DNA of 64,000 nucleotides from NCBI RefSeq assembly GCF_038002605.1, contig NZ_JBBOCT010000001.1, positions 2,976,001-3,040,000 on the forward strand, read 5' to 3'. Shown here piece after piece: positions 1-64,000 of this stretch. Position numbers and translations under genes: made by a program. Source of the DNA: Bacillus sp. FSL K6-3431. Its GTDB lineage: Bacteria; Bacillota; Bacilli; Bacillales; Bacillaceae_C. The stretch's first letter is position 1; each line of letters opens with the position of its first letter. A model generated the notes under the pieces. That model searched no databases, was not told the DNA's origin, and worked only from the letters and a program-made list of their open reading frames with translations.

Positions 1-796
1 AGACCTTCCCCAATCCTTTTCCTTGTTGAGACGGATCCACACCAAAAGGACCGAAGCGCTCAGGAATGCCCTCATATCCTCCGTATAAACAAAATCCTAC
101 TATATTCACTCCTTGCTTTACAATAAGAATACGATGTAAAGGGAGATTTCGCAAAATCCCTTCTCGGATCGCCCTCCCCCAGTCAGGGTTAAATTGGATA
201 CTTGCGAATGTGATTAATTCATATAAATCTTTATCCTCCACATTTACGAATGAATATCCTTCGATTTCTCGCTGCCTTTTTAATGACATTACTTCTTCCG
301 GATAAGAATAGCCAATCAAATTGCGATGCATGGCTACAGGGGAATAGAGTTTCTCAAAGCCAATTTGATGGAGAAACTTCATTCCTTCCGGATACGCAGC
401 TTCATCCAAACCAGGCAAAATATAATTAGGAGCATAAGAGGCAAAGAAGACCGATTTTCTTCCTTCTGCCTTTAAAAATTGCAATGCACTCATCATTAGT
501 TTTTTACCGACGCTGTTTCCCCTTTCCTTTTTATCGACAAAGAAAAAGGGGATCCAGCCATTATCAGGTTCTAGATCCGCACCTACCATTGGTAATAATC
601 TTCTCACAGCATAGACGCATCCTACTAATTTACCAGCTTTAAAAGCAAGTTGCATCCCAGATGGATCAAAATTGGCATCTAGCAATACAAGATTACGAAA
701 TCTGTCGGAGTTGATCGGGTCCAGTAATAACGAATCATTCCAAAGCCTTATAATTTCCCTTTCATCTCCAGATTGATAACAGCGAAATAAGATCAA
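1..796 (-). CDS. Tandem-GNAT acetyltransferase, C-terminus cut by window edge
   Basis: Last visible gene of the salvage operon; 265 codons are present and the frame is open to base 1. I read the start as TTG at 796: the ATG at 804 hits a stop after three codons, whereas the TTG follows GGAGATGAG closely, 11 bases after the namZ stop. The first GNAT domain has an acetyl-CoA loop of the form ERGNSVGKKL near residue 90, and a second such loop (QQGKGLGKV) begins just where the window ends. The layout matches the complete tandem-GNAT gene at 10028-11002, so the two look like paralogues in one operon. The acetyl acceptor is unknown; an amino sugar or muropeptide is only an inference from context. 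Confidence 0.75.
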   Translation of the reverse strand, partial: MILFRCYQSGDEREIIRLWNDSLLLDPINSDRFRNLVLLDANFDPSGMQLAFKAGKLVGCVYAVRRLLPMVGADLEPDNGWIPFFFVDKKERGNSVGKKLMMSALQFLKAEGRKSVFFASYAPNYILPGLDEAAYPEGMKFLHQIGFEKLYSPVAMHRNLIGYSYPEEVMSLKRQREIEGYSFVNVEDKDLYELITFASIQFNPDWGRAIREGILRNLPLHRILIVKQGVNIVGFCLYGGYEGIPERFGPFGVDPSQQGKGLGKV

Positions 797-807
797 ACCC
801 TCATCTC

Positions 808-1959
808 CTAATTATAAAGTAGATATGCTTTTTTATTCTCATTAAATATAGATAGTTCTTCATTACAGTTAGCTAAAAACTGCTTACTATTTCCAGATAA
901 TATTTGTTCTTTTAAAGCCTTCGTTCCAGCTAGCAAATCAAAGAATGATTTGTTTTTATCTTCATGTTGAACAAACTTAAACTGATTGGGATAAAGGGCA
1001 GCAATCGTTTCTAAAAGTACCAAGCCAGCTTCCAAGGAATGAAGAGATTTTCTCTCAACAACATGGAGCTGAACACCTTCACATACTTCATCCTTAAACT
1101 TTTGATACGTAGGGATGAACGAAACAGGTCTTGCTATAACCCCTTGTACATTTTTTTCGTTATAAACCTTTGCCAATCTATATCCTTCAATATATGGAGC
1201 ACCAATATATTCAAACGGCCTTGTCGTTCCACGTCCTTCGGAAAGATTCGTTCCTTCCACAAGGCATGTACCTGGATATAAAATGCTCATATCCATTCCA
1301 GTCGAGTTCGGGGATGGTGGTACCCAGAATAATCCTGTTTCATCAAAGTACATCGATCGTTTCCAGCCAATCATCGGAACAACTGTCAGATCACAACGAA
1401 TAGAAAACTCTTCGTTAAATAACAAAGCAAGTTCTCCAACTGTCATTCCGTGGCGATTTGGAATGGGATACAGTCCAACAAATGATCGAACGTCTTTCTC
1501 CACTAAATTCCCTTCTACCGCTTCACCAGAAATCGGATTAGGACGATCAAGTACGACGAATGCTTTTCCGAACTCTTTACAAGCTTCCATTACGTAAGCC
1601 ATTGTATAAATATACGTATAATAGCGTGTGCCAATATCTTGTAAATCGAAAACGACAACATCTACATCATCAAGCATTTCCTTATTCGGTTTTCTTGTTT
1701 CACCATATAAACTGTAGACTGGAAGCTTTGTGTAAGGATCTTTAGAGGAGGCTACTATTTGACCTTCTTTTGCATCCCCACGAATCCCGTGTTCTGGCCC
1801 ATAAAGTGCCGTCAATTGAATATCTGGATGCCCAAAGAATAAATCAATTGTTGGTACTAGCTGGCTATTTACGCCAGTCATATTCGTGACCAATCCGATT
1901 CTTTTCCCAATAAACTTTTCCACATATTTTTCTAAAAATACATCGAGACCAAGCTTCAT
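808..1959 (-). CDS. namZ: Exo-beta-N-acetylmuramidase NamZ (DUF1343), apparently cytoplasmic
   Basis: NamZ (YbbC family) releases terminal N-acetylmuramic acid from peptidoglycan fragments; that is known for the Bacillus subtilis enzyme. The protein is about 383 residues. It keeps the family motif GPEHGIRG near residue 55, the VVFDLQDIGTRYYTY block near residue 105 and RPNP near residue 140. A GTG at 1968 in frame is too close to the AAAGGTG ribosome binding site, so ATG 1959 (8-base spacing) is preferred. Either start gives a charged N-terminus with no hydrophobic signal segment, unlike the secreted B. subtilis protein. It sits 34 bases after the YesL-type gene and in the same operon as an ABC importer, two enzymes for MurNAc phosphorylation and MurQ, which suggests that imported MurNAc-containing saccharides are cut inside the cell. 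Confidence 0.88.
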   Translation of the reverse strand: MKLGLDVFLEKYVEKFIGKRIGLVTNMTGVNSQLVPTIDLFFGHPDIQLTALYGPEHGIRGDAKEGQIVASSKDPYTKLPVYSLYGETRKPNKEMLDDVDVVVFDLQDIGTRYYTYIYTMAYVMEACKEFGKAFVVLDRPNPISGEAVEGNLVEKDVRSFVGLYPIPNRHGMTVGELALLFNEEFSIRCDLTVVPMIGWKRSMYFDETGLFWVPPSPNSTGMDMSILYPGTCLVEGTNLSEGRGTTRPFEYIGAPYIEGYRLAKVYNEKNVQGVIARPVSFIPTYQKFKDEVCEGVQLHVVERKSLHSLEAGLVLLETIAALYPNQFKFVQHEDKNKSFFDLLAGTKALKEQILSGNSKQFLANCNEELSIFNENKKAYLLYN

Positions 1960-1993
1960 CCATTTCACACCTTTCCATATCCTACATATTTTC

Positions 1994-2677
1994 TTAAGTA
2001 GTAGGTTGTTCTACCCCTTCAAATACGTTATCGTCCTTTTTCTCAAACTGTAAATTGGTTGTTGCGTTTAAAACGAAAACGGCCATCATTCCAATATAAA
2101 GCAGGAAGAAGCCAATTACAGAGATGCAAAGAAGGGCTGTCACCGACAGAATTTGAGTAAATAATCCAATTGTGTACCATGTATGTTTCATAAAATGCTT
2201 AATTGATTGATTCATTGCTTTAAAAGCTGTCAGATCCTTCTGCACTAAAAATGGGATAGCATAAACCTGTGTAGCTAGAAAAGTTAAACATAAATAGGTT
2301 TGAAAGACCGCAAAGATAAACACTAAATAACTGTTATTAATTGTTGCGTAATACCACCATTCTGAAATAGGAATGAGTACTGCCACACAATAAATGATCC
2401 CCATCAAACATGATCGTTTAAAGTAATAGAAGAAGTAGCGAGGAAATGATATTAGTTTGGCCTTATTTCTTTGTAAAACATGATTCATCACGGCATAAAC
2501 CGCTACAGTTGCAGGGACAAATGTCAACGCTACAAACACAACCGCCCAATGAATTGGAAGCAAAAATACGACAGGAACGATAAACAATGACCAACCCACA
2601 CTCACCCACATGACTGTTAACATATTCATAAAGATTTGATGTCCAGTTTTTTTAAGCAGTTTACTGATTGATAACAT
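1994..2677 (-). CDS. YesL/DUF624 family membrane protein
   Basis: A protein of about 227 residues with five or so hydrophobic segments (for example around residues 20-45, 45-65, 95-115, 120-145 and 175-210). It matches the YesL/DUF624 family, whose members recur inside sugar ABC transporter operons in Bacilli and have no proven biochemical role. An in-frame GTG at 2686 lies only a few bases from AAAGGAA, so ATG 2677 is a better start. It lies between the importer ATPase gene and namZ, which is the usual company of this family. An accessory role in transport or its control is inferred from position only. Confidence 0.7.
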   Translation of the reverse strand: MLSISKLLKKTGHQIFMNMLTVMWVSVGWSLFIVPVVFLLPIHWAVVFVALTFVPATVAVYAVMNHVLQRNKAKLISFPRYFFYYFKRSCLMGIIYCVAVLIPISEWWYYATINNSYLVFIFAVFQTYLCLTFLATQVYAIPFLVQKDLTAFKAMNQSIKHFMKHTWYTIGLFTQILSVTALLCISVIGFFLLYIGMMAVFVLNATTNLQFEKKDDNVFEGVEQPTT

Positions 2678-2741
2678 GATGTTCACCGTTCCTTTTTTTC
2701 TTGTGTATTTTTAAATATCAACAGATGCTTTGTCGATGAGT

Positions 2742-3845
2742 TCAATAAATTCTTTCTTGTGTATCTGGATTAAATAACTGCATTTTATTTAAGTTAAAAT
2801 ACAACTGCACAGGTTTAAATGCTTTTAATTTCGCATCCGCACTCACTCTACCCGTAATTTGGTCATCACCATTATCAAAGTAAATAAGTAGTTCCGCACC
2901 TAAATGTTCTACTACTTTTAAATTGGTCGTTAACACATTATTTTCTGGTAGATTGTTTAACAATTGAGTAGCCAGAATATCTTCAGGTCGAATACCGAAT
3001 ATGACTTCTTCACCATCATATTCCTTATACATCACAACTTTATCATCTGGGACAATAAATGTATGTGTAGCTGTATGCAATTTATTTCCATCCAATCGAG
3101 CCTTAATAAAGTTCATTGGAGGTGATCCAATAAATCCCGCTACAAACATATTGCTCGGATTTTCATACAAATCTTCTGGCGAAGCGATTTGTTGAATTTC
3201 TCCACCATTCATGACAACAATTCTCTGACCTAGTGTCATCGCTTCTACCTGGTCATGCGTTACATAAATAATCGTTGCACCAAGACGCTTATGAAGCTCC
3301 GATAATTCTACACGCATTTGCACACGGAGTTTGGCATCCAAATTACTTAGTGGCTCATCGAATAAAAATACACTCGGATTACGAACAATTGCCCTTCCTA
3401 CTGCTATTCTTTGCTTCTGTCCTCCACTAAGTTCACGTGGTTTACGTTCTAATAAGTTTTCAATACTTAAAATAGATGCCGCCTCTTTAATTTTCGAATC
3501 TATTTCTGCTTTAGGCGTTTTTAAATTCTTTAAACCAAAGCCAAGATTCTCCCTAATCGTCATATGTGGATACAATGCGTAGTCTTGGAATACCATTGCG
3601 ATATCTCGGTCTTTCGGATGTACTTTATTAACAAGTCGTTCCCCAATATATACATCCCCACTCGTTTGCCGCTCAAGACCAGCCACCATACGCAAGGACG
3701 TTGTTTTACCACAGCCTGATGGACCTACAAATACTAAAAACTCTTTATCTTTCACAGTAAAATTAGCGTCATTTACTGCTCGAACCTTACCTTTGTTTTC
3801 ATCTTCAAATTCTTTTACAATATTTACAAATTTAACTTCTGCCAT
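2742..3845 (-). CDS. ABC sugar importer ATPase (MsmX/UgpC type)
   Basis: The nucleotide-binding subunit that drives carbohydrate import. At 367 residues it has the full length of the MsmX/UgpC group. Walker A is GPSGCGKTT near residue 41, the signature is LSGGQKQR near 138, and Walker B is VFLFDEPLSNLDA near 159. A C-terminal regulatory OB-fold extension follows (about 240-367). AGGAGG precedes the ATG by eight bases. Many Bacilli share one such ATPase among importers; here the gene is linked to one complete importer, though it could also serve the ATPase-less LplABC-type importer at 37-41 kb. Confidence 0.9.
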   Translation of the reverse strand: MAEVKFVNIVKEFEDENKGKVRAVNDANFTVKDKEFLVFVGPSGCGKTTSLRMVAGLERQTSGDVYIGERLVNKVHPKDRDIAMVFQDYALYPHMTIRENLGFGLKNLKTPKAEIDSKIKEAASILSIENLLERKPRELSGGQKQRIAVGRAIVRNPSVFLFDEPLSNLDAKLRVQMRVELSELHKRLGATIIYVTHDQVEAMTLGQRIVVMNGGEIQQIASPEDLYENPSNMFVAGFIGSPPMNFIKARLDGNKLHTATHTFIVPDDKVVMYKEYDGEEVIFGIRPEDILATQLLNNLPENNVLTTNLKVVEHLGAELLIYFDNGDDQITGRVSADAKLKAFKPVQLYFNLNKMQLFNPDTQERIY

Positions 3846-3856
3846 GAGTGTTCCTC

Positions 3857-4753
3857 CTACCCTTTAACAGCTCCGATTGTGATCCCGCGCAAGAAATACT
3901 TCTGTAACGCCAAGAAGACGATTATCATTGGTACCGCACTGCACACTGCTCCAGCCATCATTGCGCCGTAGTCTTGCATATTTTCAAATCTAAAACTTGT
4001 TAGTCCGACTTGCAACGTCCTCATACTATTTGTGTTTGTCACCAAAAATGGCCAGAAAAAGTTATTCCATTGTGCTACAAAAGTAAAAATTCCTAAAACA
4101 GCTAATCCCGGCTTTGAAATTGGCAAGATCACTTTCCAGAAGATCCCGAACTCACTACATGCATCAATCCTTCCAGCATCAATAAGAGAACTTGGAAGTG
4201 AACTCATGAATTGTTTCATTAAAAATATACTGCCTACACTGATCATCCCCGGTACAATTATTCCTATATAAGTATTTTCTAATTGGAACGTATTCACGAC
4301 CAGTATGTATAAAGGAATAAGTGTAACTTGACCGGGAATCATCATTGACGCAAGCAAGGCCCAGAATATTCCATTACGTCCGGGAAATTTCAACTTGGAA
4401 AAGGCATAGCCTGCTAACGCTGCAAAAAACACGTTAATAATCGTACTAATCCCCGCAACGATTGTACTATTTAAGAACCAACGTCCAAGCCCACCTACTT
4501 CAAAAATCCGTCGGTATGCATCAAGAGTTGGTCTCGTTGGGAATAATTCTGGTGGTACAGCAGTGATCGCCGATGAATCCTTGAAAGATGAGCTAAGCAT
4601 CCATAACAATGGAACAAATGTAAAGATAGCCCATAACCCTAGGAAAATATAAATAATGATCAAGCCGATTTTTTTTATTGTTTGTCTTTGTAAATCCTTT
4701 TTCTCATCGAGCTTGATCTGGTATTGAGTATCTGTTGCTGGTTTTAGCTCCAT
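3857..4753 (-). CDS. ABC sugar importer permease, MalG-like
   Basis: Inner permease subunit of 298 residues with six predicted transmembrane segments. A long cytoplasmic N-terminus leads into the first one at about 28-50. The binding-protein-dependent permease loop (EAA motif) is seen around residues 190-215 (SLIDAGRIDACSEFGIFWKV), the coupling helix that docks on the ATPase. GGGGG lies seven bases before the ATG. It is followed 11 bases later by the ATPase gene and preceded 11 bases by its partner permease, so translation of the three is likely coupled. Confidence 0.88.
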   Translation of the reverse strand: MELKPATDTQYQIKLDEKKDLQRQTIKKIGLIIIYIFLGLWAIFTFVPLLWMLSSSFKDSSAITAVPPELFPTRPTLDAYRRIFEVGGLGRWFLNSTIVAGISTIINVFFAALAGYAFSKLKFPGRNGIFWALLASMMIPGQVTLIPLYILVVNTFQLENTYIGIIVPGMISVGSIFLMKQFMSSLPSSLIDAGRIDACSEFGIFWKVILPISKPGLAVLGIFTFVAQWNNFFWPFLVTNTNSMRTLQVGLTSFRFENMQDYGAMMAGAVCSAVPMIIVFLALQKYFLRGITIGAVKG

Positions 4754-4764
4754 ATCAATGCCCC

Positions 4765-5688
4765 CTAGTATTCTACGTCACTTGACATATATTTAAATTG
4801 TAAAACAGAGATCACAATGATAACGAAGCCAAGAATAAATGATTCTGCAGCAGCAAGTCCGAATTGATAGTACTCGAAAGCATGCTGATAGATTAAGTAT
4901 GCAATCGTCGTCGTCGAGAAATTCGGTCCACCTTGTGTCATTACATATGTAGCTTCGAAAACTTGGAAAGATCCGATAATGCCTGTAATTAACATATACA
5001 GTGTTGTCGGTTTTAATAGTGGCCAGGTAATGTTTTTTAGTTTGGACCACCAGCTTGCTGCATCGATATCAGCAGCTTCATATAGTGATTTTGGTATTCC
5101 ACCCATTGCCGCTAAATATAAGATTACCCCACTTCCATGTCCTCCAATATACGTCATAAGCATAATGGAGAATAGCGATGATTTAGAACTTGCGAGCCAG
5201 AGTTGCTGATCAAAGCCCATCCATCCCAATACGATATTCATGAGACCGGATTGAGTCGGATCGAACATCCACAACCAAATGAGTGACATCGTAATTCCTG
5301 ATGTAACAGCAGGCAAATAAAAGGACGCTTTAAAAAATGTCTGCGAGCGCTTATTAATTGGAAAAATCATCATTGCTAAAAATAAAGTAATAACAATATT
5401 CACTGGAACAGTACCAAGTGTATAGATAGCTGTATTTTTCATAGACTTCCAAAAAATTTCATTACCCATTAAATATTTATAATTATCTAGTCCAATATAT
5501 TTCGATTCAAGAATGCCATATTCCTGAAAACTCATGATAAAAGCCGTAATAAGAGGATAAACAGTAAAAACGAGAAACAAGAGGAAGGGCAAGGCAATAA
5601 ACGCATAACACCATCCATAATCCTTCATCATTTGTTTAAAGTTATCCCATGACCTATTGCTTTGTTTCTTTTCTACAGTGGAGGCCAT
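4765..5688 (-). CDS. ABC sugar importer permease, MalF-like
   Basis: Outer partner permease of 307 residues with six predicted membrane segments, the first at about 30-52 (YAFIALPFLLFLVFTVYP). The EAA coupling motif appears near residue 200 (SLYEAADIDAASWWSKLKNI). AAAGGAG precedes the ATG with suitable spacing. It is separated from the lipoprotein gene by 114 bases that contain a two-part hairpin (see 5726-5776), so its expression may be lower than that of the binding protein. Confidence 0.88.
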   Translation of the reverse strand: MASTVEKKQSNRSWDNFKQMMKDYGWCYAFIALPFLLFLVFTVYPLITAFIMSFQEYGILESKYIGLDNYKYLMGNEIFWKSMKNTAIYTLGTVPVNIVITLFLAMMIFPINKRSQTFFKASFYLPAVTSGITMSLIWLWMFDPTQSGLMNIVLGWMGFDQQLWLASSKSSLFSIMLMTYIGGHGSGVILYLAAMGGIPKSLYEAADIDAASWWSKLKNITWPLLKPTTLYMLITGIIGSFQVFEATYVMTQGGPNFSTTTIAYLIYQHAFEYYQFGLAAAESFILGFVIIVISVLQFKYMSSDVEY

Positions 5689-5725
5689 AGATTCATCTCC
5701 TTTTGACGAAATACCAATGAAGAAG

Positions 5726-5776
5726 AATGAGGCTCACGAATAAGTATCGAAACTTATTATGTAAAACAGCCTCATT
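5726..5776 (-). promoter_or_regulatory. Intercistronic hairpin between binding-protein and permease genes
   Basis: On the transcribed strand an outer 9-base arm (AATGAGGCT at one end, AGCCTCATT at the other) encloses an inner perfect 7-base arm (5739-5745 with 5752-5758) and a 6-base loop. After the hairpin comes a T/C-rich stretch, not a clean run of T. Such hairpins after binding-protein genes are known to protect the upstream message or let only part of the transcripts pass. That role is inferred here. Confidence 0.6.
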
Positions 5777-5802
5777 TCATCTACTTTATTGCTGACATTC
5801 CC

Positions 5803-7176
5803 TTATTTTAAAACATCATCAGCTACTTTTGTCCATTGCTCAACTGCTTCTTCAGCTGAAAGCTCGCCTGCTAGGAATCCTTGAAACTTCGGTTTAATTC
5901 CGTCATTTAAAACCTTGGCTGATTTTTGTGCAAGCTCTGGATCAAGGATAGCTCCAGGAACAACATAATCTAATGTTCTTTGAATAAATTGTCCGTTATC
6001 TGTTTCAAGTTGAAGCAAATCGCTATACATTTCCTGCCCAGATTTTCTTGCAGGTGGAATAAACATTGTTGCAGCCGTTATACTCGATTTCGTACCAGTA
6101 ATATGTTTCAATACCTTCGCAGCATTCTCTGTGTGCTCATCGCCTTTATAATTCTTTTGCTTAAAGAGCCACATTCCGCCACCACCGCCGGTTGCTACTT
6201 CCTTTTCACCTTCATTATGTGGGAATGGTAGCAAGACAAAATCAATTTTCTCGCCTTTCGTTTTTCCAGCATCAATTTCCGCATTGCGGTTATCGTTAAA
6301 TCTTACTTGGTATGGACCTGTACGTCCGTAAATGCCTACTTCTTCAGCAGCAAACATATCAATTACCTTTTGTGAATCAATACCTGCTGTTTCTTTTGGC
6401 ATTACATCTTTGTCCATCATTCCTTTAATGAAGTCCAGTGTTTCTACCGCCTTCTTATCATTCCAGTGGAACACACCATCTTCTGAAATTGTTTTTTCAA
6501 CGCCATTATTTCTCATTAAATGAACAAATGTTTCCTCATCTTTACCTTGTGTAGCAAATCCATATACTTTTTTACCGGCTTTATTTTTTGTTTGTGATAT
6601 TTTGTCAGCGATATCATAAAATTCTTTCCACGTCCAGCCGTCTTTCATGATTTTGTTAACATCTGCACCAGCTGCCTCCATCATCGCCCTATTGCCGCCC
6701 CATGTATGGATAGAAATCCATTGAGAAACAGCCCATAGTTTTCCATCACTAGAAAAGTTGTCTTTTGCGAATGGTTCAAGGTCTTCCAAGTCTTTATCGT
6801 CAAGATAATCATCTAATGGTACAGCAAGCCCTGTTTCAATATATTTTGGTTCCATAACAGAAAAGAAAATATCAGGTGGGTTTCCTGAATTCAGTGCAAC
6901 GTCAAACTTTTTTGCACCTTCTGCCCATGATAAGATTTCATGTTTTACTTCTATTCCTGGATTATCTGCTTCTACTTCTTTTATAAGCTCAACAAGATGT
7001 TGTTCATAGCTCTTTTGGTCTGTTTCAGGATTTTCCTGATAATGCGGATAGGACCAAACCGTAATTACATCTTTCCCGCCCTTTTTCTTGCCTTTCCCAT
7101 CTCCACCTGATTCTTTACTGCTACATCCCGCAAAAACTAATAATAAGGCAATCATCATAAACGCTAGTTTTTTCAA
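5803..7176 (-). CDS. Extracellular sugar-binding lipoprotein (family 1)
   Basis: Binding protein of 457 residues that hands its ligand to the downstream permeases. The signal peptide ends in a lipobox (VFAGC, Cys near residue 19), followed by a Ser/Gly/Lys-rich linker, so it should be anchored to the outer face of the membrane. The start is TTG at 7176, seven bases after GGGGG; there is no ATG in reach. The mature domain resembles MalE/UgpB-type family 1 proteins. The ligand cannot be read from sequence; the operon suggests MurNAc, GlcNAc-MurNAc or a muropeptide. A cre-like box sits 80 bases upstream. Confidence 0.87.
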   Translation of the reverse strand: MKKLAFMMIALLLVFAGCSSKESGGDGKGKKKGGKDVITVWSYPHYQENPETDQKSYEQHLVELIKEVEADNPGIEVKHEILSWAEGAKKFDVALNSGNPPDIFFSVMEPKYIETGLAVPLDDYLDDKDLEDLEPFAKDNFSSDGKLWAVSQWISIHTWGGNRAMMEAAGADVNKIMKDGWTWKEFYDIADKISQTKNKAGKKVYGFATQGKDEETFVHLMRNNGVEKTISEDGVFHWNDKKAVETLDFIKGMMDKDVMPKETAGIDSQKVIDMFAAEEVGIYGRTGPYQVRFNDNRNAEIDAGKTKGEKIDFVLLPFPHNEGEKEVATGGGGGMWLFKQKNYKGDEHTENAAKVLKHITGTKSSITAATMFIPPARKSGQEMYSDLLQLETDNGQFIQRTLDYVVPGAILDPELAQKSAKVLNDGIKPKFQGFLAGELSAEEAVEQWTKVADDVLK

Positions 7177-7254
7177 GTTTTTTCCCCCTTGATTATATGT
7201 TTAACGATAAAACAGCATGTTTTTCCCATTCACCCCCTTAAATCCCACTTCAAC

Positions 7255-7268
7255 AGCAAGCGCTTACT
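7255..7268 (-). promoter_or_regulatory. Candidate cre site (CcpA) upstream of the binding-protein gene
   Basis: The 14-mer AGTAAGCGCTTGCT is nearly palindromic around AAGCGCTT and resembles the catabolite-responsive element consensus TGWAARCGYTWNCW. It lies in the 121-base gap between the PIG-L gene and the lipoprotein gene. No strong promoter was found beside it, so it may act as a roadblock or belong to an unrecognised internal promoter. Confidence 0.45.
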
Positions 7269-7297
7269 CTCAAGGTAACTTGAATGAATTCGAAAAT

Positions 7298-8011
7298 TTA
7301 AAGCTCCAATCCAGGGATGGTCACTCCTTTTCTTACATTTCCTCCTGTTGGGTATTTAAGAGTTTGGGCATATGTTGTTCGGTTTACACAACCTCTCACC
7401 GTTCCTAATGCTTGATAATAATCGTAATAACGGAAGGAAGAAGAATTCATAATGAACCAATATTGCGATAATGCTTCTAGATATGTATCAAACTCTTCGG
7501 AAACGTCGACATAAATGTCGGGAACATATTCCTCCATATCCTCCCAATTTTCACTATGTAAATAACCATAATAATGTGGTGCCAATCCCTCTAAGTTAAA
7601 TCCTGGTAGACCCGCTTTTAACTGTGCTGCTTGAATAATTCTTGGACATAATGCATGGTCAGGGTGAATACTGTTCTCCCAATGAGTAATGACGAGATTA
7701 GGTCTTAATTCCCTCATAATCGTTGCGACTTTGGTTACGATTTCATCATCCAGTTTTAGCTCGGCATCTTTATAATCCAAAGTGATACTTTTTCCACCTA
7801 ATATCTCGGCCACTTTTTCTGCTTCTTCCACTTTTTGTTGCCGATAGTCTTCTACCGAGACTCCTGGAGGATTTCCTTTTTCTCCTGCGGTTAAATGCAG
7901 GAAGGTTATCTCATGTCCTGCTTTTGCATATTTATGGGCAATTGCACCGGCCTGAATTTCTGCATCACCACAATGTGCACCAACAATCATAATATGAAAT
8001 TTATTTTTCAT
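7298..8011 (-). CDS. PIG-L/LmbE family deacetylase with altered active-site motif
   Basis: Protein of 237 residues in the zinc-dependent family that removes N-acetyl groups from GlcNAc conjugates (MshB, BshB, PIG-L). The usual AHPDDE motif is replaced by AHCGDAE near residue 13: the His and the second Asp (metal ligands in MshB) are kept, but the general-base Asp is a Gly. The second motif is intact (SIHPDH near residue 118, supplying the third ligand). AGGAAG precedes the ATG. It lies 16 bases after the serine hydrolase gene. It may deacetylate an amino sugar made by the island, use another base, or act on a different bond. Confidence 0.8.
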   Translation of the reverse strand: MKNKFHIMIVGAHCGDAEIQAGAIAHKYAKAGHEITFLHLTAGEKGNPPGVSVEDYRQQKVEEAEKVAEILGGKSITLDYKDAELKLDDEIVTKVATIMRELRPNLVITHWENSIHPDHALCPRIIQAAQLKAGLPGFNLEGLAPHYYGYLHSENWEDMEEYVPDIYVDVSEEFDTYLEALSQYWFIMNSSSFRYYDYYQALGTVRGCVNRTTYAQTLKYPTGGNVRKGVTIPGLEL

Positions 8012-8027
8012 ATTCTATACACTTCCT

Positions 8028-9074
8028 TTAAAAGTAGGATCGGATCAAATTATGTAGCCTCGGTCTTAAACGTAAAATTGCTTGCTTGTTTGGGGCATGT
8101 ACTCGATTTGTTAATAATATGACATGTAGTTGTATTTCAGGATCAAACCAAATACTCGTTCCTGTAAAACCTGTATGTCCATAAGAGTGTTCGGAAAATA
8201 AATCACCGCAAGACAATGCACCTGCACTTTTGATTTGCCAACCTAATCCTCTTGCCTCTTGATCAAATGAAGAGAAATTCCGTTTAGATAATTCCAACGC
8301 GCCTTTCGAGATAATGCTCTTACCTTTAAAAACACCATCATTTTCAATCATTGAAGTGAATTTAGCCAAATCTTGAATAGTTGAAAATATACCCGCATGT
8401 CCACTTATCCCACCCATTGCTTCCGCATTCTCATCATGAACGACTCCGTATTTAAAATCATTCAGTGTCTCACTATACTCCGTCGCTGCAAAGCGATCTT
8501 TACTAAACGGAAGATTAAAGCCTGTTTCCTGCATGCTTAAAGGATTAAAAATTTCATCTGACACATAATCACTAAATTGCTTCTCTGTGATCTTTTCAAT
8601 TAGGAAGGATAATAATATGAATCCTAAATCACTATAAACTACCTTACTACCAATTGGAGAAACAAGCTTTTCAGCACAGATTCTGTCCGTAATTTGTTTC
8701 ATGTTTAATGTATCCTTATAAAACGGACGATGCGCTGGCAAACCAGATGTATGTGTAAGTAGATGCTTGATGGTAATTTCTGCTTTACCATTTGCCTGAA
8801 ATTCAGGAATAAAGTAGGCAACTTTATCATCTAGCCTAATTTCACCTTTATCTATTAGTTGTAAACAAGCAATCATTGTTGACACGATTTTCGTTAACGA
8901 TGCAATATCAAAGATTGTATTATCATTTAAAGATATTTTCGTTGGTGTCAATGAGCGGTAGCCAATGGATGTTTCCAGTAACTTAACGCTTTGATGCGAA
9001 ATGTAGATTGCTGCACCTGGTATATTTCCTTGATCTATCTCATTAGCGAGGAAACGACGAACATGGGTCTCCAT
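8028..9074 (-). CDS. Serine hydrolase of the beta-lactamase/AmiE family, no signal peptide
   Basis: Class C beta-lactamase-like fold of 348 residues. The nucleophile motif SxxK is SLTK near residue 59 and the second motif is YSD near residue 145 (VVYSDLGF), with HTG near residue 295 as the likely third element. In B. subtilis the family member AmiE (YbbE), encoded with namZ, nagZ and murQ, removes peptides from MurNAc, so an amidase role fits this context. B. subtilis AmiE is secreted; this one starts METHVRRF with no hydrophobic segment and is about 90 residues shorter. The first 32 bases overlap the end of murQ, which argues for tight co-expression. A D-Ala carboxypeptidase or esterase role is the alternative. 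Confidence 0.75.
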   Translation of the reverse strand: METHVRRFLANEIDQGNIPGAAIYISHQSVKLLETSIGYRSLTPTKISLNDNTIFDIASLTKIVSTMIACLQLIDKGEIRLDDKVAYFIPEFQANGKAEITIKHLLTHTSGLPAHRPFYKDTLNMKQITDRICAEKLVSPIGSKVVYSDLGFILLSFLIEKITEKQFSDYVSDEIFNPLSMQETGFNLPFSKDRFAATEYSETLNDFKYGVVHDENAEAMGGISGHAGIFSTIQDLAKFTSMIENDGVFKGKSIISKGALELSKRNFSSFDQEARGLGWQIKSAGALSCGDLFSEHSYGHTGFTGTSIWFDPEIQLHVILLTNRVHAPNKQAILRLRPRLHNLIRSYF

Positions 9075-9993
9075 CTTTGATTTGCTCCTTCCTAGCTATG
9101 GATATCGCTTTACGCACAAATCCTTCTGATTCCTCAATGGCTAATATTGCATCTTTATAGGAAACATCTGCTTCCAACATCACGATCGCAGGTTTCACCT
9201 TTAAATTTGTTTCTATTAATGCAGCCTCTGCCTCCTCATAAGTCTTATCCGTAATCGCCATCACCATATTTTTAGCGCGCTCAACCAGCTTCTTATTACT
9301 TGGATGCAAATCAACCATCAAATTTTCATACGCTTTACCTAGCTTGATCATCGAAACTGTCGTAAACATGTTCAAAACCAGCTTTTGTGCAGTTGCTGCT
9401 TTTAACCTCGTAGATCCTGTTAACACTTCTGGCCCGACGACTACTTCAATAGGATGATTTGCGAATTGGCTCATTTTTGCTTCACTATTACATGAAAGAG
9501 CTATCGTTGCTGCTCCAACTTTATTAGCATATTGTAATGCCCCTATTACATAAGGTGTTCGTCCGCTGGCCGCAATCCCAACTACGACATCACGATCCGT
9601 TAGTTCCTTTTCAAATAAATCTCTTTTTCCGCCTTCTATGTCGTCCTCTGCACCTTCAACAGCAACGAACATCGCACCATTTCCTCCTGCAATAAGCCCT
9701 TGAACCATCTCAGGTGGCGTATAGAATGTTGGTGGGCATTCCGCTGCATCTAGCACTCCAAGTCTGCCACTTGTTCCAGCCCCAACATAAAATAGTCGAC
9801 CACTTTTTTTAAACGCTTGGTAAATGATATCAATTGCACCCGCTACCTCAGGTAAAACCGCATTCACGGCATTGATTACATTCCCATCTTCTTTGTTCAT
9901 CAACGTAACCATTTCAACCGTCGAAAGCCGGTCAATATTTTTCGTTTCCTCATTTACTTGTTCTGTCGTTAACTTCGAAAGGTTGACTTTCAT
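9043..9993 (-). CDS. murQ: N-acetylmuramic acid 6-phosphate etherase MurQ (copy 1)
   Basis: Cleaves the lactyl ether of MurNAc-6-phosphate to give GlcNAc-6-phosphate and lactate in the cytoplasm. About 316 residues with one SIS sugar-phosphate domain. Family blocks are GAGTSGRLGVLDAAECPPTF near residue 75, VEGAEDD near 112, GIAASGRTPYVIGAL near 135 and GSTRLKAATAQKLVLNM near 193. ATG 9993 is nine bases from GGAAGG; an in-frame GTG at 9999 is too close. It sits directly downstream of the genes that would supply MurNAc-6-P (AnmK and the BadF-type kinase). A second murQ at 17980-18864 belongs to the PTS branch. Confidence 0.93.
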   Translation of the reverse strand: MKVNLSKLTTEQVNEETKNIDRLSTVEMVTLMNKEDGNVINAVNAVLPEVAGAIDIIYQAFKKSGRLFYVGAGTSGRLGVLDAAECPPTFYTPPEMVQGLIAGGNGAMFVAVEGAEDDIEGGKRDLFEKELTDRDVVVGIAASGRTPYVIGALQYANKVGAATIALSCNSEAKMSQFANHPIEVVVGPEVLTGSTRLKAATAQKLVLNMFTTVSMIKLGKAYENLMVDLHPSNKKLVERAKNMVMAITDKTYEEAEAALIETNLKVKPAIVMLEADVSYKDAILAIEESEGFVRKAISIARKEQIKDGDPCSSFPR

Positions 9994-10027
9994 TTCCACA
10001 CGCCTTCCTATACCATGGTGTCTAGTT

Positions 10028-11002
10028 TTAATTTGATGCTATTTTGTTTCCTAATTGTTTGCTATATTTTTGATACCCTTTCCACACTTGATAATCTAAT
10101 TTCCCATAAAAATCAACTAGTCCCGTCCAATCAATCGCAATTCGCTTGATATTCCTAGTTCTTAAGAAATAAATACCTGCTTGTACTACCGCAAGTCCAT
10201 AACCATTTCCACGCTCGTTTTGATCAATTCCTAGCGGACCAATCCCACCAAGCGGTTCAGCAAATATAGGTGCCCAATAAACGTTTTGCGCAATCATCGG
10301 TGATTCAGAGTCATTAATCCTACAAAATCCAATGATATTCCCATCTTTTTTTAACACAACAAATTCTCGTCCAGTTCCGCCTTTTTTAAAATAATGAATG
10401 GCTTCATACTCCCATCTACCCGGGAATACTCTGTGCAAGAATTGTAGGAAGACATCTTGTTCATCCTCCGTTAAAATAACCGCCTCCACCTCATCGATCT
10501 CCGGTTTTACAACTACGTCTGTGTGATCGTATTCCGCTATTAAGTCGTATTCATTAGGGCTGCATTTATAACCTTTTCGTTCAAACCACTTTGCACATTG
10601 TCCATATTCTGTTGGAATTCCCGGGAAGTAATGCCATGGATCTCTACCCAGTAAAATCTCTGAAGCACCATCCTTCTTTAAAGCGCTTTCAGCATGTTCT
10701 AATAAAAAAGTACCAATGCCTTGGTTTCGATACTTTGAACGAACGAGCAACACTTGAATCCATCCGATGTGTGAACCTATATTGAGAGGTAGCTCCTCTT
10801 GCCAGCGCTTACTTACAATAAAGCCAAGTAATTCATCATCTTCATTTATTGCCATTTGTGATCCTGGAAAAAAAACATTCTCATCTTGAACGCTATTCTG
10901 AATAAGTAGTTCTTCTCTCATCGGAAACTGTTCTGCTAATTCGTCATTCCAAATGGTTACTAATTCTTTTATTCTACTAATATCAATTTGAATAAGCTTC
11001 AC
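10028..11002 (-). CDS. Tandem-GNAT acetyltransferase (complete copy)
   Basis: Protein of 324 residues made of two GNAT domains, roughly 1-150 and 170-315. Acetyl-CoA loops are seen as RNQGIGTFLLEHA near residue 95 and RGNGYGLAVVQAG near 262. The start is GTG at 11002, preceded by AAGGAG. Its paralogue ends the same operon (1-796). A gap of 217 bases separates it from anmK, with a TATAAT box (about 11050) that may mark an internal promoter. The acceptor substrate is unknown. In B. subtilis a putative acetyltransferase (YbbJ) also neighbours the murQ region, which supports a link to amino-sugar metabolism, but this is only inference. Confidence 0.8.
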   Translation of the reverse strand: MKLIQIDISRIKELVTIWNDELAEQFPMREELLIQNSVQDENVFFPGSQMAINEDDELLGFIVSKRWQEELPLNIGSHIGWIQVLLVRSKYRNQGIGTFLLEHAESALKKDGASEILLGRDPWHYFPGIPTEYGQCAKWFERKGYKCSPNEYDLIAEYDHTDVVVKPEIDEVEAVILTEDEQDVFLQFLHRVFPGRWEYEAIHYFKKGGTGREFVVLKKDGNIIGFCRINDSESPMIAQNVYWAPIFAEPLGGIGPLGIDQNERGNGYGLAVVQAGIYFLRTRNIKRIAIDWTGLVDFYGKLDYQVWKGYQKYSKQLGNKIASN

Positions 11003-11219
11003 TAATCGCTCTCCTTACTCTTATAAAGTAGTCAGATAATTACCTCTAATTGATATTATACATATATCTCCAGAAAAATGAAACAATAATTTATAAATTT
11101 TTTATTCTATTTGATTATTAATTTCAAACTTTCGTCTAAAATGAAAGTAATCTAAGAATAACTGGATCACATGCTATTTTTCTATTCTGAGCAGCAAAAT
11201 TCTGTCCTCCTTAAAAAAG

Positions 11220-12395
11220 TTACCACGCCATTTTCCCCATAACGACTGAATGTTTAGCACCAGTTGCAGATGGAAGGTTATTTGGTGTTTTGTAATAACA
11301 TTGATAACCTAACAAAGCAAAAACAATCGCCTCCTTTGCGTCAGATGGCATACCATAATCCTCTGTTCCTTTTACAGTGATTTTTTGAGGAAGGTGATTA
11401 GAAATCTGCTTCATGAGGGTATGATTATATCTCCCTCCACCACTAATTAAAACCTCAGCTATTTTTCCTTTTTCTACGAATTTAACAATCTCTTGAACAA
11501 TAGTAATCGCAGTTAAATCAGTAATAGTTGCCATTTTATCGACATTGCTCACATGACTTTTTTCCGCCTCATCCCATAATATTTTTGCAAAGTCAGTACC
11601 AAACAATTCCCTACCTGTACTCTTCGGAGGCGAGAGTTTAAAATAATCATGCTGCAGTAATTGTTGTAACCAGCTTTTATTAACTTTACCTAAGGCTGCT
11701 AAAGAACCCTCCTTGTCATACAATTGGTTTCCGTCCGTTGCCCAGTTCGTAAATGCATCGATAAGCATATTTCCCGGACCGGTATCATAGGCAATAACTT
11801 CTGTTTCGGAACAATTCTCTGGAAGTACCGTTATATTCGCGATTCCACCGATATTTACAAGTACGCGGCCATACTTCTTTTCTTTAAAGAGTAAATAATC
11901 TGCATAGGGCACCAATGGCGCACCTTGCCCTCCAGCTGCCATATCACGTGGCCTAAAATCTCCAACAGTTATAATCCCTGTCCTTTCAGCAATAACGCTG
12001 ATATCACCAATTTGCAGGGTGGATGCCACGTTATGACCAGCAATCGAAACCGAGTATGGCTGGTGGAAAATCGTCTGCCCATGTGAACTAATGAGTAAAA
12101 TATCTTTTGGTGTTAACCCTGATTTTACGATGACATTTAATGCAGCTTCCGCAAATAATTTGCCCAGAAGAACATTCATGCCCGAGATATCTTGTAATCT
12201 CGATGTTTCAGGCACACATAGTTCTACTAATTTGTCCTTCATATCAGATGTAAATGGTAGTGATGAAAAACTAATGAGTTCTACACGAAGTGAATGGTCT
12301 TTTCCGGTTATTTTTACTAAAGCGGCATCAATTCCATCTAATGATGTACCTGACATCAGGCCTACTACATATTTACTTAAGTTATCTAACATCAT
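11220..12395 (-). CDS. anmK: Anhydro-N-acetylmuramic acid kinase AnmK
   Basis: Phosphorylates 1,6-anhydro-MurNAc with ring opening to MurNAc-6-phosphate, the substrate of MurQ. The length of 391 residues is normal for the family. The N-terminal phosphate-binding motif GLMSGTSLDGIDAAL begins near residue 12, followed by SHGQTIFH near 104, NIGGIANITVLP near 182 and YDTGPGNMLIDAF near 204. GAGGAG stands a few bases before a double ATG. It begins 27 bases after the kinase gene and is the second gene of the operon. The presence of anmK shows that anhydro-sugars, products of lytic transglycosylases, are among the expected inputs. Confidence 0.94.
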   Translation of the reverse strand: MMLDNLSKYVVGLMSGTSLDGIDAALVKITGKDHSLRVELISFSSLPFTSDMKDKLVELCVPETSRLQDISGMNVLLGKLFAEAALNVIVKSGLTPKDILLISSHGQTIFHQPYSVSIAGHNVASTLQIGDISVIAERTGIITVGDFRPRDMAAGGQGAPLVPYADYLLFKEKKYGRVLVNIGGIANITVLPENCSETEVIAYDTGPGNMLIDAFTNWATDGNQLYDKEGSLAALGKVNKSWLQQLLQHDYFKLSPPKSTGRELFGTDFAKILWDEAEKSHVSNVDKMATITDLTAITIVQEIVKFVEKGKIAEVLISGGGRYNHTLMKQISNHLPQKITVKGTEDYGMPSDAKEAIVFALLGYQCYYKTPNNLPSATGAKHSVVMGKMAW

Positions 12396-12422
12396 CTACT
12401 CCTCTTTGAAATGCAGTCTGTT

Positions 12423-13340
12423 TCACTTTAATCTTTTCTGATAATTTACCCTTTCCATGGAAGCGATGGTTGCTGCCCCAATTGCCGGTGAAAGATCATT
12501 CATTATGAGGTCAAGCTTACCTGCGCTTTTTCGAAGTGTTGACTTAAACTGTGATTGAACATATGAGTTTTTTTCCAAAAGCGATCCTTTACATGCAATT
12601 TTTAAAGGTGAATCTAATTGTAGCTTTTTATATAACCATGCTGTCTGTTTAGCTAAATCACGTCCAGCATGATAAAAGTACTGTTTGGCAAACTCATTTC
12701 CTTTTTCCGCTTCTATAAAAACCTGGTAAGAAAGTGAAGCAATCTCACCTTTTGAAGCATTATAAATAAAGCCTTTTAACTCTGGTGCTTCTTTGATCCC
12801 AATTTCCTGTAAGATTGCTTGTGACAATTTCGAATATGGTAACCCACGATCAAACTCTTCCGTTATTTGCTGACAGACTTTGATGGCAATATCATATGAG
12901 CTACCTGAATCACCCAGTAAATGTCCCCATCCTCCGGAATATCCTTCATTTTCTCCATTCACACCATAAGAAATCGAACCTGTACCAGCAATCGTTAAAA
13001 TCCCATTGGCTTCACCAAGTAGAGCATGATAGGCAAGCACTGCATCATTCACAAAAGTAACTGGTAAATCTGTATTTCCTTTAAAAAATTCAGAAAATCT
13101 CTCTCTATTCCCTGCTGCTTCAATCCCAGCAATTCCAGCGACTATCCTTTTGCAACTAATACCAAATTCACTTGATAGACAAGCGGAAACTGCTCCCCAT
13201 ACATTTGCTAACGCATCATCGAAATGAACATTAGGGTTACCAAATCCAGTTTCGATCTGGAAAACAATATTTTTTTGATCATCGATAATCAGTCCAGTCG
13301 TTTTTGTACCGCCTGCATCAATTCCAATGGTATAGTTCAT
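12423..13340 (-). CDS. BadF/BcrA-type amino-sugar kinase (MurNAc/GlcNAc kinase, MurK-like)
   Basis: First gene of the long salvage operon; 305 residues of the ASKHA fold. ATP-binding blocks are GIDAGGTKTTGLI near residue 5, GIAGIEAAG near 68, TIAGTGSISYG near 112 and GGWGHLLGDSGSSYDIA near 130, the last typical of GlcNAc kinases. The Clostridium enzyme MurK in this family phosphorylates both MurNAc and GlcNAc. That activity would turn both halves of an imported disaccharide into 6-phosphates, feeding MurQ. AAAGGAGG precedes the ATG. The promoter and a palindromic operator candidate lie about 80-120 bases upstream. Confidence 0.88.
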   Translation of the reverse strand: MNYTIGIDAGGTKTTGLIIDDQKNIVFQIETGFGNPNVHFDDALANVWGAVSACLSSEFGISCKRIVAGIAGIEAAGNRERFSEFFKGNTDLPVTFVNDAVLAYHALLGEANGILTIAGTGSISYGVNGENEGYSGGWGHLLGDSGSSYDIAIKVCQQITEEFDRGLPYSKLSQAILQEIGIKEAPELKGFIYNASKGEIASLSYQVFIEAEKGNEFAKQYFYHAGRDLAKQTAWLYKKLQLDSPLKIACKGSLLEKNSYVQSQFKSTLRKSAGKLDLIMNDLSPAIGAATIASMERVNYQKRLK

Positions 13341-13409
13341 ACTTTTTTCCTCCTTTGCCTCTAGGTTCGCACTTATACAAAACTATATTTTATAAATACA
13401 ATATTAAGA

Positions 13410-13426
13410 ATAAAATAATATTTCAT
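13410..13426. promoter_or_regulatory. Palindromic operator candidate, site 1 of 2
   Basis: The plus-strand sequence ATAAAATAATATTTCAT is a near-perfect palindrome (15 of 17 positions). It starts a few bases downstream of the -10 box of the kinase-operon promoter, so a bound repressor would cover the transcription start. Thirteen of 15 core bases recur at 18946-18960 beside the murQ copy 2 promoter. RpiR-family regulators such as MurR bind palindromes of this general shape; the regulator itself is not in the window. Confidence 0.5.
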
Positions 13427-13430
13427 TTAT

Positions 13431-13459
13431 ACTATATTATGAAACCACTTACAAATCAA
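13431..13459 (-). promoter_or_regulatory. SigA promoter of the salvage operon
   Basis: On the minus strand TTGATT (13459-13454) and TATAGT (13436-13431) are separated by 17 bases. It points to the kinase gene about 90 bases downstream. Confidence 0.65.
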
Positions 13460-14119
13460 TCACTTTGTAAAAGAAGTCTCTAACGTCCCGTTATATACTG
13501 TTTTTGTAAACAGCCTATTAAAGGTAAATAAACACATATTAATTTTAAAGAGATGTACAATTTCAACGGTAACTATTCACCATCATACAATTAGAAATTG
13601 TATTACTACTCATATTACTTTTCTGATTTCATAGACAGATTTCTTCTTGTTATTATTATAGTGCGTTTTACTTACATTTAGTGTAATTACTTTGTAAAAA
13701 ATAGCAAATTTGTTGAATTATGAAAAACTATACCCTATTATCATGTAACAAAAGGTTCAGTCTAAAAGTCCCGCGAAGTAACAAACTACAACCTGCGAGA
13801 ACACCGATTTTATTTACTAACCATTACCTGCATTCTCATATGACACTCCAAGTTAAGGTAAACATACTGTAAACTGCCATCCACTTTGAAAGACCTTCTA
13901 CAATTCCGACTAAAAGATTGTATTAATAATACTTTATTCATCTCCTTGTAAGCGCTAATAAAGTTAATAACAATCCTAATTTTGAGTTACAGGTGTTCTA
14001 TTAATATCCTGATATATATAACTACCGGTTACGTTCTAACTTATATGAGATACTGATCCGCATTTAAAAAATCGGTAAAGGCTAAGATCATAATCTATTA
14101 AACAAGAGGTGTATATTAA
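13460..14119. other. Non-coding gap between the salvage operon and the chemotaxis receptor
   Basis: About 660 AT-rich bases without a credible reading frame, repeat or RNA structure that I recognise. It must hold the promoter of the downstream receptor; I looked for a SigD motif (TAAA, then CCGATAT) and found no convincing one. Confidence 0.5.
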
Positions 14120-15814
14120 ATGAAACGTTTTAGCTTTAAAAGTATAAAAATGAAAATTTTATTCGGCTTCTCTCTAGTTATTTTACTTGTTCTCCTATTA
14201 AGTACCTTTAACTTTTTCTCTATTAATAAGATGAATCAACAAGCAAAAACAATTGTAAATAAACAACTCCCACTGTTAATTGCAGATGAAAAGCTGGCTT
14301 TAAACTTGGCTCAAAGAATCGTTCTAGAACGTAGTTATCTTTTGTATGGAGACAGTGAATTTAAGGAAAAATTTATCGTGTTAACAGATGAGAGTAAGAA
14401 TTATCAAGAAATGATTTTGAAGATGAGTAATGAAGAGGAAGTTCAAACCCTAATTAACCGTAACAACAAATGGGGAGAACTTGTTATAAATGATGTATTT
14501 AATGTATATGATCAAGGCTTCAAAGATTTAGCCATTGAAAAATCAGAATATATCCAACCAATTGCAAGTGACATTTTAGATAGTCTTGAAGAGATGGCAA
14601 CATTTAGAGAAGTATCCATTGACGAAAATGGGAAAAGTAGTATTACAAGTGGAAAGACAACATTACTTGTAGGAATGGCAGTGTCCATTCTCGTTATACT
14701 TCTAGGTATATTAGCAGCACTTATTACATCTAGTTTGATTACCACTCCGATAAGAGCAGTTACAAAACGAATGGAATTAGTTGCGGATGGTGATCTTAGC
14801 CATAAACCATTGGAATCTAAAACAAAAGATGAAGTAGGTCAACTTGTAGCAGCTGTTAATGAAATGAGCCATAATACAAGAGAATTACTGAATAAAATCA
14901 ATATCGTATCTGCAACAGTAAATAACCATAGTGAGGAACTAACTCAATCTACGAATGAGGTTCAGACTGGATCTGAACAAATAGCAATCACAATGCAGGA
15001 ACTAGCAACTGGATCAGAAGCGCAAGCTAATAGTACGAATGAATTGTCTTCGATCATGGCAAATTTTATTTTAGAAATTCATGAAGCAAATGTAAATGGT
15101 GAACATATTCAGCAAACTTCCGATCAAGTAAATAAATTCACAGAAAAAGGTAGCCAATTAATAAAATTGTCAAAAGGCCAAATGTCTAAAATCGATCTTA
15201 TCGTCCAGGAGGCCGTGCAAAAAGTACAAGGTTTAAATGCTCATTCTCAAGAAATCACAAAATTAATTTCCGTTATAAAAGATATTGCAGATCAAACAAA
15301 TCTTTTAGCACTCAATGCAGCGATTGAAGCTGCAAGAGCTGGAGAACATGGCAAAGGATTTTCTGTTGTGGCGGCCGAGGTCAAAAAGCTTGCAGAGCAG
15401 GTATCTCTCTCATTATTAGAGATTACAGATATTGTAAATAACATCCAAAAGGAATCAAATATCGTATCAGACTCATTACTAAGCAACTATAAAGAAGTGG
15501 AACAAGGAACAAATCAAATCCAAGCTACTTCAGAGACATTCGAACATATACATATTGCATTAATCAAAATGGTTAGCAGTATCAATATCGTCATTGGAAA
15601 TCTATCCAATATCTCGGATGAGAGTGAAGGGATCAATTCGGCCATTCAGGAAATAGCAGCAATTTCCGAAGAGGCTTCAGCAGGTGTAGAACAAACTTCT
15701 GCTACATCACAACAGGTAAGTAGTTCTATGGAAGAAGTAGCTGATCGTTCAGACGAGCTATCTACGTTAGCGGAACAGTTAAACGATTTAGTACGGAAAT
15801 TTAAACTATCTTAG
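14120..15814 (+). CDS. Methyl-accepting chemotaxis protein (4HB-type sensor)
   Basis: Transmembrane receptor of 564 residues. A first membrane helix (about 14-33) leads to an extracellular helical region (about 40-185), a second membrane helix (about 186-210), a HAMP linker (about 210-262) and the cytoplasmic signalling coiled coil. The invariant hairpin tip is seen as [24 protein letters not shown] near residues 393-416. AAGAGGTG precedes the ATG. It stands alone between the two muropeptide loci and is transcribed away from the ABC operon. A role in sensing wall fragments is possible from position only. A paralogue is at 24846-26525. Confidence 0.93.
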
Positions 15815-16498
15815 CAATCCGATAGTAAATTATATATGTGGAAACGAATTAGTATAAATATGAGCGGACAGGAAATCAGCTTTAGCCGCCTGTATTTGTG
15901 CGTCAGTGACTTGTTAGCTGCGCGAGTCATCAGTAAATAAATGCATGTGAGTGGCTCGTAAATGATGTGCGAGAGAACAATCAGAAAAAACGTGTTATTC
16001 CACTCGTTTTTTACCCTTTTTATTCCCGCATTTGCATAAAAAAAGGGTTAAAAAGGGGGCCTAGCTCCCTCAGGCTTTCGAGAAAGTACACAACCTTATA
16101 TTCATTAAGGTACAATACTCGCCACTCGTGGAACACTTAACTAGCTGTACTCCATCTGAAATGGTTTTCTAATTATGAATCACATTACTAGCTATTGAAT
16201 CACTTTCACCGTATTTTAAGCTATCCTATTGAATAAACTCTAGCCCTGCTCATTCAAATGAATGAATATGCGGTAATTACACATTTATCAGTGATTTTGC
16301 TTATGCCTTTGCGTGTAATTGGCCGATTAGCTTCTGTTATGAGCCACTTAGGAAATTTACTGGCCACCAGACTCTTTTATGAGCCACTCAGGGAATTTAC
16401 TGACCACTCAGACTCTTTTATGGCCACTCAGCGAACTACTTGTAGGGAGTGATTGGGTTTATAAACTCAATTCTTGTTACATTTGGTATTTCAAATAA
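15815..16498. other. Non-coding gap with hairpin and minisatellite
   Basis: No gene was found. The region holds an AT-rich hairpin in which ACCCTTTTT (about 16010) can pair with AAAAAGGGT (about 16045), possibly ending the receptor transcript, and the short tandem repeat listed at 16339-16441. Confidence 0.5.
16339..16441. repeat. Imperfect tandem repeat of about 40 bases, two and a half copies
   Basis: Units start at 16339, 16379 and 16420. Each begins ATG(AG)CCACT(T/C)AG and continues through (G/A)GAATTTACTG(G/A)CCAC and CAGACTCTTTT; the third is partial and diverged. The first two differ at a handful of positions. No reading frame runs convincingly through them. Confidence 0.8.
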
Positions 16499-16540
16499 AA
16501 AACCCTCCCTCGAATTTGAACTTTTCGAAAAAGAGGGTTT
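16495..16540 (-). terminator. Terminator of the murQ-murP operon
   Basis: AAACCCTC (16500-16507) pairs with GAGGGTTT (16533-16540). On the minus strand the hairpin is followed by a run of T, just past the murP stop. Confidence 0.8.
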
Positions 16541-16582
16541 CTTTACAAGCTGAAGGAGAATAGCACCCTTTTCTGTAACTAG

Positions 16583-17956
16583 TTAAATTCCGTCCGCCAT
16601 CTCTTCTTTAAAACCAAACAAGTATGTGAATATGAAACCGAATACATAAGAAAGGAGCAGACCTAGGAAGTAAAATAAATATTTATTATCCGCAATCAAT
16701 GGAATCAAAGAGACCCCTGATACACCAATTCCGAGTGCAGCCGTTTTCATCACTGCTTGAAATGCACCGCCTACAGCCGCTCCTAAACAAGCAGTGACAA
16801 ATGGGCGGCCAAGTGGTAATGTTACCCCATATAGCAATGGTTCTCCAATTCCGAGGAAGCCAACTGGGAGACCACCTTTAATAATATTCCGTAGGCGTTT
16901 ATTTTTCGTTTTAACGAAAATTGCAATTGCTGCACCAACTTGACCCGCACCTGCCATAGCCAAGATAGGAAGCAATGCTGTACTGTTAAATGTCTCAATT
17001 AGCTCTAAATGAATCGGTGTCAGACCATGGTGGAGGCCAACCATGACAAGTGGTAAGAAAAAGCCTGCGAGCAATGCACCTGCAAAAACCCCTCCAACAT
17101 CTAGAATCATATTTAATCCTATAGTGATCCCGTCAGACAATAACCCAGCAACTGGGACAACCGCATAAAGGGAGAAAAAGCCAACAGCCAGCAAAGTTAT
17201 TAAAGGAGTAAATATAATATCAACTGATCCAGGCATAAACGAGCGAACCCGCTTTTCTACGACCGTCATTAACCATGCTGCAAAAATAACTCCGAATAAT
17301 CCTCCGCGCCCCACAACGAGTGGCTCTCCATAAATAACGATGTCAGCAAGTAATGGGTTAAACAAGAACGCCCCAGCGATCGCACCCAATACAGGTGTTC
17401 CACCAAATTCTTTTGCTGTATTCCAACCTACTAAGATAGCAAGATACGTAAAAATTCCACTTCCTAGTAAGAGTAGGATTTGCATCCATGTCGTACCAAT
17501 ACCATATTCAGCATTTTTTGCAAAGTTTGCCACACCGTTAATGATCCCTGATGCAACAAGTCCTGGAATTAGCGGAATAAAAATATTACCAATTTTACGG
17601 AGCAGTTGTTTAAACGGTGTCTTATTTTTTTCTTTTCTATCCATACGATCTAATGCAGCTTTTTCACTAAAAGTAAGATCGCCTGGCAGTGCTTCCTCGC
17701 CGATGGTCATCCCCGTTATACTACTCATTTCCGCAGCTACTTTATTGACGGTACCCGGTCCGACGACAATTTGCAGAGTTTCGTCTTCAATCACACCCAT
17801 TACTCCATCTACCCTTTTCAAAGCGTCCATGCTAACTTTACTATCATCTTTCAATGCTAAACGCAAACGCGTCATACAATGAGAAATCTTTAGAATATTT
17901 TCTTTTCCACCAACATAATCTAAAATATCCTGAGCCAGTCTCTGATGTTTTTTCAT
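16583..17956 (-). CDS. murP: PTS N-acetylmuramic acid transporter, EIIBC component MurP
   Basis: Imports MurNAc while phosphorylating it to MurNAc-6-P. The 457-residue protein has an EIIB domain (about 1-85) with the phosphocysteine in SHCMTRLRLAL (Cys near residue 27) and a membrane EIIC domain (about 105-450) of the glucose/sucrose superfamily, including GIGEPLLYGVTLPLGRPF near residue 375. No EIIA domain is present, as in other MurP proteins, so a separate EIIA must donate phosphate. It follows murQ copy 2 by 23 bases, and that pairing is what identifies the substrate; a sucrose- or trehalose-type EIIBC would look similar in isolation. Confidence 0.9.
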   Translation of the reverse strand: MKKHQRLAQDILDYVGGKENILKISHCMTRLRLALKDDSKVSMDALKRVDGVMGVIEDETLQIVVGPGTVNKVAAEMSSITGMTIGEEALPGDLTFSEKAALDRMDRKEKNKTPFKQLLRKIGNIFIPLIPGLVASGIINGVANFAKNAEYGIGTTWMQILLLLGSGIFTYLAILVGWNTAKEFGGTPVLGAIAGAFLFNPLLADIVIYGEPLVVGRGGLFGVIFAAWLMTVVEKRVRSFMPGSVDIIFTPLITLLAVGFFSLYAVVPVAGLLSDGITIGLNMILDVGGVFAGALLAGFFLPLVMVGLHHGLTPIHLELIETFNSTALLPILAMAGAGQVGAAIAIFVKTKNKRLRNIIKGGLPVGFLGIGEPLLYGVTLPLGRPFVTACLGAAVGGAFQAVMKTAALGIGVSGVSLIPLIADNKYLFYFLGLLLSYVFGFIFTYLFGFKEEMADGI

Positions 17957-17979
17957 TTTGATCCCCCATTAAAAAAATA

Positions 17980-18864
17980 TTATATTGCCTTTCGGATAAA
18001 ACCATCAGCTGAATCTAGCTTTTTTACTGCCTCATTATAAGAACACTTAAGTAGGATCATGACGATTGCAGTTTTAACTTGATATTGAGCATTTTCATAA
18101 TATTCCTCAGCCATTGCGTAATCGACTTGGGTAGCATCCATAATGATTCTCTTGGCACGTTCAGCCAATTTTTGATTTGTCGCCTGTACATCAACCATTA
18201 AATTTTCATATATCTTTCCAATCCCGATCATTGATGCCGTTGAAATCATATTTAAAACAAGCTTTTGTGCTGTTCCAGCTTTTAATCTTGTGGAACCTGT
18301 TAACACTTCAGGTCCGGTTTCCACCTCAATAGCAATATCCGCGTACTTACTTATTGCTGCATCTTTATTGCAGGAAACTGCGGCCGTTTTCGCCCCAACC
18401 TCCCCTGCATATTGAAGCGCTCCAATCACATAAGGTGTTCTGCCGCTTGCCGCTATCCCAATGACAGTGTCTTTCTCTGTTAGGGAAATGGATTGAAGAT
18501 CTTTCCTACCTAATTCGACATCATCCTCAGCTCCCTCCACAGCAACCGTGAACGCTTTCATACCACCTGCAATAAAGCCCTGGACCATTTCAGTTGAAAC
18601 ACCAAATGTCGGCACACATTCCACAGCATCGAGTATCCCAAGTCTTCCACTAGTTCCTGCACCTATATAAATTAAACGACCGCCTCGTTTGAAAGAATGA
18701 ATAACATTTTGAATGACTTGATCAATACTTTCTATTTCTTTAGCAATAACAGCTGGAACGGTACTATCCTCCTTGTTCATTATTTGGAGAATTTCTTTTG
18801 TACTCATTTTATCTAAATGCATTGTCTTATTACTTCTTTTTTCTGTAGATAAGTTCTCTAACAC
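17980..18864 (-). CDS. murQ: N-acetylmuramic acid 6-phosphate etherase MurQ (copy 2)
   Basis: Same reaction as copy 1. Family blocks are GAGTSGRLGILDAVECVPTF, VEGAEDD, GIAASGRTPYVIGALQYA and GSTRLKAGTAQKLVLNM. I place the start at GTG 18864, giving about 294 residues: GAGGGTGA lies just before it, the protein then begins (M)LENLSTEKRSNKT as other MurQ proteins do, and a strong promoter (18899-18927) overlaps the longer ATG start at 18927, ruling that start out. It pairs with murP, so this copy serves the PTS route. The two copies share all signature blocks but differ clearly elsewhere, so they are not a recent duplication. Confidence 0.93.
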   Translation of the reverse strand: MLENLSTEKRSNKTMHLDKMSTKEILQIMNKEDSTVPAVIAKEIESIDQVIQNVIHSFKRGGRLIYIGAGTSGRLGILDAVECVPTFGVSTEMVQGFIAGGMKAFTVAVEGAEDDVELGRKDLQSISLTEKDTVIGIAASGRTPYVIGALQYAGEVGAKTAAVSCNKDAAISKYADIAIEVETGPEVLTGSTRLKAGTAQKLVLNMISTASMIGIGKIYENLMVDVQATNQKLAERAKRIIMDATQVDYAMAEEYYENAQYQVKTAIVMILLKCSYNEAVKKLDSADGFIRKAI

Positions 18865-18898
18865 AAAATCACCCTCACAAGCTTTATTTCTTGCCTTG

Positions 18899-18927
18899 AT
18901 TGTAACTTCTTTAAAATTATATGTCAA
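18899..18927 (-). promoter_or_regulatory. SigA promoter of murQ-murP
   Basis: TTGACA (18927-18922) and TACAAT (18904-18899) with a 17-base spacer on the minus strand. It is close to consensus, about 35 bases upstream of the GTG start of murQ. Confidence 0.8.
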
Positions 18928-18945
18928 TCATACATATAAAATTAC

Positions 18946-18960
18946 TAAAATATCATTTCA
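18946..18960. promoter_or_regulatory. Palindromic operator candidate, site 2 of 2
   Basis: Plus-strand TAAAATATCATTTCA matches the site at 13411-13425 (TAAAATAATATTTCA) at 13 of 15 positions. Here it lies upstream of the -35 box, whereas site 1 covers the start point. Confidence 0.5.
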
Positions 18961-19008
18961 AAGATATAAAGTGAATCCGATACCCCATCTTAAGTTAAAA
19001 ATGAAAAA

Positions 19009-19045
19009 AGTCGCCTATCTGCTTTTCAGCGTTAGATAGGCGACT
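19009..19045 (-). terminator. Terminator after the coiled-coil small gene
   Basis: AGTCGCCTATC (19009-19019) pairs perfectly over 11 bases with GATAGGCGACT (19035-19045). On the minus strand it is followed by six T. Confidence 0.85.
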
Positions 19046-19068
19046 CGAATCTATTTCTAAACATATTT

Positions 19069-19251
19069 TTAATGTTCAAGCTCATCCAATTGCTTATTCA
19101 ATACTCGCAATTCTTCTTCCATCCCTGCCAATTGTTTTTCAAGTGGATGCAAATTACCTTTTACATACTCAAGCTTCTCCAAATCTTGCTGAAGCCTTAC
19201 ATAATCTGTTTTCAAATCGAGAATTTTATATTCAATTTCTTTTCTGCTCAT
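19069..19251 (-). CDS. Small coiled-coil protein, SE1832 family
   Basis: A 60-residue charged protein beginning MSRKEIEYKILDLK. It has heptad-like spacing of Leu and Ile over nearly its whole length, consistent with one or two coiled-coil helices. It resembles the SE1832 family of small conserved Firmicute proteins, which has no known function. A longer frame starts at 19308, but GAGGTGAAGACA directly precedes ATG 19251, so the short form is preferred. It has its own terminator and appears monocistronic. Confidence 0.7.
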   Translation of the reverse strand: MSRKEIEYKILDLKTDYVRLQQDLEKLEYVKGNLHPLEKQLAGMEEELRVLNKQLDELEH

Positions 19252-19399
19252 TGTCTTCACCTCTTCATATTTCGTTCTTTGTTGGAAATCAAATAGGGTG
19301 TTTATCATTTGGACTTTTCGAACATCCTCTAAGAAGGAAAAGGAATTCCTGTAAAAAAACTACGCCGCTTTTTTAAACATCCTTTAGTAGATATTTGTT

Positions 19400-20620
19400 T
19401 TACTTCTTTAAATGAGTGATTAATCCGGCACCCGCACCAAGACCGGCTATCAGCATAGCTACCGCTATAGACACAAACGTATATAACGGCGCTGTCGAAG
19501 AGCCTGTTTGATCAAATAACATGCCAATAAAAATCGGACCAACTGCAGCTAAAAGATAGCCAAGTGATTGTGCCATTCCCGATAATGCAGATGCCTGATC
19601 ACTACTAACCGTTCTTAATACAAAAAAGGTAAGAGCTAAACTGAATCCTGCGCCTTGCGCTATTCCTATTAGTAGAATCCAAAGTATCGTCAAACTCGCG
19701 TTCCCGTCTAAAACCAACCCTATAAAAGCTGTTATATACGTTAAAGCGATGACAATGACAATGCCCCTTTGGTTCTTCACTTTTGTAGCTAGGATAGGTG
19801 TAATAAATGAGAAAGGTAAGCCAAAGAGTTGTAAAAGAGATAACATCCATCCACTCGCCGTATCATTTAAACCCTGCTTCATTAGTATTTCAGGGAGCCA
19901 GGCGATCACGCAGTAAAATAGAAATGACTGTAATCCTATAAAAAAGGTTACATACCACGCTAGCTTTGATTGCAGTAGGGACGGAAGTGGGGGCGATAAT
20001 TCGCTATCTGTTTGTAAGTTTTTGGCGCGTCTATACTTACGTACTTGTGGCAGCCAGATAACAAAGGCCGTAATGGCCAAACCAGCCCATACAAGAAGAG
20101 CATTTTTCCATCCAAATCCCATATTCACTGCAAGTGGAATACTAATCCCAGATGCAATTGCAGCAAATCCACCAAGCGATGCTGTATATAATCCTGTCAT
20201 TAAACCGACCTTTGTAGGAAATCGTTGCTTTACAATACCAGGTAAAAGAACATTACAAATAGCAATACCAATGCCTGCAATCCCAGTACCAGCAAAAAGC
20301 ATAAATGGAAAACCGAGAGAACGCAATACTATCCCAATAGTCAATAATATAAGGCCAAGTAAGATCGCTAGTTCATTACCGAGTCTTTGCCCAATTTTCG
20401 GTGCGAGAAATGATAATGCTGCAAAAGCAAGAAGCGGAAGGGTTGTGATTAAACCAGCTACACCATTGGAAAATTCCAAATCAGCTCGAATGAGACCGAT
20501 CACCGGACCAACTGATGTGATGGCTGGTCGTAAATTGAAAGCAACAAATACAATGCCTATTATTAATAACGCTTGATTTGCTACTGTTTGTTTTGACTGT
20601 GCATGTATATCCTTATCCAT
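19400..20620 (-). CDS. MFS transporter, CynX/NimT type
   Basis: Membrane carrier of 406 residues with twelve predicted helices. An early NLRPAITSVGPVIGLI stretch (near residue 29) is typical of the CynX/YycB/NimT branch of the major facilitator superfamily. Members have been linked to export of cyanate, nitroimidazoles or similar small compounds; the substrate here cannot be told. It is divergent from the quinone oxidoreductase gene, with about 115 bases between the two starts, and shows no operon partner. Confidence 0.85.
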   Translation of the reverse strand: MDKDIHAQSKQTVANQALLIIGIVFVAFNLRPAITSVGPVIGLIRADLEFSNGVAGLITTLPLLAFAALSFLAPKIGQRLGNELAILLGLILLTIGIVLRSLGFPFMLFAGTGIAGIGIAICNVLLPGIVKQRFPTKVGLMTGLYTASLGGFAAIASGISIPLAVNMGFGWKNALLVWAGLAITAFVIWLPQVRKYRRAKNLQTDSELSPPLPSLLQSKLAWYVTFFIGLQSFLFYCVIAWLPEILMKQGLNDTASGWMLSLLQLFGLPFSFITPILATKVKNQRGIVIVIALTYITAFIGLVLDGNASLTILWILLIGIAQGAGFSLALTFFVLRTVSSDQASALSGMAQSLGYLLAAVGPIFIGMLFDQTGSSTAPLYTFVSIAVAMLIAGLGAGAGLITHLKK

Positions 20621-20736
20621 CTGTTAACCTCATTCATGTTTTGTTTTTCTTAATAAGCTGATATATTGTATTTAAATCCTCTCTCATATACGATAACAGA
20701 AATTAATGCTTTTTACATGGAATGGAGCGAATTTAC

Positions 20737-21714
20737 ATGAAAGCAATTTTAGTCGATAACAATACAAAAAAATTACATATTGGCGAAACTGAGACACCAT
20801 CCTTTTCAGAGAACGAACTCCTCATTCGAGTGAAAGCAACTGCATTAAATCGAGCAGATCTTTTACAAAAACGTGGATTATATCCTCCGCCTGTCGGTGC
20901 CTCCACTATTTTAGGTTTAGAAATGAGTGGGGTGATCGAAGAGGTCGGTGAACATGTTCGGGGATGGAAAAAAGGCGATCAAGTTTGCGCTCTACTTCCA
21001 GGGGGAGGATATGCTGAATATGTGGCTATTCCCGCAGATATGGCGATGCGAATGCCCAAAAATCTATCGTATGAAGAAGCTGCGTCCATACCTGAAGTTT
21101 TTTTGACTGCATACTTAAATTTATTTTGGCTCGGAAGATTGAAAAAAGATGAAACTGTGCTTATCCATGCCGGAGCGAGCGGTGTTGGGACAGCTGCTAT
21201 CCAGTTAGCGAGAGAAGCTGGTGCAAAAGTAATCATAACTGCAGGATCTGCGGAAAAAAGAGAACTTTGCTTGTCCTATGGAGCAAGTATTGCGATCGAT
21301 TATAAAGCGGGACCTTTTATATCCGCTGTTAATGCGGCGACAGAAGGAAAAGGAGTTCAGCTAATTCTTGATTTTATTGGCGCACCCTATTGGGAACAAA
21401 ATATCGATTCCCTCGCTATGGATGGGAAATTAGTCCTCATTGGTGTGATGGGTGGATCAAAAGTTGATGGAGTTGACCTTGGGAAACTACTTTTTAAAAG
21501 GGGTCAAGTAATCGGCACCGCACTTCGTACCCAGCCTGTCGAGAAAAAAATTTCCTTAACGAGAGAATTCGCTGATGTAGCGCTCCCTACATTTGAAACT
21601 GAAACTTTAAGGCCAGTCATTGATTCTATTTGGAACTGGGATAAAGCGAATGAAGCCCACGATCATATGGAAAGAAATAAAAATGCTGGAAAAATCGTAT
21701 TGCGTGTTAAATAA
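20737..21714 (+). CDS. NAD(P)H quinone oxidoreductase, PIG3/QOR-like MDR family
   Basis: Zinc-free medium-chain reductase of about 325 residues. A GroES-like N-terminal half carries NRADLLQKRGLYPPP near residue 45, and the Rossmann half has HAGASGVGTAAIQLA near residue 145. The LQKRG...YPPP stretch is typical of the PIG3/TP53I3 group. GGAG lies nine bases before ATG 20737; an ATG at 20722 overlaps that binding site and is rejected. Likely role: one- or two-electron reduction of quinones using NADPH. Confidence 0.87.
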   Translation: MKAILVDNNTKKLHIGETETPSFSENELLIRVKATALNRADLLQKRGLYPPPVGASTILGLEMSGVIEEVGEHVRGWKKGDQVCALLPGGGYAEYVAIPADMAMRMPKNLSYEEAASIPEVFLTAYLNLFWLGRLKKDETVLIHAGASGVGTAAIQLAREAGAKVIITAGSAEKRELCLSYGASIAIDYKAGPFISAVNAATEGKGVQLILDFIGAPYWEQNIDSLAMDGKLVLIGVMGGSKVDGVDLGKLLFKRGQVIGTALRTQPVEKKISLTREFADVALPTFETETLRPVIDSIWNWDKANEAHDHMERNKNAGKIVLRVK

Positions 21715-21904
21715 TTTCCCTTTATCCACTAAATTATTTGCTGGGTTTCAGAAGGGTGATTACTTAAAAATCAACTGATTCATTGCACCACTTAGATTTC
21801 CAGTTAAGATATTTGGTATTGTGTCTACCATTATAATTTTGTGAGGAAACTTAATTATGATACTTTTGGACAATATATAATTAACGCTTTATGGGAGATG
21901 AGTG

Positions 21905-22720
21905 ATGTGTATGGATATTATCTTTACTGTTTTGAAACGATTTTTTACTGATCGCTTCCACGACCAGTCCGCGCAAATGGCTTATTTTTTTATGTTGGCC
22001 ATTTTCCCATTACTCATTTTTATTGTTTCTTTATTAAGTTATTTGCCAATTTATTCCGGAGATGTACTGGAAATCATCGAGCCGTTTGCCCCTGAAGGTA
22101 GTTACCAATTAATTAAAAATACATTAATCAATATTCTCGATCAAAAACGAACAAAGCTTATCTCCTTTAGTTTGATTGCAACTTTCTGGATTGCATCCAT
22201 GGCTGTTCAGGCGCTAGTCAGAGCGATGAATGATGCCTATCGAATCATAAGAAAGGAACACTTTTTTTCCGCTCTTTTAAAAGATATGCTTTTGACTGCA
22301 GTCCTTATGGCTACTTTGGCCATTTCCCTCCTCGTTCCAATTAGTGAAGAAATAGCTCGCGTATTTCTTGCAGATTATCAACATATGCTACCTGGCTACT
22401 ATCATTGGTGGATCATTGCAAAATGGGCAATTAGCTCGATTTATTTATTTATGTTTTTTATTTTATTATATAAATATGTTCCAAGCACAAAAATTAAACT
22501 TTTATCTATTTTTCCTGGTGCACTGTTCGCAACTGCTGGATGGCAGGCTGTTTCTGTTGGTTTTTCCTATTACGTTTCCCTCGCTGATTACTCACAGCTA
22601 TATGGGCAGCTTGGAAGCATTGTCGTTCTGATGATTTGGTTTTACTTAACAGCTGCTGTGTTACTTACAGGTGCTTTAATCAACGCAGCATATATTGAAA
22701 AAAGTCAAAAAGATAAGTGA
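21905..22720 (+). CDS. YihY/BrkB family inner-membrane protein
   Basis: About 271 residues with six predicted membrane helices. The family motif AYFFMLAIFPLLIFIVSLL appears near residue 25, FWIASMAVQALVRAMNDAY near 93, and the C-terminal YGQLGSIVVLMIWFYLTA near 237. The family was once annotated as ribonuclease BN, but that activity belongs to another protein; its function is unresolved. GGGAG lies seven bases before ATG 21905; GTG 21902 and ATG 21911 are other possible starts. Confidence 0.87.
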   Translation: MCMDIIFTVLKRFFTDRFHDQSAQMAYFFMLAIFPLLIFIVSLLSYLPIYSGDVLEIIEPFAPEGSYQLIKNTLINILDQKRTKLISFSLIATFWIASMAVQALVRAMNDAYRIIRKEHFFSALLKDMLLTAVLMATLAISLLVPISEEIARVFLADYQHMLPGYYHWWIIAKWAISSIYLFMFFILLYKYVPSTKIKLLSIFPGALFATAGWQAVSVGFSYYVSLADYSQLYGQLGSIVVLMIWFYLTAAVLLTGALINAAYIEKSQKDK

Positions 22721-22782
22721 ATTCGTTTCAGCAAGCTCAGGTGGAGTTCTAAAAATCTCTAAGGAAAGACTGGGATAAATAA

Positions 22783-22832
22783 AGAGGCTAGCTTAAGGAA
22801 TCGTTGCTTTACGATTCTTAAGTTAGCCTCTT
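22783..22832. terminator. Bidirectional terminator
   Basis: A long stem of about 20 pairs (AGAGGCTAGCTTAAG on one side, CTTAAGTTAGCCTCT on the other) between the convergent yihY-type and tcyP genes. It is AT-rich on both flanks, so it can serve both. Confidence 0.8.
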
Positions 22833-22867
22833 CTTTATTTTCATATAAACTAATTTCAACCTACTTC

Positions 22868-24253
22868 CTATACTTGTAGATTGCCTTTTGGCTGATTATA
22901 TACATCTTCGTTAATTTCACCTGTTATTTTTCCTGTCAGTACGCCCGCAGTCATACTTCCACTTACATTCAGCGCTGTTCGACCCATATCAATTAGTGGT
23001 TCAACTGAAATAAGTAGTCCAACGATAGCGATTGGTAAATTCAATGAGGAAAGTACGATTAATGCAGCAAATGTGGCGCCACCACCAACACCAGCAACAC
23101 CAAATGAACTAATTGCAACCATTACAATCAATGTAGCAATAAACGTAGGGTCAAGCGGGTCTACACCAGCCGACGGCGCAACCATGATTGCTAGCATCGC
23201 TGGGTATATTCCTGCGCAGCCATTTTGACCAATAGACAATCCGAATGAACCTGCAAAGTTTGCAATCCCTTCCGATACGCCAAACTCCTTATGTTGTGTT
23301 TTAATATTTAAAGGTAATGTCCCAGCACTTGATCGCGATGTAAATGCAAATGTAAGTGTAGGCATCGCTTTTCTTATATAAGTAATTGGATTTTGCCTTG
23401 CAATTGCTAATAATATAAGGTGGACGATAAACATTGCTATAAGGGCCACATACGACGCAATTACAAACTTACCAAGCTTAGCAATCGCTGAATAATCACT
23501 CGTTGCTGTTACCTTGGTCATTAGTGCCAAAACACCATATGGTGTGAGACGTAATATCAACGTTACGACACGCATGACAATCGTATAGATTGTATCAATG
23601 ATTTTTGCAAAAAATTCCGCATGTTCAGGTTCTTTTCTTCGTACCCCTAGGTATGCGATCCCGATGATAGCAGCAAATATAACAACCGCAATTGTAGATG
23701 TAGGTCGTGCTCCCGTTAACTCCATAAAAGGATTTTGTGGAAATAAACTGATAATCTGTTGCGGGATGGTCATATTTTGTACATCCCCTGCAGTCTGTTC
23801 TAATTGTGTATTACGAGCCGTTTCAGCTGCACCTTCATTTAGCTCAATTCCTTCAAGCTGGAAACCGAGTGCAGTAATGATTCCAATTGAAGCTGAAATC
23901 GCGGTCGTACCAATTAGGATACCAATAACAAGTCCGCTGATCTTTCCTAGATTCTTCGTGAACTTCAGTTTTGTAAAAGCAGAAACAATTGAAATAAACA
24001 CTAAAGGCATGACGATCATCTTCAGCAATGATACATAGCCACTTCCAATAATATTGAACCATTCAATCGATCCTGTTGTTACATCTGTATCCGTCCCATA
24101 GATAATATGAATAGCAAGACCATACAAAATGCCGATCCCTAACGCTGCAAATACACGTTTCGAAAAGGAAACATGCTTTTTTTGCATATAAAACAAACCT
24201 ATTATCAGTAAAAGTAAAATAGCGATATTTATGATAATAAATAAAGTAGTCAT
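22868..24253 (-). CDS. tcyP: L-cystine:cation symporter TcyP
   Basis: Sodium- or proton-coupled symporter of 461 residues from the dicarboxylate/amino acid:cation symporter family. It is close in length and N-terminal layout to B. subtilis TcyP. The Ser-rich hairpin loop is seen in RSSAGTLPLNIKTQ near residue 310, and the transport motif region includes GQNGCAGIYPAMLAIM near 345. At least eight hydrophobic segments are visible. A near-consensus promoter lies about 60-85 bases upstream. No S-box or T-box leader was seen. Confidence 0.9.
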   Translation of the reverse strand: MTTLFIIINIAILLLLIIGLFYMQKKHVSFSKRVFAALGIGILYGLAIHIIYGTDTDVTTGSIEWFNIIGSGYVSLLKMIVMPLVFISIVSAFTKLKFTKNLGKISGLVIGILIGTTAISASIGIITALGFQLEGIELNEGAAETARNTQLEQTAGDVQNMTIPQQIISLFPQNPFMELTGARPTSTIAVVIFAAIIGIAYLGVRRKEPEHAEFFAKIIDTIYTIVMRVVTLILRLTPYGVLALMTKVTATSDYSAIAKLGKFVIASYVALIAMFIVHLILLAIARQNPITYIRKAMPTLTFAFTSRSSAGTLPLNIKTQHKEFGVSEGIANFAGSFGLSIGQNGCAGIYPAMLAIMVAPSAGVDPLDPTFIATLIVMVAISSFGVAGVGGGATFAALIVLSSLNLPIAIVGLLISVEPLIDMGRTALNVSGSMTAGVLTGKITGEINEDVYNQPKGNLQV

Positions 24254-24311
24254 ATCAGTTCTCCCCTCAATGAATAAGTCTCTTTTCCAAAAATAAAATC
24301 TTAATCTGTAT

Positions 24312-24340
24312 ACTATAAGTCAAATAATCCAACTAGTCAA
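24312..24340 (-). promoter_or_regulatory. SigA promoter of tcyP
   Basis: TTGACT (24340-24335) and TATAGT (24317-24312) with a 17-base spacer on the minus strand. Confidence 0.7.
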
Positions 24341-24467
24341 ATCGGAATTGATTAGTTATCTAAAGTTACAACTAAAATGTAAATTTTAGCTTTTTGAACA
24401 GTATTCCCCTTCCTAAATTAAATACCCTTTAATCGCTCTCCTTCTTAAAAACGTTTATGCCATGAAA

Positions 24468-24492
24468 GTTTTTGTTTTGTAAAAAAGGGTAA
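24468..24492 (+). promoter_or_regulatory. Candidate SigB (general stress) promoter
   Basis: GTTTTT (24468-24473) and GGGTAA (24487-24492) with a 13-base spacer fit the SigB consensus GTTTAA, 12-15 bases, GGGTAT. It lies about 60 bases upstream of the small gene at 24552. Confidence 0.55.
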
Positions 24493-24551
24493 GCTACTAT
24501 AAAAGAAAGTATTTTTCTTTACCACTATCCTATGGAAGGAATCAGTATATT

Positions 24552-24698
24552 ATGGGAAGATTATCAAAAATTATTCGCGTTACACTTAAATTAGCACCAG
24601 TCGTCTATCCGATTGCAAAAAAAATGTTAAACAATCGCAAATTAAATAAGTCAAAAAACCAAAATACAAATAATAAAGACAAAAAAAGGAATCCTTAA
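24552..24698 (+). CDS. Small basic protein of 48 residues, unknown function
   Basis: A short frame that starts MGRLSKIIRVTLKLAP and ends in a Lys/Asn-rich tail. The first 25 residues can form an amphipathic helix with a hydrophobic face; overall charge is strongly positive. GGAAGGA precedes the ATG, the stop codon lies inside a terminator hairpin, and a SigB-like promoter stands upstream, so all signals of a real gene are present. I do not recognise the family. A stress-induced peptide that binds membrane or nucleic acid would fit its composition. Confidence 0.6.
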   Translation: MGRLSKIIRVTLKLAPVVYPIAKKMLNNRKLNKSKNQNTNNKDKKRNP

Positions 24699-24716
24699 TT
24701 TGCGGATTCCTTTTTG
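24686..24716 (+). terminator. Terminator of the small basic protein gene
   Basis: AAGGAATCC (24686-24694) pairs with GGATTCCTT (24704-24712), then TTT. The stop codon is in the loop. Confidence 0.8.
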
Positions 24717-24739
24717 CAATAAAGTATAGGTTTTTAGGC

Positions 24740-24842
24740 TCCTCGCACGATGCAAATCATAACAGCGTTGCCACAAGACGTGGCGATCTTAACCGAAGAT
24801 CCATTTTGTTTGTACGCCGCTGAACGGGTGCTTTCGTTTTTC
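24740..24842. repeat. Intergenic hairpin repeat, copy A
   Basis: Contains GCCAC/GTGGC (24770-24774 with 24780-24784) and GATCTT/AAGATC (24785-24790 with 24796-24801) as adjacent hairpins. The 35 bases 24767-24801 match 52156-52190 at 33 positions. The tail resembles the end of the repeat at 52263-52378. Confidence 0.75.
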
Positions 24843-24845
24843 GTG

Positions 24846-26525
24846 CTATACTTTAAACTTTCTAATAAGGTCATTTAGGTTTGCTGCGGCGGCTGAGAGT
24901 GACTCGGCGTTAGCGGAAATTTCTTGCATTGAACTAGTGGACTGTTCAGCGGAAGCAGCGGTTTCTTCAATTCCGGCAGATGTTTCTTCAGATATAGAAG
25001 CGATATTGGAAATAGAATCGTTCATTGAACCTGTACGACTAGCTATTTCTTCTAGATCTGATGATATCGTTTGAATTTGTCCAACCACTTGTCCAACTGC
25101 TTGACTAATTGATTCAAAGGCATCGCCTGTTGACTCAATCTGTTTGGTCCCAAGTTCAACTTGCTCAAAACTACCTTCCAACGAGCTTACAACATCGCCT
25201 GTTTCTTTTTGAATAGCTGATACGATTCCAGTGATATTGGATATGGAACTCGCTACTTGCTCAGCTAATTTTTTTACTTCTCCAGCAACAACTGCAAATC
25301 CTTTACCATGTTCTCCTGCCCGTGCCGCCTCAATTGCAGCATTCAATGCCAATAGATTAGTTTGCTCAGCAATATCGGAAATAACCTTTACTAGTTGAGA
25401 TATCTCGGTTGAATGCCCCTCTAGTCTTTGCACCTTAGATACAGCTTCGTTCACATTTTTATCAATTACTTTCATTACAGATATAGAATCCCTCATTGCT
25501 TCATTGCCTTTTTCCGTCAATTCAAGTACTTCCACAGTCACCTCACTAGCTCTATGCCCATGTTCATTGGCATCGTGAATATTATCTGCTAATGCCATCA
25601 TCGAATCAACCAATTCGGAAGTAGAGGAAGCTTGCCCTTCAGAAGCTAGTGCTAGTTCTTCCATTGTCGTCGCTACCTGTTCGCTTCCCGCATTTACCTC
25701 CAGCGATGAGTGACTTAGCTCTTCACTACGATTCGTAACCGATTGTGACACAGCTCCAATTTCAAGGACTATTGTTCTAATTTGTTGATTCATTTCATTT
25801 ACAGCATGGATCAAAGTGCCCACTTCATCTTTTGACCTTGTTTTCAAGTCATCATTTGTTAAATCACCATCCGCTATTAACCTCATGCGATTTGCAACCC
25901 TAACAATCGGACGTGATAAAGAATTGGCCATGTAAAGGGCAACTCCGACACCTATTATAGCGATGGATACAGCAAGAATGGCAATAATCCATGTTGCCCT
26001 CATTCCACCTTTTATTACATTTTCTCCATTAATCGTAATATCCTTTGCTCTATTTTGAGCAAAGTCTTTGAATGATCCTCTTACCTGCATACCTACTGGT
26101 TCAACAATACTTTTAAAATTTGACCTGGCCATCTCTCTATTTTGATTTTCATAAGGAGAAAAAACTTGATTTTCCATCAACTTTTCCCATGCGCGTATTC
26201 TTTCAATCGCTTCCTCTGTTGCAACAGTTGGGAGGATTTTCAATAGCTTTGCTTCTAATTCTCTACTTTCTTCTGTAGCTGCTATGTACGAATTATGATA
26301 TGCCTTCTGATTATATAAAAGAAAACCACGTACAAATGATGTTCGTTCAGAAATGTTAAGATTTATCTCATCGTAGAGAATCAGTAGTGGTAGGTCTTCT
26401 TTCACGACTTTTTCCGACTGTTTATTTGAAGATGTTGTAGAGATAAAACTAGCTACGCCCATTATTAACACTAAACCTATTACAAATAAAAAACCACTCA
26501 ATATCTTCCCTTTTAAACTTTTCAT
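24846..26525 (-). CDS. Methyl-accepting chemotaxis protein (second copy, 4HB-type)
   Basis: Receptor of 559 residues laid out like the one at 14120: first helix about 7-29, extracellular helical sensor about 35-175, second helix about 178-202, HAMP about 203-255, signalling domain to the end with the hairpin tip [24 protein letters not shown] near residue 388. The N-terminal sensor shares the LPLLI motif with its paralogue but is otherwise diverged, so the ligands probably differ. GGGGG lies before the ATG. No sensory ligand can be named. Confidence 0.93.
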
Positions 26526-26646
26526 TTACATCCCCCTATAAACTTCCTGCGTGATATTTAGTTTATTATTTCTTCATATTTATTATTGGAACAATTATAT
26601 ATTATAATTAGGTAAAATAACCCATGACTCAAGAACCGATTATACA

Positions 26647-27567
26647 CTATATATAATGATTCCACAATTGACAATTTGTAGCGTCAATTGTCGTTTTAAC
26701 CCCGAATGATAACGTAAGCATTGGCGAACAATGCCCTGCTCTAATATTTAATATTGTAGGTTTTCTAAAGGGGGTAAAAATAGATTCAAATATTTCTTCT
26801 TTTTTAAAACTTGCTTTACCCGTTACACAATCGGTCCACGTCCCTAATATGATTCCAACAGCGTCAGAAAATTTACAAGCATGGGCCAGTTGAGTGAGCA
26901 TACGATCAATTTTATAAGGCTCTTCTCCAATGTCTTCAAGGAATAAAATTTTTCCACATGTATTGATTTCAAACGGAGTACCTAATGTACTCACCACAAC
27001 ACTTAAATTTCCGCCAGTTAGCATCCCTTGCGCAACTCCAGGAAAAAGGCAGCCGATCTTTTCTTCGGGAGGGTTATTTATTGGACCAAATGGCTTTCTC
27101 CCCAGTAACACCTGAAGTAAGAATTCCTTAGTAAAGTTATTTGCGGTTATTAAATCTGAAGCAGGCATGGGCCCATGAATTGTTGCAAGCTTACTTCTTT
27201 GTTGAAGTGCAATATGCAGAGCGGTTATGTCACTATATCCTACAAACATTTTAGGATTCCTAGTAATTAATTCGTAATCAAGTAAATGCAGAATCTGAAG
27301 AGTTCCATAACCACCTCGCAAACAAAAGATGGCAGCAATATGCGGATTGGCAAACATCCAATTTAGTTCTTGTGCCCTCATCGTTGCTGGACCAGCCAAG
27401 TAACCTCCGTAATTCTCGTAACACGTTGATCCAACTATGACTTGAAAGCCTAGCTCTTGTACGGCAAGAATGGACTGTGCTAATTGTTCCTTATCAACTG
27501 GTCCGGCTGGTGCTGTTAAACCGATTATGTCACCAAACTTTAACGTCCTGCCACAATTTAAATGCAT
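26647..27567 (-). CDS. LD-carboxypeptidase, peptidase family S66 (LdcA/YkfA-like)
   Basis: Cytoplasmic serine peptidase that trims the terminal D-Ala from murein tetrapeptides during wall recycling; relatives (MccF) cleave microcin C. About 306 residues. The nucleophile is Ser in GYSDIT (near residue 112); the catalytic Glu and His are likely in LFLEDIGEEPYKIDRM (near 210) and IRAGHCSP (near 280). A longer frame opens at 27666, but AAAGGAGG sits just before ATG 27567. It is not in the salvage operon, yet adds the peptide half of muropeptide recycling to the same 30 kb. Confidence 0.88.
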   Translation of the reverse strand: MHLNCGRTLKFGDIIGLTAPAGPVDKEQLAQSILAVQELGFQVIVGSTCYENYGGYLAGPATMRAQELNWMFANPHIAAIFCLRGGYGTLQILHLLDYELITRNPKMFVGYSDITALHIALQQRSKLATIHGPMPASDLITANNFTKEFLLQVLLGRKPFGPINNPPEEKIGCLFPGVAQGMLTGGNLSVVVSTLGTPFEINTCGKILFLEDIGEEPYKIDRMLTQLAHACKFSDAVGIILGTWTDCVTGKASFKKEEIFESIFTPFRKPTILNIRAGHCSPMLTLSFGVKTTIDATNCQLWNHYI

Positions 27568-27772
27568 GTCACTTCCTCCTTTGGATTCCATTATTATTAT
27601 ATTTAGGCAAATATTATAAAGAACATATCTGAATCCTCTATCGATCGCTATACACTCCCATTTCACAGATTATTTCCGAGGAAATACGACAATTAATTTT
27701 CTCCTACTTTTTATGAAAAGGTTAAGATAGAATAATTACTAGATTCCATTTTTAAAAACAGGAGCGATTTAA

Positions 27773-28528
27773 TTGCCATTAATGACATCTAACCAATATG
27801 TAAGAAGCGTGAAGTTACTTCGTGAAAATATTCCTAACACAAATGAATATCCGTTTCATTTACCTGTTGTACATTCTCTTAATGAACTTGACTTTCACCC
27901 GCAAGTTACCTATTTGATCGGGGAAAATGGTATGGGCAAGTCGACATTGCTTGAAGCTATTGCAATTGCCGCTGGATTTAATCCCGAAGGCGGGACTTTC
28001 AATTTCAATTTTTCTACGCATGAATCCCATTCGGTATTGGGGGAATATTTGCGGCTTATTAAGGGAGTACAAAGACCTAAGGATGGTTTTTTTCTCCGTG
28101 CTGAGACATATTATAATGTTGCGACACATATCGAAGAGTTGGATAAGGAGCCTGGAGGGGGGCGGGTCATAGATCAATTCGGTGGTGTTTCTCTACATGA
28201 GCAATCACATGGGGAATCTTTCTTTGCGGCATTTTTAAATCGATTCCAAGGGAAAGGCCTTTATATTATGGATGAGCCTGAGGCAGCACTCTCACCATTG
28301 CGTCAGTTATCAATGTTATCAAGAATTCATGAACTTGTTCAGCAAGATTCTCAATTCATTATTGCCACTCATTCCCCAATATTGATGGCATATCCAAATG
28401 CACAGATTTATGAGTTCTCACCAGAAGGTATTCAGGAAAAAGCGCTAGAAGAGACACAACATTATTTACTTTTGAAGCAATTTTTCGATGATAAGGATAG
28501 GATCCTTCATCATTTATTTAAAGAATAA
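27773..28528 (+). CDS. AAA/ABC-type ATPase, single-domain
   Basis: A 251-residue ATPase. Walker A is GENGMGKST near residue 50, Walker B is LYIMDEPEAALS near 163, and the switch His is in IATHSPILMAYP near 199. The EPEAALS block and the SHGESF signature-like stretch (near 144) are typical of RecF/SMC-related predicted ATPases. The start is TTG 27773 after AGGAG, or ATG 27782. No nuclease, methylase or toxin neighbour is present, so it is not obviously part of a defence system. Cellular role unknown. Confidence 0.8.
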   Translation: MPLMTSNQYVRSVKLLRENIPNTNEYPFHLPVVHSLNELDFHPQVTYLIGENGMGKSTLLEAIAIAAGFNPEGGTFNFNFSTHESHSVLGEYLRLIKGVQRPKDGFFLRAETYYNVATHIEELDKEPGGGRVIDQFGGVSLHEQSHGESFFAAFLNRFQGKGLYIMDEPEAALSPLRQLSMLSRIHELVQQDSQFIIATHSPILMAYPNAQIYEFSPEGIQEKALEETQHYLLLKQFFDDKDRILHHLFKE

Positions 28529-28640
28529 AATTATCAATGTGGATAATTTTTGATCCTTCTACTCACATAAAGAAAGCTACTAAGTTATAATGAGGTGTAA
28601 CTGAAAAAAGTAGAAATAATAAACGATCGGAATGATATGA

Positions 28641-28841
28641 ATGAATGGACAAAATCGAGAAAATGTAAAAGTTGGGTTAACAGTTGATATTGTATTAAAG
28701 CAAGATCAGCGTTCAGGTAAAACAACGAGAGGCATAGTAAAAGATCTTTTAACAAAATCTCCCTCTCACCCTCATGGTATTAAAGTAAGATTAGAAGATG
28801 GACAAGTAGGAAGAGTAAAACAAATCTCCCCTGAAAGCTGA
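28641..28841 (+). CDS. ywbE: YwbE family small protein
   Basis: A 66-residue protein of the conserved YwbE family. The sequence pattern (VKVGLTVDIVLKQDQRSGKT, then HPHGIKVRLEDGQVGRV) suggests a small beta-barrel like a KOW or SH3 domain. Biochemical function is not established. It is monocistronic; the ribosome binding site is weak (GGAA). Confidence 0.85.
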   Translation: MNGQNRENVKVGLTVDIVLKQDQRSGKTTRGIVKDLLTKSPSHPHGIKVRLEDGQVGRVKQISPES

Positions 28842-28879
28842 TTTACTTTCACTTCGCGAGATTACTCAAGAGGTTTATA

Positions 28880-28945
28880 TTGGAGGCGAATGCACTGCAC
28901 GATGCAGTCTAAAAAACGTCGACACAGGACATGCATTTTTAGACT
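28880..28945. repeat. Hairpin element, degenerate copy C of the intergenic repeat
   Basis: TGCACTGCACGATGCA followed by GTCTAAAAA (28907) that can pair with TTTTTAGAC (about 28935-28943). The inner part (CGTCGACACAGGACATGC) resembles the GTTGCCACAnGACGTGGC core of the repeats at 24767 and 52156. It may double as the ywbE terminator. Confidence 0.45.
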
Positions 28946-29053
28946 TTATTCCTACATAAATATAGTCGATAACAAAAAAATGCAACCATTTTTCTTTACC
29001 TCACTTTCCTATACACATGTTATACTGAAAAAAAATAGAAAAGGAACGAGATT

Positions 29054-30070
29054 ATGATACTTGGACTAACCATCATATTAATATTTGTTTTAATTTTACC
29101 GTTTACTGTTAAAATGGTCGAACGCAATTTGGAAGCATTCTTGTTTATTATGGGTCTTGCTGCAGCAGCGATTAGCCAGGTACTAACTGGAGCATTATTT
29201 ACGAAAGCGTTAGTAGATCCTATCAATATTAGTTTGGCTGTACTAATCGCCGGACTTTTATTTAAATGGTTACAAGATCCGCTGGAAAAAGGAATACTTG
29301 GAATGAGTAAAGCGATACCATTCCGTTTGTTCATCGCGCTTGTTGTCATTATCCTCGGATTGATTTCTAGTATTATCACTGCCATCATCGCCGCCATTGC
29401 TCTTGTGGTTATTGTCAGTGTCTTACGACTTGATCGTAAATCTGAAGTTCGACTAGTCATTTTGGCATGTTTCTCGATCGGACTTGGTGCAGCTTTAACG
29501 CCAATTGGAGAGCCCTTATCGACAATTGCTGTTAGCAAATTAGATGAAAACTTCTTCTTTTTACTAAAATTAATTGGACCCGATGTTATTCCCGCTGTCA
29601 TTATCTTTGCTGTACTTGCTGCTATATTTGTCAATCCGAAACAAAGTAAAGATGGATTGACTGCCCAACAGCAAACAGAAAATTATAAAGAGATTATCAT
29701 TCGTTCGTTAAAAATTTATTTATTTGTAATGGGCTTAACATTGCTTGGTGCAGGTTTTGAACCATTTATTGAGGAATATTTACTAGGGCTAAGTCCGTTA
29801 GTATTATATTGGATTAACATGATTTCTGCTGTTTTAGACAATGCAACACTTGCTGCAGCCGAGATCAGCCCTATGATGGATGCACCAACTCTTAAGGCAA
29901 TATTACTTGGACTACTTATCAGTGGAGGTATGCTCATTCCGGGAAATATTCCAAACATCATCGCTGCTGGAAAGCTTAATATTACAAGTCGCGAATGGGC
30001 ACGTTTCGGTGTACCTGTCGGCTTGATCGCTATGGTTGCATATTTTATCGTGATCCTAATTTTCGGATAA
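29054..30070 (+). CDS. DUF1646 family membrane protein (putative ion transporter)
   Basis: Very hydrophobic protein of 338 residues with about ten membrane helices. Two similar signatures, GAALTPIGEPLSTIAV (near residue 142) and SGGMLIPGNIPNIIAAGKL (near 298), are separated by half the protein, as in transporters with inverted repeats of the ion-transporter superfamily. DUF1646 members are thought to be cation or anion antiporters, without direct proof. AAAGGAAC precedes the ATG. Monocistronic. Confidence 0.8.
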   Translation: MILGLTIILIFVLILPFTVKMVERNLEAFLFIMGLAAAAISQVLTGALFTKALVDPINISLAVLIAGLLFKWLQDPLEKGILGMSKAIPFRLFIALVVIILGLISSIITAIIAAIALVVIVSVLRLDRKSEVRLVILACFSIGLGAALTPIGEPLSTIAVSKLDENFFFLLKLIGPDVIPAVIIFAVLAAIFVNPKQSKDGLTAQQQTENYKEIIIRSLKIYLFVMGLTLLGAGFEPFIEEYLLGLSPLVLYWINMISAVLDNATLAAAEISPMMDAPTLKAILLGLLISGGMLIPGNIPNIIAAGKLNITSREWARFGVPVGLIAMVAYFIVILIFG

Positions 30071-30160
30071 AAATTTTTTAAGAACTCCTTTACTACACAG
30101 GATGATCATATCTGCTGTAAGCAGATATGATAAAAAACTTATTAAAAGGGAGCAACTGCT

Positions 30161-30850
30161 ATGATAATTGAAGTTATCATCCAAAATGAATTAGAAGCAA
30201 TTCAAGCCGAAGAGTATGGGGCAGATAGATTGGAGCTCGTATCTGCCATTAGTGAAGGCGGATTAACACCTAGTTATGGTACATTGAAAAGAGTGCTCCG
30301 CAGCACACAGCTACCTGTTCAGATCATGATTCGACCACATAGTTACGGTTTTCTTTATAATGATGCTGACTGGGAAGTAATGAAAGAAGACATTTCGCTT
30401 ATTCGGGAACTTGGAGGAACAGGAATCGTCTTTGGCGCGTTGAACTCTGACAATACAGTGGACGAGCAATTGCTGGAAAATGTAATTAATCATGCACCTG
30501 ATCTAGATATTACGTTCCATAGAGCGTTTGATGAGGTCGCATCATTGGAGACGGCGTATAAAACTCTAACTAACTATAAACAACATGTTAGAAGAATTCT
30601 TACCTCGGGTGGAAAAGCAAGCTGTGTAGATGCAACGAAGGAATTAAAGTGGCTAGTTGATCAATCGCGTTTAACAGAAGGTCCTGCAATTTTACCAGGC
30701 TCCGGTTTATCCCATGAGAACCTCGCAACCATACATCAAGTAGTTGGAGCTGGTGAATACCATTTCGGTTCAGGAGTAAGGCTAGACAAAGCATTTAACA
30801 ATGAGCTATCTAAAATTTCTATGAATCAAATCCGCAATACTTTGGGATAA
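30161..30850 (+). CDS. cutC: CutC family protein
   Basis: TIM-barrel protein of 229 residues. Family blocks are AIQAEEYGADRLELVSAISEGGLTPS near residue 13, MIRPHSYGFLY near 57, TFHRAFDEV near 118 and ILTSGGKAS near 146. CutC was named for copper tolerance in Escherichia coli, a link since questioned; in Firmicutes its role is uncertain. AAAAGGGAG precedes the ATG and a terminator follows directly. Confidence 0.9.
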   Translation: MIIEVIIQNELEAIQAEEYGADRLELVSAISEGGLTPSYGTLKRVLRSTQLPVQIMIRPHSYGFLYNDADWEVMKEDISLIRELGGTGIVFGALNSDNTVDEQLLENVINHAPDLDITFHRAFDEVASLETAYKTLTNYKQHVRRILTSGGKASCVDATKELKWLVDQSRLTEGPAILPGSGLSHENLATIHQVVGAGEYHFGSGVRLDKAFNNELSKISMNQIRNTLG

Positions 30851-30856
30851 GCATTT

Positions 30857-30884
30857 AAAGCCGAGACACTCTCTCGGCTTTTGA
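30857..30884 (+). terminator. Terminator of cutC
   Basis: AAAGCCGAGA pairs with TCTCGGCTTT around a 5-base loop. It lies 7 bases after the stop. Confidence 0.88.
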
Positions 30885-30949
30885 TACAACATATTATGTG
30901 TTGCTACACCTCAGACTTATCCGACTGACTCACATTGTCCCTATTTTCT

Positions 30950-32323
30950 CTATTTAGAGACTACTACTGCAAAGTCAGCTAACAGACGTGCACCATAGCC
31001 GGTTGCTGTTTTAGGATAGTAGCCCATAGCTTGACTTTTTGCCATGACCCCTGCCATGTCAACATGAAGCCATTTTGCTGTTTTTGGAACAAAACGACGC
31101 AAGAATAAGCCCGCTGTAATTGACCCAGCAGCTCCTAGGGAACTAATATTATTCATATCAGCATAATCGCTGTTTAAAGATGAATCATACTCATCAATAA
31201 GCGGCATTGGCCAAACATAATCTCCATTTTCTCCACCGATTTTTTTTAATGCTTCGGATTGTTCTTCATCACCAAAAACCCCTGCCATTTTTGATCCAAG
31301 TGCGTTACCGATTGCTCCAGTTAATGTGGCAATATCAACTATGTACTCGGCATTCCATTCACCTGCTCTAATGAGGCCATCCGCTAAAATGAGTCGTCCT
31401 TCTGCATCCGTATTACCAACTTGTACCGTTAATCCATTTTTATAGCGAATAACTTCAGAAGGTAATAAGGATTGATTATCCGGCATATTTTCTACGATTG
31501 GAATGAGTGCAACTACATTTACTTTCGCTTGTGACTCTACCAACAGCTTCATCGCGCCAGCAACAGCTGCGGAACCACCCATATCCATCCTCATATCACT
31601 TATATCACGACCGCTTTTCAAACTAATTCCACCCGTATCAAAAGTGACCCCTTTACCAACCAGTGCAACAAGTGGTTTTGTTTCATCCCCACGATACTCA
31701 ATTTCAACAAATGCTGGTTCATACTTACTTCCCCGGCAGACTGACAATACACCATTCATTTCTAACTCCACTAATTTTGCATTGCGGTGGACATGAATAG
31801 TTGCATCTGTTCCTTCGAATGCTTCCTTCAACACATTTGGATATGTCTCAGGATTCAAGACATTGGGAGTCTCATTCATTAAATCTCGGGAAAATGCTAC
31901 AGCTGCAGCGCGGATTTCACCTTTTGTTATAAATGATTGCATATCATCAAAACCCGCTAGCTTTAATTCTGTTTTGAATGGCTTTCCATCTGATTTATAT
32001 TGTAAAAATTGATAGGTACCTAGCTCCCAACCTTCGACGAATGCACAAACTACTTCATCTATTTCTAGATTGACACACCCATCCTCTAAAACAGCCCGTT
32101 CTATTTTAGCCTTTTCAACCCCCCTACGACTTAAATCTCTGGCAATAGCTCCGGCAATATTTCTTACTTGTTCGTATGTATCTTCTTTTAATCGTTCGAC
32201 CACCACATATATACTACCATCCATTAATATTGTAGTGAATCCACCCCCGCCATTTTTAATAAATGGCTTTAATTGTTCGTTCTTTTCCATTCGCACATCG
32301 TTGTTAAATATAATACTAGTCAT
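30950..32323 (-). CDS. pepA: Leucyl aminopeptidase, family M17
   Basis: Cytosolic two-metal aminopeptidase of 457 residues. The signature NTDAEGRLILADGL is seen near residue 305. The metal-binding Lys and Asp are in LVALVGKGVTFDTGGISLKS near 232 and DMRMDMGGSAAV near 255. The N-terminal third is the usual regulatory domain. AGGAGG precedes the ATG. Possible role: turnover of short peptides, including those released from muropeptides. It is monocistronic and divergent from the rRNA methyltransferase gene. Confidence 0.92.
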   Translation of the reverse strand: MTSIIFNNDVRMEKNEQLKPFIKNGGGGFTTILMDGSIYVVVERLKEDTYEQVRNIAGAIARDLSRRGVEKAKIERAVLEDGCVNLEIDEVVCAFVEGWELGTYQFLQYKSDGKPFKTELKLAGFDDMQSFITKGEIRAAAVAFSRDLMNETPNVLNPETYPNVLKEAFEGTDATIHVHRNAKLVELEMNGVLSVCRGSKYEPAFVEIEYRGDETKPLVALVGKGVTFDTGGISLKSGRDISDMRMDMGGSAAVAGAMKLLVESQAKVNVVALIPIVENMPDNQSLLPSEVIRYKNGLTVQVGNTDAEGRLILADGLIRAGEWNAEYIVDIATLTGAIGNALGSKMAGVFGDEEQSEALKKIGGENGDYVWPMPLIDEYDSSLNSDYADMNNISSLGAAGSITAGLFLRRFVPKTAKWLHVDMAGVMAKSQAMGYYPKTATGYGARLLADFAVVVSK

Positions 32324-32446
32324 TTTAACTCCTCCTTTTACTCTGTATTACCTATTCGCTACATATTCAAAAAAACCTGTTTTTGTTCAGCAACTGAATT
32401 CTGTTATAATTAATGCATTAGATAGACAAGACAGGAGCAGAGTTAA

Positions 32447-33649
32447 ATGACCACAGAAACAATTATTACAATTAAAGATAAATATAAGAAAAACTACCAA
32501 CAAGGTTATCCTTTAATTGAAAAAGAAGCTATTTCAAATATAAAAACTTTAACATCCGAAGGTATTATTATCAGCTTGATAGACGATCAAGGAAATTTTC
32601 TTGGAAAAGGATATTTCGGCAAACAAAATAAAGGCTATGGTTGGATATTGAGTAGCAATAAGCACGAGACGATTAACCGTGCCTTTTTCACCCATAAAAT
32701 CTCTACAGCGATTAAAGCAAGGGATGTTTTTTTCAATAACAAAGAAACAACTGCTTTTCGTGTTTTTAATGGAGAAGGTGACGGAATCGGTGGATTAACA
32801 ATTGACTATTTCGCAGGCGCTTATCTCATTACTTGGTATAGCCAAGGAATTTATGCGTTTAAAGAGGATATCCTTTTTGCATTGGAACAAGCAGTCCAAT
32901 ATCAAGCTATTTATGAGAAAAAACGCTTTTCTAATACAGGTCAATATATGGAAGATGATGATTTTGTAAAAGGCGAACGCATTGAATTTCCTATTATCGT
33001 CAAAGAAAATGGCGTAAATTTCGCGATTTACTTAAATGACGGGGCGATGGTTGGTGTTTTCCTCGATCAACGTGATGTGCGTAAAGCAATAATGGATCGA
33101 TATGCTAAGAACAGAACGGTGTTAAATACTTTTTCCTATACTGGGGCATTTTCGATATTTGCTGCGTTAGGTGGTGCTAGTAAAACAACAAGCGTAGATT
33201 TGGCAAACCGAAGCAAGGGGCGTACAATCGAGCATTTCCAGATCAATGCAATCGATGATGAAAAACACGCCATTATTGTAGAAGATGTTTTCCAATACTT
33301 CAAATACGCCGTCCGGAAGCAATTAAAATTTGATACTGTCATTCTTGACCCACCTAGTTTTGCTCGTTCAAAAAAAGTAACATTCAGTGTAGCTAAGGAT
33401 TACAAGAATCTATTGAAAGAAGCGATCGTCATCACAGAAAGAAATGGGATAATCATCGCTTCAACTAATAGCACAGCTTTTGGTATGAAAAAATTTAAAG
33501 GATTCATTCAGACTGCTTTTAAAGAATTAGGCAGCACATACCAAATCCTAGAGGAGTTTTCACTCCCCAATGATTTTAAAACTACGAGAGACTTTCCAGA
33601 AGGAAATTATTTAAAGGTCGTCATTATTAAAGCCAATACAACTGATTAA
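32447..33649 (+). CDS. RlmI-like class I rRNA methyltransferase (YwbD type)
   Basis: SAM-dependent methyltransferase of 400 residues. It has a PUA-like N-terminal domain, a linker with FRVFNGEGDGIGGLTIDYF near residue 105, the SAM site LNTFSYTGAFSIFAALGGA near 227, and the catalytic-loop motif VILDPPSFARSK near 298. RlmI methylates C5 of a cytosine in 23S rRNA in E. coli; the Cys of that mechanism is not obvious here, so the exact target is open. The 3' end overlaps the convergent acyl-CoA dehydrogenase gene by 4 bases. Confidence 0.85.
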   Translation: MTTETIITIKDKYKKNYQQGYPLIEKEAISNIKTLTSEGIIISLIDDQGNFLGKGYFGKQNKGYGWILSSNKHETINRAFFTHKISTAIKARDVFFNNKETTAFRVFNGEGDGIGGLTIDYFAGAYLITWYSQGIYAFKEDILFALEQAVQYQAIYEKKRFSNTGQYMEDDDFVKGERIEFPIIVKENGVNFAIYLNDGAMVGVFLDQRDVRKAIMDRYAKNRTVLNTFSYTGAFSIFAALGGASKTTSVDLANRSKGRTIEHFQINAIDDEKHAIIVEDVFQYFKYAVRKQLKFDTVILDPPSFARSKKVTFSVAKDYKNLLKEAIVITERNGIIIASTNSTAFGMKKFKGFIQTAFKELGSTYQILEEFSLPNDFKTTRDFPEGNYLKVVIIKANTTD

Positions 33650-34821
33650 TGTGAAAATGAAGCAATTGCAGCTTTAGCTAGCCCGTTTACTACTGCATCA
33701 TCCATTGGTGGGTTATGAAGTCCTGCTCTGACATCCCGATACATTCGCTCCAACGGGAGTGTTTTGGACAGACTTCCCCCGCCAACAATGCGCATGGCTA
33801 TATCTACAATGGTAAGGGCAGAATTGGTTGCAACATATTTCGCAAGACCTAACTCCGACTTTAAATGAAGGCGTTCTTCAGGATTTTGATCCCAACGGTC
33901 AGCAACAGAGTATAACAGCATTCTTGCTGTTTTCAACTCCACTTCCATTTTACCGATTTTTTCTTGAATATGTGGCACCTCAGAAATAGGCCCAGGCAAA
34001 CTGTTCGGGCGATAATTATTCGCAAATTGAATGGCATAGTCTCTTGCTGCATGTGCGATTCCAATATAGCATGCTGGTATATGCAACATCCACCCTAGGT
34101 CTTGCTGAATATGTTTATTACTGCCTACTTCATCCACGCCTATTAACGAGCTTTCAGACACTTCCACTTGCTCTAAAATAACATCATGACTTCCCGTTGC
34201 ACGCATCCCGAGCGTATTCCATGTTTCTTCAATATGTACACGGTCAGACTTCTTAACTAAAAATCTACCAATTTTCTTTTCCCCTACAATACTTGCCGTA
34301 ACAATAAAGTAATTTAGTATGGGACTTAATGTACTGAATGTTTTTCTTCCTGTAATTAACCAACCGCTTGCCGTTTTTTCAGCTGTTGTTCCCGGCATTC
34401 CGCCTCTTGTAGGACTTCCAGTTGCTGGTTCACTAGCAAAACTATTTAACATTTCTCCATTTCCGACAATTTCCCAGCACATCTTTTCAAAAAGCGATTC
34501 CGGCCAGCTACGGGATTCACGAAGACTAAGTATAAAACCGATATGCCATCCAAGTCCAAGTGCTGTTGATCCGTCCCCTTTCGCCAATTGTTCCAATATT
34601 AATACCATTTCATATAGGGAAGCCCCATCGCCGCCATATTCATTCGGAACTGTTACTTTTATGAGACCCGCTTCTTTAATATCTTGAAAGTTCTCAAATG
34701 GAAAGGCAGCCTTTTCATCATAGCGGCTTGCCCGTGGTGCGATTTTTTCAGCTAATTTAGCTGCCAGTGCAACATAGTTAGCTTCGTGCTCATTTCTAAT
34801 AAAATAATCGTTATATGCCAT
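33646..34821 (-). CDS. Acyl-CoA dehydrogenase family flavoprotein
   Basis: About 391 residues with the N-terminal helical, middle beta and C-terminal helical domains of the family. VTVPNEYGGDGASLYEMVLI lies near residue 54, GRKTFSTLSPILNYFIV near 158 and a C-terminal RMYRDVRAGLHNPPMDDAV. FAD-dependent oxidation of an acyl-CoA or a related substrate is expected. GAGGGG lies before ATG 34821, so the in-frame ATG at 34857 is not used. It stands alone, without other beta-oxidation genes. Confidence 0.85.
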   Translation of the reverse strand: MAYNDYFIRNEHEANYVALAAKLAEKIAPRASRYDEKAAFPFENFQDIKEAGLIKVTVPNEYGGDGASLYEMVLILEQLAKGDGSTALGLGWHIGFILSLRESRSWPESLFEKMCWEIVGNGEMLNSFASEPATGSPTRGGMPGTTAEKTASGWLITGRKTFSTLSPILNYFIVTASIVGEKKIGRFLVKKSDRVHIEETWNTLGMRATGSHDVILEQVEVSESSLIGVDEVGSNKHIQQDLGWMLHIPACYIGIAHAARDYAIQFANNYRPNSLPGPISEVPHIQEKIGKMEVELKTARMLLYSVADRWDQNPEERLHLKSELGLAKYVATNSALTIVDIAMRIVGGGSLSKTLPLERMYRDVRAGLHNPPMDDAVVNGLAKAAIASFSH

Positions 34822-35067
34822 ACTATTTACCCCTCTTTCACATTGGAACACTTGCATTTATTTTACGTTCTCTGTAATTAAAAGGCAAACATTGGGATTA
34901 TATAGCAATGGCATTAATCTATCAACAAAGAACACAATTTTCACTGCGAAAAGTCATGTGTTTTTGCATATATTTTATTATTCACACTTATGAAGCGATC
35001 CCTTTATTTTAAGATTAGAATATTTTTTGCATAAATTTTATAATAAAATCATTTCGGTTTCATCGCT

Positions 35068-36126
35068 TTACCTTCCAATTCTACCAACAGCATTCTCATT
35101 AAGTATAATCACCTTATTTTCTTTCATCGATTCAAAGCAAGCATCCATTACTTTCATAGTGTCTAATACTTCGCGTCCTGATGCTAATGGTTCCCTATTT
35201 TCAAAGATGGAATCTACGAATTCCTCCAGTTGCCAGGTGAAATTGTAAATGGATGAATTGTGCTCCTTTACTTTTTCCGAATTTAAATAAAGTTCATATT
35301 CATCCTTTAGATGGAGCATTCCATTTGTACCGATGATGTATCGCTCATAAATGCTATTTTGTGTAGACCAAATTCTCTTTCCAGAAAGACCTTCTTCATC
35401 AGTTGGATGTGCTCCCGCATTAAATGACATAAGTACATTGGCCATCCGTCCATCACTAAATTTAAGCGAGATTGAGCACTCATCTTCTCCATCCCAATTC
35501 GAATTATTGGTATATCCTTGGGTATAAACGGTTTGTGGTAATTCTCCATAGGCCCATATGATGTAATCTAAAATATGGCTTCCCCATAAAGGAATAATAA
35601 ATCCACCTATTTGAGATTTATCCTTCCACCATTCAGTCGCTGGTTGGTGCATTTGGGCTAAAAGTAATGCATTGATGTTAATGACCTTACCAATCTCTTT
35701 TGCACGAATACGTTTAATTGAATCCATTACTGGTTCAAAAAAACGGCGACTTTGACCAACCATTAAAGTTACATTATTCCTCTCCGCCACCTCTACCATT
35801 TGGCACGCTTCTTCTTCATTCATTGCCATTGGCTTTTCAATTAGAACATGCTTGCCGGATTCTAAGGCTTTAATCGTATAAGAAGCATGTAAATCATGGG
35901 GTAGTAAAAGCAAGAAAGCATCGATGTTGGAATCCTCACAAGCCTCTTCAAAAGAAGTGTACACCTTAACTTTCTCCCATTTCTTTGCTTCATTTTTAGA
36001 CTTTTCTTCGTCCCGTGAAACAAGGGCTGTTAATTCAATTTTTTCACTAAGTGCTTTAACAGCCGGAAGATGTGACTTGGAAACACGTCCTAGCCCAACT
36101 ACTGCTAACCTTAATTTATTTGACAT
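35068..36126 (-). CDS. Gfo/Idh/MocA family NAD(P)-dependent oxidoreductase
   Basis: Protein of 352 residues: an N-terminal Rossmann domain (AVVGLGRVSKSHLPAVKAL near residue 8), the catalytic EKP motif (VLIEKPMAM near 95) and a C-terminal beta-sheet substrate domain. Members oxidise a sugar or inositol hydroxyl, or open 3-keto intermediates. It lies 22 bases after the TIM-barrel gene, so the two form a transcription unit with the importer. The pairing with an AP-endonuclease-like isomerase is known from inositol and levoglucosan or 3-keto-glycoside pathways. Confidence 0.88.
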   Translation of the reverse strand: MSNKLRLAVVGLGRVSKSHLPAVKALSEKIELTALVSRDEEKSKNEAKKWEKVKVYTSFEEACEDSNIDAFLLLLPHDLHASYTIKALESGKHVLIEKPMAMNEEEACQMVEVAERNNVTLMVGQSRRFFEPVMDSIKRIRAKEIGKVININALLLAQMHQPATEWWKDKSQIGGFIIPLWGSHILDYIIWAYGELPQTVYTQGYTNNSNWDGEDECSISLKFSDGRMANVLMSFNAGAHPTDEEGLSGKRIWSTQNSIYERYIIGTNGMLHLKDEYELYLNSEKVKEHNSSIYNFTWQLEEFVDSIFENREPLASGREVLDTMKVMDACFESMKENKVIILNENAVGRIGR

Positions 36127-36148
36127 AGTTTTCTCCTTTCTTTGTATC

Positions 36149-36985
36149 TTATAATTTAATGATTTTCTTGTTTGCCTTACTTATTAGACTCCTTAAATAT
36201 TTTAGATCTGATTCAATCTGAGCTAAGATTTGTTCTTGATCTCGATTCATATAATATCCATGTAATCCTAATGGGCCTTCATATCCGATTTTATCTAAAT
36301 GGGAGACAATTTCTTTCCAGTTGACAGCCCCATCAGGAAGTGGTGCCCATAGACCTTCCCATTTGCCGTCATTTCTTGTAATAATGGCATTTTTCACACC
36401 CACGAAGGATAGATATTCCCTAGCAACCTCAAATGTTACTTCTGGAAGTTCTCTCCCTTCCTGTGCAACCTGATTTCCAGGATCAGCATAAAATCCTACA
36501 TATTTAGGGTCAAATCCATTTAATACCATTGCCATTCCACTGGCAGATGCATACAAAGAACCACCATGCTGTTGAAAAAAACCACGGACACTATATTTTC
36601 TGCCTAGCTCTTCGAACCCAGCTATCCTTCTGCGTACTCTATCAAAATTTTCTTGATAACTCTTGTTTCTATCATATTGTTGAAGACCAAGCCTCATTTG
36701 CTTAATTCCGCATTCTGCACTAGCTTCATAGATTCTTTTCGTAATATTAGAATCTGGATCGGTCATGTCGTGTTCAATCATCGGAACACTTAATCCTACC
36801 ATCTCAAATTGTTCTACGATTTCTTTTAATTTTGCTGGTGTCACTTCGTCAGGGGCTAGTGGATAACCATCACGTATTAAAAAATCAACACCGTCAAGTT
36901 GTAATGGTGCTAATTTTGCAGCCATTTGCTCTAGACTATTCCCTACTAAAAATTTGGTCATTACATAGATAGGTAGTTCTGTCAT
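36149..36985 (-). CDS. Sugar phosphate isomerase/epimerase-like TIM barrel
   Basis: Protein of 278 residues in the xylose-isomerase-like/AP endonuclease 2 superfamily. The metal-binding Glu and His candidates are MIEHDMTD near residue 69, RGFFQQHGGSLY near 134, GFYADPGNQ near 165 and LGLHGYYMN near 244. Such enzymes epimerise or isomerise sugars, or cleave 3-keto-glycosides. Together with the neighbouring Gfo/Idh/MocA protein it suggests an oxidise-then-rearrange route. The substrate is unknown. Confidence 0.82.
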   Translation of the reverse strand: MTELPIYVMTKFLVGNSLEQMAAKLAPLQLDGVDFLIRDGYPLAPDEVTPAKLKEIVEQFEMVGLSVPMIEHDMTDPDSNITKRIYEASAECGIKQMRLGLQQYDRNKSYQENFDRVRRRIAGFEELGRKYSVRGFFQQHGGSLYASASGMAMVLNGFDPKYVGFYADPGNQVAQEGRELPEVTFEVAREYLSFVGVKNAIITRNDGKWEGLWAPLPDGAVNWKEIVSHLDKIGYEGPLGLHGYYMNRDQEQILAQIESDLKYLRSLISKANKKIIKL

Positions 36986-37159
36986 TACAATCCCTCCGTT
37001 GTGTTTTCATTTAGTTGAAGCAAGTCATTTAATCATTTAAACTGCGGGTATATTTTAACCAAATCTTCCGTTTTCGTTTGACCTGATTTACTATCACATT
37101 TAACAATAGAAGAAAATAACATCAATACCTGATGACACTCTACTCCATTATCCCTTAGA

Positions 37160-38683
37160 TTAGTTTCCGTATTTTTCCCTATATCCTATATTCATTTCTT
37201 CAATTATTTTTTGATAGTTATCATCTGATTTTAGTTCATTCACAAATCTATCCCAGGCTTCAATTGGTTCTTTTCCCATTATCACCTTTACCTTCAGATC
37301 TTCAATTTTCTTTTCAAATTCAGTTCCATATTTATTATATGTTTCAGAGATTATACCTATCGATAGATTAGAAAGACTAACCTTCGATCTTTCATCAATG
37401 ATCCCCTTATTTCTTTCAAATATTTCTTTCGGCATCCCTGTACGGTAAGCCCATAAATATGGATCACTCCTTTCAAAAATTTTACCAAAAGAAGCTTGGG
37501 CTACACTATCTTTAAGCGCTTGTTCAGTTGCGGTTTTGAATCCATTTTCATCAACTGTAAAATGAATTTCCTCAAGACCATAACATGCTAGCTCAAATCC
37601 CTCTTCAGACGCCCCATAATCCATTAGCTCAAGAATTCTTTTCATTTTGTCTTCAGGGACTGTCTTTGGAATCGCATAAACGAATGAATAGCCTTTTGAT
37701 TGTCCGACATATTTTTCGCCTTCATCATTCATCAACCAGCTCAACGGCAAAAAGTCAGCTTTCGGATCAATCTTTTCTGCTTCCATCGTCGATCTATAAA
37801 TTCCTTCTACGGTATCACTAGAAACACCGGCTATACCACCCTTGGCTAAATCTTCTGATTGAGATTGTTGCATTACAGCAAAGTCCTTAGGCATCAGGCC
37901 CTCATCATATACCTTTTGCAACCAAATTAAAGCATTTTTTGTACCAGGTTCTAAAGTAGCGTCTATTAACTCTCCATCAGCTAATTTCCACTTGCCATTA
38001 CTATTAGTAAATGTATCGTACACCCAAGCAAAACCACGTGCAGAGTAGCCAATGGTATCGTCTTTACCATTTCCATCTGGATCATCGTTCGTAAAAGATT
38101 TCAAAACCTCAAACAAATCATCCATGCTCTCAGGTACGTCCATTTCAAGATTATCTAACCAGTCTTTTCTTACTGCGGGAAGGGATGATGCTCCTTCTAA
38201 AGGACGAACAGAAGGAATAACATAATTCTTCCCATCTACACTAGTTGCTTTCCAAGTTTGCTCAGGGTACTCCATTAAATTAGGGTAATCCTGAATATAT
38301 GGTGTTAAATCCCAAAACACTCCCTTTTTGACTAGCTCTTGAAAGTTTGGGTGCGTTACATCAGGAAGTTTCATCAAGTCAGGGATGTTACCGGAAGCAA
38401 GCGTAACACTAATTTTTTCATCAAACGTATTGGGGGAAGTCCAAAGGATATCAAGCTCTGTATTTGTGCGTTTTTCGAACTCCTTTGTAATCGGGTTATC
38501 CTTCGTAGGCGGTTCAGCTGTATGGTATTCTGTTAAAATTGAAATCTTATATTTTTTCTCTTTGTCCTCACCTTCCTTACTACTTTTGTTGGAACATGCG
38601 GATAAAACTAGCATCAATGCAAGTAAGCCAATGAACAAATAAATAGGCAACTTATACAATTGAATTTGTGATTTCATCTCCAA
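37160..38683 (-). CDS. Extracellular sugar-binding lipoprotein, LplA/LipO type
   Basis: A 507-residue solute-binding protein. The signal peptide ends in a lipobox (VLSACS, Cys near residue 30), followed by a Ser/Lys/Glu linker. The length and motifs such as KEFEKRTNTELDI match the large LplA/YtcQ group that works with LplB/LplC permeases. The start is TTG 38683, eight bases after GGGAGG. It follows its permease genes by 188 bases. The ligand is unknown; oligosaccharides or modified sugars are typical for the group. Confidence 0.86.
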   Translation of the reverse strand: MEMKSQIQLYKLPIYLFIGLLALMLVLSACSNKSSKEGEDKEKKYKISILTEYHTAEPPTKDNPITKEFEKRTNTELDILWTSPNTFDEKISVTLASGNIPDLMKLPDVTHPNFQELVKKGVFWDLTPYIQDYPNLMEYPEQTWKATSVDGKNYVIPSVRPLEGASSLPAVRKDWLDNLEMDVPESMDDLFEVLKSFTNDDPDGNGKDDTIGYSARGFAWVYDTFTNSNGKWKLADGELIDATLEPGTKNALIWLQKVYDEGLMPKDFAVMQQSQSEDLAKGGIAGVSSDTVEGIYRSTMEAEKIDPKADFLPLSWLMNDEGEKYVGQSKGYSFVYAIPKTVPEDKMKRILELMDYGASEEGFELACYGLEEIHFTVDENGFKTATEQALKDSVAQASFGKIFERSDPYLWAYRTGMPKEIFERNKGIIDERSKVSLSNLSIGIISETYNKYGTEFEKKIEDLKVKVIMGKEPIEAWDRFVNELKSDDNYQKIIEEMNIGYREKYGN

Positions 38684-38871
38684 AATTTTGACCTCCCTAT
38701 TTTGATTTGAAATGTCACATTCTTACTTTACCATTACTTCTTCGTATTTAATTCCTATTTATCACCTCTAAAAATGCATAATAAAAATATTGGATATTGT
38801 AATTCCTTGTTATATCTAGTAACACTGGGTTCCCTGAAAAAGTCTAAACTGCTCATTAATAGACATAAACC

Positions 38872-39756
38872 TTATCCTTTCACAGAACCAAGCATGACCC
38901 CTTTCGCAAAATGTTTTTGTAAGAAGGGATAAACAAATAATATTGGTAGAGTAGCTATAACAACAGCTGCCATTTTTAATGTTTGAGTAGGGATATTCTG
39001 CTCACTTAACATTTCAACAGCATTTGATCCACCACCACTTGCGGTCGATGATTCAATTAACATATTCCTCAACAACACTTGTAATGGCCATTTTCCTGGA
39101 TCGTTGATGTATAATACGGCATGGAAAAATGTATTCCAGTACGAAACCGCATAAAACAGACCAAATGCAGCCATTGCTGGTAGAGCTAAAGGGATCATAA
39201 TCCTAAAGAAAACACCAAGGTCATTACACCCATCCATCAAAGCAGATTCTTCAAGTTCGAGAGGAATGTTATCAAAAAAACTTTTCATTAAAATGACATA
39301 CCAGCCACTTGTAAGCACCGGTAATATTAAGGACCAAATACTATCGAGTAATCCTAAATCACGAACGAGTAAATAAGGTGGAATCATCCCCGGACTGAAC
39401 AAAATTGTAAATAAAATTAATATCATAATAACCTTACGCCCTATAATCCTCTTTCGGGATAACGCATAAGCCATAGCAGATGTAAGTATTAAACTTAAGG
39501 CTGTTCCAACAACCGAAAGAAAGGTGCTTACACCTAATGCACTTAAAAAGCTACCTGATGATAACAGGTATTGATAAGCAGCAGTAGACCATCTCTCTGG
39601 AAATAAAATGAAACCTTGTTTTTGTACATATTCTAACGGATCAGTAAAAGAGACAACAAAGACATAATAGATAGGAAATAAAGTCGCTATTCCAATAATG
39701 GCCAATAAGCCTATGATAAAAATATCTAGTGAATGTTCTTTTAATCTAGCATTCAT
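38872..39756 (-). CDS. ABC sugar permease, LplC/YtcP type
   Basis: Permease of 294 residues with six predicted helices. The coupling motif is LELEESALMDGCNDLGVFFRI near residue 170. The end (KHFAKGVMLGSVKG) is the usual tail of this permease group. It follows its partner gene by 27 bases. The cluster has no ATPase gene, as is usual for LplABC systems, so a shared MsmX-type ATPase (for example that at 2742) would be needed. Confidence 0.87.
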   Translation of the reverse strand: MNARLKEHSLDIFIIGLLAIIGIATLFPIYYVFVVSFTDPLEYVQKQGFILFPERWSTAAYQYLLSSGSFLSALGVSTFLSVVGTALSLILTSAMAYALSRKRIIGRKVIMILILFTILFSPGMIPPYLLVRDLGLLDSIWSLILPVLTSGWYVILMKSFFDNIPLELEESALMDGCNDLGVFFRIMIPLALPAMAAFGLFYAVSYWNTFFHAVLYINDPGKWPLQVLLRNMLIESSTASGGGSNAVEMLSEQNIPTQTLKMAAVVIATLPILFVYPFLQKHFAKGVMLGSVKG

Positions 39757-39783
39757 TCATCTTCACCTCTGTATAAATTTATC

Positions 39784-40743
39784 TTAATAGACCCCTTCTT
39801 CTCCAAACCTTTTAGCCATACTATTAGCGGCGACTACTAAAATTAAACCAACGATGGATTTAAATAATCCAATAGCGGTGCTATAACTAAACTGACCACC
39901 TATAATACCGATTCGGTACGTATACGTATCAAATACATCAGCCACTTCTGAAACAGCTCCGTTCATCATAAGAAATACTTGTTCAAAACCGACATCCATT
40001 ATATTACCGAGTCTTAAGATGAACAATATAATTATGACACCCCTAATTGCTGGTAGTGTAATATGCCAGGCTTGCCTTAATCGAGATGCGCCATCGATTT
40101 TAGCCGCTTCATACAGTTCTGAGTTAACTCCAGCGATAGCTGCCAAGAATATGATCGTTCCCCATCCTGCATCTTTCCAAATACTTTGTGCCGTCAATAA
40201 ATACCAGAAAGTACTAGAGTTTGTCAAAAAATCATATTCACTTAATCCTATGATTACAAACAAATTATTTACTATTCCCGTCTGTGACAAAAGTAAGAAA
40301 CTAATACCGGCTATAATGACCCATGATAGAAAATGAGGAAGGTATATTACCGATTGAATAACCCTTTTATAACTATTACTTCGAAGTTCATTTAAGAGTA
40401 GAGCGAGTATAACAGGCATTGGAAAAAAGAATGTGAGATTTAATAAATTAATCATCATTGTATTTCGAAATAACATATAAAAGTCGTCCGTTGTGAAGAA
40501 ACGTTTAAAATGGTCCAATCCTACCCAGGCGCTACCAAGCACACCATCGTAAGGGGAATAATCCTGAAAGGAAATGATAATTCCCCACATCGGTATGTAT
40601 TTAAACAAGATAAAGAAAATCAGACCTGGTGCTAGCAACAAGTATAGATACCTATCTCGTTTAAACTTTGGCCAAAAACTAGAAGAACGAGTCTGCTCTT
40701 TTGTCTTTATCTTTTCTACCTGGTAACTAGCCTTAGTTTTCAA
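39784..40743 (-). CDS. ABC sugar permease, LplB/YteP type
   Basis: Permease of 319 residues: a charged N-terminal tail, then six predicted helices beginning near residue 31 (YLYLLLAPGLIFFILFKYIP). The coupling motif lies near residue 207 (ELYEAAKIDGASRLRQAWHI). It is the first gene of the importer set; 245 bases separate it from the hydroxyacid dehydrogenase gene upstream, and that gap holds a possible cre-like box. Confidence 0.87.
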   Translation of the reverse strand: MKTKASYQVEKIKTKEQTRSSSFWPKFKRDRYLYLLLAPGLIFFILFKYIPMWGIIISFQDYSPYDGVLGSAWVGLDHFKRFFTTDDFYMLFRNTMMINLLNLTFFFPMPVILALLLNELRSNSYKRVIQSVIYLPHFLSWVIIAGISFLLLSQTGIVNNLFVIIGLSEYDFLTNSSTFWYLLTAQSIWKDAGWGTIIFLAAIAGVNSELYEAAKIDGASRLRQAWHITLPAIRGVIIILFILRLGNIMDVGFEQVFLMMNGAVSEVADVFDTYTYRIGIIGGQFSYSTAIGLFKSIVGLILVVAANSMAKRFGEEGVY

Positions 40744-40945
40744 CTTTTACTCCCCCTCTATTATTTAATTAAATTTTTAAAGTGATTACTAGATTACCTT
40801 CGCCGCCTTTAATATCATTCTTCTACGGTGCTTATAGCAACTGTGGACCATCTACCTTTAAAAGATTTTTTTCTTGGCCAAAAAGGTTTTACTAGATAAC
40901 CATTTCTTAGGGATATCCTCCTACTTTTTACGTGTTCCCAGATAT

Positions 40946-40960
40946 AATAAAACGCTATCA
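40946..40960 (-). promoter_or_regulatory. Weak cre-like box upstream of the LplB-type permease
   Basis: TGATAGCGTTTTAT on the minus strand fits 12 of 14 positions of the cre consensus. It lies in the 245-base gap 40744-40988, which shows no gene. Confidence 0.3.
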
Positions 40961-40988
40961 TTTTTTTATAAAACGGTAATCGATTATC

Positions 40989-41978
40989 TCACGCCAATAC
41001 CTTCCACATTTCTTCATTTACAACATATTTAGTAGATCCGCCATTAAAGTCGGTAATAATATCTTTAACAACTTCCTCCATCAAAGCCAAGTGGCCTTCT
41101 TTCGTATCGCCGGCTATGTGTGGTGATAGTAAAACATTATCTAAAAAGCGTAGAGGATGATCGATACTTAATGGTTCTTTAGAAAATACATCAAGCGCCG
41201 CTAAAAATCGGCCAGTCTTTAAATTTTCAACTAAGGCCTGCTCATCAAGCACAGTTCCTCGAGATGAGTTAATAAATATCGCTCCATTAGGAATAAGACG
41301 TAGTAAATCCCGATTTAGCATATTTTCAGTTGCAGGTAATGCTGGTGCATGTACAGAAATGATGTGACATTGCATAACCTCTTCTAGCGATGCCTTTTCA
41401 ACACCCAAACGATTTGACGCTTCATCACTAAGGTACGGATCAAATAGAAGAATTTTCACATCGAATGGAGCAAGAAGCTTAATAAATGCTCTAGCTGTTG
41501 AACTAGCCGATACAATCCCTACAGTTGCACCTGTTAATTCACGTCCCCTTAAACCAATCTTCCATTCCCCTTGACGGATAGCAGCATCGAACCTCGGCAA
41601 TTGTCTAATTAACGTCAGCAAAGCGGTGAGACAATATTCGCCAACAGAATGAGCAATACGAGGCGCTGCGGAAAACACTTTAATATTTCGTTCAAAGACA
41701 GCCTGCGGTACACGTCCCTTTACTGTTCCGGCAGCATGAGCGATCACACGTAGGTGTGGAGCTATATCCAACATTTCGTCTGTTATTTTTGGCGAGCCCC
41801 AACTCGTTAGAACAACTTCTGCGTCATTTATGATTTCGTAAAGTTCTACTTCTGTATATTCACGCCCTAAATCATTCCATACAGGATCAAAATGCTTGTT
41901 CAACAGACGGTAACATTCTTTAGAACAGACATCATCCAATCGGTCCTTTGCCGGCAATACAATTGTTTTTAACTTCAT
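40989..41978 (-). CDS. D-isomer-specific 2-hydroxyacid dehydrogenase with altered NAD loop
   Basis: Protein of 329 residues. The catalytic Arg, Glu and His are visible as NSSRGTVLDE (near residue 238), FSKEPLSIDHPLR (near 263) and LSPHIAGDT (near 284). The dinucleotide loop is odd: where the family has GxGxxG, this protein reads GIVSASSTARAFI (near residue 153), losing two of the three glycines. Its gene starts one base after the alcohol dehydrogenase stop, so the two are translationally linked. The substrate is unknown; a hydroxypyruvate-like acid made by the pathway is plausible. Confidence 0.82.
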   Translation of the reverse strand: MKLKTIVLPAKDRLDDVCSKECYRLLNKHFDPVWNDLGREYTEVELYEIINDAEVVLTSWGSPKITDEMLDIAPHLRVIAHAAGTVKGRVPQAVFERNIKVFSAAPRIAHSVGEYCLTALLTLIRQLPRFDAAIRQGEWKIGLRGRELTGATVGIVSASSTARAFIKLLAPFDVKILLFDPYLSDEASNRLGVEKASLEEVMQCHIISVHAPALPATENMLNRDLLRLIPNGAIFINSSRGTVLDEQALVENLKTGRFLAALDVFSKEPLSIDHPLRFLDNVLLSPHIAGDTKEGHLALMEEVVKDIITDFNGGSTKYVVNEEMWKVLA

Positions 41979-43034
41979 TTATAAGCCCCCCAAATCTTTC
42001 TTTTCATTGACTTCACAATCAATCATTACATGAACCGTATCACCTTTATGTTCATTTCGTAGTTTAAATGCGGAAGCAACATCAGCAAGTGGAAGTCTAT
42101 GTGTAATCATTTCGCTTGTGTTGACAAGTCCGTCTAATACTAACCGCAAACCTTCCTCGAAATATCGGCGGTTGTCAATATCTCTTTTTGGCTCTGTGGA
42201 TAATATATCTAACCTTTTTTTATGAATTTTAAAAAAGTCAATCGGTTTTTGGCTGGTTCCGATACAGCCGTACATGACTATTTTCCCGTTTTGCGCAGTC
42301 GCATCAATTGCATCAATCATACCGTCACCTTCGAGCAAGCATGGAATGACGACATCAAAACCGTCCGGAAAATCATCACCTAAAATATCCATCGTCCTAA
42401 TATTTGGTGAAGGTATTTTATATGTGTGTGTCGCACCATATTTCTTAGCTAGCTCAAGCTTTTCATCAAACAGGTCCGTAACTACAAGATTACGCGGACT
42501 AAATAAACTAATTACTTGCGTCATAACTAGGCCGCTTACTCCCTGACCCATGATTAAAACACTTTTGTTAGGTGAAATCTCTCCAAGTTCCGCAGCATGG
42601 AGTATACCTGGCAACACCTCAATCAAAGATCCCTCAATCAATGGAAAATCTTTCGGAAGAACTTTAATCGAGAATGGCGAACAACACACATACTCTGCAA
42701 ATGCTCCCCATACATACCTTAAAGAAACATGGTCTCCTACCTTAATACCACCTACGTTTTTTCCTACTTTATCGATCACACCGGCAACTTCATGCCCAAG
42801 ACGAGTTGGATAAGAGATAAACTCCGGCTCTCTGGCACCCCGAAACACTTCAACATCACTGCCGCAAATACCAACCCACTTTACTTTGACCCTTACTTCC
42901 CCTTCAGCTGGCTCTGGAATACGCGCTCTCCTTATCGATATTTTTCCGACCTGATCAACAACCGCACACATTTGTGTTCCAGGTCCATCACTATTTACTA
43001 ACTCTAATGGCGGAACTGTCATTTTTCTTACCAT
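41979..43034 (-). CDS. Zinc-type medium-chain alcohol/polyol dehydrogenase
   Basis: About 351 residues. The catalytic zinc ligands are in VGICGSDVEVFRG (Cys near residue 59) and RLGHEVAG (His-Glu near 83). The four-cysteine structural-zinc lobe found in most family members is absent between residues 90 and 125. The cofactor loop is less canonical: GQGVSGLVMTQVI near 162. GGGAGAGG precedes ATG 43034; the in-frame ATG at 43064 is less likely. First gene of the minus-strand sugar cluster, with a strong promoter about 60 bases upstream. Probably oxidises a polyol or sugar. Confidence 0.83.
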   Translation of the reverse strand: MVRKMTVPPLELVNSDGPGTQMCAVVDQVGKISIRRARIPEPAEGEVRVKVKWVGICGSDVEVFRGAREPEFISYPTRLGHEVAGVIDKVGKNVGGIKVGDHVSLRYVWGAFAEYVCCSPFSIKVLPKDFPLIEGSLIEVLPGILHAAELGEISPNKSVLIMGQGVSGLVMTQVISLFSPRNLVVTDLFDEKLELAKKYGATHTYKIPSPNIRTMDILGDDFPDGFDVVIPCLLEGDGMIDAIDATAQNGKIVMYGCIGTSQKPIDFFKIHKKRLDILSTEPKRDIDNRRYFEEGLRLVLDGLVNTSEMITHRLPLADVASAFKLRNEHKGDTVHVMIDCEVNEKKDLGGL

Positions 43035-43093
43035 CCATAATCCTCTCCCTATATTAAAGATCAAAGCTAAATCGACCGAATACTTTAAATTAT

Positions 43094-43122
43094 ATAATAA
43101 GTAGTAACGTAACTTTTGTCAA
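43094..43122 (-). promoter_or_regulatory. SigA promoter of the second sugar cluster
   Basis: TTGACA (43122-43117) and TATTAT (43099-43094) with a 17-base spacer on the minus strand. Confidence 0.75.
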
Positions 43123-43302
43123 TAACTAAATTAAGTGTCATCATCAAATAGGAGGAGCTTATAATATCATTTCGCAAACACATTTGAGAACGAAAGACCA
43201 TATATTCAAATCACAGAATTCACCTATAAAACTAGCATTGATATGGATCATGCAGTCAATATATTTCCTTGTTACACACAATAATATAACAATGGTGGTT
43301 CT

Positions 43303-43330
43303 TTGCCTGTTTTAAATTTTCTGTTATAAT
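43303..43330 (+). promoter_or_regulatory. Promoter of the ROK regulator gene
   Basis: TTGCCT (43303-43308), 16 bases, TATAAT (43325-43330), with an extended TGT before the -10 box. Confidence 0.7.
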
Positions 43331-43338
43331 GATTTGAC

Positions 43339-43359
43339 TACGCTTAATACTTTTGCGTA
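43339..43359. promoter_or_regulatory. Candidate operator of the ROK regulator
   Basis: TACGC, 11 bases, GCGTA: an inverted repeat that begins eight bases after the -10 box of the regulator's own promoter, fitting autorepression. Confidence 0.45.
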
Positions 43360-43409
43360 AAAATAAACTAATACAACAAGCGAAATTATTCACATAAAGG
43401 AGCGAAATA

Positions 43410-44624
43410 ATGCTAAACATTAATAACATTGGGAAACAAAAAGGGAGCAAAGAGAGTATTATTCAAGCTCTAAGGCTAAATGGCCCTGTTTCTCGAATTG
43501 AGCTCGCGGAACTTACCGGTTTAAGCAGAGCAACTATTTCGATTGCAGCTGCAGAATTAATAGATTCTAATCTAGTTAAGGAAACAGAATTACGTCAGTC
43601 TACAGGAGGAAGACCCGCAATAGCATTGCAATTGGCTCCTAACACTAAGGCTATTCTAGGTGCTGAATTCGGCAATCAAGAGTGGACACTTGGTGCCTTC
43701 GATTTATTAGGGAACGTTTTACAAAAGGCGAATATTCCGGTGACTGATAATTCACCTGAAACTGTTGCAAATACTTTAATAAATAACATTGATACATTCG
43801 TCCAAAATCTTAATATCAGTCCGGTTGAACTTCTCGGCTTGGGACTGCCAGGTTTAGTTGATTCTAAACAAGGTATCATTCATAGCGCTTCAGACATAGG
43901 TTGGTATAACGTTGATATAGGTAAGAAGATTAGCGAGGAAATAGGCTGGCCAACTGTTTTAATGAACCGTCATCGAGCTCAAGGACTTTCTGAATGCCGA
44001 TATGGGGCTGGTCAAAATTTTAATCAAGTCATATATATTGGTATTGGTACGGGAATTGCTGCAGGATTATTTCATAATCGAAATTTTATATCCGGCGCTA
44101 TTGGTGGAGCTGGGGAGCTGGGGCATATTACAATCGAACCGAATGGACCTTTATGCCCGTGCGGAAATCGTGGCTGTCTTCAATTACTTGCGACTGGTCC
44201 TGCCATGGAAAAGGAAGCGAGAATGTTGCTTCGTAGCGGTACAAACTCACTTATTTATTCCGATCCTTCATACGATTTACAACTTCTTAAGGCAGAGGAT
44301 ATATACATTGCAGCAGATAATAATGATGAATTGTCGCTCCAGGTTGTCCAAAAAGCTGCCACTTATTTAGGTATTGCTATGGCCAATCTTGTGAACATCC
44401 TAAATCCGGAAGCTATTATCTTGGGGGGCTCAATCCCGAGAAACTGTGACAATTATGTAAAAACGGCTGTAAAGGTGATGAAGCAACGCGCTATGGGTCC
44501 TCTAACAGCCAACATATTAGTTACTAATGCCTCATTTTCAGAAATCGGTGGAGCTTTAGGTGCGGCAAACTTTGCATTTGACAAACTTATATCCTCTCCG
44601 CTGTTTAATAGTACTAATCTGTGA
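43410..44624 (+). CDS. ROK family transcriptional repressor (XylR/NagC type)
   Basis: Protein of 404 residues: an N-terminal winged helix (GPVSRIELAELTGLSRATIS near residue 24) fused to a ROK sugar-kinase-like domain. The ROK zinc motif is seen as CPCGNRGCLQLLA near residue 250, and the domain has GIGTGIAAGLF near 212. AAAGGAGCG precedes the ATG. It is divergent from the alcohol dehydrogenase-led cluster and very likely controls it, releasing DNA when the sugar binds. A terminator follows at 44719. Confidence 0.87.
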   Translation: MLNINNIGKQKGSKESIIQALRLNGPVSRIELAELTGLSRATISIAAAELIDSNLVKETELRQSTGGRPAIALQLAPNTKAILGAEFGNQEWTLGAFDLLGNVLQKANIPVTDNSPETVANTLINNIDTFVQNLNISPVELLGLGLPGLVDSKQGIIHSASDIGWYNVDIGKKISEEIGWPTVLMNRHRAQGLSECRYGAGQNFNQVIYIGIGTGIAAGLFHNRNFISGAIGGAGELGHITIEPNGPLCPCGNRGCLQLLATGPAMEKEARMLLRSGTNSLIYSDPSYDLQLLKAEDIYIAADNNDELSLQVVQKAATYLGIAMANLVNILNPEAIILGGSIPRNCDNYVKTAVKVMKQRAMGPLTANILVTNASFSEIGGALGAANFAFDKLISSPLFNSTNL

Positions 44625-44718
44625 GGTTATTGGTTAAACAGCGGAAAGCAAGAAGAAGCTAGGGCTTGACTATTAAATTTATAGCACAATACGACAAATA
44701 TTGAAACGTGGAATTTCA

Positions 44719-44753
44719 AAAAGGAACTGGGTAAAAGACCATTTCCTTTTCTA
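44719..44753 (+). terminator. Terminator of the ROK gene
   Basis: AAAAGGAACTGG (44719-44730) pairs with CCATTTCCTTTT (44739-44750) with one mismatch, ending in T-rich sequence. Confidence 0.7.
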
Positions 44754-44801
44754 CCTATCTTTATTTTATACTCGGATCAACTAGGACGTTTACGTTTATT
44801 T

Positions 44802-45704
44802 CTATTTAAAAATATTGGCGATTGAATCAAACAACTTTTTGAAGAAATTAGAGACACTATCCCAAAATCCCTCGTCGCCAATAACGTCTTCCATCTTTTT
44901 CTTAATATCTTTTGTAATACCTTCAAGCTGCTGTTTCACATTTCCAAAATCTATATTAAGTGAACGCATTTTTTCAAACAAATCAATAAGTAACTGCCGA
45001 TCCGTTTCACTTAGTTCAATATTCATTTTATTTAATTGTTCCTCAACAATTTGCTCCACTTCTTCCCTTGTAACAGGGTTCTGTTCCGCAATCATCTTTT
45101 TAATCTCAGTTAAAAGCTCCCCAACTTTTTCATCATCAAGGCCCTCTTTTTCGGCAAGATCCGTAGCAAGGTCAAGCTCTTCATTCGCTACACCCATCCG
45201 GTCTTTATCAAGCATTTCTCCTCGGCTTTCATATGCTTTATAAATTCCAACAAGAGCAGAGTGTCCGCTAACCTTCATAGGTGACGCCACTTCGACATTC
45301 GCATTTTCTATTCCCGCAGTTAATAAAGCATTGGCGTACATTTCTTCTGTTACTTCAGTAATATTTTCTGGATTGACCCTCGTAATAACAAGGCCATTCC
45401 CTTTTTCCTTCAATGTGATCTTTGCAGATGAAAACATACGTGAGTTTGGACTTCCATCTATGAGCCGCGCAAGGTCCTTCGCTGTAACTATTATCTCTTC
45501 AACATTTGCTTGATCTTTAATTTTAAGTAGCTTTCTTACTTCTTCTTTTTGTGCTTCTGTCAAAGTCTCTCCATATACGACGATTGGTAAGCCAAATTTT
45601 TCGTTAATACTTTCTTCTGCCGCGGCTTGTCCTCCTCCTTGTAAAAGAAGGCCTAAGCCTAATATAACCAATAGCAATAGCTTGCCTAATTGTTTAAACA
45701 TCAT
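44802..45704 (-). CDS. DUF1002 secreted protein (YpuA-like)
   Basis: About 300 residues with a signal peptide (LLLLVILGLGLLLQGGGQAAAEE, cut near residue 30). The DUF1002 domain follows, then a helical C-terminal half that ends in an amphipathic stretch (SNFFKKLFDSIANIFK). B. subtilis YpuA belongs here and is linked to envelope stress; its activity is unknown. GAAGGGAG lies just before two adjacent ATG codons at 45704. It starts 48 bases after the YlbL-type stop, so the two may be co-transcribed. Confidence 0.83.
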   Translation of the reverse strand: MMFKQLGKLLLLVILGLGLLLQGGGQAAAEESINEKFGLPIVVYGETLTEAQKEEVRKLLKIKDQANVEEIIVTAKDLARLIDGSPNSRMFSSAKITLKEKGNGLVITRVNPENITEVTEEMYANALLTAGIENANVEVASPMKVSGHSALVGIYKAYESRGEMLDKDRMGVANEELDLATDLAEKEGLDDEKVGELLTEIKKMIAEQNPVTREEVEQIVEEQLNKMNIELSETDRQLLIDLFEKMRSLNIDFGNVKQQLEGITKDIKKKMEDVIGDEGFWDSVSNFFKKLFDSIANIFK

Positions 45705-45752
45705 CTTGCTCCCTTCAGCACTCCAATAAGAATATCTGCTCACATAATTTAA

Positions 45753-46799
45753 CTATGCAACGCTTTGTTTAGGAGGCAATTCTTTCAAATAGTTGATAGC
45801 TTCTTGTATTGTTTTTACAGGTACAATCTTGACCTCATACCCATTTTTCTTTGCTTCATCTAGTACATCTTTTTCATTTGTATCCGTTATGTGTACATCT
45901 GCTGGACAGAAAAAAACGTCAATCCCTGCTTTATCAACGGCCGTTATTTTTTCCCGTATTCCTCCAATTTGACCCACATTTCCAACCATATCAATTGTTC
46001 CAGTTCCTGCAATTTCGTACCCCTTGGTTAAATCGCCTATCTTTAACTGATTGTATACTTCTAAAGAAAACATTAAGCCAGCAGAAGGTCCTCCAATATC
46101 GGCCGCATTTATTTTTACGCTCCTTGCTGTTTCAATTAAGAACTGGTCCTCTAGGACAATACCGACTCCCACTTTATTTTCACTATTTTGAAGTGGAATG
46201 AGTGCTATGTCTGCACTCTTTTCAACCCCATCACGAGTAAACGTAAGCGTCACTTTTTCTTCTGCCTTTTTATCACCAAGAAATGCAAGGAAATCCTCCA
46301 TTTGATTAATCGGCTCGCCATCCACCTTACGAATAATATCTCCCACTTCTATTTTTCCTTTTGCATCAGATGTTCCCAGCACAGTGCTTACAAATAGACC
46401 ATTTGGCTTCACTTGAACTTCTTCTCCAGCAGCCCGAAGGCCCGCAACCAATGCATTTTGTTGCGAAGAGGTCATCATGTGCTCAAGCATCCTGTCATAT
46501 TCTTTGTCTGTGAAATCACCTTTTACTTCTACTATACTTCGCATATCTGTGTGCGGAGCCAATAACCCATATGCTAAATAGTATATATTACTAGCTTTCA
46601 TTGAAAGGACAGTCGTTAAATAGAGATTCCCATCAGATTTCTTTTCTCCACCCTCCACCGTTACTTTTGATGCAAGCTCTTCAACAGAACCTGGCTGAAA
46701 AAGATAATATGGAGTCGGAATGAAAAATGAAATAAGGATTAGAATAGTAATAGTTCCTAGAACTTTTTTTGTTTTTATTTTTGAAAAAAAAGTATTCAT
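45753..46799 (-). CDS. YlbL/SepM-like PDZ-Lon membrane protease
   Basis: About 348 residues: one N-terminal membrane helix (about 14-33), a PDZ domain (about 110-195) and a Lon-type S16 protease domain (about 215-345). The catalytic Ser is in IGGPSAGLMFSLE and the Lys in REKITAVDKAGI, the known Ser-Lys dyad of this family. SepM relatives process extracellular signal peptides; YlbL of B. subtilis acts in the DNA-damage checkpoint by degrading the inhibitor YneA. AAAGGACAAATT precedes ATG 46799; the frame opens 30 codons earlier but without signals. Confidence 0.88.
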   Translation of the reverse strand: MNTFFSKIKTKKVLGTITILILISFFIPTPYYLFQPGSVEELASKVTVEGGEKKSDGNLYLTTVLSMKASNIYYLAYGLLAPHTDMRSIVEVKGDFTDKEYDRMLEHMMTSSQQNALVAGLRAAGEEVQVKPNGLFVSTVLGTSDAKGKIEVGDIIRKVDGEPINQMEDFLAFLGDKKAEEKVTLTFTRDGVEKSADIALIPLQNSENKVGVGIVLEDQFLIETARSVKINAADIGGPSAGLMFSLEVYNQLKIGDLTKGYEIAGTGTIDMVGNVGQIGGIREKITAVDKAGIDVFFCPADVHITDTNEKDVLDEAKKNGYEVKIVPVKTIQEAINYLKELPPKQSVA

Positions 46800-47043
46800 A
46801 ATTTGTCCTTTCTTTTTCCAATATCTAAATAGCGGATTGTGTTGAATACTATACTTCATATAGACGAATTTAAAAATAATAAGTTTCACTTTTGAGCAAG
46901 ACGTTTCCGCTTTTCTTTTTAGTTTAACATTTTTGATTTGTATTCAGCAAAATTGCCTTTGGATTTTTACAAGTTATGATTTGTCGTTACAATAAGGCAG
47001 AAAAATTATGCGATATAAATATATAGAAAGAAGATTGATTCTT

Positions 47044-47975
47044 ATGCAAAAACGACTTTTATTTATTTTTATGCTGAGTACATTTGTTGTAAGTACTGTA
47101 GAACTAATTATTACTGGGATTCGGAGTTAAATGTGAGTAAATCATTATCAGGTAGCCATAACGATTTATGCATGTTCTTTAACAATAGTAGCGCAAGTTT
47201 TAGCCGTTAAAACAGCAAAGCTAGAACGAAAAAAGGCTCTTTTAATATCCTTAGCAATCTATACTTGTAGGAATATTGTTTCCGCAGTTAGTTCCTCTTA
47301 TTCCATGCTTGCAGGTGTTCGCGTTACCACAGGACTGGCGGTCGCTTTATTTATTGTGTCGTGTTATCTAACTAAGGAGAATTTAGGACTCGTCTATATG
47401 GGATATAGTCGGCGATATTAATATGTCTTGTCTTAATCATCTCTTCCTACCTGAAACAGAGGGCGCTGCCTTGAAGGCGCAACCCTTTTAACAGTTACAG
47501 CTGTATGGTTAGCTGCTCATTATGTTGTATATTCTTATATTAGCCCAATGATGACAGATAACGATTATTCATTAGCAACTGTTAGCTTTATACTATTGCT
47601 TACAGCGGTTCCTGGTACGCTAAGGTACTTGGAAGTCGGAGGTAGTTTGTCTGAGTATGACTCCATAGGCCCGCGGAGTACACTGTGGAAAGCTGCGGCT
47701 TTTTATGATAGCTTTGCTGTTATACGTGCATCTTCTTTACCATATATACTTTTATTCAGTATTGTCGTTTTTATTAGGAACTTCGTTCAATGCTCTACTA
47801 ATCCATTCAAAGAATGCTGACTTTCATTAAATTTAACTATCAGAATCGGGCTCGGTGCCTTAATTGGTGGTGTGATTATTCATCATAGCGGCTTACATTA
47901 TTCACTTTTACAGCAGCTACAATGGCCGTCATACCATTGGTATTAATAAGAAAAATCCATGCTTCGCCACAGTAG
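47044..47975 (+). pseudogene. Decayed MFS transporter gene
   Basis: The frame starts MQKRLLFIFMLSTFVVSTVELIITGI, an MFS first helix, then stops at codon 28 in all likely continuations. Further pieces in different frames still read as transporter: KTAKLERKKALLISLAIYT, SSYSMLAGVRVTTGLAVALF and, near the end, IGLGALIGGVIIHHSGLHYS followed in another frame by AVIPLVLIRKIHASPQ and a stop at 47975. Multiple frameshifts and stops are needed to join them and a middle section is unrecognisable. This is a dead drug/arabinose-efflux type carrier, not a sequencing error at one site. Confidence 0.75.
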
Positions 47976-47993
47976 TTAGACGAAGCATGGACC
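47954..47993 (-). terminator. Terminator of the deaminase gene
   Basis: TCCATGCTTCG (47956-47966) pairs perfectly with CGAAGCATGGA (47981-47991); on the minus strand T-rich sequence follows. It overlaps the end of the pseudogene. Confidence 0.8.
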
Positions 47994-48007
47994 TTTATGC
48001 ACTTTGG

Positions 48008-48457
48008 TTAGCTTTTGTTCCATTCCACCATCGGATCATTAACACCTGGATCAAGCGGCATATGAATCATCTCAATCGATCGCTCTTCCTTTGGTAAAGC
48101 AAGTTCTGTATAGATCATCCCGGAAGTGCCAAGCCCAACTGCTTTTGCATTTTCGAGTGACCCACAGTAAAAGACTTTATTTATTCCTGACATATATATG
48201 GCGGCCATACACATTGGGCATGGCTCCCCACTTGCATACATTGTATATCCACTCAAGTCTAGCGTCTGCAACTCAGTTTGTACTTTGCGTATAGCAATGA
48301 GCTCCGCATGACCACTTACATCAAATGTACGATGAAGCTCATTCACACCTTCTGCTACTACTGTTTTATCTTTGACAAGCACTGCTCCAAATGGCTGACC
48401 GCCTTCTTTTACATTATTTAAAGCGAGTTCTACTGCTTTTTTCATGAATTGATCCAA
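48008..48457 (-). CDS. Nucleoside/guanine deaminase-like CDA-fold enzyme
   Basis: Zinc deaminase of about 149 residues. The zinc site is HAE (near residue 52) and PCPMC (near 82), with the C-terminal MIYTELALPKEERSIEM stretch seen in GuaD proteins. Guanine deaminase makes xanthine from guanine. The frame is open to 48490 inside purC, but AGGAGGGG six bases before TTG 48457 and alignment of DQFMKKAVELA with the start of B. subtilis GuaD favour the TTG. It follows purC by 22 bases in one operon. A related purine or cytosine specificity is possible. Confidence 0.82.
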   Translation of the reverse strand: MDQFMKKAVELALNNVKEGGQPFGAVLVKDKTVVAEGVNELHRTFDVSGHAELIAIRKVQTELQTLDLSGYTMYASGEPCPMCMAAIYMSGINKVFYCGSLENAKAVGLGTSGMIYTELALPKEERSIEMIHMPLDPGVNDPMVEWNKS

Positions 48458-48479
48458 ATCGAACCCCTCCTGAAAATTA

Positions 48480-49163
48480 TTATAAAACAATTAATTTTTC
48501 TAATGCCAATGGCTCAATATACACGCCATCTTTGTATGCTCTCATATTCCCACCAGAAATCTCATCAATTAGCGTAATTTTCTTTTCTTCACCTACACGG
48601 CCAAACTCTAACTTAATATCGAATAGCTCTATGCCTTTTTCGGCTAGTTGTTCCCGTACAATACCACTAATTTTCACAGTTAAATCCTTCATTTCCTCAT
48701 ATTCTGCAAGCGTCAAAATACCAAGCATGTCCAACGCGTCTGCACTGATCGGTGGGTCCTGACGGTCATCATCTTTCAGCGTCACTTCTACAAACCCATC
48801 TAGACCTTGACCCTCCCGCACGTACATACCATATCTTCGCAAGAAGCTGCCAACTGCTTTATAACGGCAGATTACCTCTAATCCTTTACCGAACATTTTT
48901 GCCGGTTGCACAATCATTTCTGCCTTTTCAATATCCGCATCCACATAATGAGTCGGAAGACCCTTTGCTTGTAAAATTTCAAAGAAATACTTCGTTAATC
49001 TTAGCCCCGCTTTTCCGGCACCTTCCATTTGCAAGCCGACTGTATTTGCTCCAGGATCAAAGACCCCGTCTTCACCAGTCACATCGTCTTTGAACTTCAA
49101 TAAATAGTTTCCATCCTCAAGCGAAAATACATTTTTTGTTTTTCCTTGATAAATTAAATCCAT
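48480..49163 (-). CDS. purC: SAICAR synthetase PurC, outside a pur operon
   Basis: Joins aspartate to CAIR in de novo purine synthesis. The length of 227 residues is typical. Motifs seen: YQGKTKNVFSLEDGNYLLKFKDD near residue 5, YKAVGSFLRRYG near 103, and EFGRVGEEKKITLIDEISGGNMR near 186. Normally purC lies in the large pur operon; here it stands with a deaminase gene only. An extended -10 box (TGTTATAAT, about 49211) lies upstream. I saw no purine riboswitch in the leader. It could be a second, divergent copy or the only one in the genome. Confidence 0.9.
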   Translation of the reverse strand: MDLIYQGKTKNVFSLEDGNYLLKFKDDVTGEDGVFDPGANTVGLQMEGAGKAGLRLTKYFFEILQAKGLPTHYVDADIEKAEMIVQPAKMFGKGLEVICRYKAVGSFLRRYGMYVREGQGLDGFVEVTLKDDDRQDPPISADALDMLGILTLAEYEEMKDLTVKISGIVREQLAEKGIELFDIKLEFGRVGEEKKITLIDEISGGNMRAYKDGVYIEPLALEKLIVL

Positions 49164-49314
49164 TTGGCATTCCTTCTCCCCTGCAGAAATTTGAACATAT
49201 ACTGATTATAACAAAAAAAGTGGAACACTACCCACTACTCGGAAAAATCATATAGAATTACTTTTAAAGACAGTAATAATACATTTATCAATTTCTCTGA
49301 AAGGAAGTTTTTCC

Positions 49315-50451
49315 ATGCAACTAGATATATTTCATAAAAAGATATATGACACATTTGATTATCTCCATGCCAATCCTGAAATTAGTTGGAAAGAGCACAA
49401 CACAACAGAATTTATAAAAGATCAGCTTGAAAAAGCAGGCTGTATTGTCCAAACTTTTAAAGATTGTACGGGAGTAATCGGAGACTTTGGTACCGGCTCT
49501 GAAGAAACCCCAGTCATTGCGATACGTGCTGATATGGACGCACTTTGGCAGGAAGTGAATGGCACATATAAGGCTAATCATTCCTGTGGTCATGATGCAC
49601 ATATGACAATGGTACTTGGTGTCCTTTGGAAGCTAGCGGCTGATCCAGCAATCAAAGAAAAAGTTTCCGTTCGGTTTATTTTTCAACCTGCTGAGGAAGT
49701 CGGGAAAGGAGCAATTGCATTAACAGAAATGGGAGTTGTCGAAGGTGTCGACTATTTATTTGGCATTCATTTACGTCCAAGCGCAGAGACATCAAATGGC
49801 TTTGCTGCCCCCTCTATTATCCATGGTGCAACTGGTGCGATTGAATGTGAAATTATTGGAGAAGATGCTCATGGAGCAAGGCCGCATTTAACAAGTAACG
49901 CGATTGAGATCGGGATGCATATTGTCAATCTACTTAATACCATTCACCTGAATCCGACTGTGCCTCACTCTATAAAAGTAACAAAATTTCATTCTGGTGG
50001 AAAAAACACAAATATTATTCCAGGCCAAGCTTCTCTCTCCTTTGATTTGCGTGCGCAAACAAATAAACATATGAAACTGCTACAAAAAAAAGTGTACAAT
50101 ATTCTTGAAACAACACAACAGCTGTTCGACTCGAAAATAATCATTACAAATGATTACGCTCTTGCGGCTGCGGAAGTAGATCTAGATGCAGAGGAAATTG
50201 CTAGGCAAGCGATTGTGAATGTATTAGGTGAGAGGTTTATAGTTCCACCACTCCTTACCCCTGGCGGCGATGATTTTCACTTCTATACCATCAAAAGACC
50301 ATCTCTAAAAGCAACGATGATTGGCCTAGGTTGTGATTTGAAACCCGGCCTTCATCACCCTAATATGGCTTTTGACAAGCAGGCACTCTTCAATGGTATT
50401 AATATCCTTACAGAAATAATTTTATTAACAAGTCTGAAGAAATTAGTTTAA
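49315..50451 (+). CDS. M20 family metallo-amidohydrolase
   Basis: Protein of 378 residues in the M20D group (HipO, AbgB, aminoacylase-like). Metal-site motifs are IRADMDALWQE near residue 67, SCGHDAHM near 90 and PAEEVGKGA near 124. A dimerisation domain is inserted at about 180-290, and a late His is in PGLHHPNMAF near 350. It cleaves an N-acyl or amide bond of an amino acid or dipeptide; the exact substrate is unknown. GAAAGGAAG precedes the ATG. It is divergent from purC. Confidence 0.88.
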   Translation: MQLDIFHKKIYDTFDYLHANPEISWKEHNTTEFIKDQLEKAGCIVQTFKDCTGVIGDFGTGSEETPVIAIRADMDALWQEVNGTYKANHSCGHDAHMTMVLGVLWKLAADPAIKEKVSVRFIFQPAEEVGKGAIALTEMGVVEGVDYLFGIHLRPSAETSNGFAAPSIIHGATGAIECEIIGEDAHGARPHLTSNAIEIGMHIVNLLNTIHLNPTVPHSIKVTKFHSGGKNTNIIPGQASLSFDLRAQTNKHMKLLQKKVYNILETTQQLFDSKIIITNDYALAAAEVDLDAEEIARQAIVNVLGERFIVPPLLTPGGDDFHFYTIKRPSLKATMIGLGCDLKPGLHHPNMAFDKQALFNGINILTEIILLTSLKKLV

Positions 50452-50843
50452 AATATTCTTACTTTCATCAATACCACTGTCTACTGATGGCGGTATACTA
50501 CTAGACCTTTAAATAATAGTCATCAACATTAAGGAGAATTTTTTATGATCGCAGGCTTGTTTAGCTTTATATAAGAATGAGATCAAAAAACACTAAAGAC
50601 CACGATAAATCTTATTCTTGGTCTATATACAGCAAAAAAAGAAGCCGGAAAAGGATGAAGTATATCCCTAATCGGCTTCTTTTTTTATCTATTAGTATTT
50701 TCTAGTAATACGAACATAAGTCGTAAAATTGTTATTATTTATATATTGTTTAATTTTATTATGTATGGGCCTTTATTCTAATGATCGCAAATTTATCAAT
50801 ATATGCGCTCTAATCAACGGACTGAATTCACATTAATTAAATT
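50452..50843. other. Non-coding gap before the tRNA array
   Basis: Contains a strong AAGGAG followed by a nine-codon frame (ATG 50545 to TAA 50574, MIAGLFSFI) and the hairpin terminator at 50638-50688. Otherwise nothing recognisable. Confidence 0.5.
50638..50688. terminator. Bidirectional terminator, likely end of the rRNA-tRNA operon
   Basis: AAGAAGCCG (50639-50647) pairs with CGGCTTCTT (50673-50681) and runs of T flank it on both strands. It is the first good terminator past tRNA-Gly. Confidence 0.75.
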
Positions 50844-50917
50844 TGGAGCGGGTGAAGGGAATCGAACCCTCATCATCAGCTTGGAAGGCTGAGGTTTTAC
50901 CACTAAACTACACCCGC
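50844..50917 (-). tRNA. tRNA-Gly (TCC)
   Basis: Full cloverleaf with anticodon TCC in a CAGC/GCTG stem, T-loop GGTTCGATTCC and an encoded CCA end. Last tRNA of the array. Confidence 0.95.
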
Positions 50918-50933
50918 ATTGCAATATTTTTTA

Positions 50934-51009
50934 TGGGGCGACTAGTGGGGATCGAACCCACGATGTCGGAGCCACAATCCGATGCGTTAGCCATTTCGCC
51001 ATAGCCGCC
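50934..51009 (-). tRNA. tRNA-His (GTG)
   Basis: Anticodon GTG. An extra G at position -1 faces discriminator C, the tRNA-His identity pair. CCA is encoded. Confidence 0.95.
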
Positions 51010-51033
51010 ACGTATTTCACATCAAATATTAAA

Positions 51034-51109
51034 TGGTGGCTCAGGACGGAATCGAACCGCCGACACAAGGATTTTCAGTCCTTTGCTCTACCGACTGAGC
51101 TACTGAGCC
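51034..51109 (-). tRNA. tRNA-Phe (GAA)
   Basis: Anticodon GAA, acceptor GGCTCAG/CTGAGCC, encoded CCA. Confidence 0.95.
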
Positions 51110-51128
51110 ACTATGTATATTCCAAAAA

Positions 51129-51204
51129 TGGCGGTCCCGACGGGAATCGAACCCGCGATCTCCTGCGTGACAGGCAGGCATGTTAACCGCTACACCACGG
51201 GACC
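51129..51204 (-). tRNA. tRNA-Asp (GTC)
   Basis: Anticodon GTC, acceptor GGTCCCG/CGGGACC, encoded CCA. Confidence 0.95.
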
Positions 51205-51214
51205 TTTAAATTAT

Positions 51215-51291
<77 letters not shown>

Positions 51292-51315
51292 ACGATAAAG
51301 ATAATAAATAAACTA

Positions 51316-51408
51316 TGGAGGAGGAAGAGGGATTCGAACCCCCGCGAGATTTGACTCCCCTGTCGGTTTTCAAGACCGATCCCTTCAGCCAGACTTGGGT
51401 ATTCCTCC
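51316..51408 (-). tRNA. tRNA-Ser (TGA)
   Basis: Anticodon TGA, long variable arm, 93 bases, encoded CCA. Confidence 0.95.
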
Positions 51409-51415
51409 GTATAAA

Positions 51416-51489
51416 TGGACCCTGTAGGACTCGAACCTACGACCGGACGGTTATGAGCCGTCAGCTCTAACCAGCTGAGCTAAGGGTCC
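51416..51489 (-). tRNA. tRNA-Ile2 (CAT, lysidine type)
   Basis: Anticodon CAT, but the body (GGACCCTTAGCTCAG, anticodon stem GACGG/CCGTC) matches the Bacillus tRNA-Ile that reads AUA after TilS modifies C34. Its place between Met and Ser is also that of Ile2 in trnB. CCA is not encoded. Confidence 0.85.
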
Positions 51490-51523
51490 ACTATACTACT
51501 AACATTAAAATATTCATTCTCGA

Positions 51524-51597
51524 TAGCGGCGGAGGGAGTCGAACCCACGACCTCACGGGTATGAACCGTACGCTCTAGCCAGCTGAGCTACACCGCC
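51524..51597 (-). tRNA. Elongator tRNA-Met (CAT)
   Basis: Acceptor GGCGGTG with a G-U first pair and anticodon stem TACGG, as in Bacillus elongator tRNA-Met. CCA is not encoded. The T-stem (GTGGG with CCCTC) has one T-T mismatch. Confidence 0.9.
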
Positions 51598-51614
51598 ATT
51601 TTCAAATAATATGA

Positions 51615-51687
51615 TGAGCCATGCAGGATTCGAACCTGCGACCCTCTGATTAAAAGTCAGATGCTCTACCAACTGAGCTAATGGCTC
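51615..51687 (-). tRNA. tRNA-Lys (TTT)
   Basis: Anticodon TTT, acceptor GAGCCAT/ATGGCTC, discriminator A; CCA not encoded. Confidence 0.95.
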
Positions 51688-51704
51688 AAAAATGCAAGAA
51701 TACA

Positions 51705-51780
51705 TGGTGGAGGATGACGGGATCGAACCGCCGACCCTCTGCTTGTAAGGCAGATGCTCTCCCAGCTGAGCTAATCCTCC
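51705..51780 (-). tRNA. tRNA-Val (TAC)
   Basis: Anticodon TAC, acceptor GGAGGAT/ATCCTCC, encoded CCA. Confidence 0.95.
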
Positions 51781-51880
51781 ATTTTAAAAGAATGATAATC
51801 CGCATATTTCTGCGTCAGTTTCATTCGGGCATACAATCACTTTCTTGAATTACCTGCTGCTTCTAATCCTTTAAATAAAA

Positions 51881-51955
51881 TGGTGACCCGTACGGGATTC
51901 GAACCCGTGATACCGCCGTGAAAGGGCGGTGTCTTAACCGCTTGACCAACGGGCC
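51881..51955 (-). tRNA. tRNA-Glu (TTC)
   Basis: Anticodon TTC, stem ACCGC/GCGGT, encoded CCA. First tRNA after 5S rRNA; a 100-base spacer follows it before tRNA-Val. Confidence 0.95.
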
Positions 51956-51989
51956 CTATTCAAATGACATCAGTAAAACAAGAAAAAGA

Positions 51990-52008
51990 ATAGCCCCTAA
52001 ATGGGGCC
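51990..52008 (-). other. Short GC hairpin after 5S rRNA
   Basis: GCCCC/GGGGC around ATTTA, followed on the minus strand by TATTCTTTTTC. It looks terminator-like, but the tRNA genes downstream need read-through or an antiterminated polymerase. Confidence 0.5.
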
Positions 52009-52012
52009 TTGT

Positions 52013-52128
<116 letters not shown>

Positions 52129-52131
52129 CTT

Positions 52132-52190
52132 GCACACGGATGTGCTGACTTCTGTGTTGCCACATGACGTGGCGATCTTAACAGAAGATC
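52132..52190. repeat. Intergenic hairpin repeat, copy B, in the 23S-5S spacer
   Basis: Three small hairpins in a row: GCACA/TGTGC (52132-52145), GCCAC/GTGGC (52159-52173), GATCTT/AAGATC (52174-52190). The last two match copy A at 24767-24801 at 33 of 35 bases. Confidence 0.75.
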
Positions 52191-52262
52191 ATTGAAAAGA
52201 ACTTTTCATTCTTTCAAAACCAGATAAATGAGAAGGTAAACGTGTGAAACATCTTTTGAATC

Positions 52263-52378
52263 TAGCTCCAGCGCCCAGCCCCTCGAGGTCGCAAGCCATC
52301 TTGCTGTGGTGGCTAAAAATCTGCCTCCTCGCAATCTGTCTTGCGCTTGTCGGGGCTACCCGGGCGCTTCCGTTTTTT
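52263..52378. repeat. Large interrupted inverted repeat in the 23S-5S spacer
   Basis: AGCGCCC (52270-52276) pairs with GGGCGCT (52362-52368), then AGCCCC with GGGGCT, then CGCAAG with CTTGCG, giving a long bulged hairpin. The ends CTCCAGCGCC...CAGCCCCTCGAG and CTTGTCGGGGCT...GCGCTTCCG are those of a short repeat common between genes in Bacillaceae, as I recall it. Confidence 0.75.
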
Positions 52379-52385
52379 ACTTTAG

Positions 52386-57166
<4,781 letters not shown>

Positions 57167-57258
57167 GTGTTTGTAGCTCATTTGCTGGTCTTACATGTAT
57201 TACTTTTTGACGTTTCTGTTTTGTTTAGTTTTCAAAGAACTTTTTAGGACAGAAGACT

Positions 57259-57287
57259 ATCTTACCATCTCGTCTCTACTATGTCAA
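57259..57287 (-). promoter_or_regulatory. rRNA operon promoter P2
   Basis: TTGACA (57287-57282), 17 bases, TAAGAT (57264-57259) on the minus strand; start point expected near 57252, about 85 bases before 16S. Confidence 0.8.
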
Positions 57288-57354
57288 ATACTTTTTTCAG
57301 CTGATTATCTTTCCTCAGCAGCAACTGATTAACTTACATCAGCGACAGTTATTA

Positions 57355-57383
57355 ATATTACTCTATTAAATTACATAAGTCAA
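57355..57383 (-). promoter_or_regulatory. rRNA operon promoter P1
   Basis: TTGACT (57383-57378), 17 bases, TAATAT (57360-57355) on the minus strand. It lies 96 bases upstream of P2, the usual tandem layout; A/T tracts upstream could be an UP element. Confidence 0.8.
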
Positions 57384-58069
57384 CACATATTGTAAAAAAA
57401 AGAAGCTAATATATTTATTGCGTAAAATTGCGATTAAGTCACTAAGGATTATACGCTATTAAAAATAATTGCATATTATATGAAGTAACACGTCAAATAT
57501 TCGTAGTGAGCGAAAATACACAGCGATGAAAAACCAAATATATTCTAGACCCAGTAACCTCAGATTCTAGAACATTATGGATTTACAATATTAGATTAGA
57601 TTCTAATTACGATGTTCGAAGGTACATTCACTAAAAATCTTTTATGTAAGATAGCAGCGAGTTAATTTATTATTTAAAGATAAAATAGTTCTGACATAAT
57701 TCTACTTGCCGCCAAGGTCAGTGCTATCCAGAAAAAATAATCATATCTCGATCTTTATAAACCACATTGGTTTAATACTCGGCCGAGGTTGAGTTTACAT
57801 TAATTACAGACAGGTATATGTTAGTGCATTCCAATGTTTATGTGTGGTTTATTCTATAAGTAGTCTCATTTGATATATAAATTATGAGCATGTATATTGT
57901 TCAGCTGACACTTTTTCACAAAAAACTTAGACAAGTTTTTTTGTAAGCATTTTTTGTTGTTATTCCAGTTATTTTCTCTTTCAACCCTATAATTCATTGC
58001 TATAATTAATTCATTATTGTACTCTACAAAAGGAAGTACGATTTTTCAATCAATTAGAAGGAGGACATT
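57384..58069. other. Non-coding gap between the rRNA promoters and the M20/DUF3100 operon
   Basis: About 690 AT-rich bases without a credible gene. It contains a perfect 10-base palindrome CTCGGCCGAG (57778-57787) and, near 57990-58012, TTTCAA, 16 bases, TATAAT, the likely promoter of the operon that starts at 58070. Confidence 0.5.
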
Positions 58070-59326
58070 ATGATTTTCAAAGAGCAATATGAAGCCATCA
58101 AAAATATTGGTACATCTATCTTCAATAATCCAGAGCTTGGTTATAAAGAAGATAAAACAAAAAGAACTGTTTCTGATTTTCTCACAAGCGTGAACCCTGA
58201 AATAGAGTTAGAAGAGTTTAGTACGACTGGCCTGAAAACCTCCTTAGGTAAATCCAAAAAATTTAACATCGCCTTCATCGCAGAGCTTGATGCAGTTTAT
58301 GCTCCTTCCCACTGGTGTTCTGATAAAGATACTGGCGCTGCGCATAATTGCGGACATTATACACAAGTAGCCATTGCGCTAGCTTTGTATAAATACCTCT
58401 ATGAATCCGAAGCATACAAAAAGTATGATTTTCAAATTACTTTTATTTTTATTCCCGCGGAAGAATATTTAGATTTAACTTATCGCGATCAGTTAATGAA
58501 GGAGAACAAAATATCCTATTATGGCGGAAAGCCAGAAGCCATGAAATTAGGCGTTTTTGATGATATCGATATCGGCATTTGTGTCCATGCAATGGGTGGA
58601 GAATTTCCTGAACGAACAATTGAAGTCAACTGCGATCTAGCTGGATTTTTGTATAAAAAATACACTTTTCAAGGCAAAGCAACACATGCTGGATTTGATC
58701 CTTTCTCTTCAAAAAATGCATATAGCATGTCCACTTTATTCAATGTCGCATTAGGCCTTTCCCGTCAACAGTTAAAAGACGATGAAATGGTTAGATTAAA
58801 TCCAATTGTAATGGATTCGGACATGTCTACAAATGTGATTCCAAATCAAATTACAGTAGGATCCGACTTACGAACACAATCGGTCACTTATATGAAGGAA
58901 GTTGCTTTAAAAATGGATGATGCAGCTAAAGGCAGTGCCATGGCTCTCCAAGGAGAAGTCTCACTGCATACACAGATGGGGTACCTACCCTTTGTTCAAA
59001 ATCGCTATTTATCAGAATTCGTTAAAGAAGCATTTAATAAAAATGAAGAAATCACAAATATTTTAAATGAAAATGCCATTAGCGCTGCTGGCGACATCGG
59101 AGACCTTTCATTTATGATTCCTTGCATTCAAATTGGTTATAGTGGTTTTACCGGAACGATACATGGTGATGATTTTAAAGATATCGATCCTGAGTATATT
59201 TATGAAACTTTCCCTAGATTTTTAGCTTCTGTTTTAGCGCAATTGAACGGAAATATTGATCCGTCTAAACTTTATAGAAGATCATATTCAGAATATGAAA
59301 AGTTGATCCAATCAATCATCGAATAA
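58070..59326 (+). CDS. M20 family amidohydrolase (second type)
   Basis: Protein of 418 residues. Metal-site motifs are IAELDAVYAPSHW near residue 66, HNCGHYTQVAIAL near 96 and IPAEEYLD near 135, with a dimerisation insert around 195-310. It differs from the M20 protein at 49315 in having NCGHYTQ in place of SCGHDAH and a longer middle region, which places it nearer to p-aminobenzoyl-glutamate or dipeptide hydrolases. GAAGGAGG precedes the ATG. Two membrane protein genes follow at once, suggesting that it acts on an imported amidated compound. Confidence 0.86.
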   Translation: MIFKEQYEAIKNIGTSIFNNPELGYKEDKTKRTVSDFLTSVNPEIELEEFSTTGLKTSLGKSKKFNIAFIAELDAVYAPSHWCSDKDTGAAHNCGHYTQVAIALALYKYLYESEAYKKYDFQITFIFIPAEEYLDLTYRDQLMKENKISYYGGKPEAMKLGVFDDIDIGICVHAMGGEFPERTIEVNCDLAGFLYKKYTFQGKATHAGFDPFSSKNAYSMSTLFNVALGLSRQQLKDDEMVRLNPIVMDSDMSTNVIPNQITVGSDLRTQSVTYMKEVALKMDDAAKGSAMALQGEVSLHTQMGYLPFVQNRYLSEFVKEAFNKNEEITNILNENAISAAGDIGDLSFMIPCIQIGYSGFTGTIHGDDFKDIDPEYIYETFPRFLASVLAQLNGNIDPSKLYRRSYSEYEKLIQSIIE

Positions 59327-59345
59327 CTTAATAGGAGACATGAAC

Positions 59346-60134
59346 ATGAAAGCAAACTTTTTATATTTACTCGTTTTCTCATTAATCATTATCACTACTG
59401 CTGAATTCATTGGTTTTCAACTGATTACAATCGGTTCAGTGAATATTGGTATACTACCGCTGGTATTCGCTATTCTACTTACGATGTTCCTAGGCTTCCA
59501 AGTCTTTCGAAAAGGAATATTAAAAAAGGTTTTTAGTAAAGGGAATATTGGATTTGCAAATAAATATTTATTATTTCTTATGCTACCTTTAATGGCAAGA
59601 TACGGTGCTGATGTGGCTCCTCATATTAAAGAAATCTTGAAAATCGGCTGGGTGTTCCTTTTACAGGAGGTCGGAAATTTAGGTACTGTTTTAATTGGAC
59701 TTCCAATCGCTATTTTAATCGGCCTAAGACGTGAAGCAATTGGCGCGACACTCGGAATAGGCAGGGAAGGTGAACTTGCATATATTTCTGAAAAATACAC
59801 ACTCGATTCCAGTGAAGGTAGAGGGGTACTCTCTCTTTATATTATCGGAACACTTTTCGGCGCTATTTTCTTCAGTATTTTCGCACCGTTATTATTAGAC
59901 TTAGGCTTCAGAGTCGAGGCATTAGCAATGGCATCCGGAGTAGGATCTGCAAGCATGATGACAGCCGCATCTGCCACTTTAGTCGCTCGACTACCAGAGA
60001 TGGGAAGTACAATTACTGCCTATGCAGCTGCCAGTCAGCTACTAACAAGTTTTTTAGGAACATTCACGATGGTGTTTTTAGCAGTGCCACTTCAGAAGTT
60101 TATGTATAACTTAATGGTTAGGGATGGTAAATAA
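59346..60134 (+). CDS. DUF3100 family membrane protein
   Basis: About 262 residues with seven or eight hydrophobic segments. It contains VGSASMMTAASATLVARLPEM near residue 195, a Gly/Ala/Ser-rich stretch like the substrate loops of secondary carriers. GGAGAC lies nine bases before ATG 59346 and only three before the in-frame ATG at 59340. The family has no known function. It overlaps the next gene by one base and follows the M20 gene by 19 bases, so the three work together; I infer transport of the M20 substrate. Confidence 0.78.
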   Translation: MKANFLYLLVFSLIIITTAEFIGFQLITIGSVNIGILPLVFAILLTMFLGFQVFRKGILKKVFSKGNIGFANKYLLFLMLPLMARYGADVAPHIKEILKIGWVFLLQEVGNLGTVLIGLPIAILIGLRREAIGATLGIGREGELAYISEKYTLDSSEGRGVLSLYIIGTLFGAIFFSIFAPLLLDLGFRVEALAMASGVGSASMMTAASATLVARLPEMGSTITAYAAASQLLTSFLGTFTMVFLAVPLQKFMYNLMVRDGK

Positions 60135-60619
60135 TGGACAAGGGATTAAATAAATATATTAAATATGCACTCGTATTATTACTCAGCTTAGGGCTTATCT
60201 TATTCACACAGCAAATCAAATTAATTAAAAATCCTGACTCTACTCCGATTACTTGGTTGACGATGTATGGAATGGCATTACTATGGCTCTTTTCCTTCAT
60301 CGGCATCTTAATATCAGATTTAGTAAAGAAAGTACCCGTGAAGATCCTTCAAAGTTTCCCAATCTTAGGATGGGTATCAATTGTTTCTCTTATTTTTTGT
60401 TTGATTTCAGAATCATTTGTCAAAGCGATCGGAGCGGTAGATTTCCTTTCAATCACGACGCCAATTTTGACCTATGCTGGAATTTCTGTAGCAGATCGTT
60501 TAGTCGATCTTCGAAAAATATCCTGGAAAATTGCGATTGTAGCAGTGTTCGTTTTCATGGGCACATATCTCGGAAGTGCCGTTCTCGCACAATTCGGACT
60601 TTATATTACAGGAAGTTAA
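60134..60619 (+). CDS. Small integral membrane protein, partner of DUF3100
   Basis: A 161-residue protein with about five hydrophobic segments and no recognised domain. Its start codon overlaps the stop of the DUF3100 gene (TAATG). A stretch SITTPILTYAGISVADRL near residue 108 is conserved-looking, as a carrier half might be. It could be the second subunit of a two-part carrier. Family not recognised. Confidence 0.75.
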   Translation: MDKGLNKYIKYALVLLLSLGLILFTQQIKLIKNPDSTPITWLTMYGMALLWLFSFIGILISDLVKKVPVKILQSFPILGWVSIVSLIFCLISESFVKAIGAVDFLSITTPILTYAGISVADRLVDLRKISWKIAIVAVFVFMGTYLGSAVLAQFGLYITGS

Positions 60620-60705
60620 CCCATATGTAAAACGAGGTTGATTAAGATCTACTTCGTATCTTTACAAGAATAAATATGTTCTAACTGGATAACTTAAAAC
60701 GACAA

Positions 60706-60748
60706 ATAACAAGCATTATTGTCCTCATCGGTCAACAACGCTTGTTAT
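60706..60748. terminator. Hairpin between convergent genes
   Basis: ATAACAAGC (60706-60714) pairs with GCTTGTTAT (60740-60748) around a 25-base loop. It lacks a clear T run, so only a weak terminator. Confidence 0.45.
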
Positions 60749-60793
60749 CCAATTATATATAATTAACATAAAATGTATGAAGTAAATTTATCA

Positions 60794-61696
60794 CTATTGA
60801 TATTCCGTTAACGTCTGGAAAAAATCCTTCAGAAATTCATAAAACAATAATTCTGTAGGCATAAGTTCCCGGTCTCTTGGAATGATCACTCCAACAGTAC
60901 GAGTGACATTAGTTTCCAAAATTGATGCTTTCACTGTTGCTCTCGGCAAACTGTCAATAAGCGTGATTTCAGGTAGCATTGTTACACCGAGCCCTGCAGA
61001 GACAAGACCTTTAATTGCGTCAATATCTTTTCCTTCAAATGATACATCAGGAACGAATCCATGTTGCTGGCAAGCCTGGATTACTACATCACGTAGAATA
61101 TAACCTTTTGGCGACAAGATAAATGGGTCATTTCGTAAATCATCTAATGCAATAGAGCGTTTGCTTGCAAGTGGGTGACTTGAATACAAAAGCGCAACAA
61201 GCTTTTCTACAAATAGAATTTCACTTTGCACCCGACGCTCCTGCATCGGAAGAGGTCCCATTAGCGCCATATCAATTTCACCTTTTATAACAGAATCGAT
61301 TAAACGATAATAGGAATCTTGATGTAGCTGAAATTTCACGTCTGGATGTTTTTTTCGAAAAGTAGAGATAACAGTTGGCAATAGATGCGCAGCTAAGCTA
61401 CTAGGGAAGCCGATCCTCACAGTGCCTTTTTCAGGATCTAAACATTCGTTTATTTCTCTTTTTGCTTGCTCTATTACATCCATAGCCTGTTGCATTTTTT
61501 CTAAAAACATTTTGCCAATTGGAGTTAAGCGAATATTTCTGCCTTCCCTGATAAACAGATCGACGCCAAGCTCGGCTTCCAAATTAACGATTTGCCGGCT
61601 AACAGCCGATTGCGCTACATGTAAAGCATCCGCTGCACCTGTCATATGTTCGCGTTTTGCTACCTCTATAAAATATTGGATTTGTCTTAGTTCCAA
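60794..61696 (-). CDS. gltC: LysR-type regulator GltC
   Basis: About 301 residues: an N-terminal winged helix (MELRQIQYFIEVAKREHMTGAA-type start, AQSAVSRQIVNLE near residue 28) and an effector domain with KGLVSAGLGVTMLPE near 220. Colinear with B. subtilis GltC along its whole length. The start is TTG 61696 after GAGGGTGAG, matching the MELRQ start of GltC; the ATG at 61720 would add eight residues. GltC activates glutamate synthesis (gltAB) in B. subtilis; here the divergent neighbour is an NADP-type glutamate dehydrogenase, about 170 bases away. Confidence 0.87.
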   Translation of the reverse strand: MELRQIQYFIEVAKREHMTGAADALHVAQSAVSRQIVNLEAELGVDLFIREGRNIRLTPIGKMFLEKMQQAMDVIEQAKREINECLDPEKGTVRIGFPSSLAAHLLPTVISTFRKKHPDVKFQLHQDSYYRLIDSVIKGEIDMALMGPLPMQERRVQSEILFVEKLVALLYSSHPLASKRSIALDDLRNDPFILSPKGYILRDVVIQACQQHGFVPDVSFEGKDIDAIKGLVSAGLGVTMLPEITLIDSLPRATVKASILETNVTRTVGVIIPRDRELMPTELLFYEFLKDFFQTLTEYQ

Positions 61697-61755
61697 AAAT
61701 CTCACCCTCTTCCGGACCAATCTAATTATAGCATGAATCTTATCTCAATTTCATA

Positions 61756-61784
61756 TTGCTTAGATTGATTGCAAAAGATAAAAT
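61756..61784 (+). promoter_or_regulatory. Promoter of gdhA with LysR-type binding repeats
   Basis: TTGCTT (61756-61761), 17 bases, TAAAAT (61779-61784). ATCT/AGAT repeats around 61735-61778 (ATCTTATCTC and TTAGATTG) resemble the half-sites of GltC boxes. Confidence 0.55.
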
Positions 61785-61861
61785 ATTTACAAGAAGTTTT
61801 TTATGTGCGATTGGAAATTTATGTATGCACTCTTGTGGAGAGTAGCGGAAAAGGAGTGTAA

Positions 61862-63247
<1,386 letters not shown>

Positions 63248-63256
63248 GATATGTAA

Positions 63257-63298
63257 AAAAGACGATCCCTTCACTTTCGTGAAAGGATCGTCTTTTTA
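63257..63298 (+). terminator. Terminator of gdhA
   Basis: An 18-base stem (63257-63274 with 63279-63296) with a TTTC loop, nearly perfect and flanked by A and T runs. Confidence 0.9.
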
Positions 63299-63358
63299 TG
63301 TATGTAATCACATCAACACCAGTGAAATAACGATAGACACTTTGTATTCTTTAGACAA

Positions 63359-63395
63359 AAAAAGCGTAGATGAGAAAATCTCATCTACGCTTTTT
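63359..63395 (-). terminator. Terminator of the cold-shock gene
   Basis: AAAAAGCGTAGATGAG (63359-63374) pairs perfectly over 16 bases with 63380-63395; on the minus strand it ends in a T run. Confidence 0.9.
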
Positions 63396-63403
63396 AATGT
63401 TAA

Positions 63404-63604
63404 TTATAATTTAACAACGTTAGCTGCTTGGTCGCCGCGGTTGCCTTGAGTGATTTCAAAGCTTACTTTTTGACCTTCTTCAAGTGATTTGAAGCCGTCT
63501 CCAGTGATTGCTGAGAAATGTACGAATACGTCTTCTCCGCCTTCAACTTCGATGAAACCGAAACCTTTGTCTGCGTTAAACCATTTTACTGTACCTTGAT
63601 TCAT
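63404..63604 (-). CDS. Cold-shock protein, CspA/CspD family
   Basis: A 66-residue single-domain RNA/DNA chaperone. RNP1 is KGFGFIEV near residue 13 and RNP2 is VFVHFSAI near residue 26, with the usual VKWFN start and ANVVKL end. CTGGAGG lies close before the ATG. The roughly 130-base leader holds a large hairpin (63653-63710), so control at the RNA level is likely. It is very close to CspD/CspB of Bacillus; which paralogue cannot be told from one copy. Confidence 0.95.
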
Positions 63605-63652
63605 TATGAAAAACCTCCAGAAATTTGTTACTTAATAGCGATGTAAAACAAA

Positions 63653-63710
63653 AATTCACATGCTTTCTCGGTTATACCATCAAAATATAATCCGAGAAAA
63701 CATGTGAATT
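63653..63710 (-). promoter_or_regulatory. Large hairpin in the cold-shock leader RNA
   Basis: A 19-base arm (63653-63671) pairs with 63692-63710 with one mismatch around a 20-base AT-rich loop. On the transcribed strand TTTTTGTTTTAC follows. It lies between the promoter and the ribosome binding site, so it may act as an attenuator or a temperature-responsive structure. Confidence 0.65.
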
Positions 63711-63741
63711 ATAAGATTTAGTACTTATTAAGTGTATATAG

Positions 63742-63770
63742 AGCATACCATGACCAGAAGTAGAATGCAA
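63742..63770 (-). promoter_or_regulatory. Promoter of the cold-shock gene
   Basis: TTGCAT (63770-63765), 17 bases, TATGCT (63747-63742) with an extended TGG before the -10 box. Expected start near 63735, giving a leader of about 130 bases. Confidence 0.75.
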
Positions 63771-63855
63771 ATTCTTTTTAAAGATAACCCATATACCATG
63801 TTTTTATCTACGAATATATTAACAAAGACTCACAATACTCGCCTTCTTATTACGT

Positions 63856-64000
63856 TAAACTAACAGATCCTCCCTATTCAATTGCACGAAATCGACTTCA
63901 AAACCCATATCCTCTAGCATCCGCTTGTCGGAAAAACTTTCCTGTCCTTCCGTCGTTAAGTAATCCCCAATAAATATTGAATTTGCCGGATAAAGTCCAA
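63856..64000 (-). CDS. bioB: Biotin synthase BioB, C-terminal fragment at window edge
   Basis: Only the last 47 or so codons are in the window. They read [16 protein letters not shown], then [14 protein letters not shown], and stop at 63856; both stretches are typical of the end of BioB, the radical-SAM enzyme that inserts sulfur into dethiobiotin. The rest, including its iron-sulfur motifs, lies beyond base 64000. No clear terminator was seen between it and the cold-shock promoter. Confidence 0.75.

Follow-up and report, generated by a model that had tools for sequence, protein, structure and literature searches.

In Bacillus subtilis, NagZ and AmiE act outside the cell and MurNAc enters through the MurP PTS. 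The accessible part of an account of the murQRP-amiE-nagZ-ybbC MurNAc rescue lists AmiE, MurQ, the regulator MurR and YbbC, a protein of unknown function (PMC5061867). In Clostridium acetobutylicum, MurK and GlmA have been characterised, judging from the accessible portions of two reports (PMC10465942, PMC4680927). The first of these, as far as that portion goes, also covers the MurT-MurK-MurQ system of Tannerella forsythia, where free MurNAc is taken up by MurT and no cytoplasmic glycosidase step is described. In Agrobacterium, the accessible part of a further report has muropeptides imported by the ABC transporter YejBEF-YepA and then digested by cytoplasmic AmpD and NagZ (PMC9790009).

We analysed an operon at one end of a stretch of 64,000 nucleotides (the window) from Bacillus sp. 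FSL K6-3431, a spore-forming Bacillus relative. It combines a sugar ABC importer with NamZ, an AmiE-like hydrolase, MurQ, AnmK, a MurK-like kinase, a GlmA-like acetyltransferase and a PIG-L protein. In our judgement the operon probably encodes a pathway in which peptidoglycan fragments, the predicted ligand, are imported and digested in the cytoplasm.

Compared with the accessible description of B. subtilis, AmiE, MurQ, a MurR-type regulator and YbbC, which we take to be NamZ, are common to both systems. In the window genome, however, NamZ and the AmiE-like protein carry no signal peptides, neither a secreted nor any other NagZ was found, and an ABC importer with ATP-dependent kinases replaces the PTS. 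The MurK and GlmA of C. acetobutylicum have likely counterparts in a MurK-like kinase and a GlmA-like GNAT, but here NamZ, the AmiE-like protein, PIG-L and a second GNAT (GNAT2) adjoin them. As in the described part of the Agrobacterium system, an ABC importer would feed cytoplasmic amidase and glycosidase digestion. The differences are a Gram-positive host, an importer of the sugar type (Opp/Dpp type in two relatives), NamZ in place of NagZ and an AmiE-like protein in place of AmpD; the cytoplasmic NagZ of Gram-negative-type recycling has no counterpart among the GH3 proteins of this genome. As in T. forsythia, a MurNAc kinase and an etherase would follow uptake. Among the papers listed in searches of the open-licence PMC literature, no title or abstract opening describes a layout of signal-less NamZ with an ABC importer. 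The novelty implied by the original prediction, which knew of no described pathway so arranged, was overstated: MurK and GlmA in C. acetobutylicum and ABC import of muropeptides in Agrobacterium are known, as the accessible parts of those papers report.

Layout and enzymes of the operon

The original prediction described one minus-strand operon with an ABC importer, NamZ, an AmiE-like protein, PIG-L, AnmK, a BadF-type kinase and MurQ, and all of these are found at positions 1-13340 by profile matches (Table 1). Additional genes encode two GNATs, a small membrane protein, the MsmX/UgpC-type ATPase, a MurP-like/MurQ pair and an RpiR-type regulator, the last immediately beyond the window edge (locus L003). 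Gaps within the operon are mostly 11-55 bp, with wider ones between AnmK and GNAT1 (217 bp), PIG-L and the solute-binding protein (SBP; 121 bp) and SBP and permease (114 bp), and murQ overlaps the AmiE-like gene by 32 bp. From this spacing we infer a single transcript for the whole run. A promoter scan gave 45 matches against 48.9 expected, not above shuffled sequences. A cre-like pattern matched four times against 1.33 expected (3 of 100 shuffles reach four), with no match upstream of the operon.

Table 1 Features of the operon and of a separate PTS unit in the window
Feature	Position	Strand	Evidence and remarks
Operon	13340 down to 1, continuing beyond window edge	minus	all named genes
GNAT2 N-acetyltransferase	2..796, cut by window edge	-	full length 317 aa; partner of PIG-L
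NamZ (exo-beta-N-acetylmuramidase, GH171)	808..1968	-	NamZ_N 296 bits, NamZ_C 174 bits; no signal peptide
Small membrane protein	1994..2686	-	no Pfam match; position is that of DUF624 in some relatives
ABC ATPase, MsmX/UgpC type	2742..3845	-	NF008653 470 bits, cut-off 432
ABC permease 2 (MalG-like)	3857..4753	-	similarity to permeases of related loci
ABC permease 1 (MalF-like)	4765..5688	-	similarity to permeases of related loci
Lipoprotein SBP	5803..7176	-	SBP_bac_1 74 bits; clear lipoprotein signal
Non-canonical PIG-L protein	7298..8011	-	PIG-L 86 bits; motif AHCGDxE
AmiE-like serine hydrolase	8028..9074	-	PF00144 (beta-lactamase/AmiE-type) 237 bits; no signal peptide
MurQ, MurNAc-6-phosphate etherase	9043..9999	-	TIGR00274 equivalog 404 bits, cut-off 302
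GNAT1, GlmA-like glucosamine/glucosaminide N-acetyltransferase	10028..11002	-	5kf1 E 4.6e-55 over residues 12-317; 4zm6 E 1.5e-23
AnmK, 1,6-anhydro-MurNAc kinase	11220..12395	-	PF03702 369 bits; NF007148 equivalog 467 bits, cut-off 387
MurK-like BadF/BcrAD sugar kinase (MurNAc/GlcNAc kinase)	12423..13340	-	PF01869 (BcrAD_BadFG) 99 bits
MurP-like PTS EIIBC	16583..17956	-	NF007152 324 bits, under cut-off 516; separate unit, outside operon
Second MurQ	17980..18927	-	TIGR00274 394 bits, cut-off 302; adjoins MurP-like PTS; separate unit

Both domains of the window NamZ, the sole NamZ match of its genome, exceed the Pfam cut-off. It contains the Glu of the PEHG motif, presumably the catalytic residue and conserved in 114 of 116 aligned NamZ rows, and would release MurNAc from the non-reducing end. 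The AmiE-like protein is by homology a predicted MurNAc-L-Ala amidase: it is 38-42% identical to the AmiE proteins adjoining secreted NamZ in loci L042-L045, and its residues S59xxK62, Y147 and H300-T-G302 hardly vary over 62 rows that include both signal-less and secreted AmiE. The claimed absence of a signal peptide from both enzymes was borne out by a hydropathy rule. Their most hydrophobic 12-mers reach Kyte-Doolittle values of 0.99 (NamZ) and 0.76 (AmiE-like) against 3.07 for the binding protein, and by the same rule no missed signal peptide lies in-frame upstream of either gene.

For the kinases that unphosphorylated MurNAc needs, a further part of the original prediction, the operon offers AnmK and a MurK-like protein. 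The MurK-like protein and GNAT1 match a solved MurNAc/GlcNAc kinase and GlmA, respectively. For the former the best PDB match is 8zo3 (101 bits), and the NagK model reaches 79 bits against a cut-off of 370; the homology of GNAT1 to 5kf1 extends across almost its full length. The accessible text of one paper names 5KF1 as GlmA, a tandem GNAT (PMC10936415).

The importer has CUT1/MalFGK-type anatomy, with an SBP_bac_1 lipoprotein, two permeases and an MsmX/UgpC-type ATPase, and we infer a MurNAc-containing saccharide as its ligand, the candidates being disaccharides, MurNAc and muropeptides that bear peptide. The model of the SBP (pLDDT 84) matches generic oligosaccharide-binding proteins, and this fold search gave no hint of the ligand. 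Another locus of the window genome, L004, contributes a protein to one of the SBP clusters found at NamZ loci, so the importer type alone is no proof of MurNAc. L004 looks like a fucosidase/mannosidase operon.

Signal status and gene content of NamZ loci

A neighbourhood survey of signal-less NamZ proteins, proposed with the original prediction, covered 104 unique Bacillota loci: 57 are signal-less and 47 secreted. Signal status was scored with a home-made hydropathy rule rather than SignalP, its cut-off fixed early and unchanged after. The rule was positive for 37 of 38 SBPs, for 0 of 166 MurQ, AnmK, BadF, RpiR and GNAT proteins (both types) and for 1 of 10 GH20 proteins (L026). The NamZ scores are bimodal, 57 at 1.05 or below and 47 at 1.91 or above. 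The sample was enlarged, out of a longer list, by the remaining 34 loci whose open-frame length suggested a signal-less NamZ and by a selection of 45 loci of the secreted type; at least two further signal-less loci beyond the matches listed (L138 and L137, genomes G028 and G313) were scored separately. A wider count holds 115 unique NamZ besides the window's own locus. The 11 left out of the 104 are L043, whose reading frame is broken near the start with a signal-like stretch in another frame, two rows of L046 from a diverged metagenome genome, and eight non-Bacillota rows (L048, L049, L051-L055).

NamZ, NagZ and AmiE lose their signals in concert, and this loss goes with ABC importers and with MurNAc and anhydro-MurNAc kinases. 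At signal-less NamZ loci none of 37 NagZ and none of 30 AmiE copies has a signal, against 43 of 43 and 28 of 31 at secreted loci (Fisher p 1e-23 and 3e-14, with shared descent left in); the AmiE exceptions are a second copy in L098 and those of L107 and L116. A same-strand ABC importer accompanies 49/57 signal-less and 7/47 secreted loci, and the latter indicate that such an importer can also accompany extracellular digestion. AnmK (23 vs 0), GNAT1 (36 vs 0) and the MurK-like kinase (30 vs 4) follow the same division. Absences are to be read as lower bounds, because the neighbourhoods reach only about 9.5 kb: three PIG-L genes lie just outside (G206, G266, G116), and of the loci counted without ABC, L077 has permeases at the fetched edge and L088 an Opp/Dpp-type importer.

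In the NamZ tree, 58 of 59 signal-less Bacillales rows (window included) fall into one clade (SH-aLRT 100), the lone row outside being the signal-less copy of L046. The tree thus points to essentially one origin of the signal-less state, and the locus counts are therefore not independent events. Across the whole tree the ABC label must change 13 times or more, and an independent-pairs test of signal against ABC found too few pairs on it. SBPs of six profile clusters serve signal-less loci, the clusters being built by single linkage with some weak assignments (44-79 bits). Two relatives (L137; L088/L143) combine the same enzyme set with an Opp/Dpp-type importer of SBP_bac_5, an OppC_N permease and oligo_HPY ATPases, and in L138 NagA (TIGR00221, 435 bits, cut-off 226) and a NagB-like gene stand in the same gene run.

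The PIG-L and GNAT2 pair

The window PIG-L belongs to its family by domain and fold. Its proposed role as a deacetylase was not supported: the first Asp of the HxDD motif, the general base, is Gly in every member examined. All 29 rows of the alignment read AHCGD at this motif, as does each of the 120 homologues listed out of 224 found. Since the base is missing, canonical deacetylase chemistry is doubtful and we disfavour that role. The N-deacetylases BshB1 and diacetylchitobiose deacetylase (PIG-L/LmbE) have HxDD, in contrast to the Gly found here, whereas the hydratase GalB likewise lacks the first Asp (AHSAD). The protein may use another base or a catalytic Cys14.

The genomes with PIG-L and those with GNAT2 form one identical set, 28 of 397, and for this reason the two look like an obligate pair; GNAT2 matches GlmA 5kf1 with an E of only 1.4e-5. 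PIG-L would most likely break an amide other than ordinary N-acetyl. GNAT2 would then N-acetylate the freed amine, and the sugar would enter the main line. Germination lytic transglycosylases produce anhydro-sugars, the substrates of AnmK, and to our knowledge no catabolic enzyme has been described for spore cortex released at germination. It is a speculative idea, with a small chance of being right, that PIG-L opens a non-N-acetyl amide on muramic acid, for example the muramic-delta-lactam of spore cortex or an N-glycolyl group, that GNAT2 turns the product into MurNAc for MurQ, and that together with AnmK this forms a route for eating spore cortex at germination. The spore-former marker SpoIVA is found in 382 of 397 genomes; its presence in all 28 PIG-L genomes therefore says nothing on this point.

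Proposed pathway and its alternatives

Secreted autolysins or foreign lytic enzymes would free small glycan fragments with MurNAc at the non-reducing end, with or without peptide, and the lipoprotein, two permeases and MsmX-type ATPase would import them intact. In the cytoplasm the AmiE-like hydrolase is predicted to strip the peptide from MurNAc and NamZ to cut MurNAc off the non-reducing end; both assignments follow from family membership and the absence of a signal. GNAT1 may re-acetylate glucosamine residues. By homology, the MurK-like kinase would make MurNAc-6P and GlcNAc-6P, AnmK would convert anhydro-MurNAc to MurNAc-6P, and MurQ would yield GlcNAc-6P for NagA/NagB, with the RpiR/MurR-type regulator as the putative control of the operon. 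A signal-less NagZ (36 of 57 signal-less loci) and/or GH20 would remove GlcNAc in many relatives, a step that the window genome seems to lack. A search of the GH3 and GH20 families gave, for this genome, no GH20 and a single GH3, which with 771 aa and 112 bits on the NagZ profile is not NagZ-like. These enzymes could therefore not open GlcNAc-first fragments, and the substrates probably begin with MurNAc.

Could the importer carry only monosaccharides (MurNAc, GlcNAc), with NamZ and the AmiE-like protein acting on fragments that arise otherwise or persisting as relics of a secreted pathway? In the Salipaludibacillus loci L042, L044 and L045 and also in L098, secreted NamZ/AmiE occur together with an ABC importer, a MurK-like kinase and MurQ, which makes ABC import of free MurNAc plausible. 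We still consider this unlikely for window-type loci, where all exo-enzymes are signal-less together and keep near-invariant active-site residues, and where the window genome offers no secreted NamZ, NagZ or GH20 that could make free MurNAc; CUT1-class importers, moreover, usually carry di- and oligosaccharides. It is quite improbable that the operon serves chitin or chitosan oligosaccharides and that the muramic genes are accessories. NamZ, AmiE, AnmK and MurQ are muramic acid enzymes, and the window genome lacks the GH20 and NagZ-like GH3 that chitobiose would need, even though GH20 occurs in 11/57 signal-less loci and a GH18 protein near some relatives' loci, GlmA acetylates glucosamine oligomers too, and the chitin-oligosaccharide-binding protein 7eho stands at rank 25 in the SBP fold list. 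NamZ and the AmiE-like protein might also leave the cell by non-classical secretion or lysis and act there as their B. subtilis counterparts do, and cytoplasmic proteins of Bacilli often turn up in culture fluid; yet a signal-like N-terminus is retained in the secreted relatives (47 loci) and the signal-less state accompanies cytosolic kinases and an importer, which leaves this reading highly unlikely.

Import followed by cytoplasmic digestion thus appears the best reading. Of the earlier proposal of intact import and dismantling inside the cell, the cytoplasmic degradation is strengthened by the concerted signal loss, the ABC importers and kinases and the Opp/Dpp-type relatives; its novelty is not. 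Gram-positive peptidoglycan salvage has been described mainly as extracellular digestion with PTS uptake, as in B. subtilis. If the proposed pathway is true, a lineage of Bacillaceae that keeps the entire set of digestion enzymes in the cytoplasm and varies its ABC importers would represent a further salvage route. The discrete PIG-L subfamily, with its altered active site and its occurrence only alongside one acetyltransferase, may offer a lead to new cell-wall amino-sugar chemistry.

The operon and its predicted steps

As originally described, the proposed salvage operon forms one minus-strand gene run. Its order is BadF/MurK-like kinase, AnmK, the acetyltransferase-like GNAT1, MurQ, AmiE-like protein, PIG-L, solute-binding lipoprotein (SBP), two permeases, MsmX/UgpC-type ATPase, small membrane protein, NamZ, GNAT2 and RpiR-type regulator. 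The genome (two contigs, 5.5 Mb) holds a single NamZ, whose closest named relative is that of Lederbergia lenta (86%). The observation that NamZ and the AmiE-like protein lack signal peptides is borne out: the upstream frames contain none in frame 5' of either start, and the SBP carries a clear lipoprotein signal.

NamZ would split MurNAc-GlcNAc into MurNAc and GlcNAc, both of which the MurK-like kinase (101 bits against a solved MurNAc/GlcNAc kinase) could phosphorylate. The PEHG glutamate of NamZ is kept in 114 of 116 rows, the AmiE-like protein retains its active-site residues, MurQ and AnmK both exceed equivalog cut-offs, and GNAT1 aligns with GlmA along almost its full length. For PIG-L, the canonical chemistry implied by the earlier label 'deacetylase' is not supported. 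At one relative, L138, the gene run of NamZ also contains a NagB-like gene and NagA (435 bits against a cut-off of 226), which ties the operon products to GlcNAc-6P metabolism. For hexosaminidases, the window genome was searched for the GH3 and GH20 families, with no GH20 and no NagZ-like GH3 found; its lone GH3 (771 aa) reaches 112 bits on a profile built from NagZ proteins found beside NamZ, on which complete proteins of that kind score 654-939. Since neither NagZ nor GH20 was found, MurNAc-GlcNAc, with or without peptide, is the simplest cargo predicted from this gene content. The SBP model (pLDDT 84) has the general fold of sugar-binding proteins, and fold comparison gives no ligand.

Neighbouring and related loci

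Positions of the operon and of further features; L-numbers denote compared loci
Locus	Position	Strand	Feature
Window	13340 to first base, continuing past edge	minus	Proposed salvage operon
Window	16583-18927		Second unit: MurP-like PTS EIIBC, second MurQ
Window	26647-27666		LdcA-like murein tetrapeptide carboxypeptidase, 132 bits (model cut-off 378), away from operon
L003, window genome	536-10661		Past window edge, adjoining operon: 645-aa glycosidase-looking protein, sulfatase-like gene, two permeases, SBP, two-component-like regulator pair (by eye, from translations)
L004, window genome	3148-14134		Sole GH3, with fucosidase-/mannosidase-like genes (by eye)
L136	8541-10223		Stand-alone PIG-L (AHCGD motif) and GNAT2, adjoining peptidase C26 gene and amino-acid permease; no NamZ/MurQ nearby
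L022, L027, L035, L038	near 12082-14377		Metallophosphoesterase-like protein, 608-705 aa, two genes from NamZ
L043, Alkalicoccus luteus	9989		NamZ frame broken near start; signal-like stretch in another frame

The MurP-like EIIBC scores 324 bits, under its cut-off of 516 and nearly equalled by a sucrose model (319); PTS and ABC routes for MurNAc may thus stand side by side in this organism. L003 is apparently a separate polysaccharide-use locus, judging by its genes, and the L004 SBP falls in one cluster with those of seven NamZ loci in other genomes. The metallophosphoesterase-like proteins (family checked by Pfam in L038) have an N-terminus that is not signal-like. Large proteins of one cluster lie close to several of these operons (L007-L009, L011); the one checked, in L009, is a GH18 with fibronectin/Big domains by Pfam, as is a protein of similar size in L139. 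Such GH18 proteins are a possible source of MurNAc-GlcNAc fragments.

Company of signal-less and secreted NamZ

The comparison includes 51 named loci (51 of 66 pattern matches), a set biased to kin of the window because the patterns came from its NamZ. Another 79 usable loci were taken from a survey of 397 genomes of the order, 189 of which have NamZ. Duplicate removal left 115 unique NamZ, of which 104 were kept; the L043 protein was excluded. Signal peptides were called by a hydropathy rule that scored 37/38 SBPs positive and 0/166 MurQ, GNAT1, GNAT2, AnmK, BadF and RpiR proteins. Over the 104 NamZ the score is bimodal, with a gap from 1.05 to 1.91.

Counting genes on the strand of NamZ within 9.5 kb, the gene-neighbourhood survey proposed earlier reveals different company for the two types. 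Signal-less loci exceed secreted ones in ABC importers (49/57 versus 7/47), MurQ (43/57 versus 11/47) and MurK-like kinase (30/57 versus 4/47), while AnmK (23/57), GNAT1 (36/57), PIG-L and GNAT2 (28/57 each) and GH20 (11/57) are absent from all 47 secreted loci; MurP-like PTS shows the reverse (1/57 versus 7/47). NagZ accompanies signal-less NamZ at 36/57 loci (37 copies, none with a signal) and secreted NamZ at 43/47, always with one. For AmiE the figures are 30/57, none with a signal, and 28/47 (31 copies, 28 with a signal).

In the tree, 58 of 59 signal-less Bacillales rows, the window included, form one clade with support 100, the diverged L046 alone lying outside. In essence, then, the counts trace back to a single evolutionary switch that was conserved for a long time afterwards, and Fisher values (p 1e-23 for NagZ, 3e-14 for AmiE) overstate the evidence.

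Importer variety and known pathways

The importer is the variable part: explaining the distribution of the ABC label over the tree takes 13 changes or more, and six SBP profile clusters serve signal-less loci. At L137 and L088/L143 (two genomes, one family code) the enzyme set is unchanged and the importer is of the SBP_bac_5/OppC/oligo_HPY class, which carries peptides. The muropeptide importer of Agrobacterium is described, in passages of PMC9790009, as a peptide ABC transporter of broad specificity. Both points fit peptide-bearing cargo, at least at these loci.

Three layouts occur in Bacilli. One joins secreted enzymes to a MurP PTS, the type that passages of PMC5061867 give for B. subtilis, whose NamZ signal sequence has served in secretion constructs (PMC10559633). 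A further layout has secreted NamZ/AmiE with ABC importer, MurK-like kinase and MurQ (Salipaludibacillus L042, L044 and L045; L098), implying digestion outside the cell and ABC uptake. In the window type, signal-less enzymes accompany the importer.

Signal status and gene company across loci support the original prediction of cytoplasmic salvage, here of predicted MurNAc-containing cargo. ABC import of muropeptides, as proposed for the window operon, is already known from Agrobacterium, and MurK and GlmA activities, for which the operon has similar genes, from Clostridium; the operon is thus a variant within known pathways.
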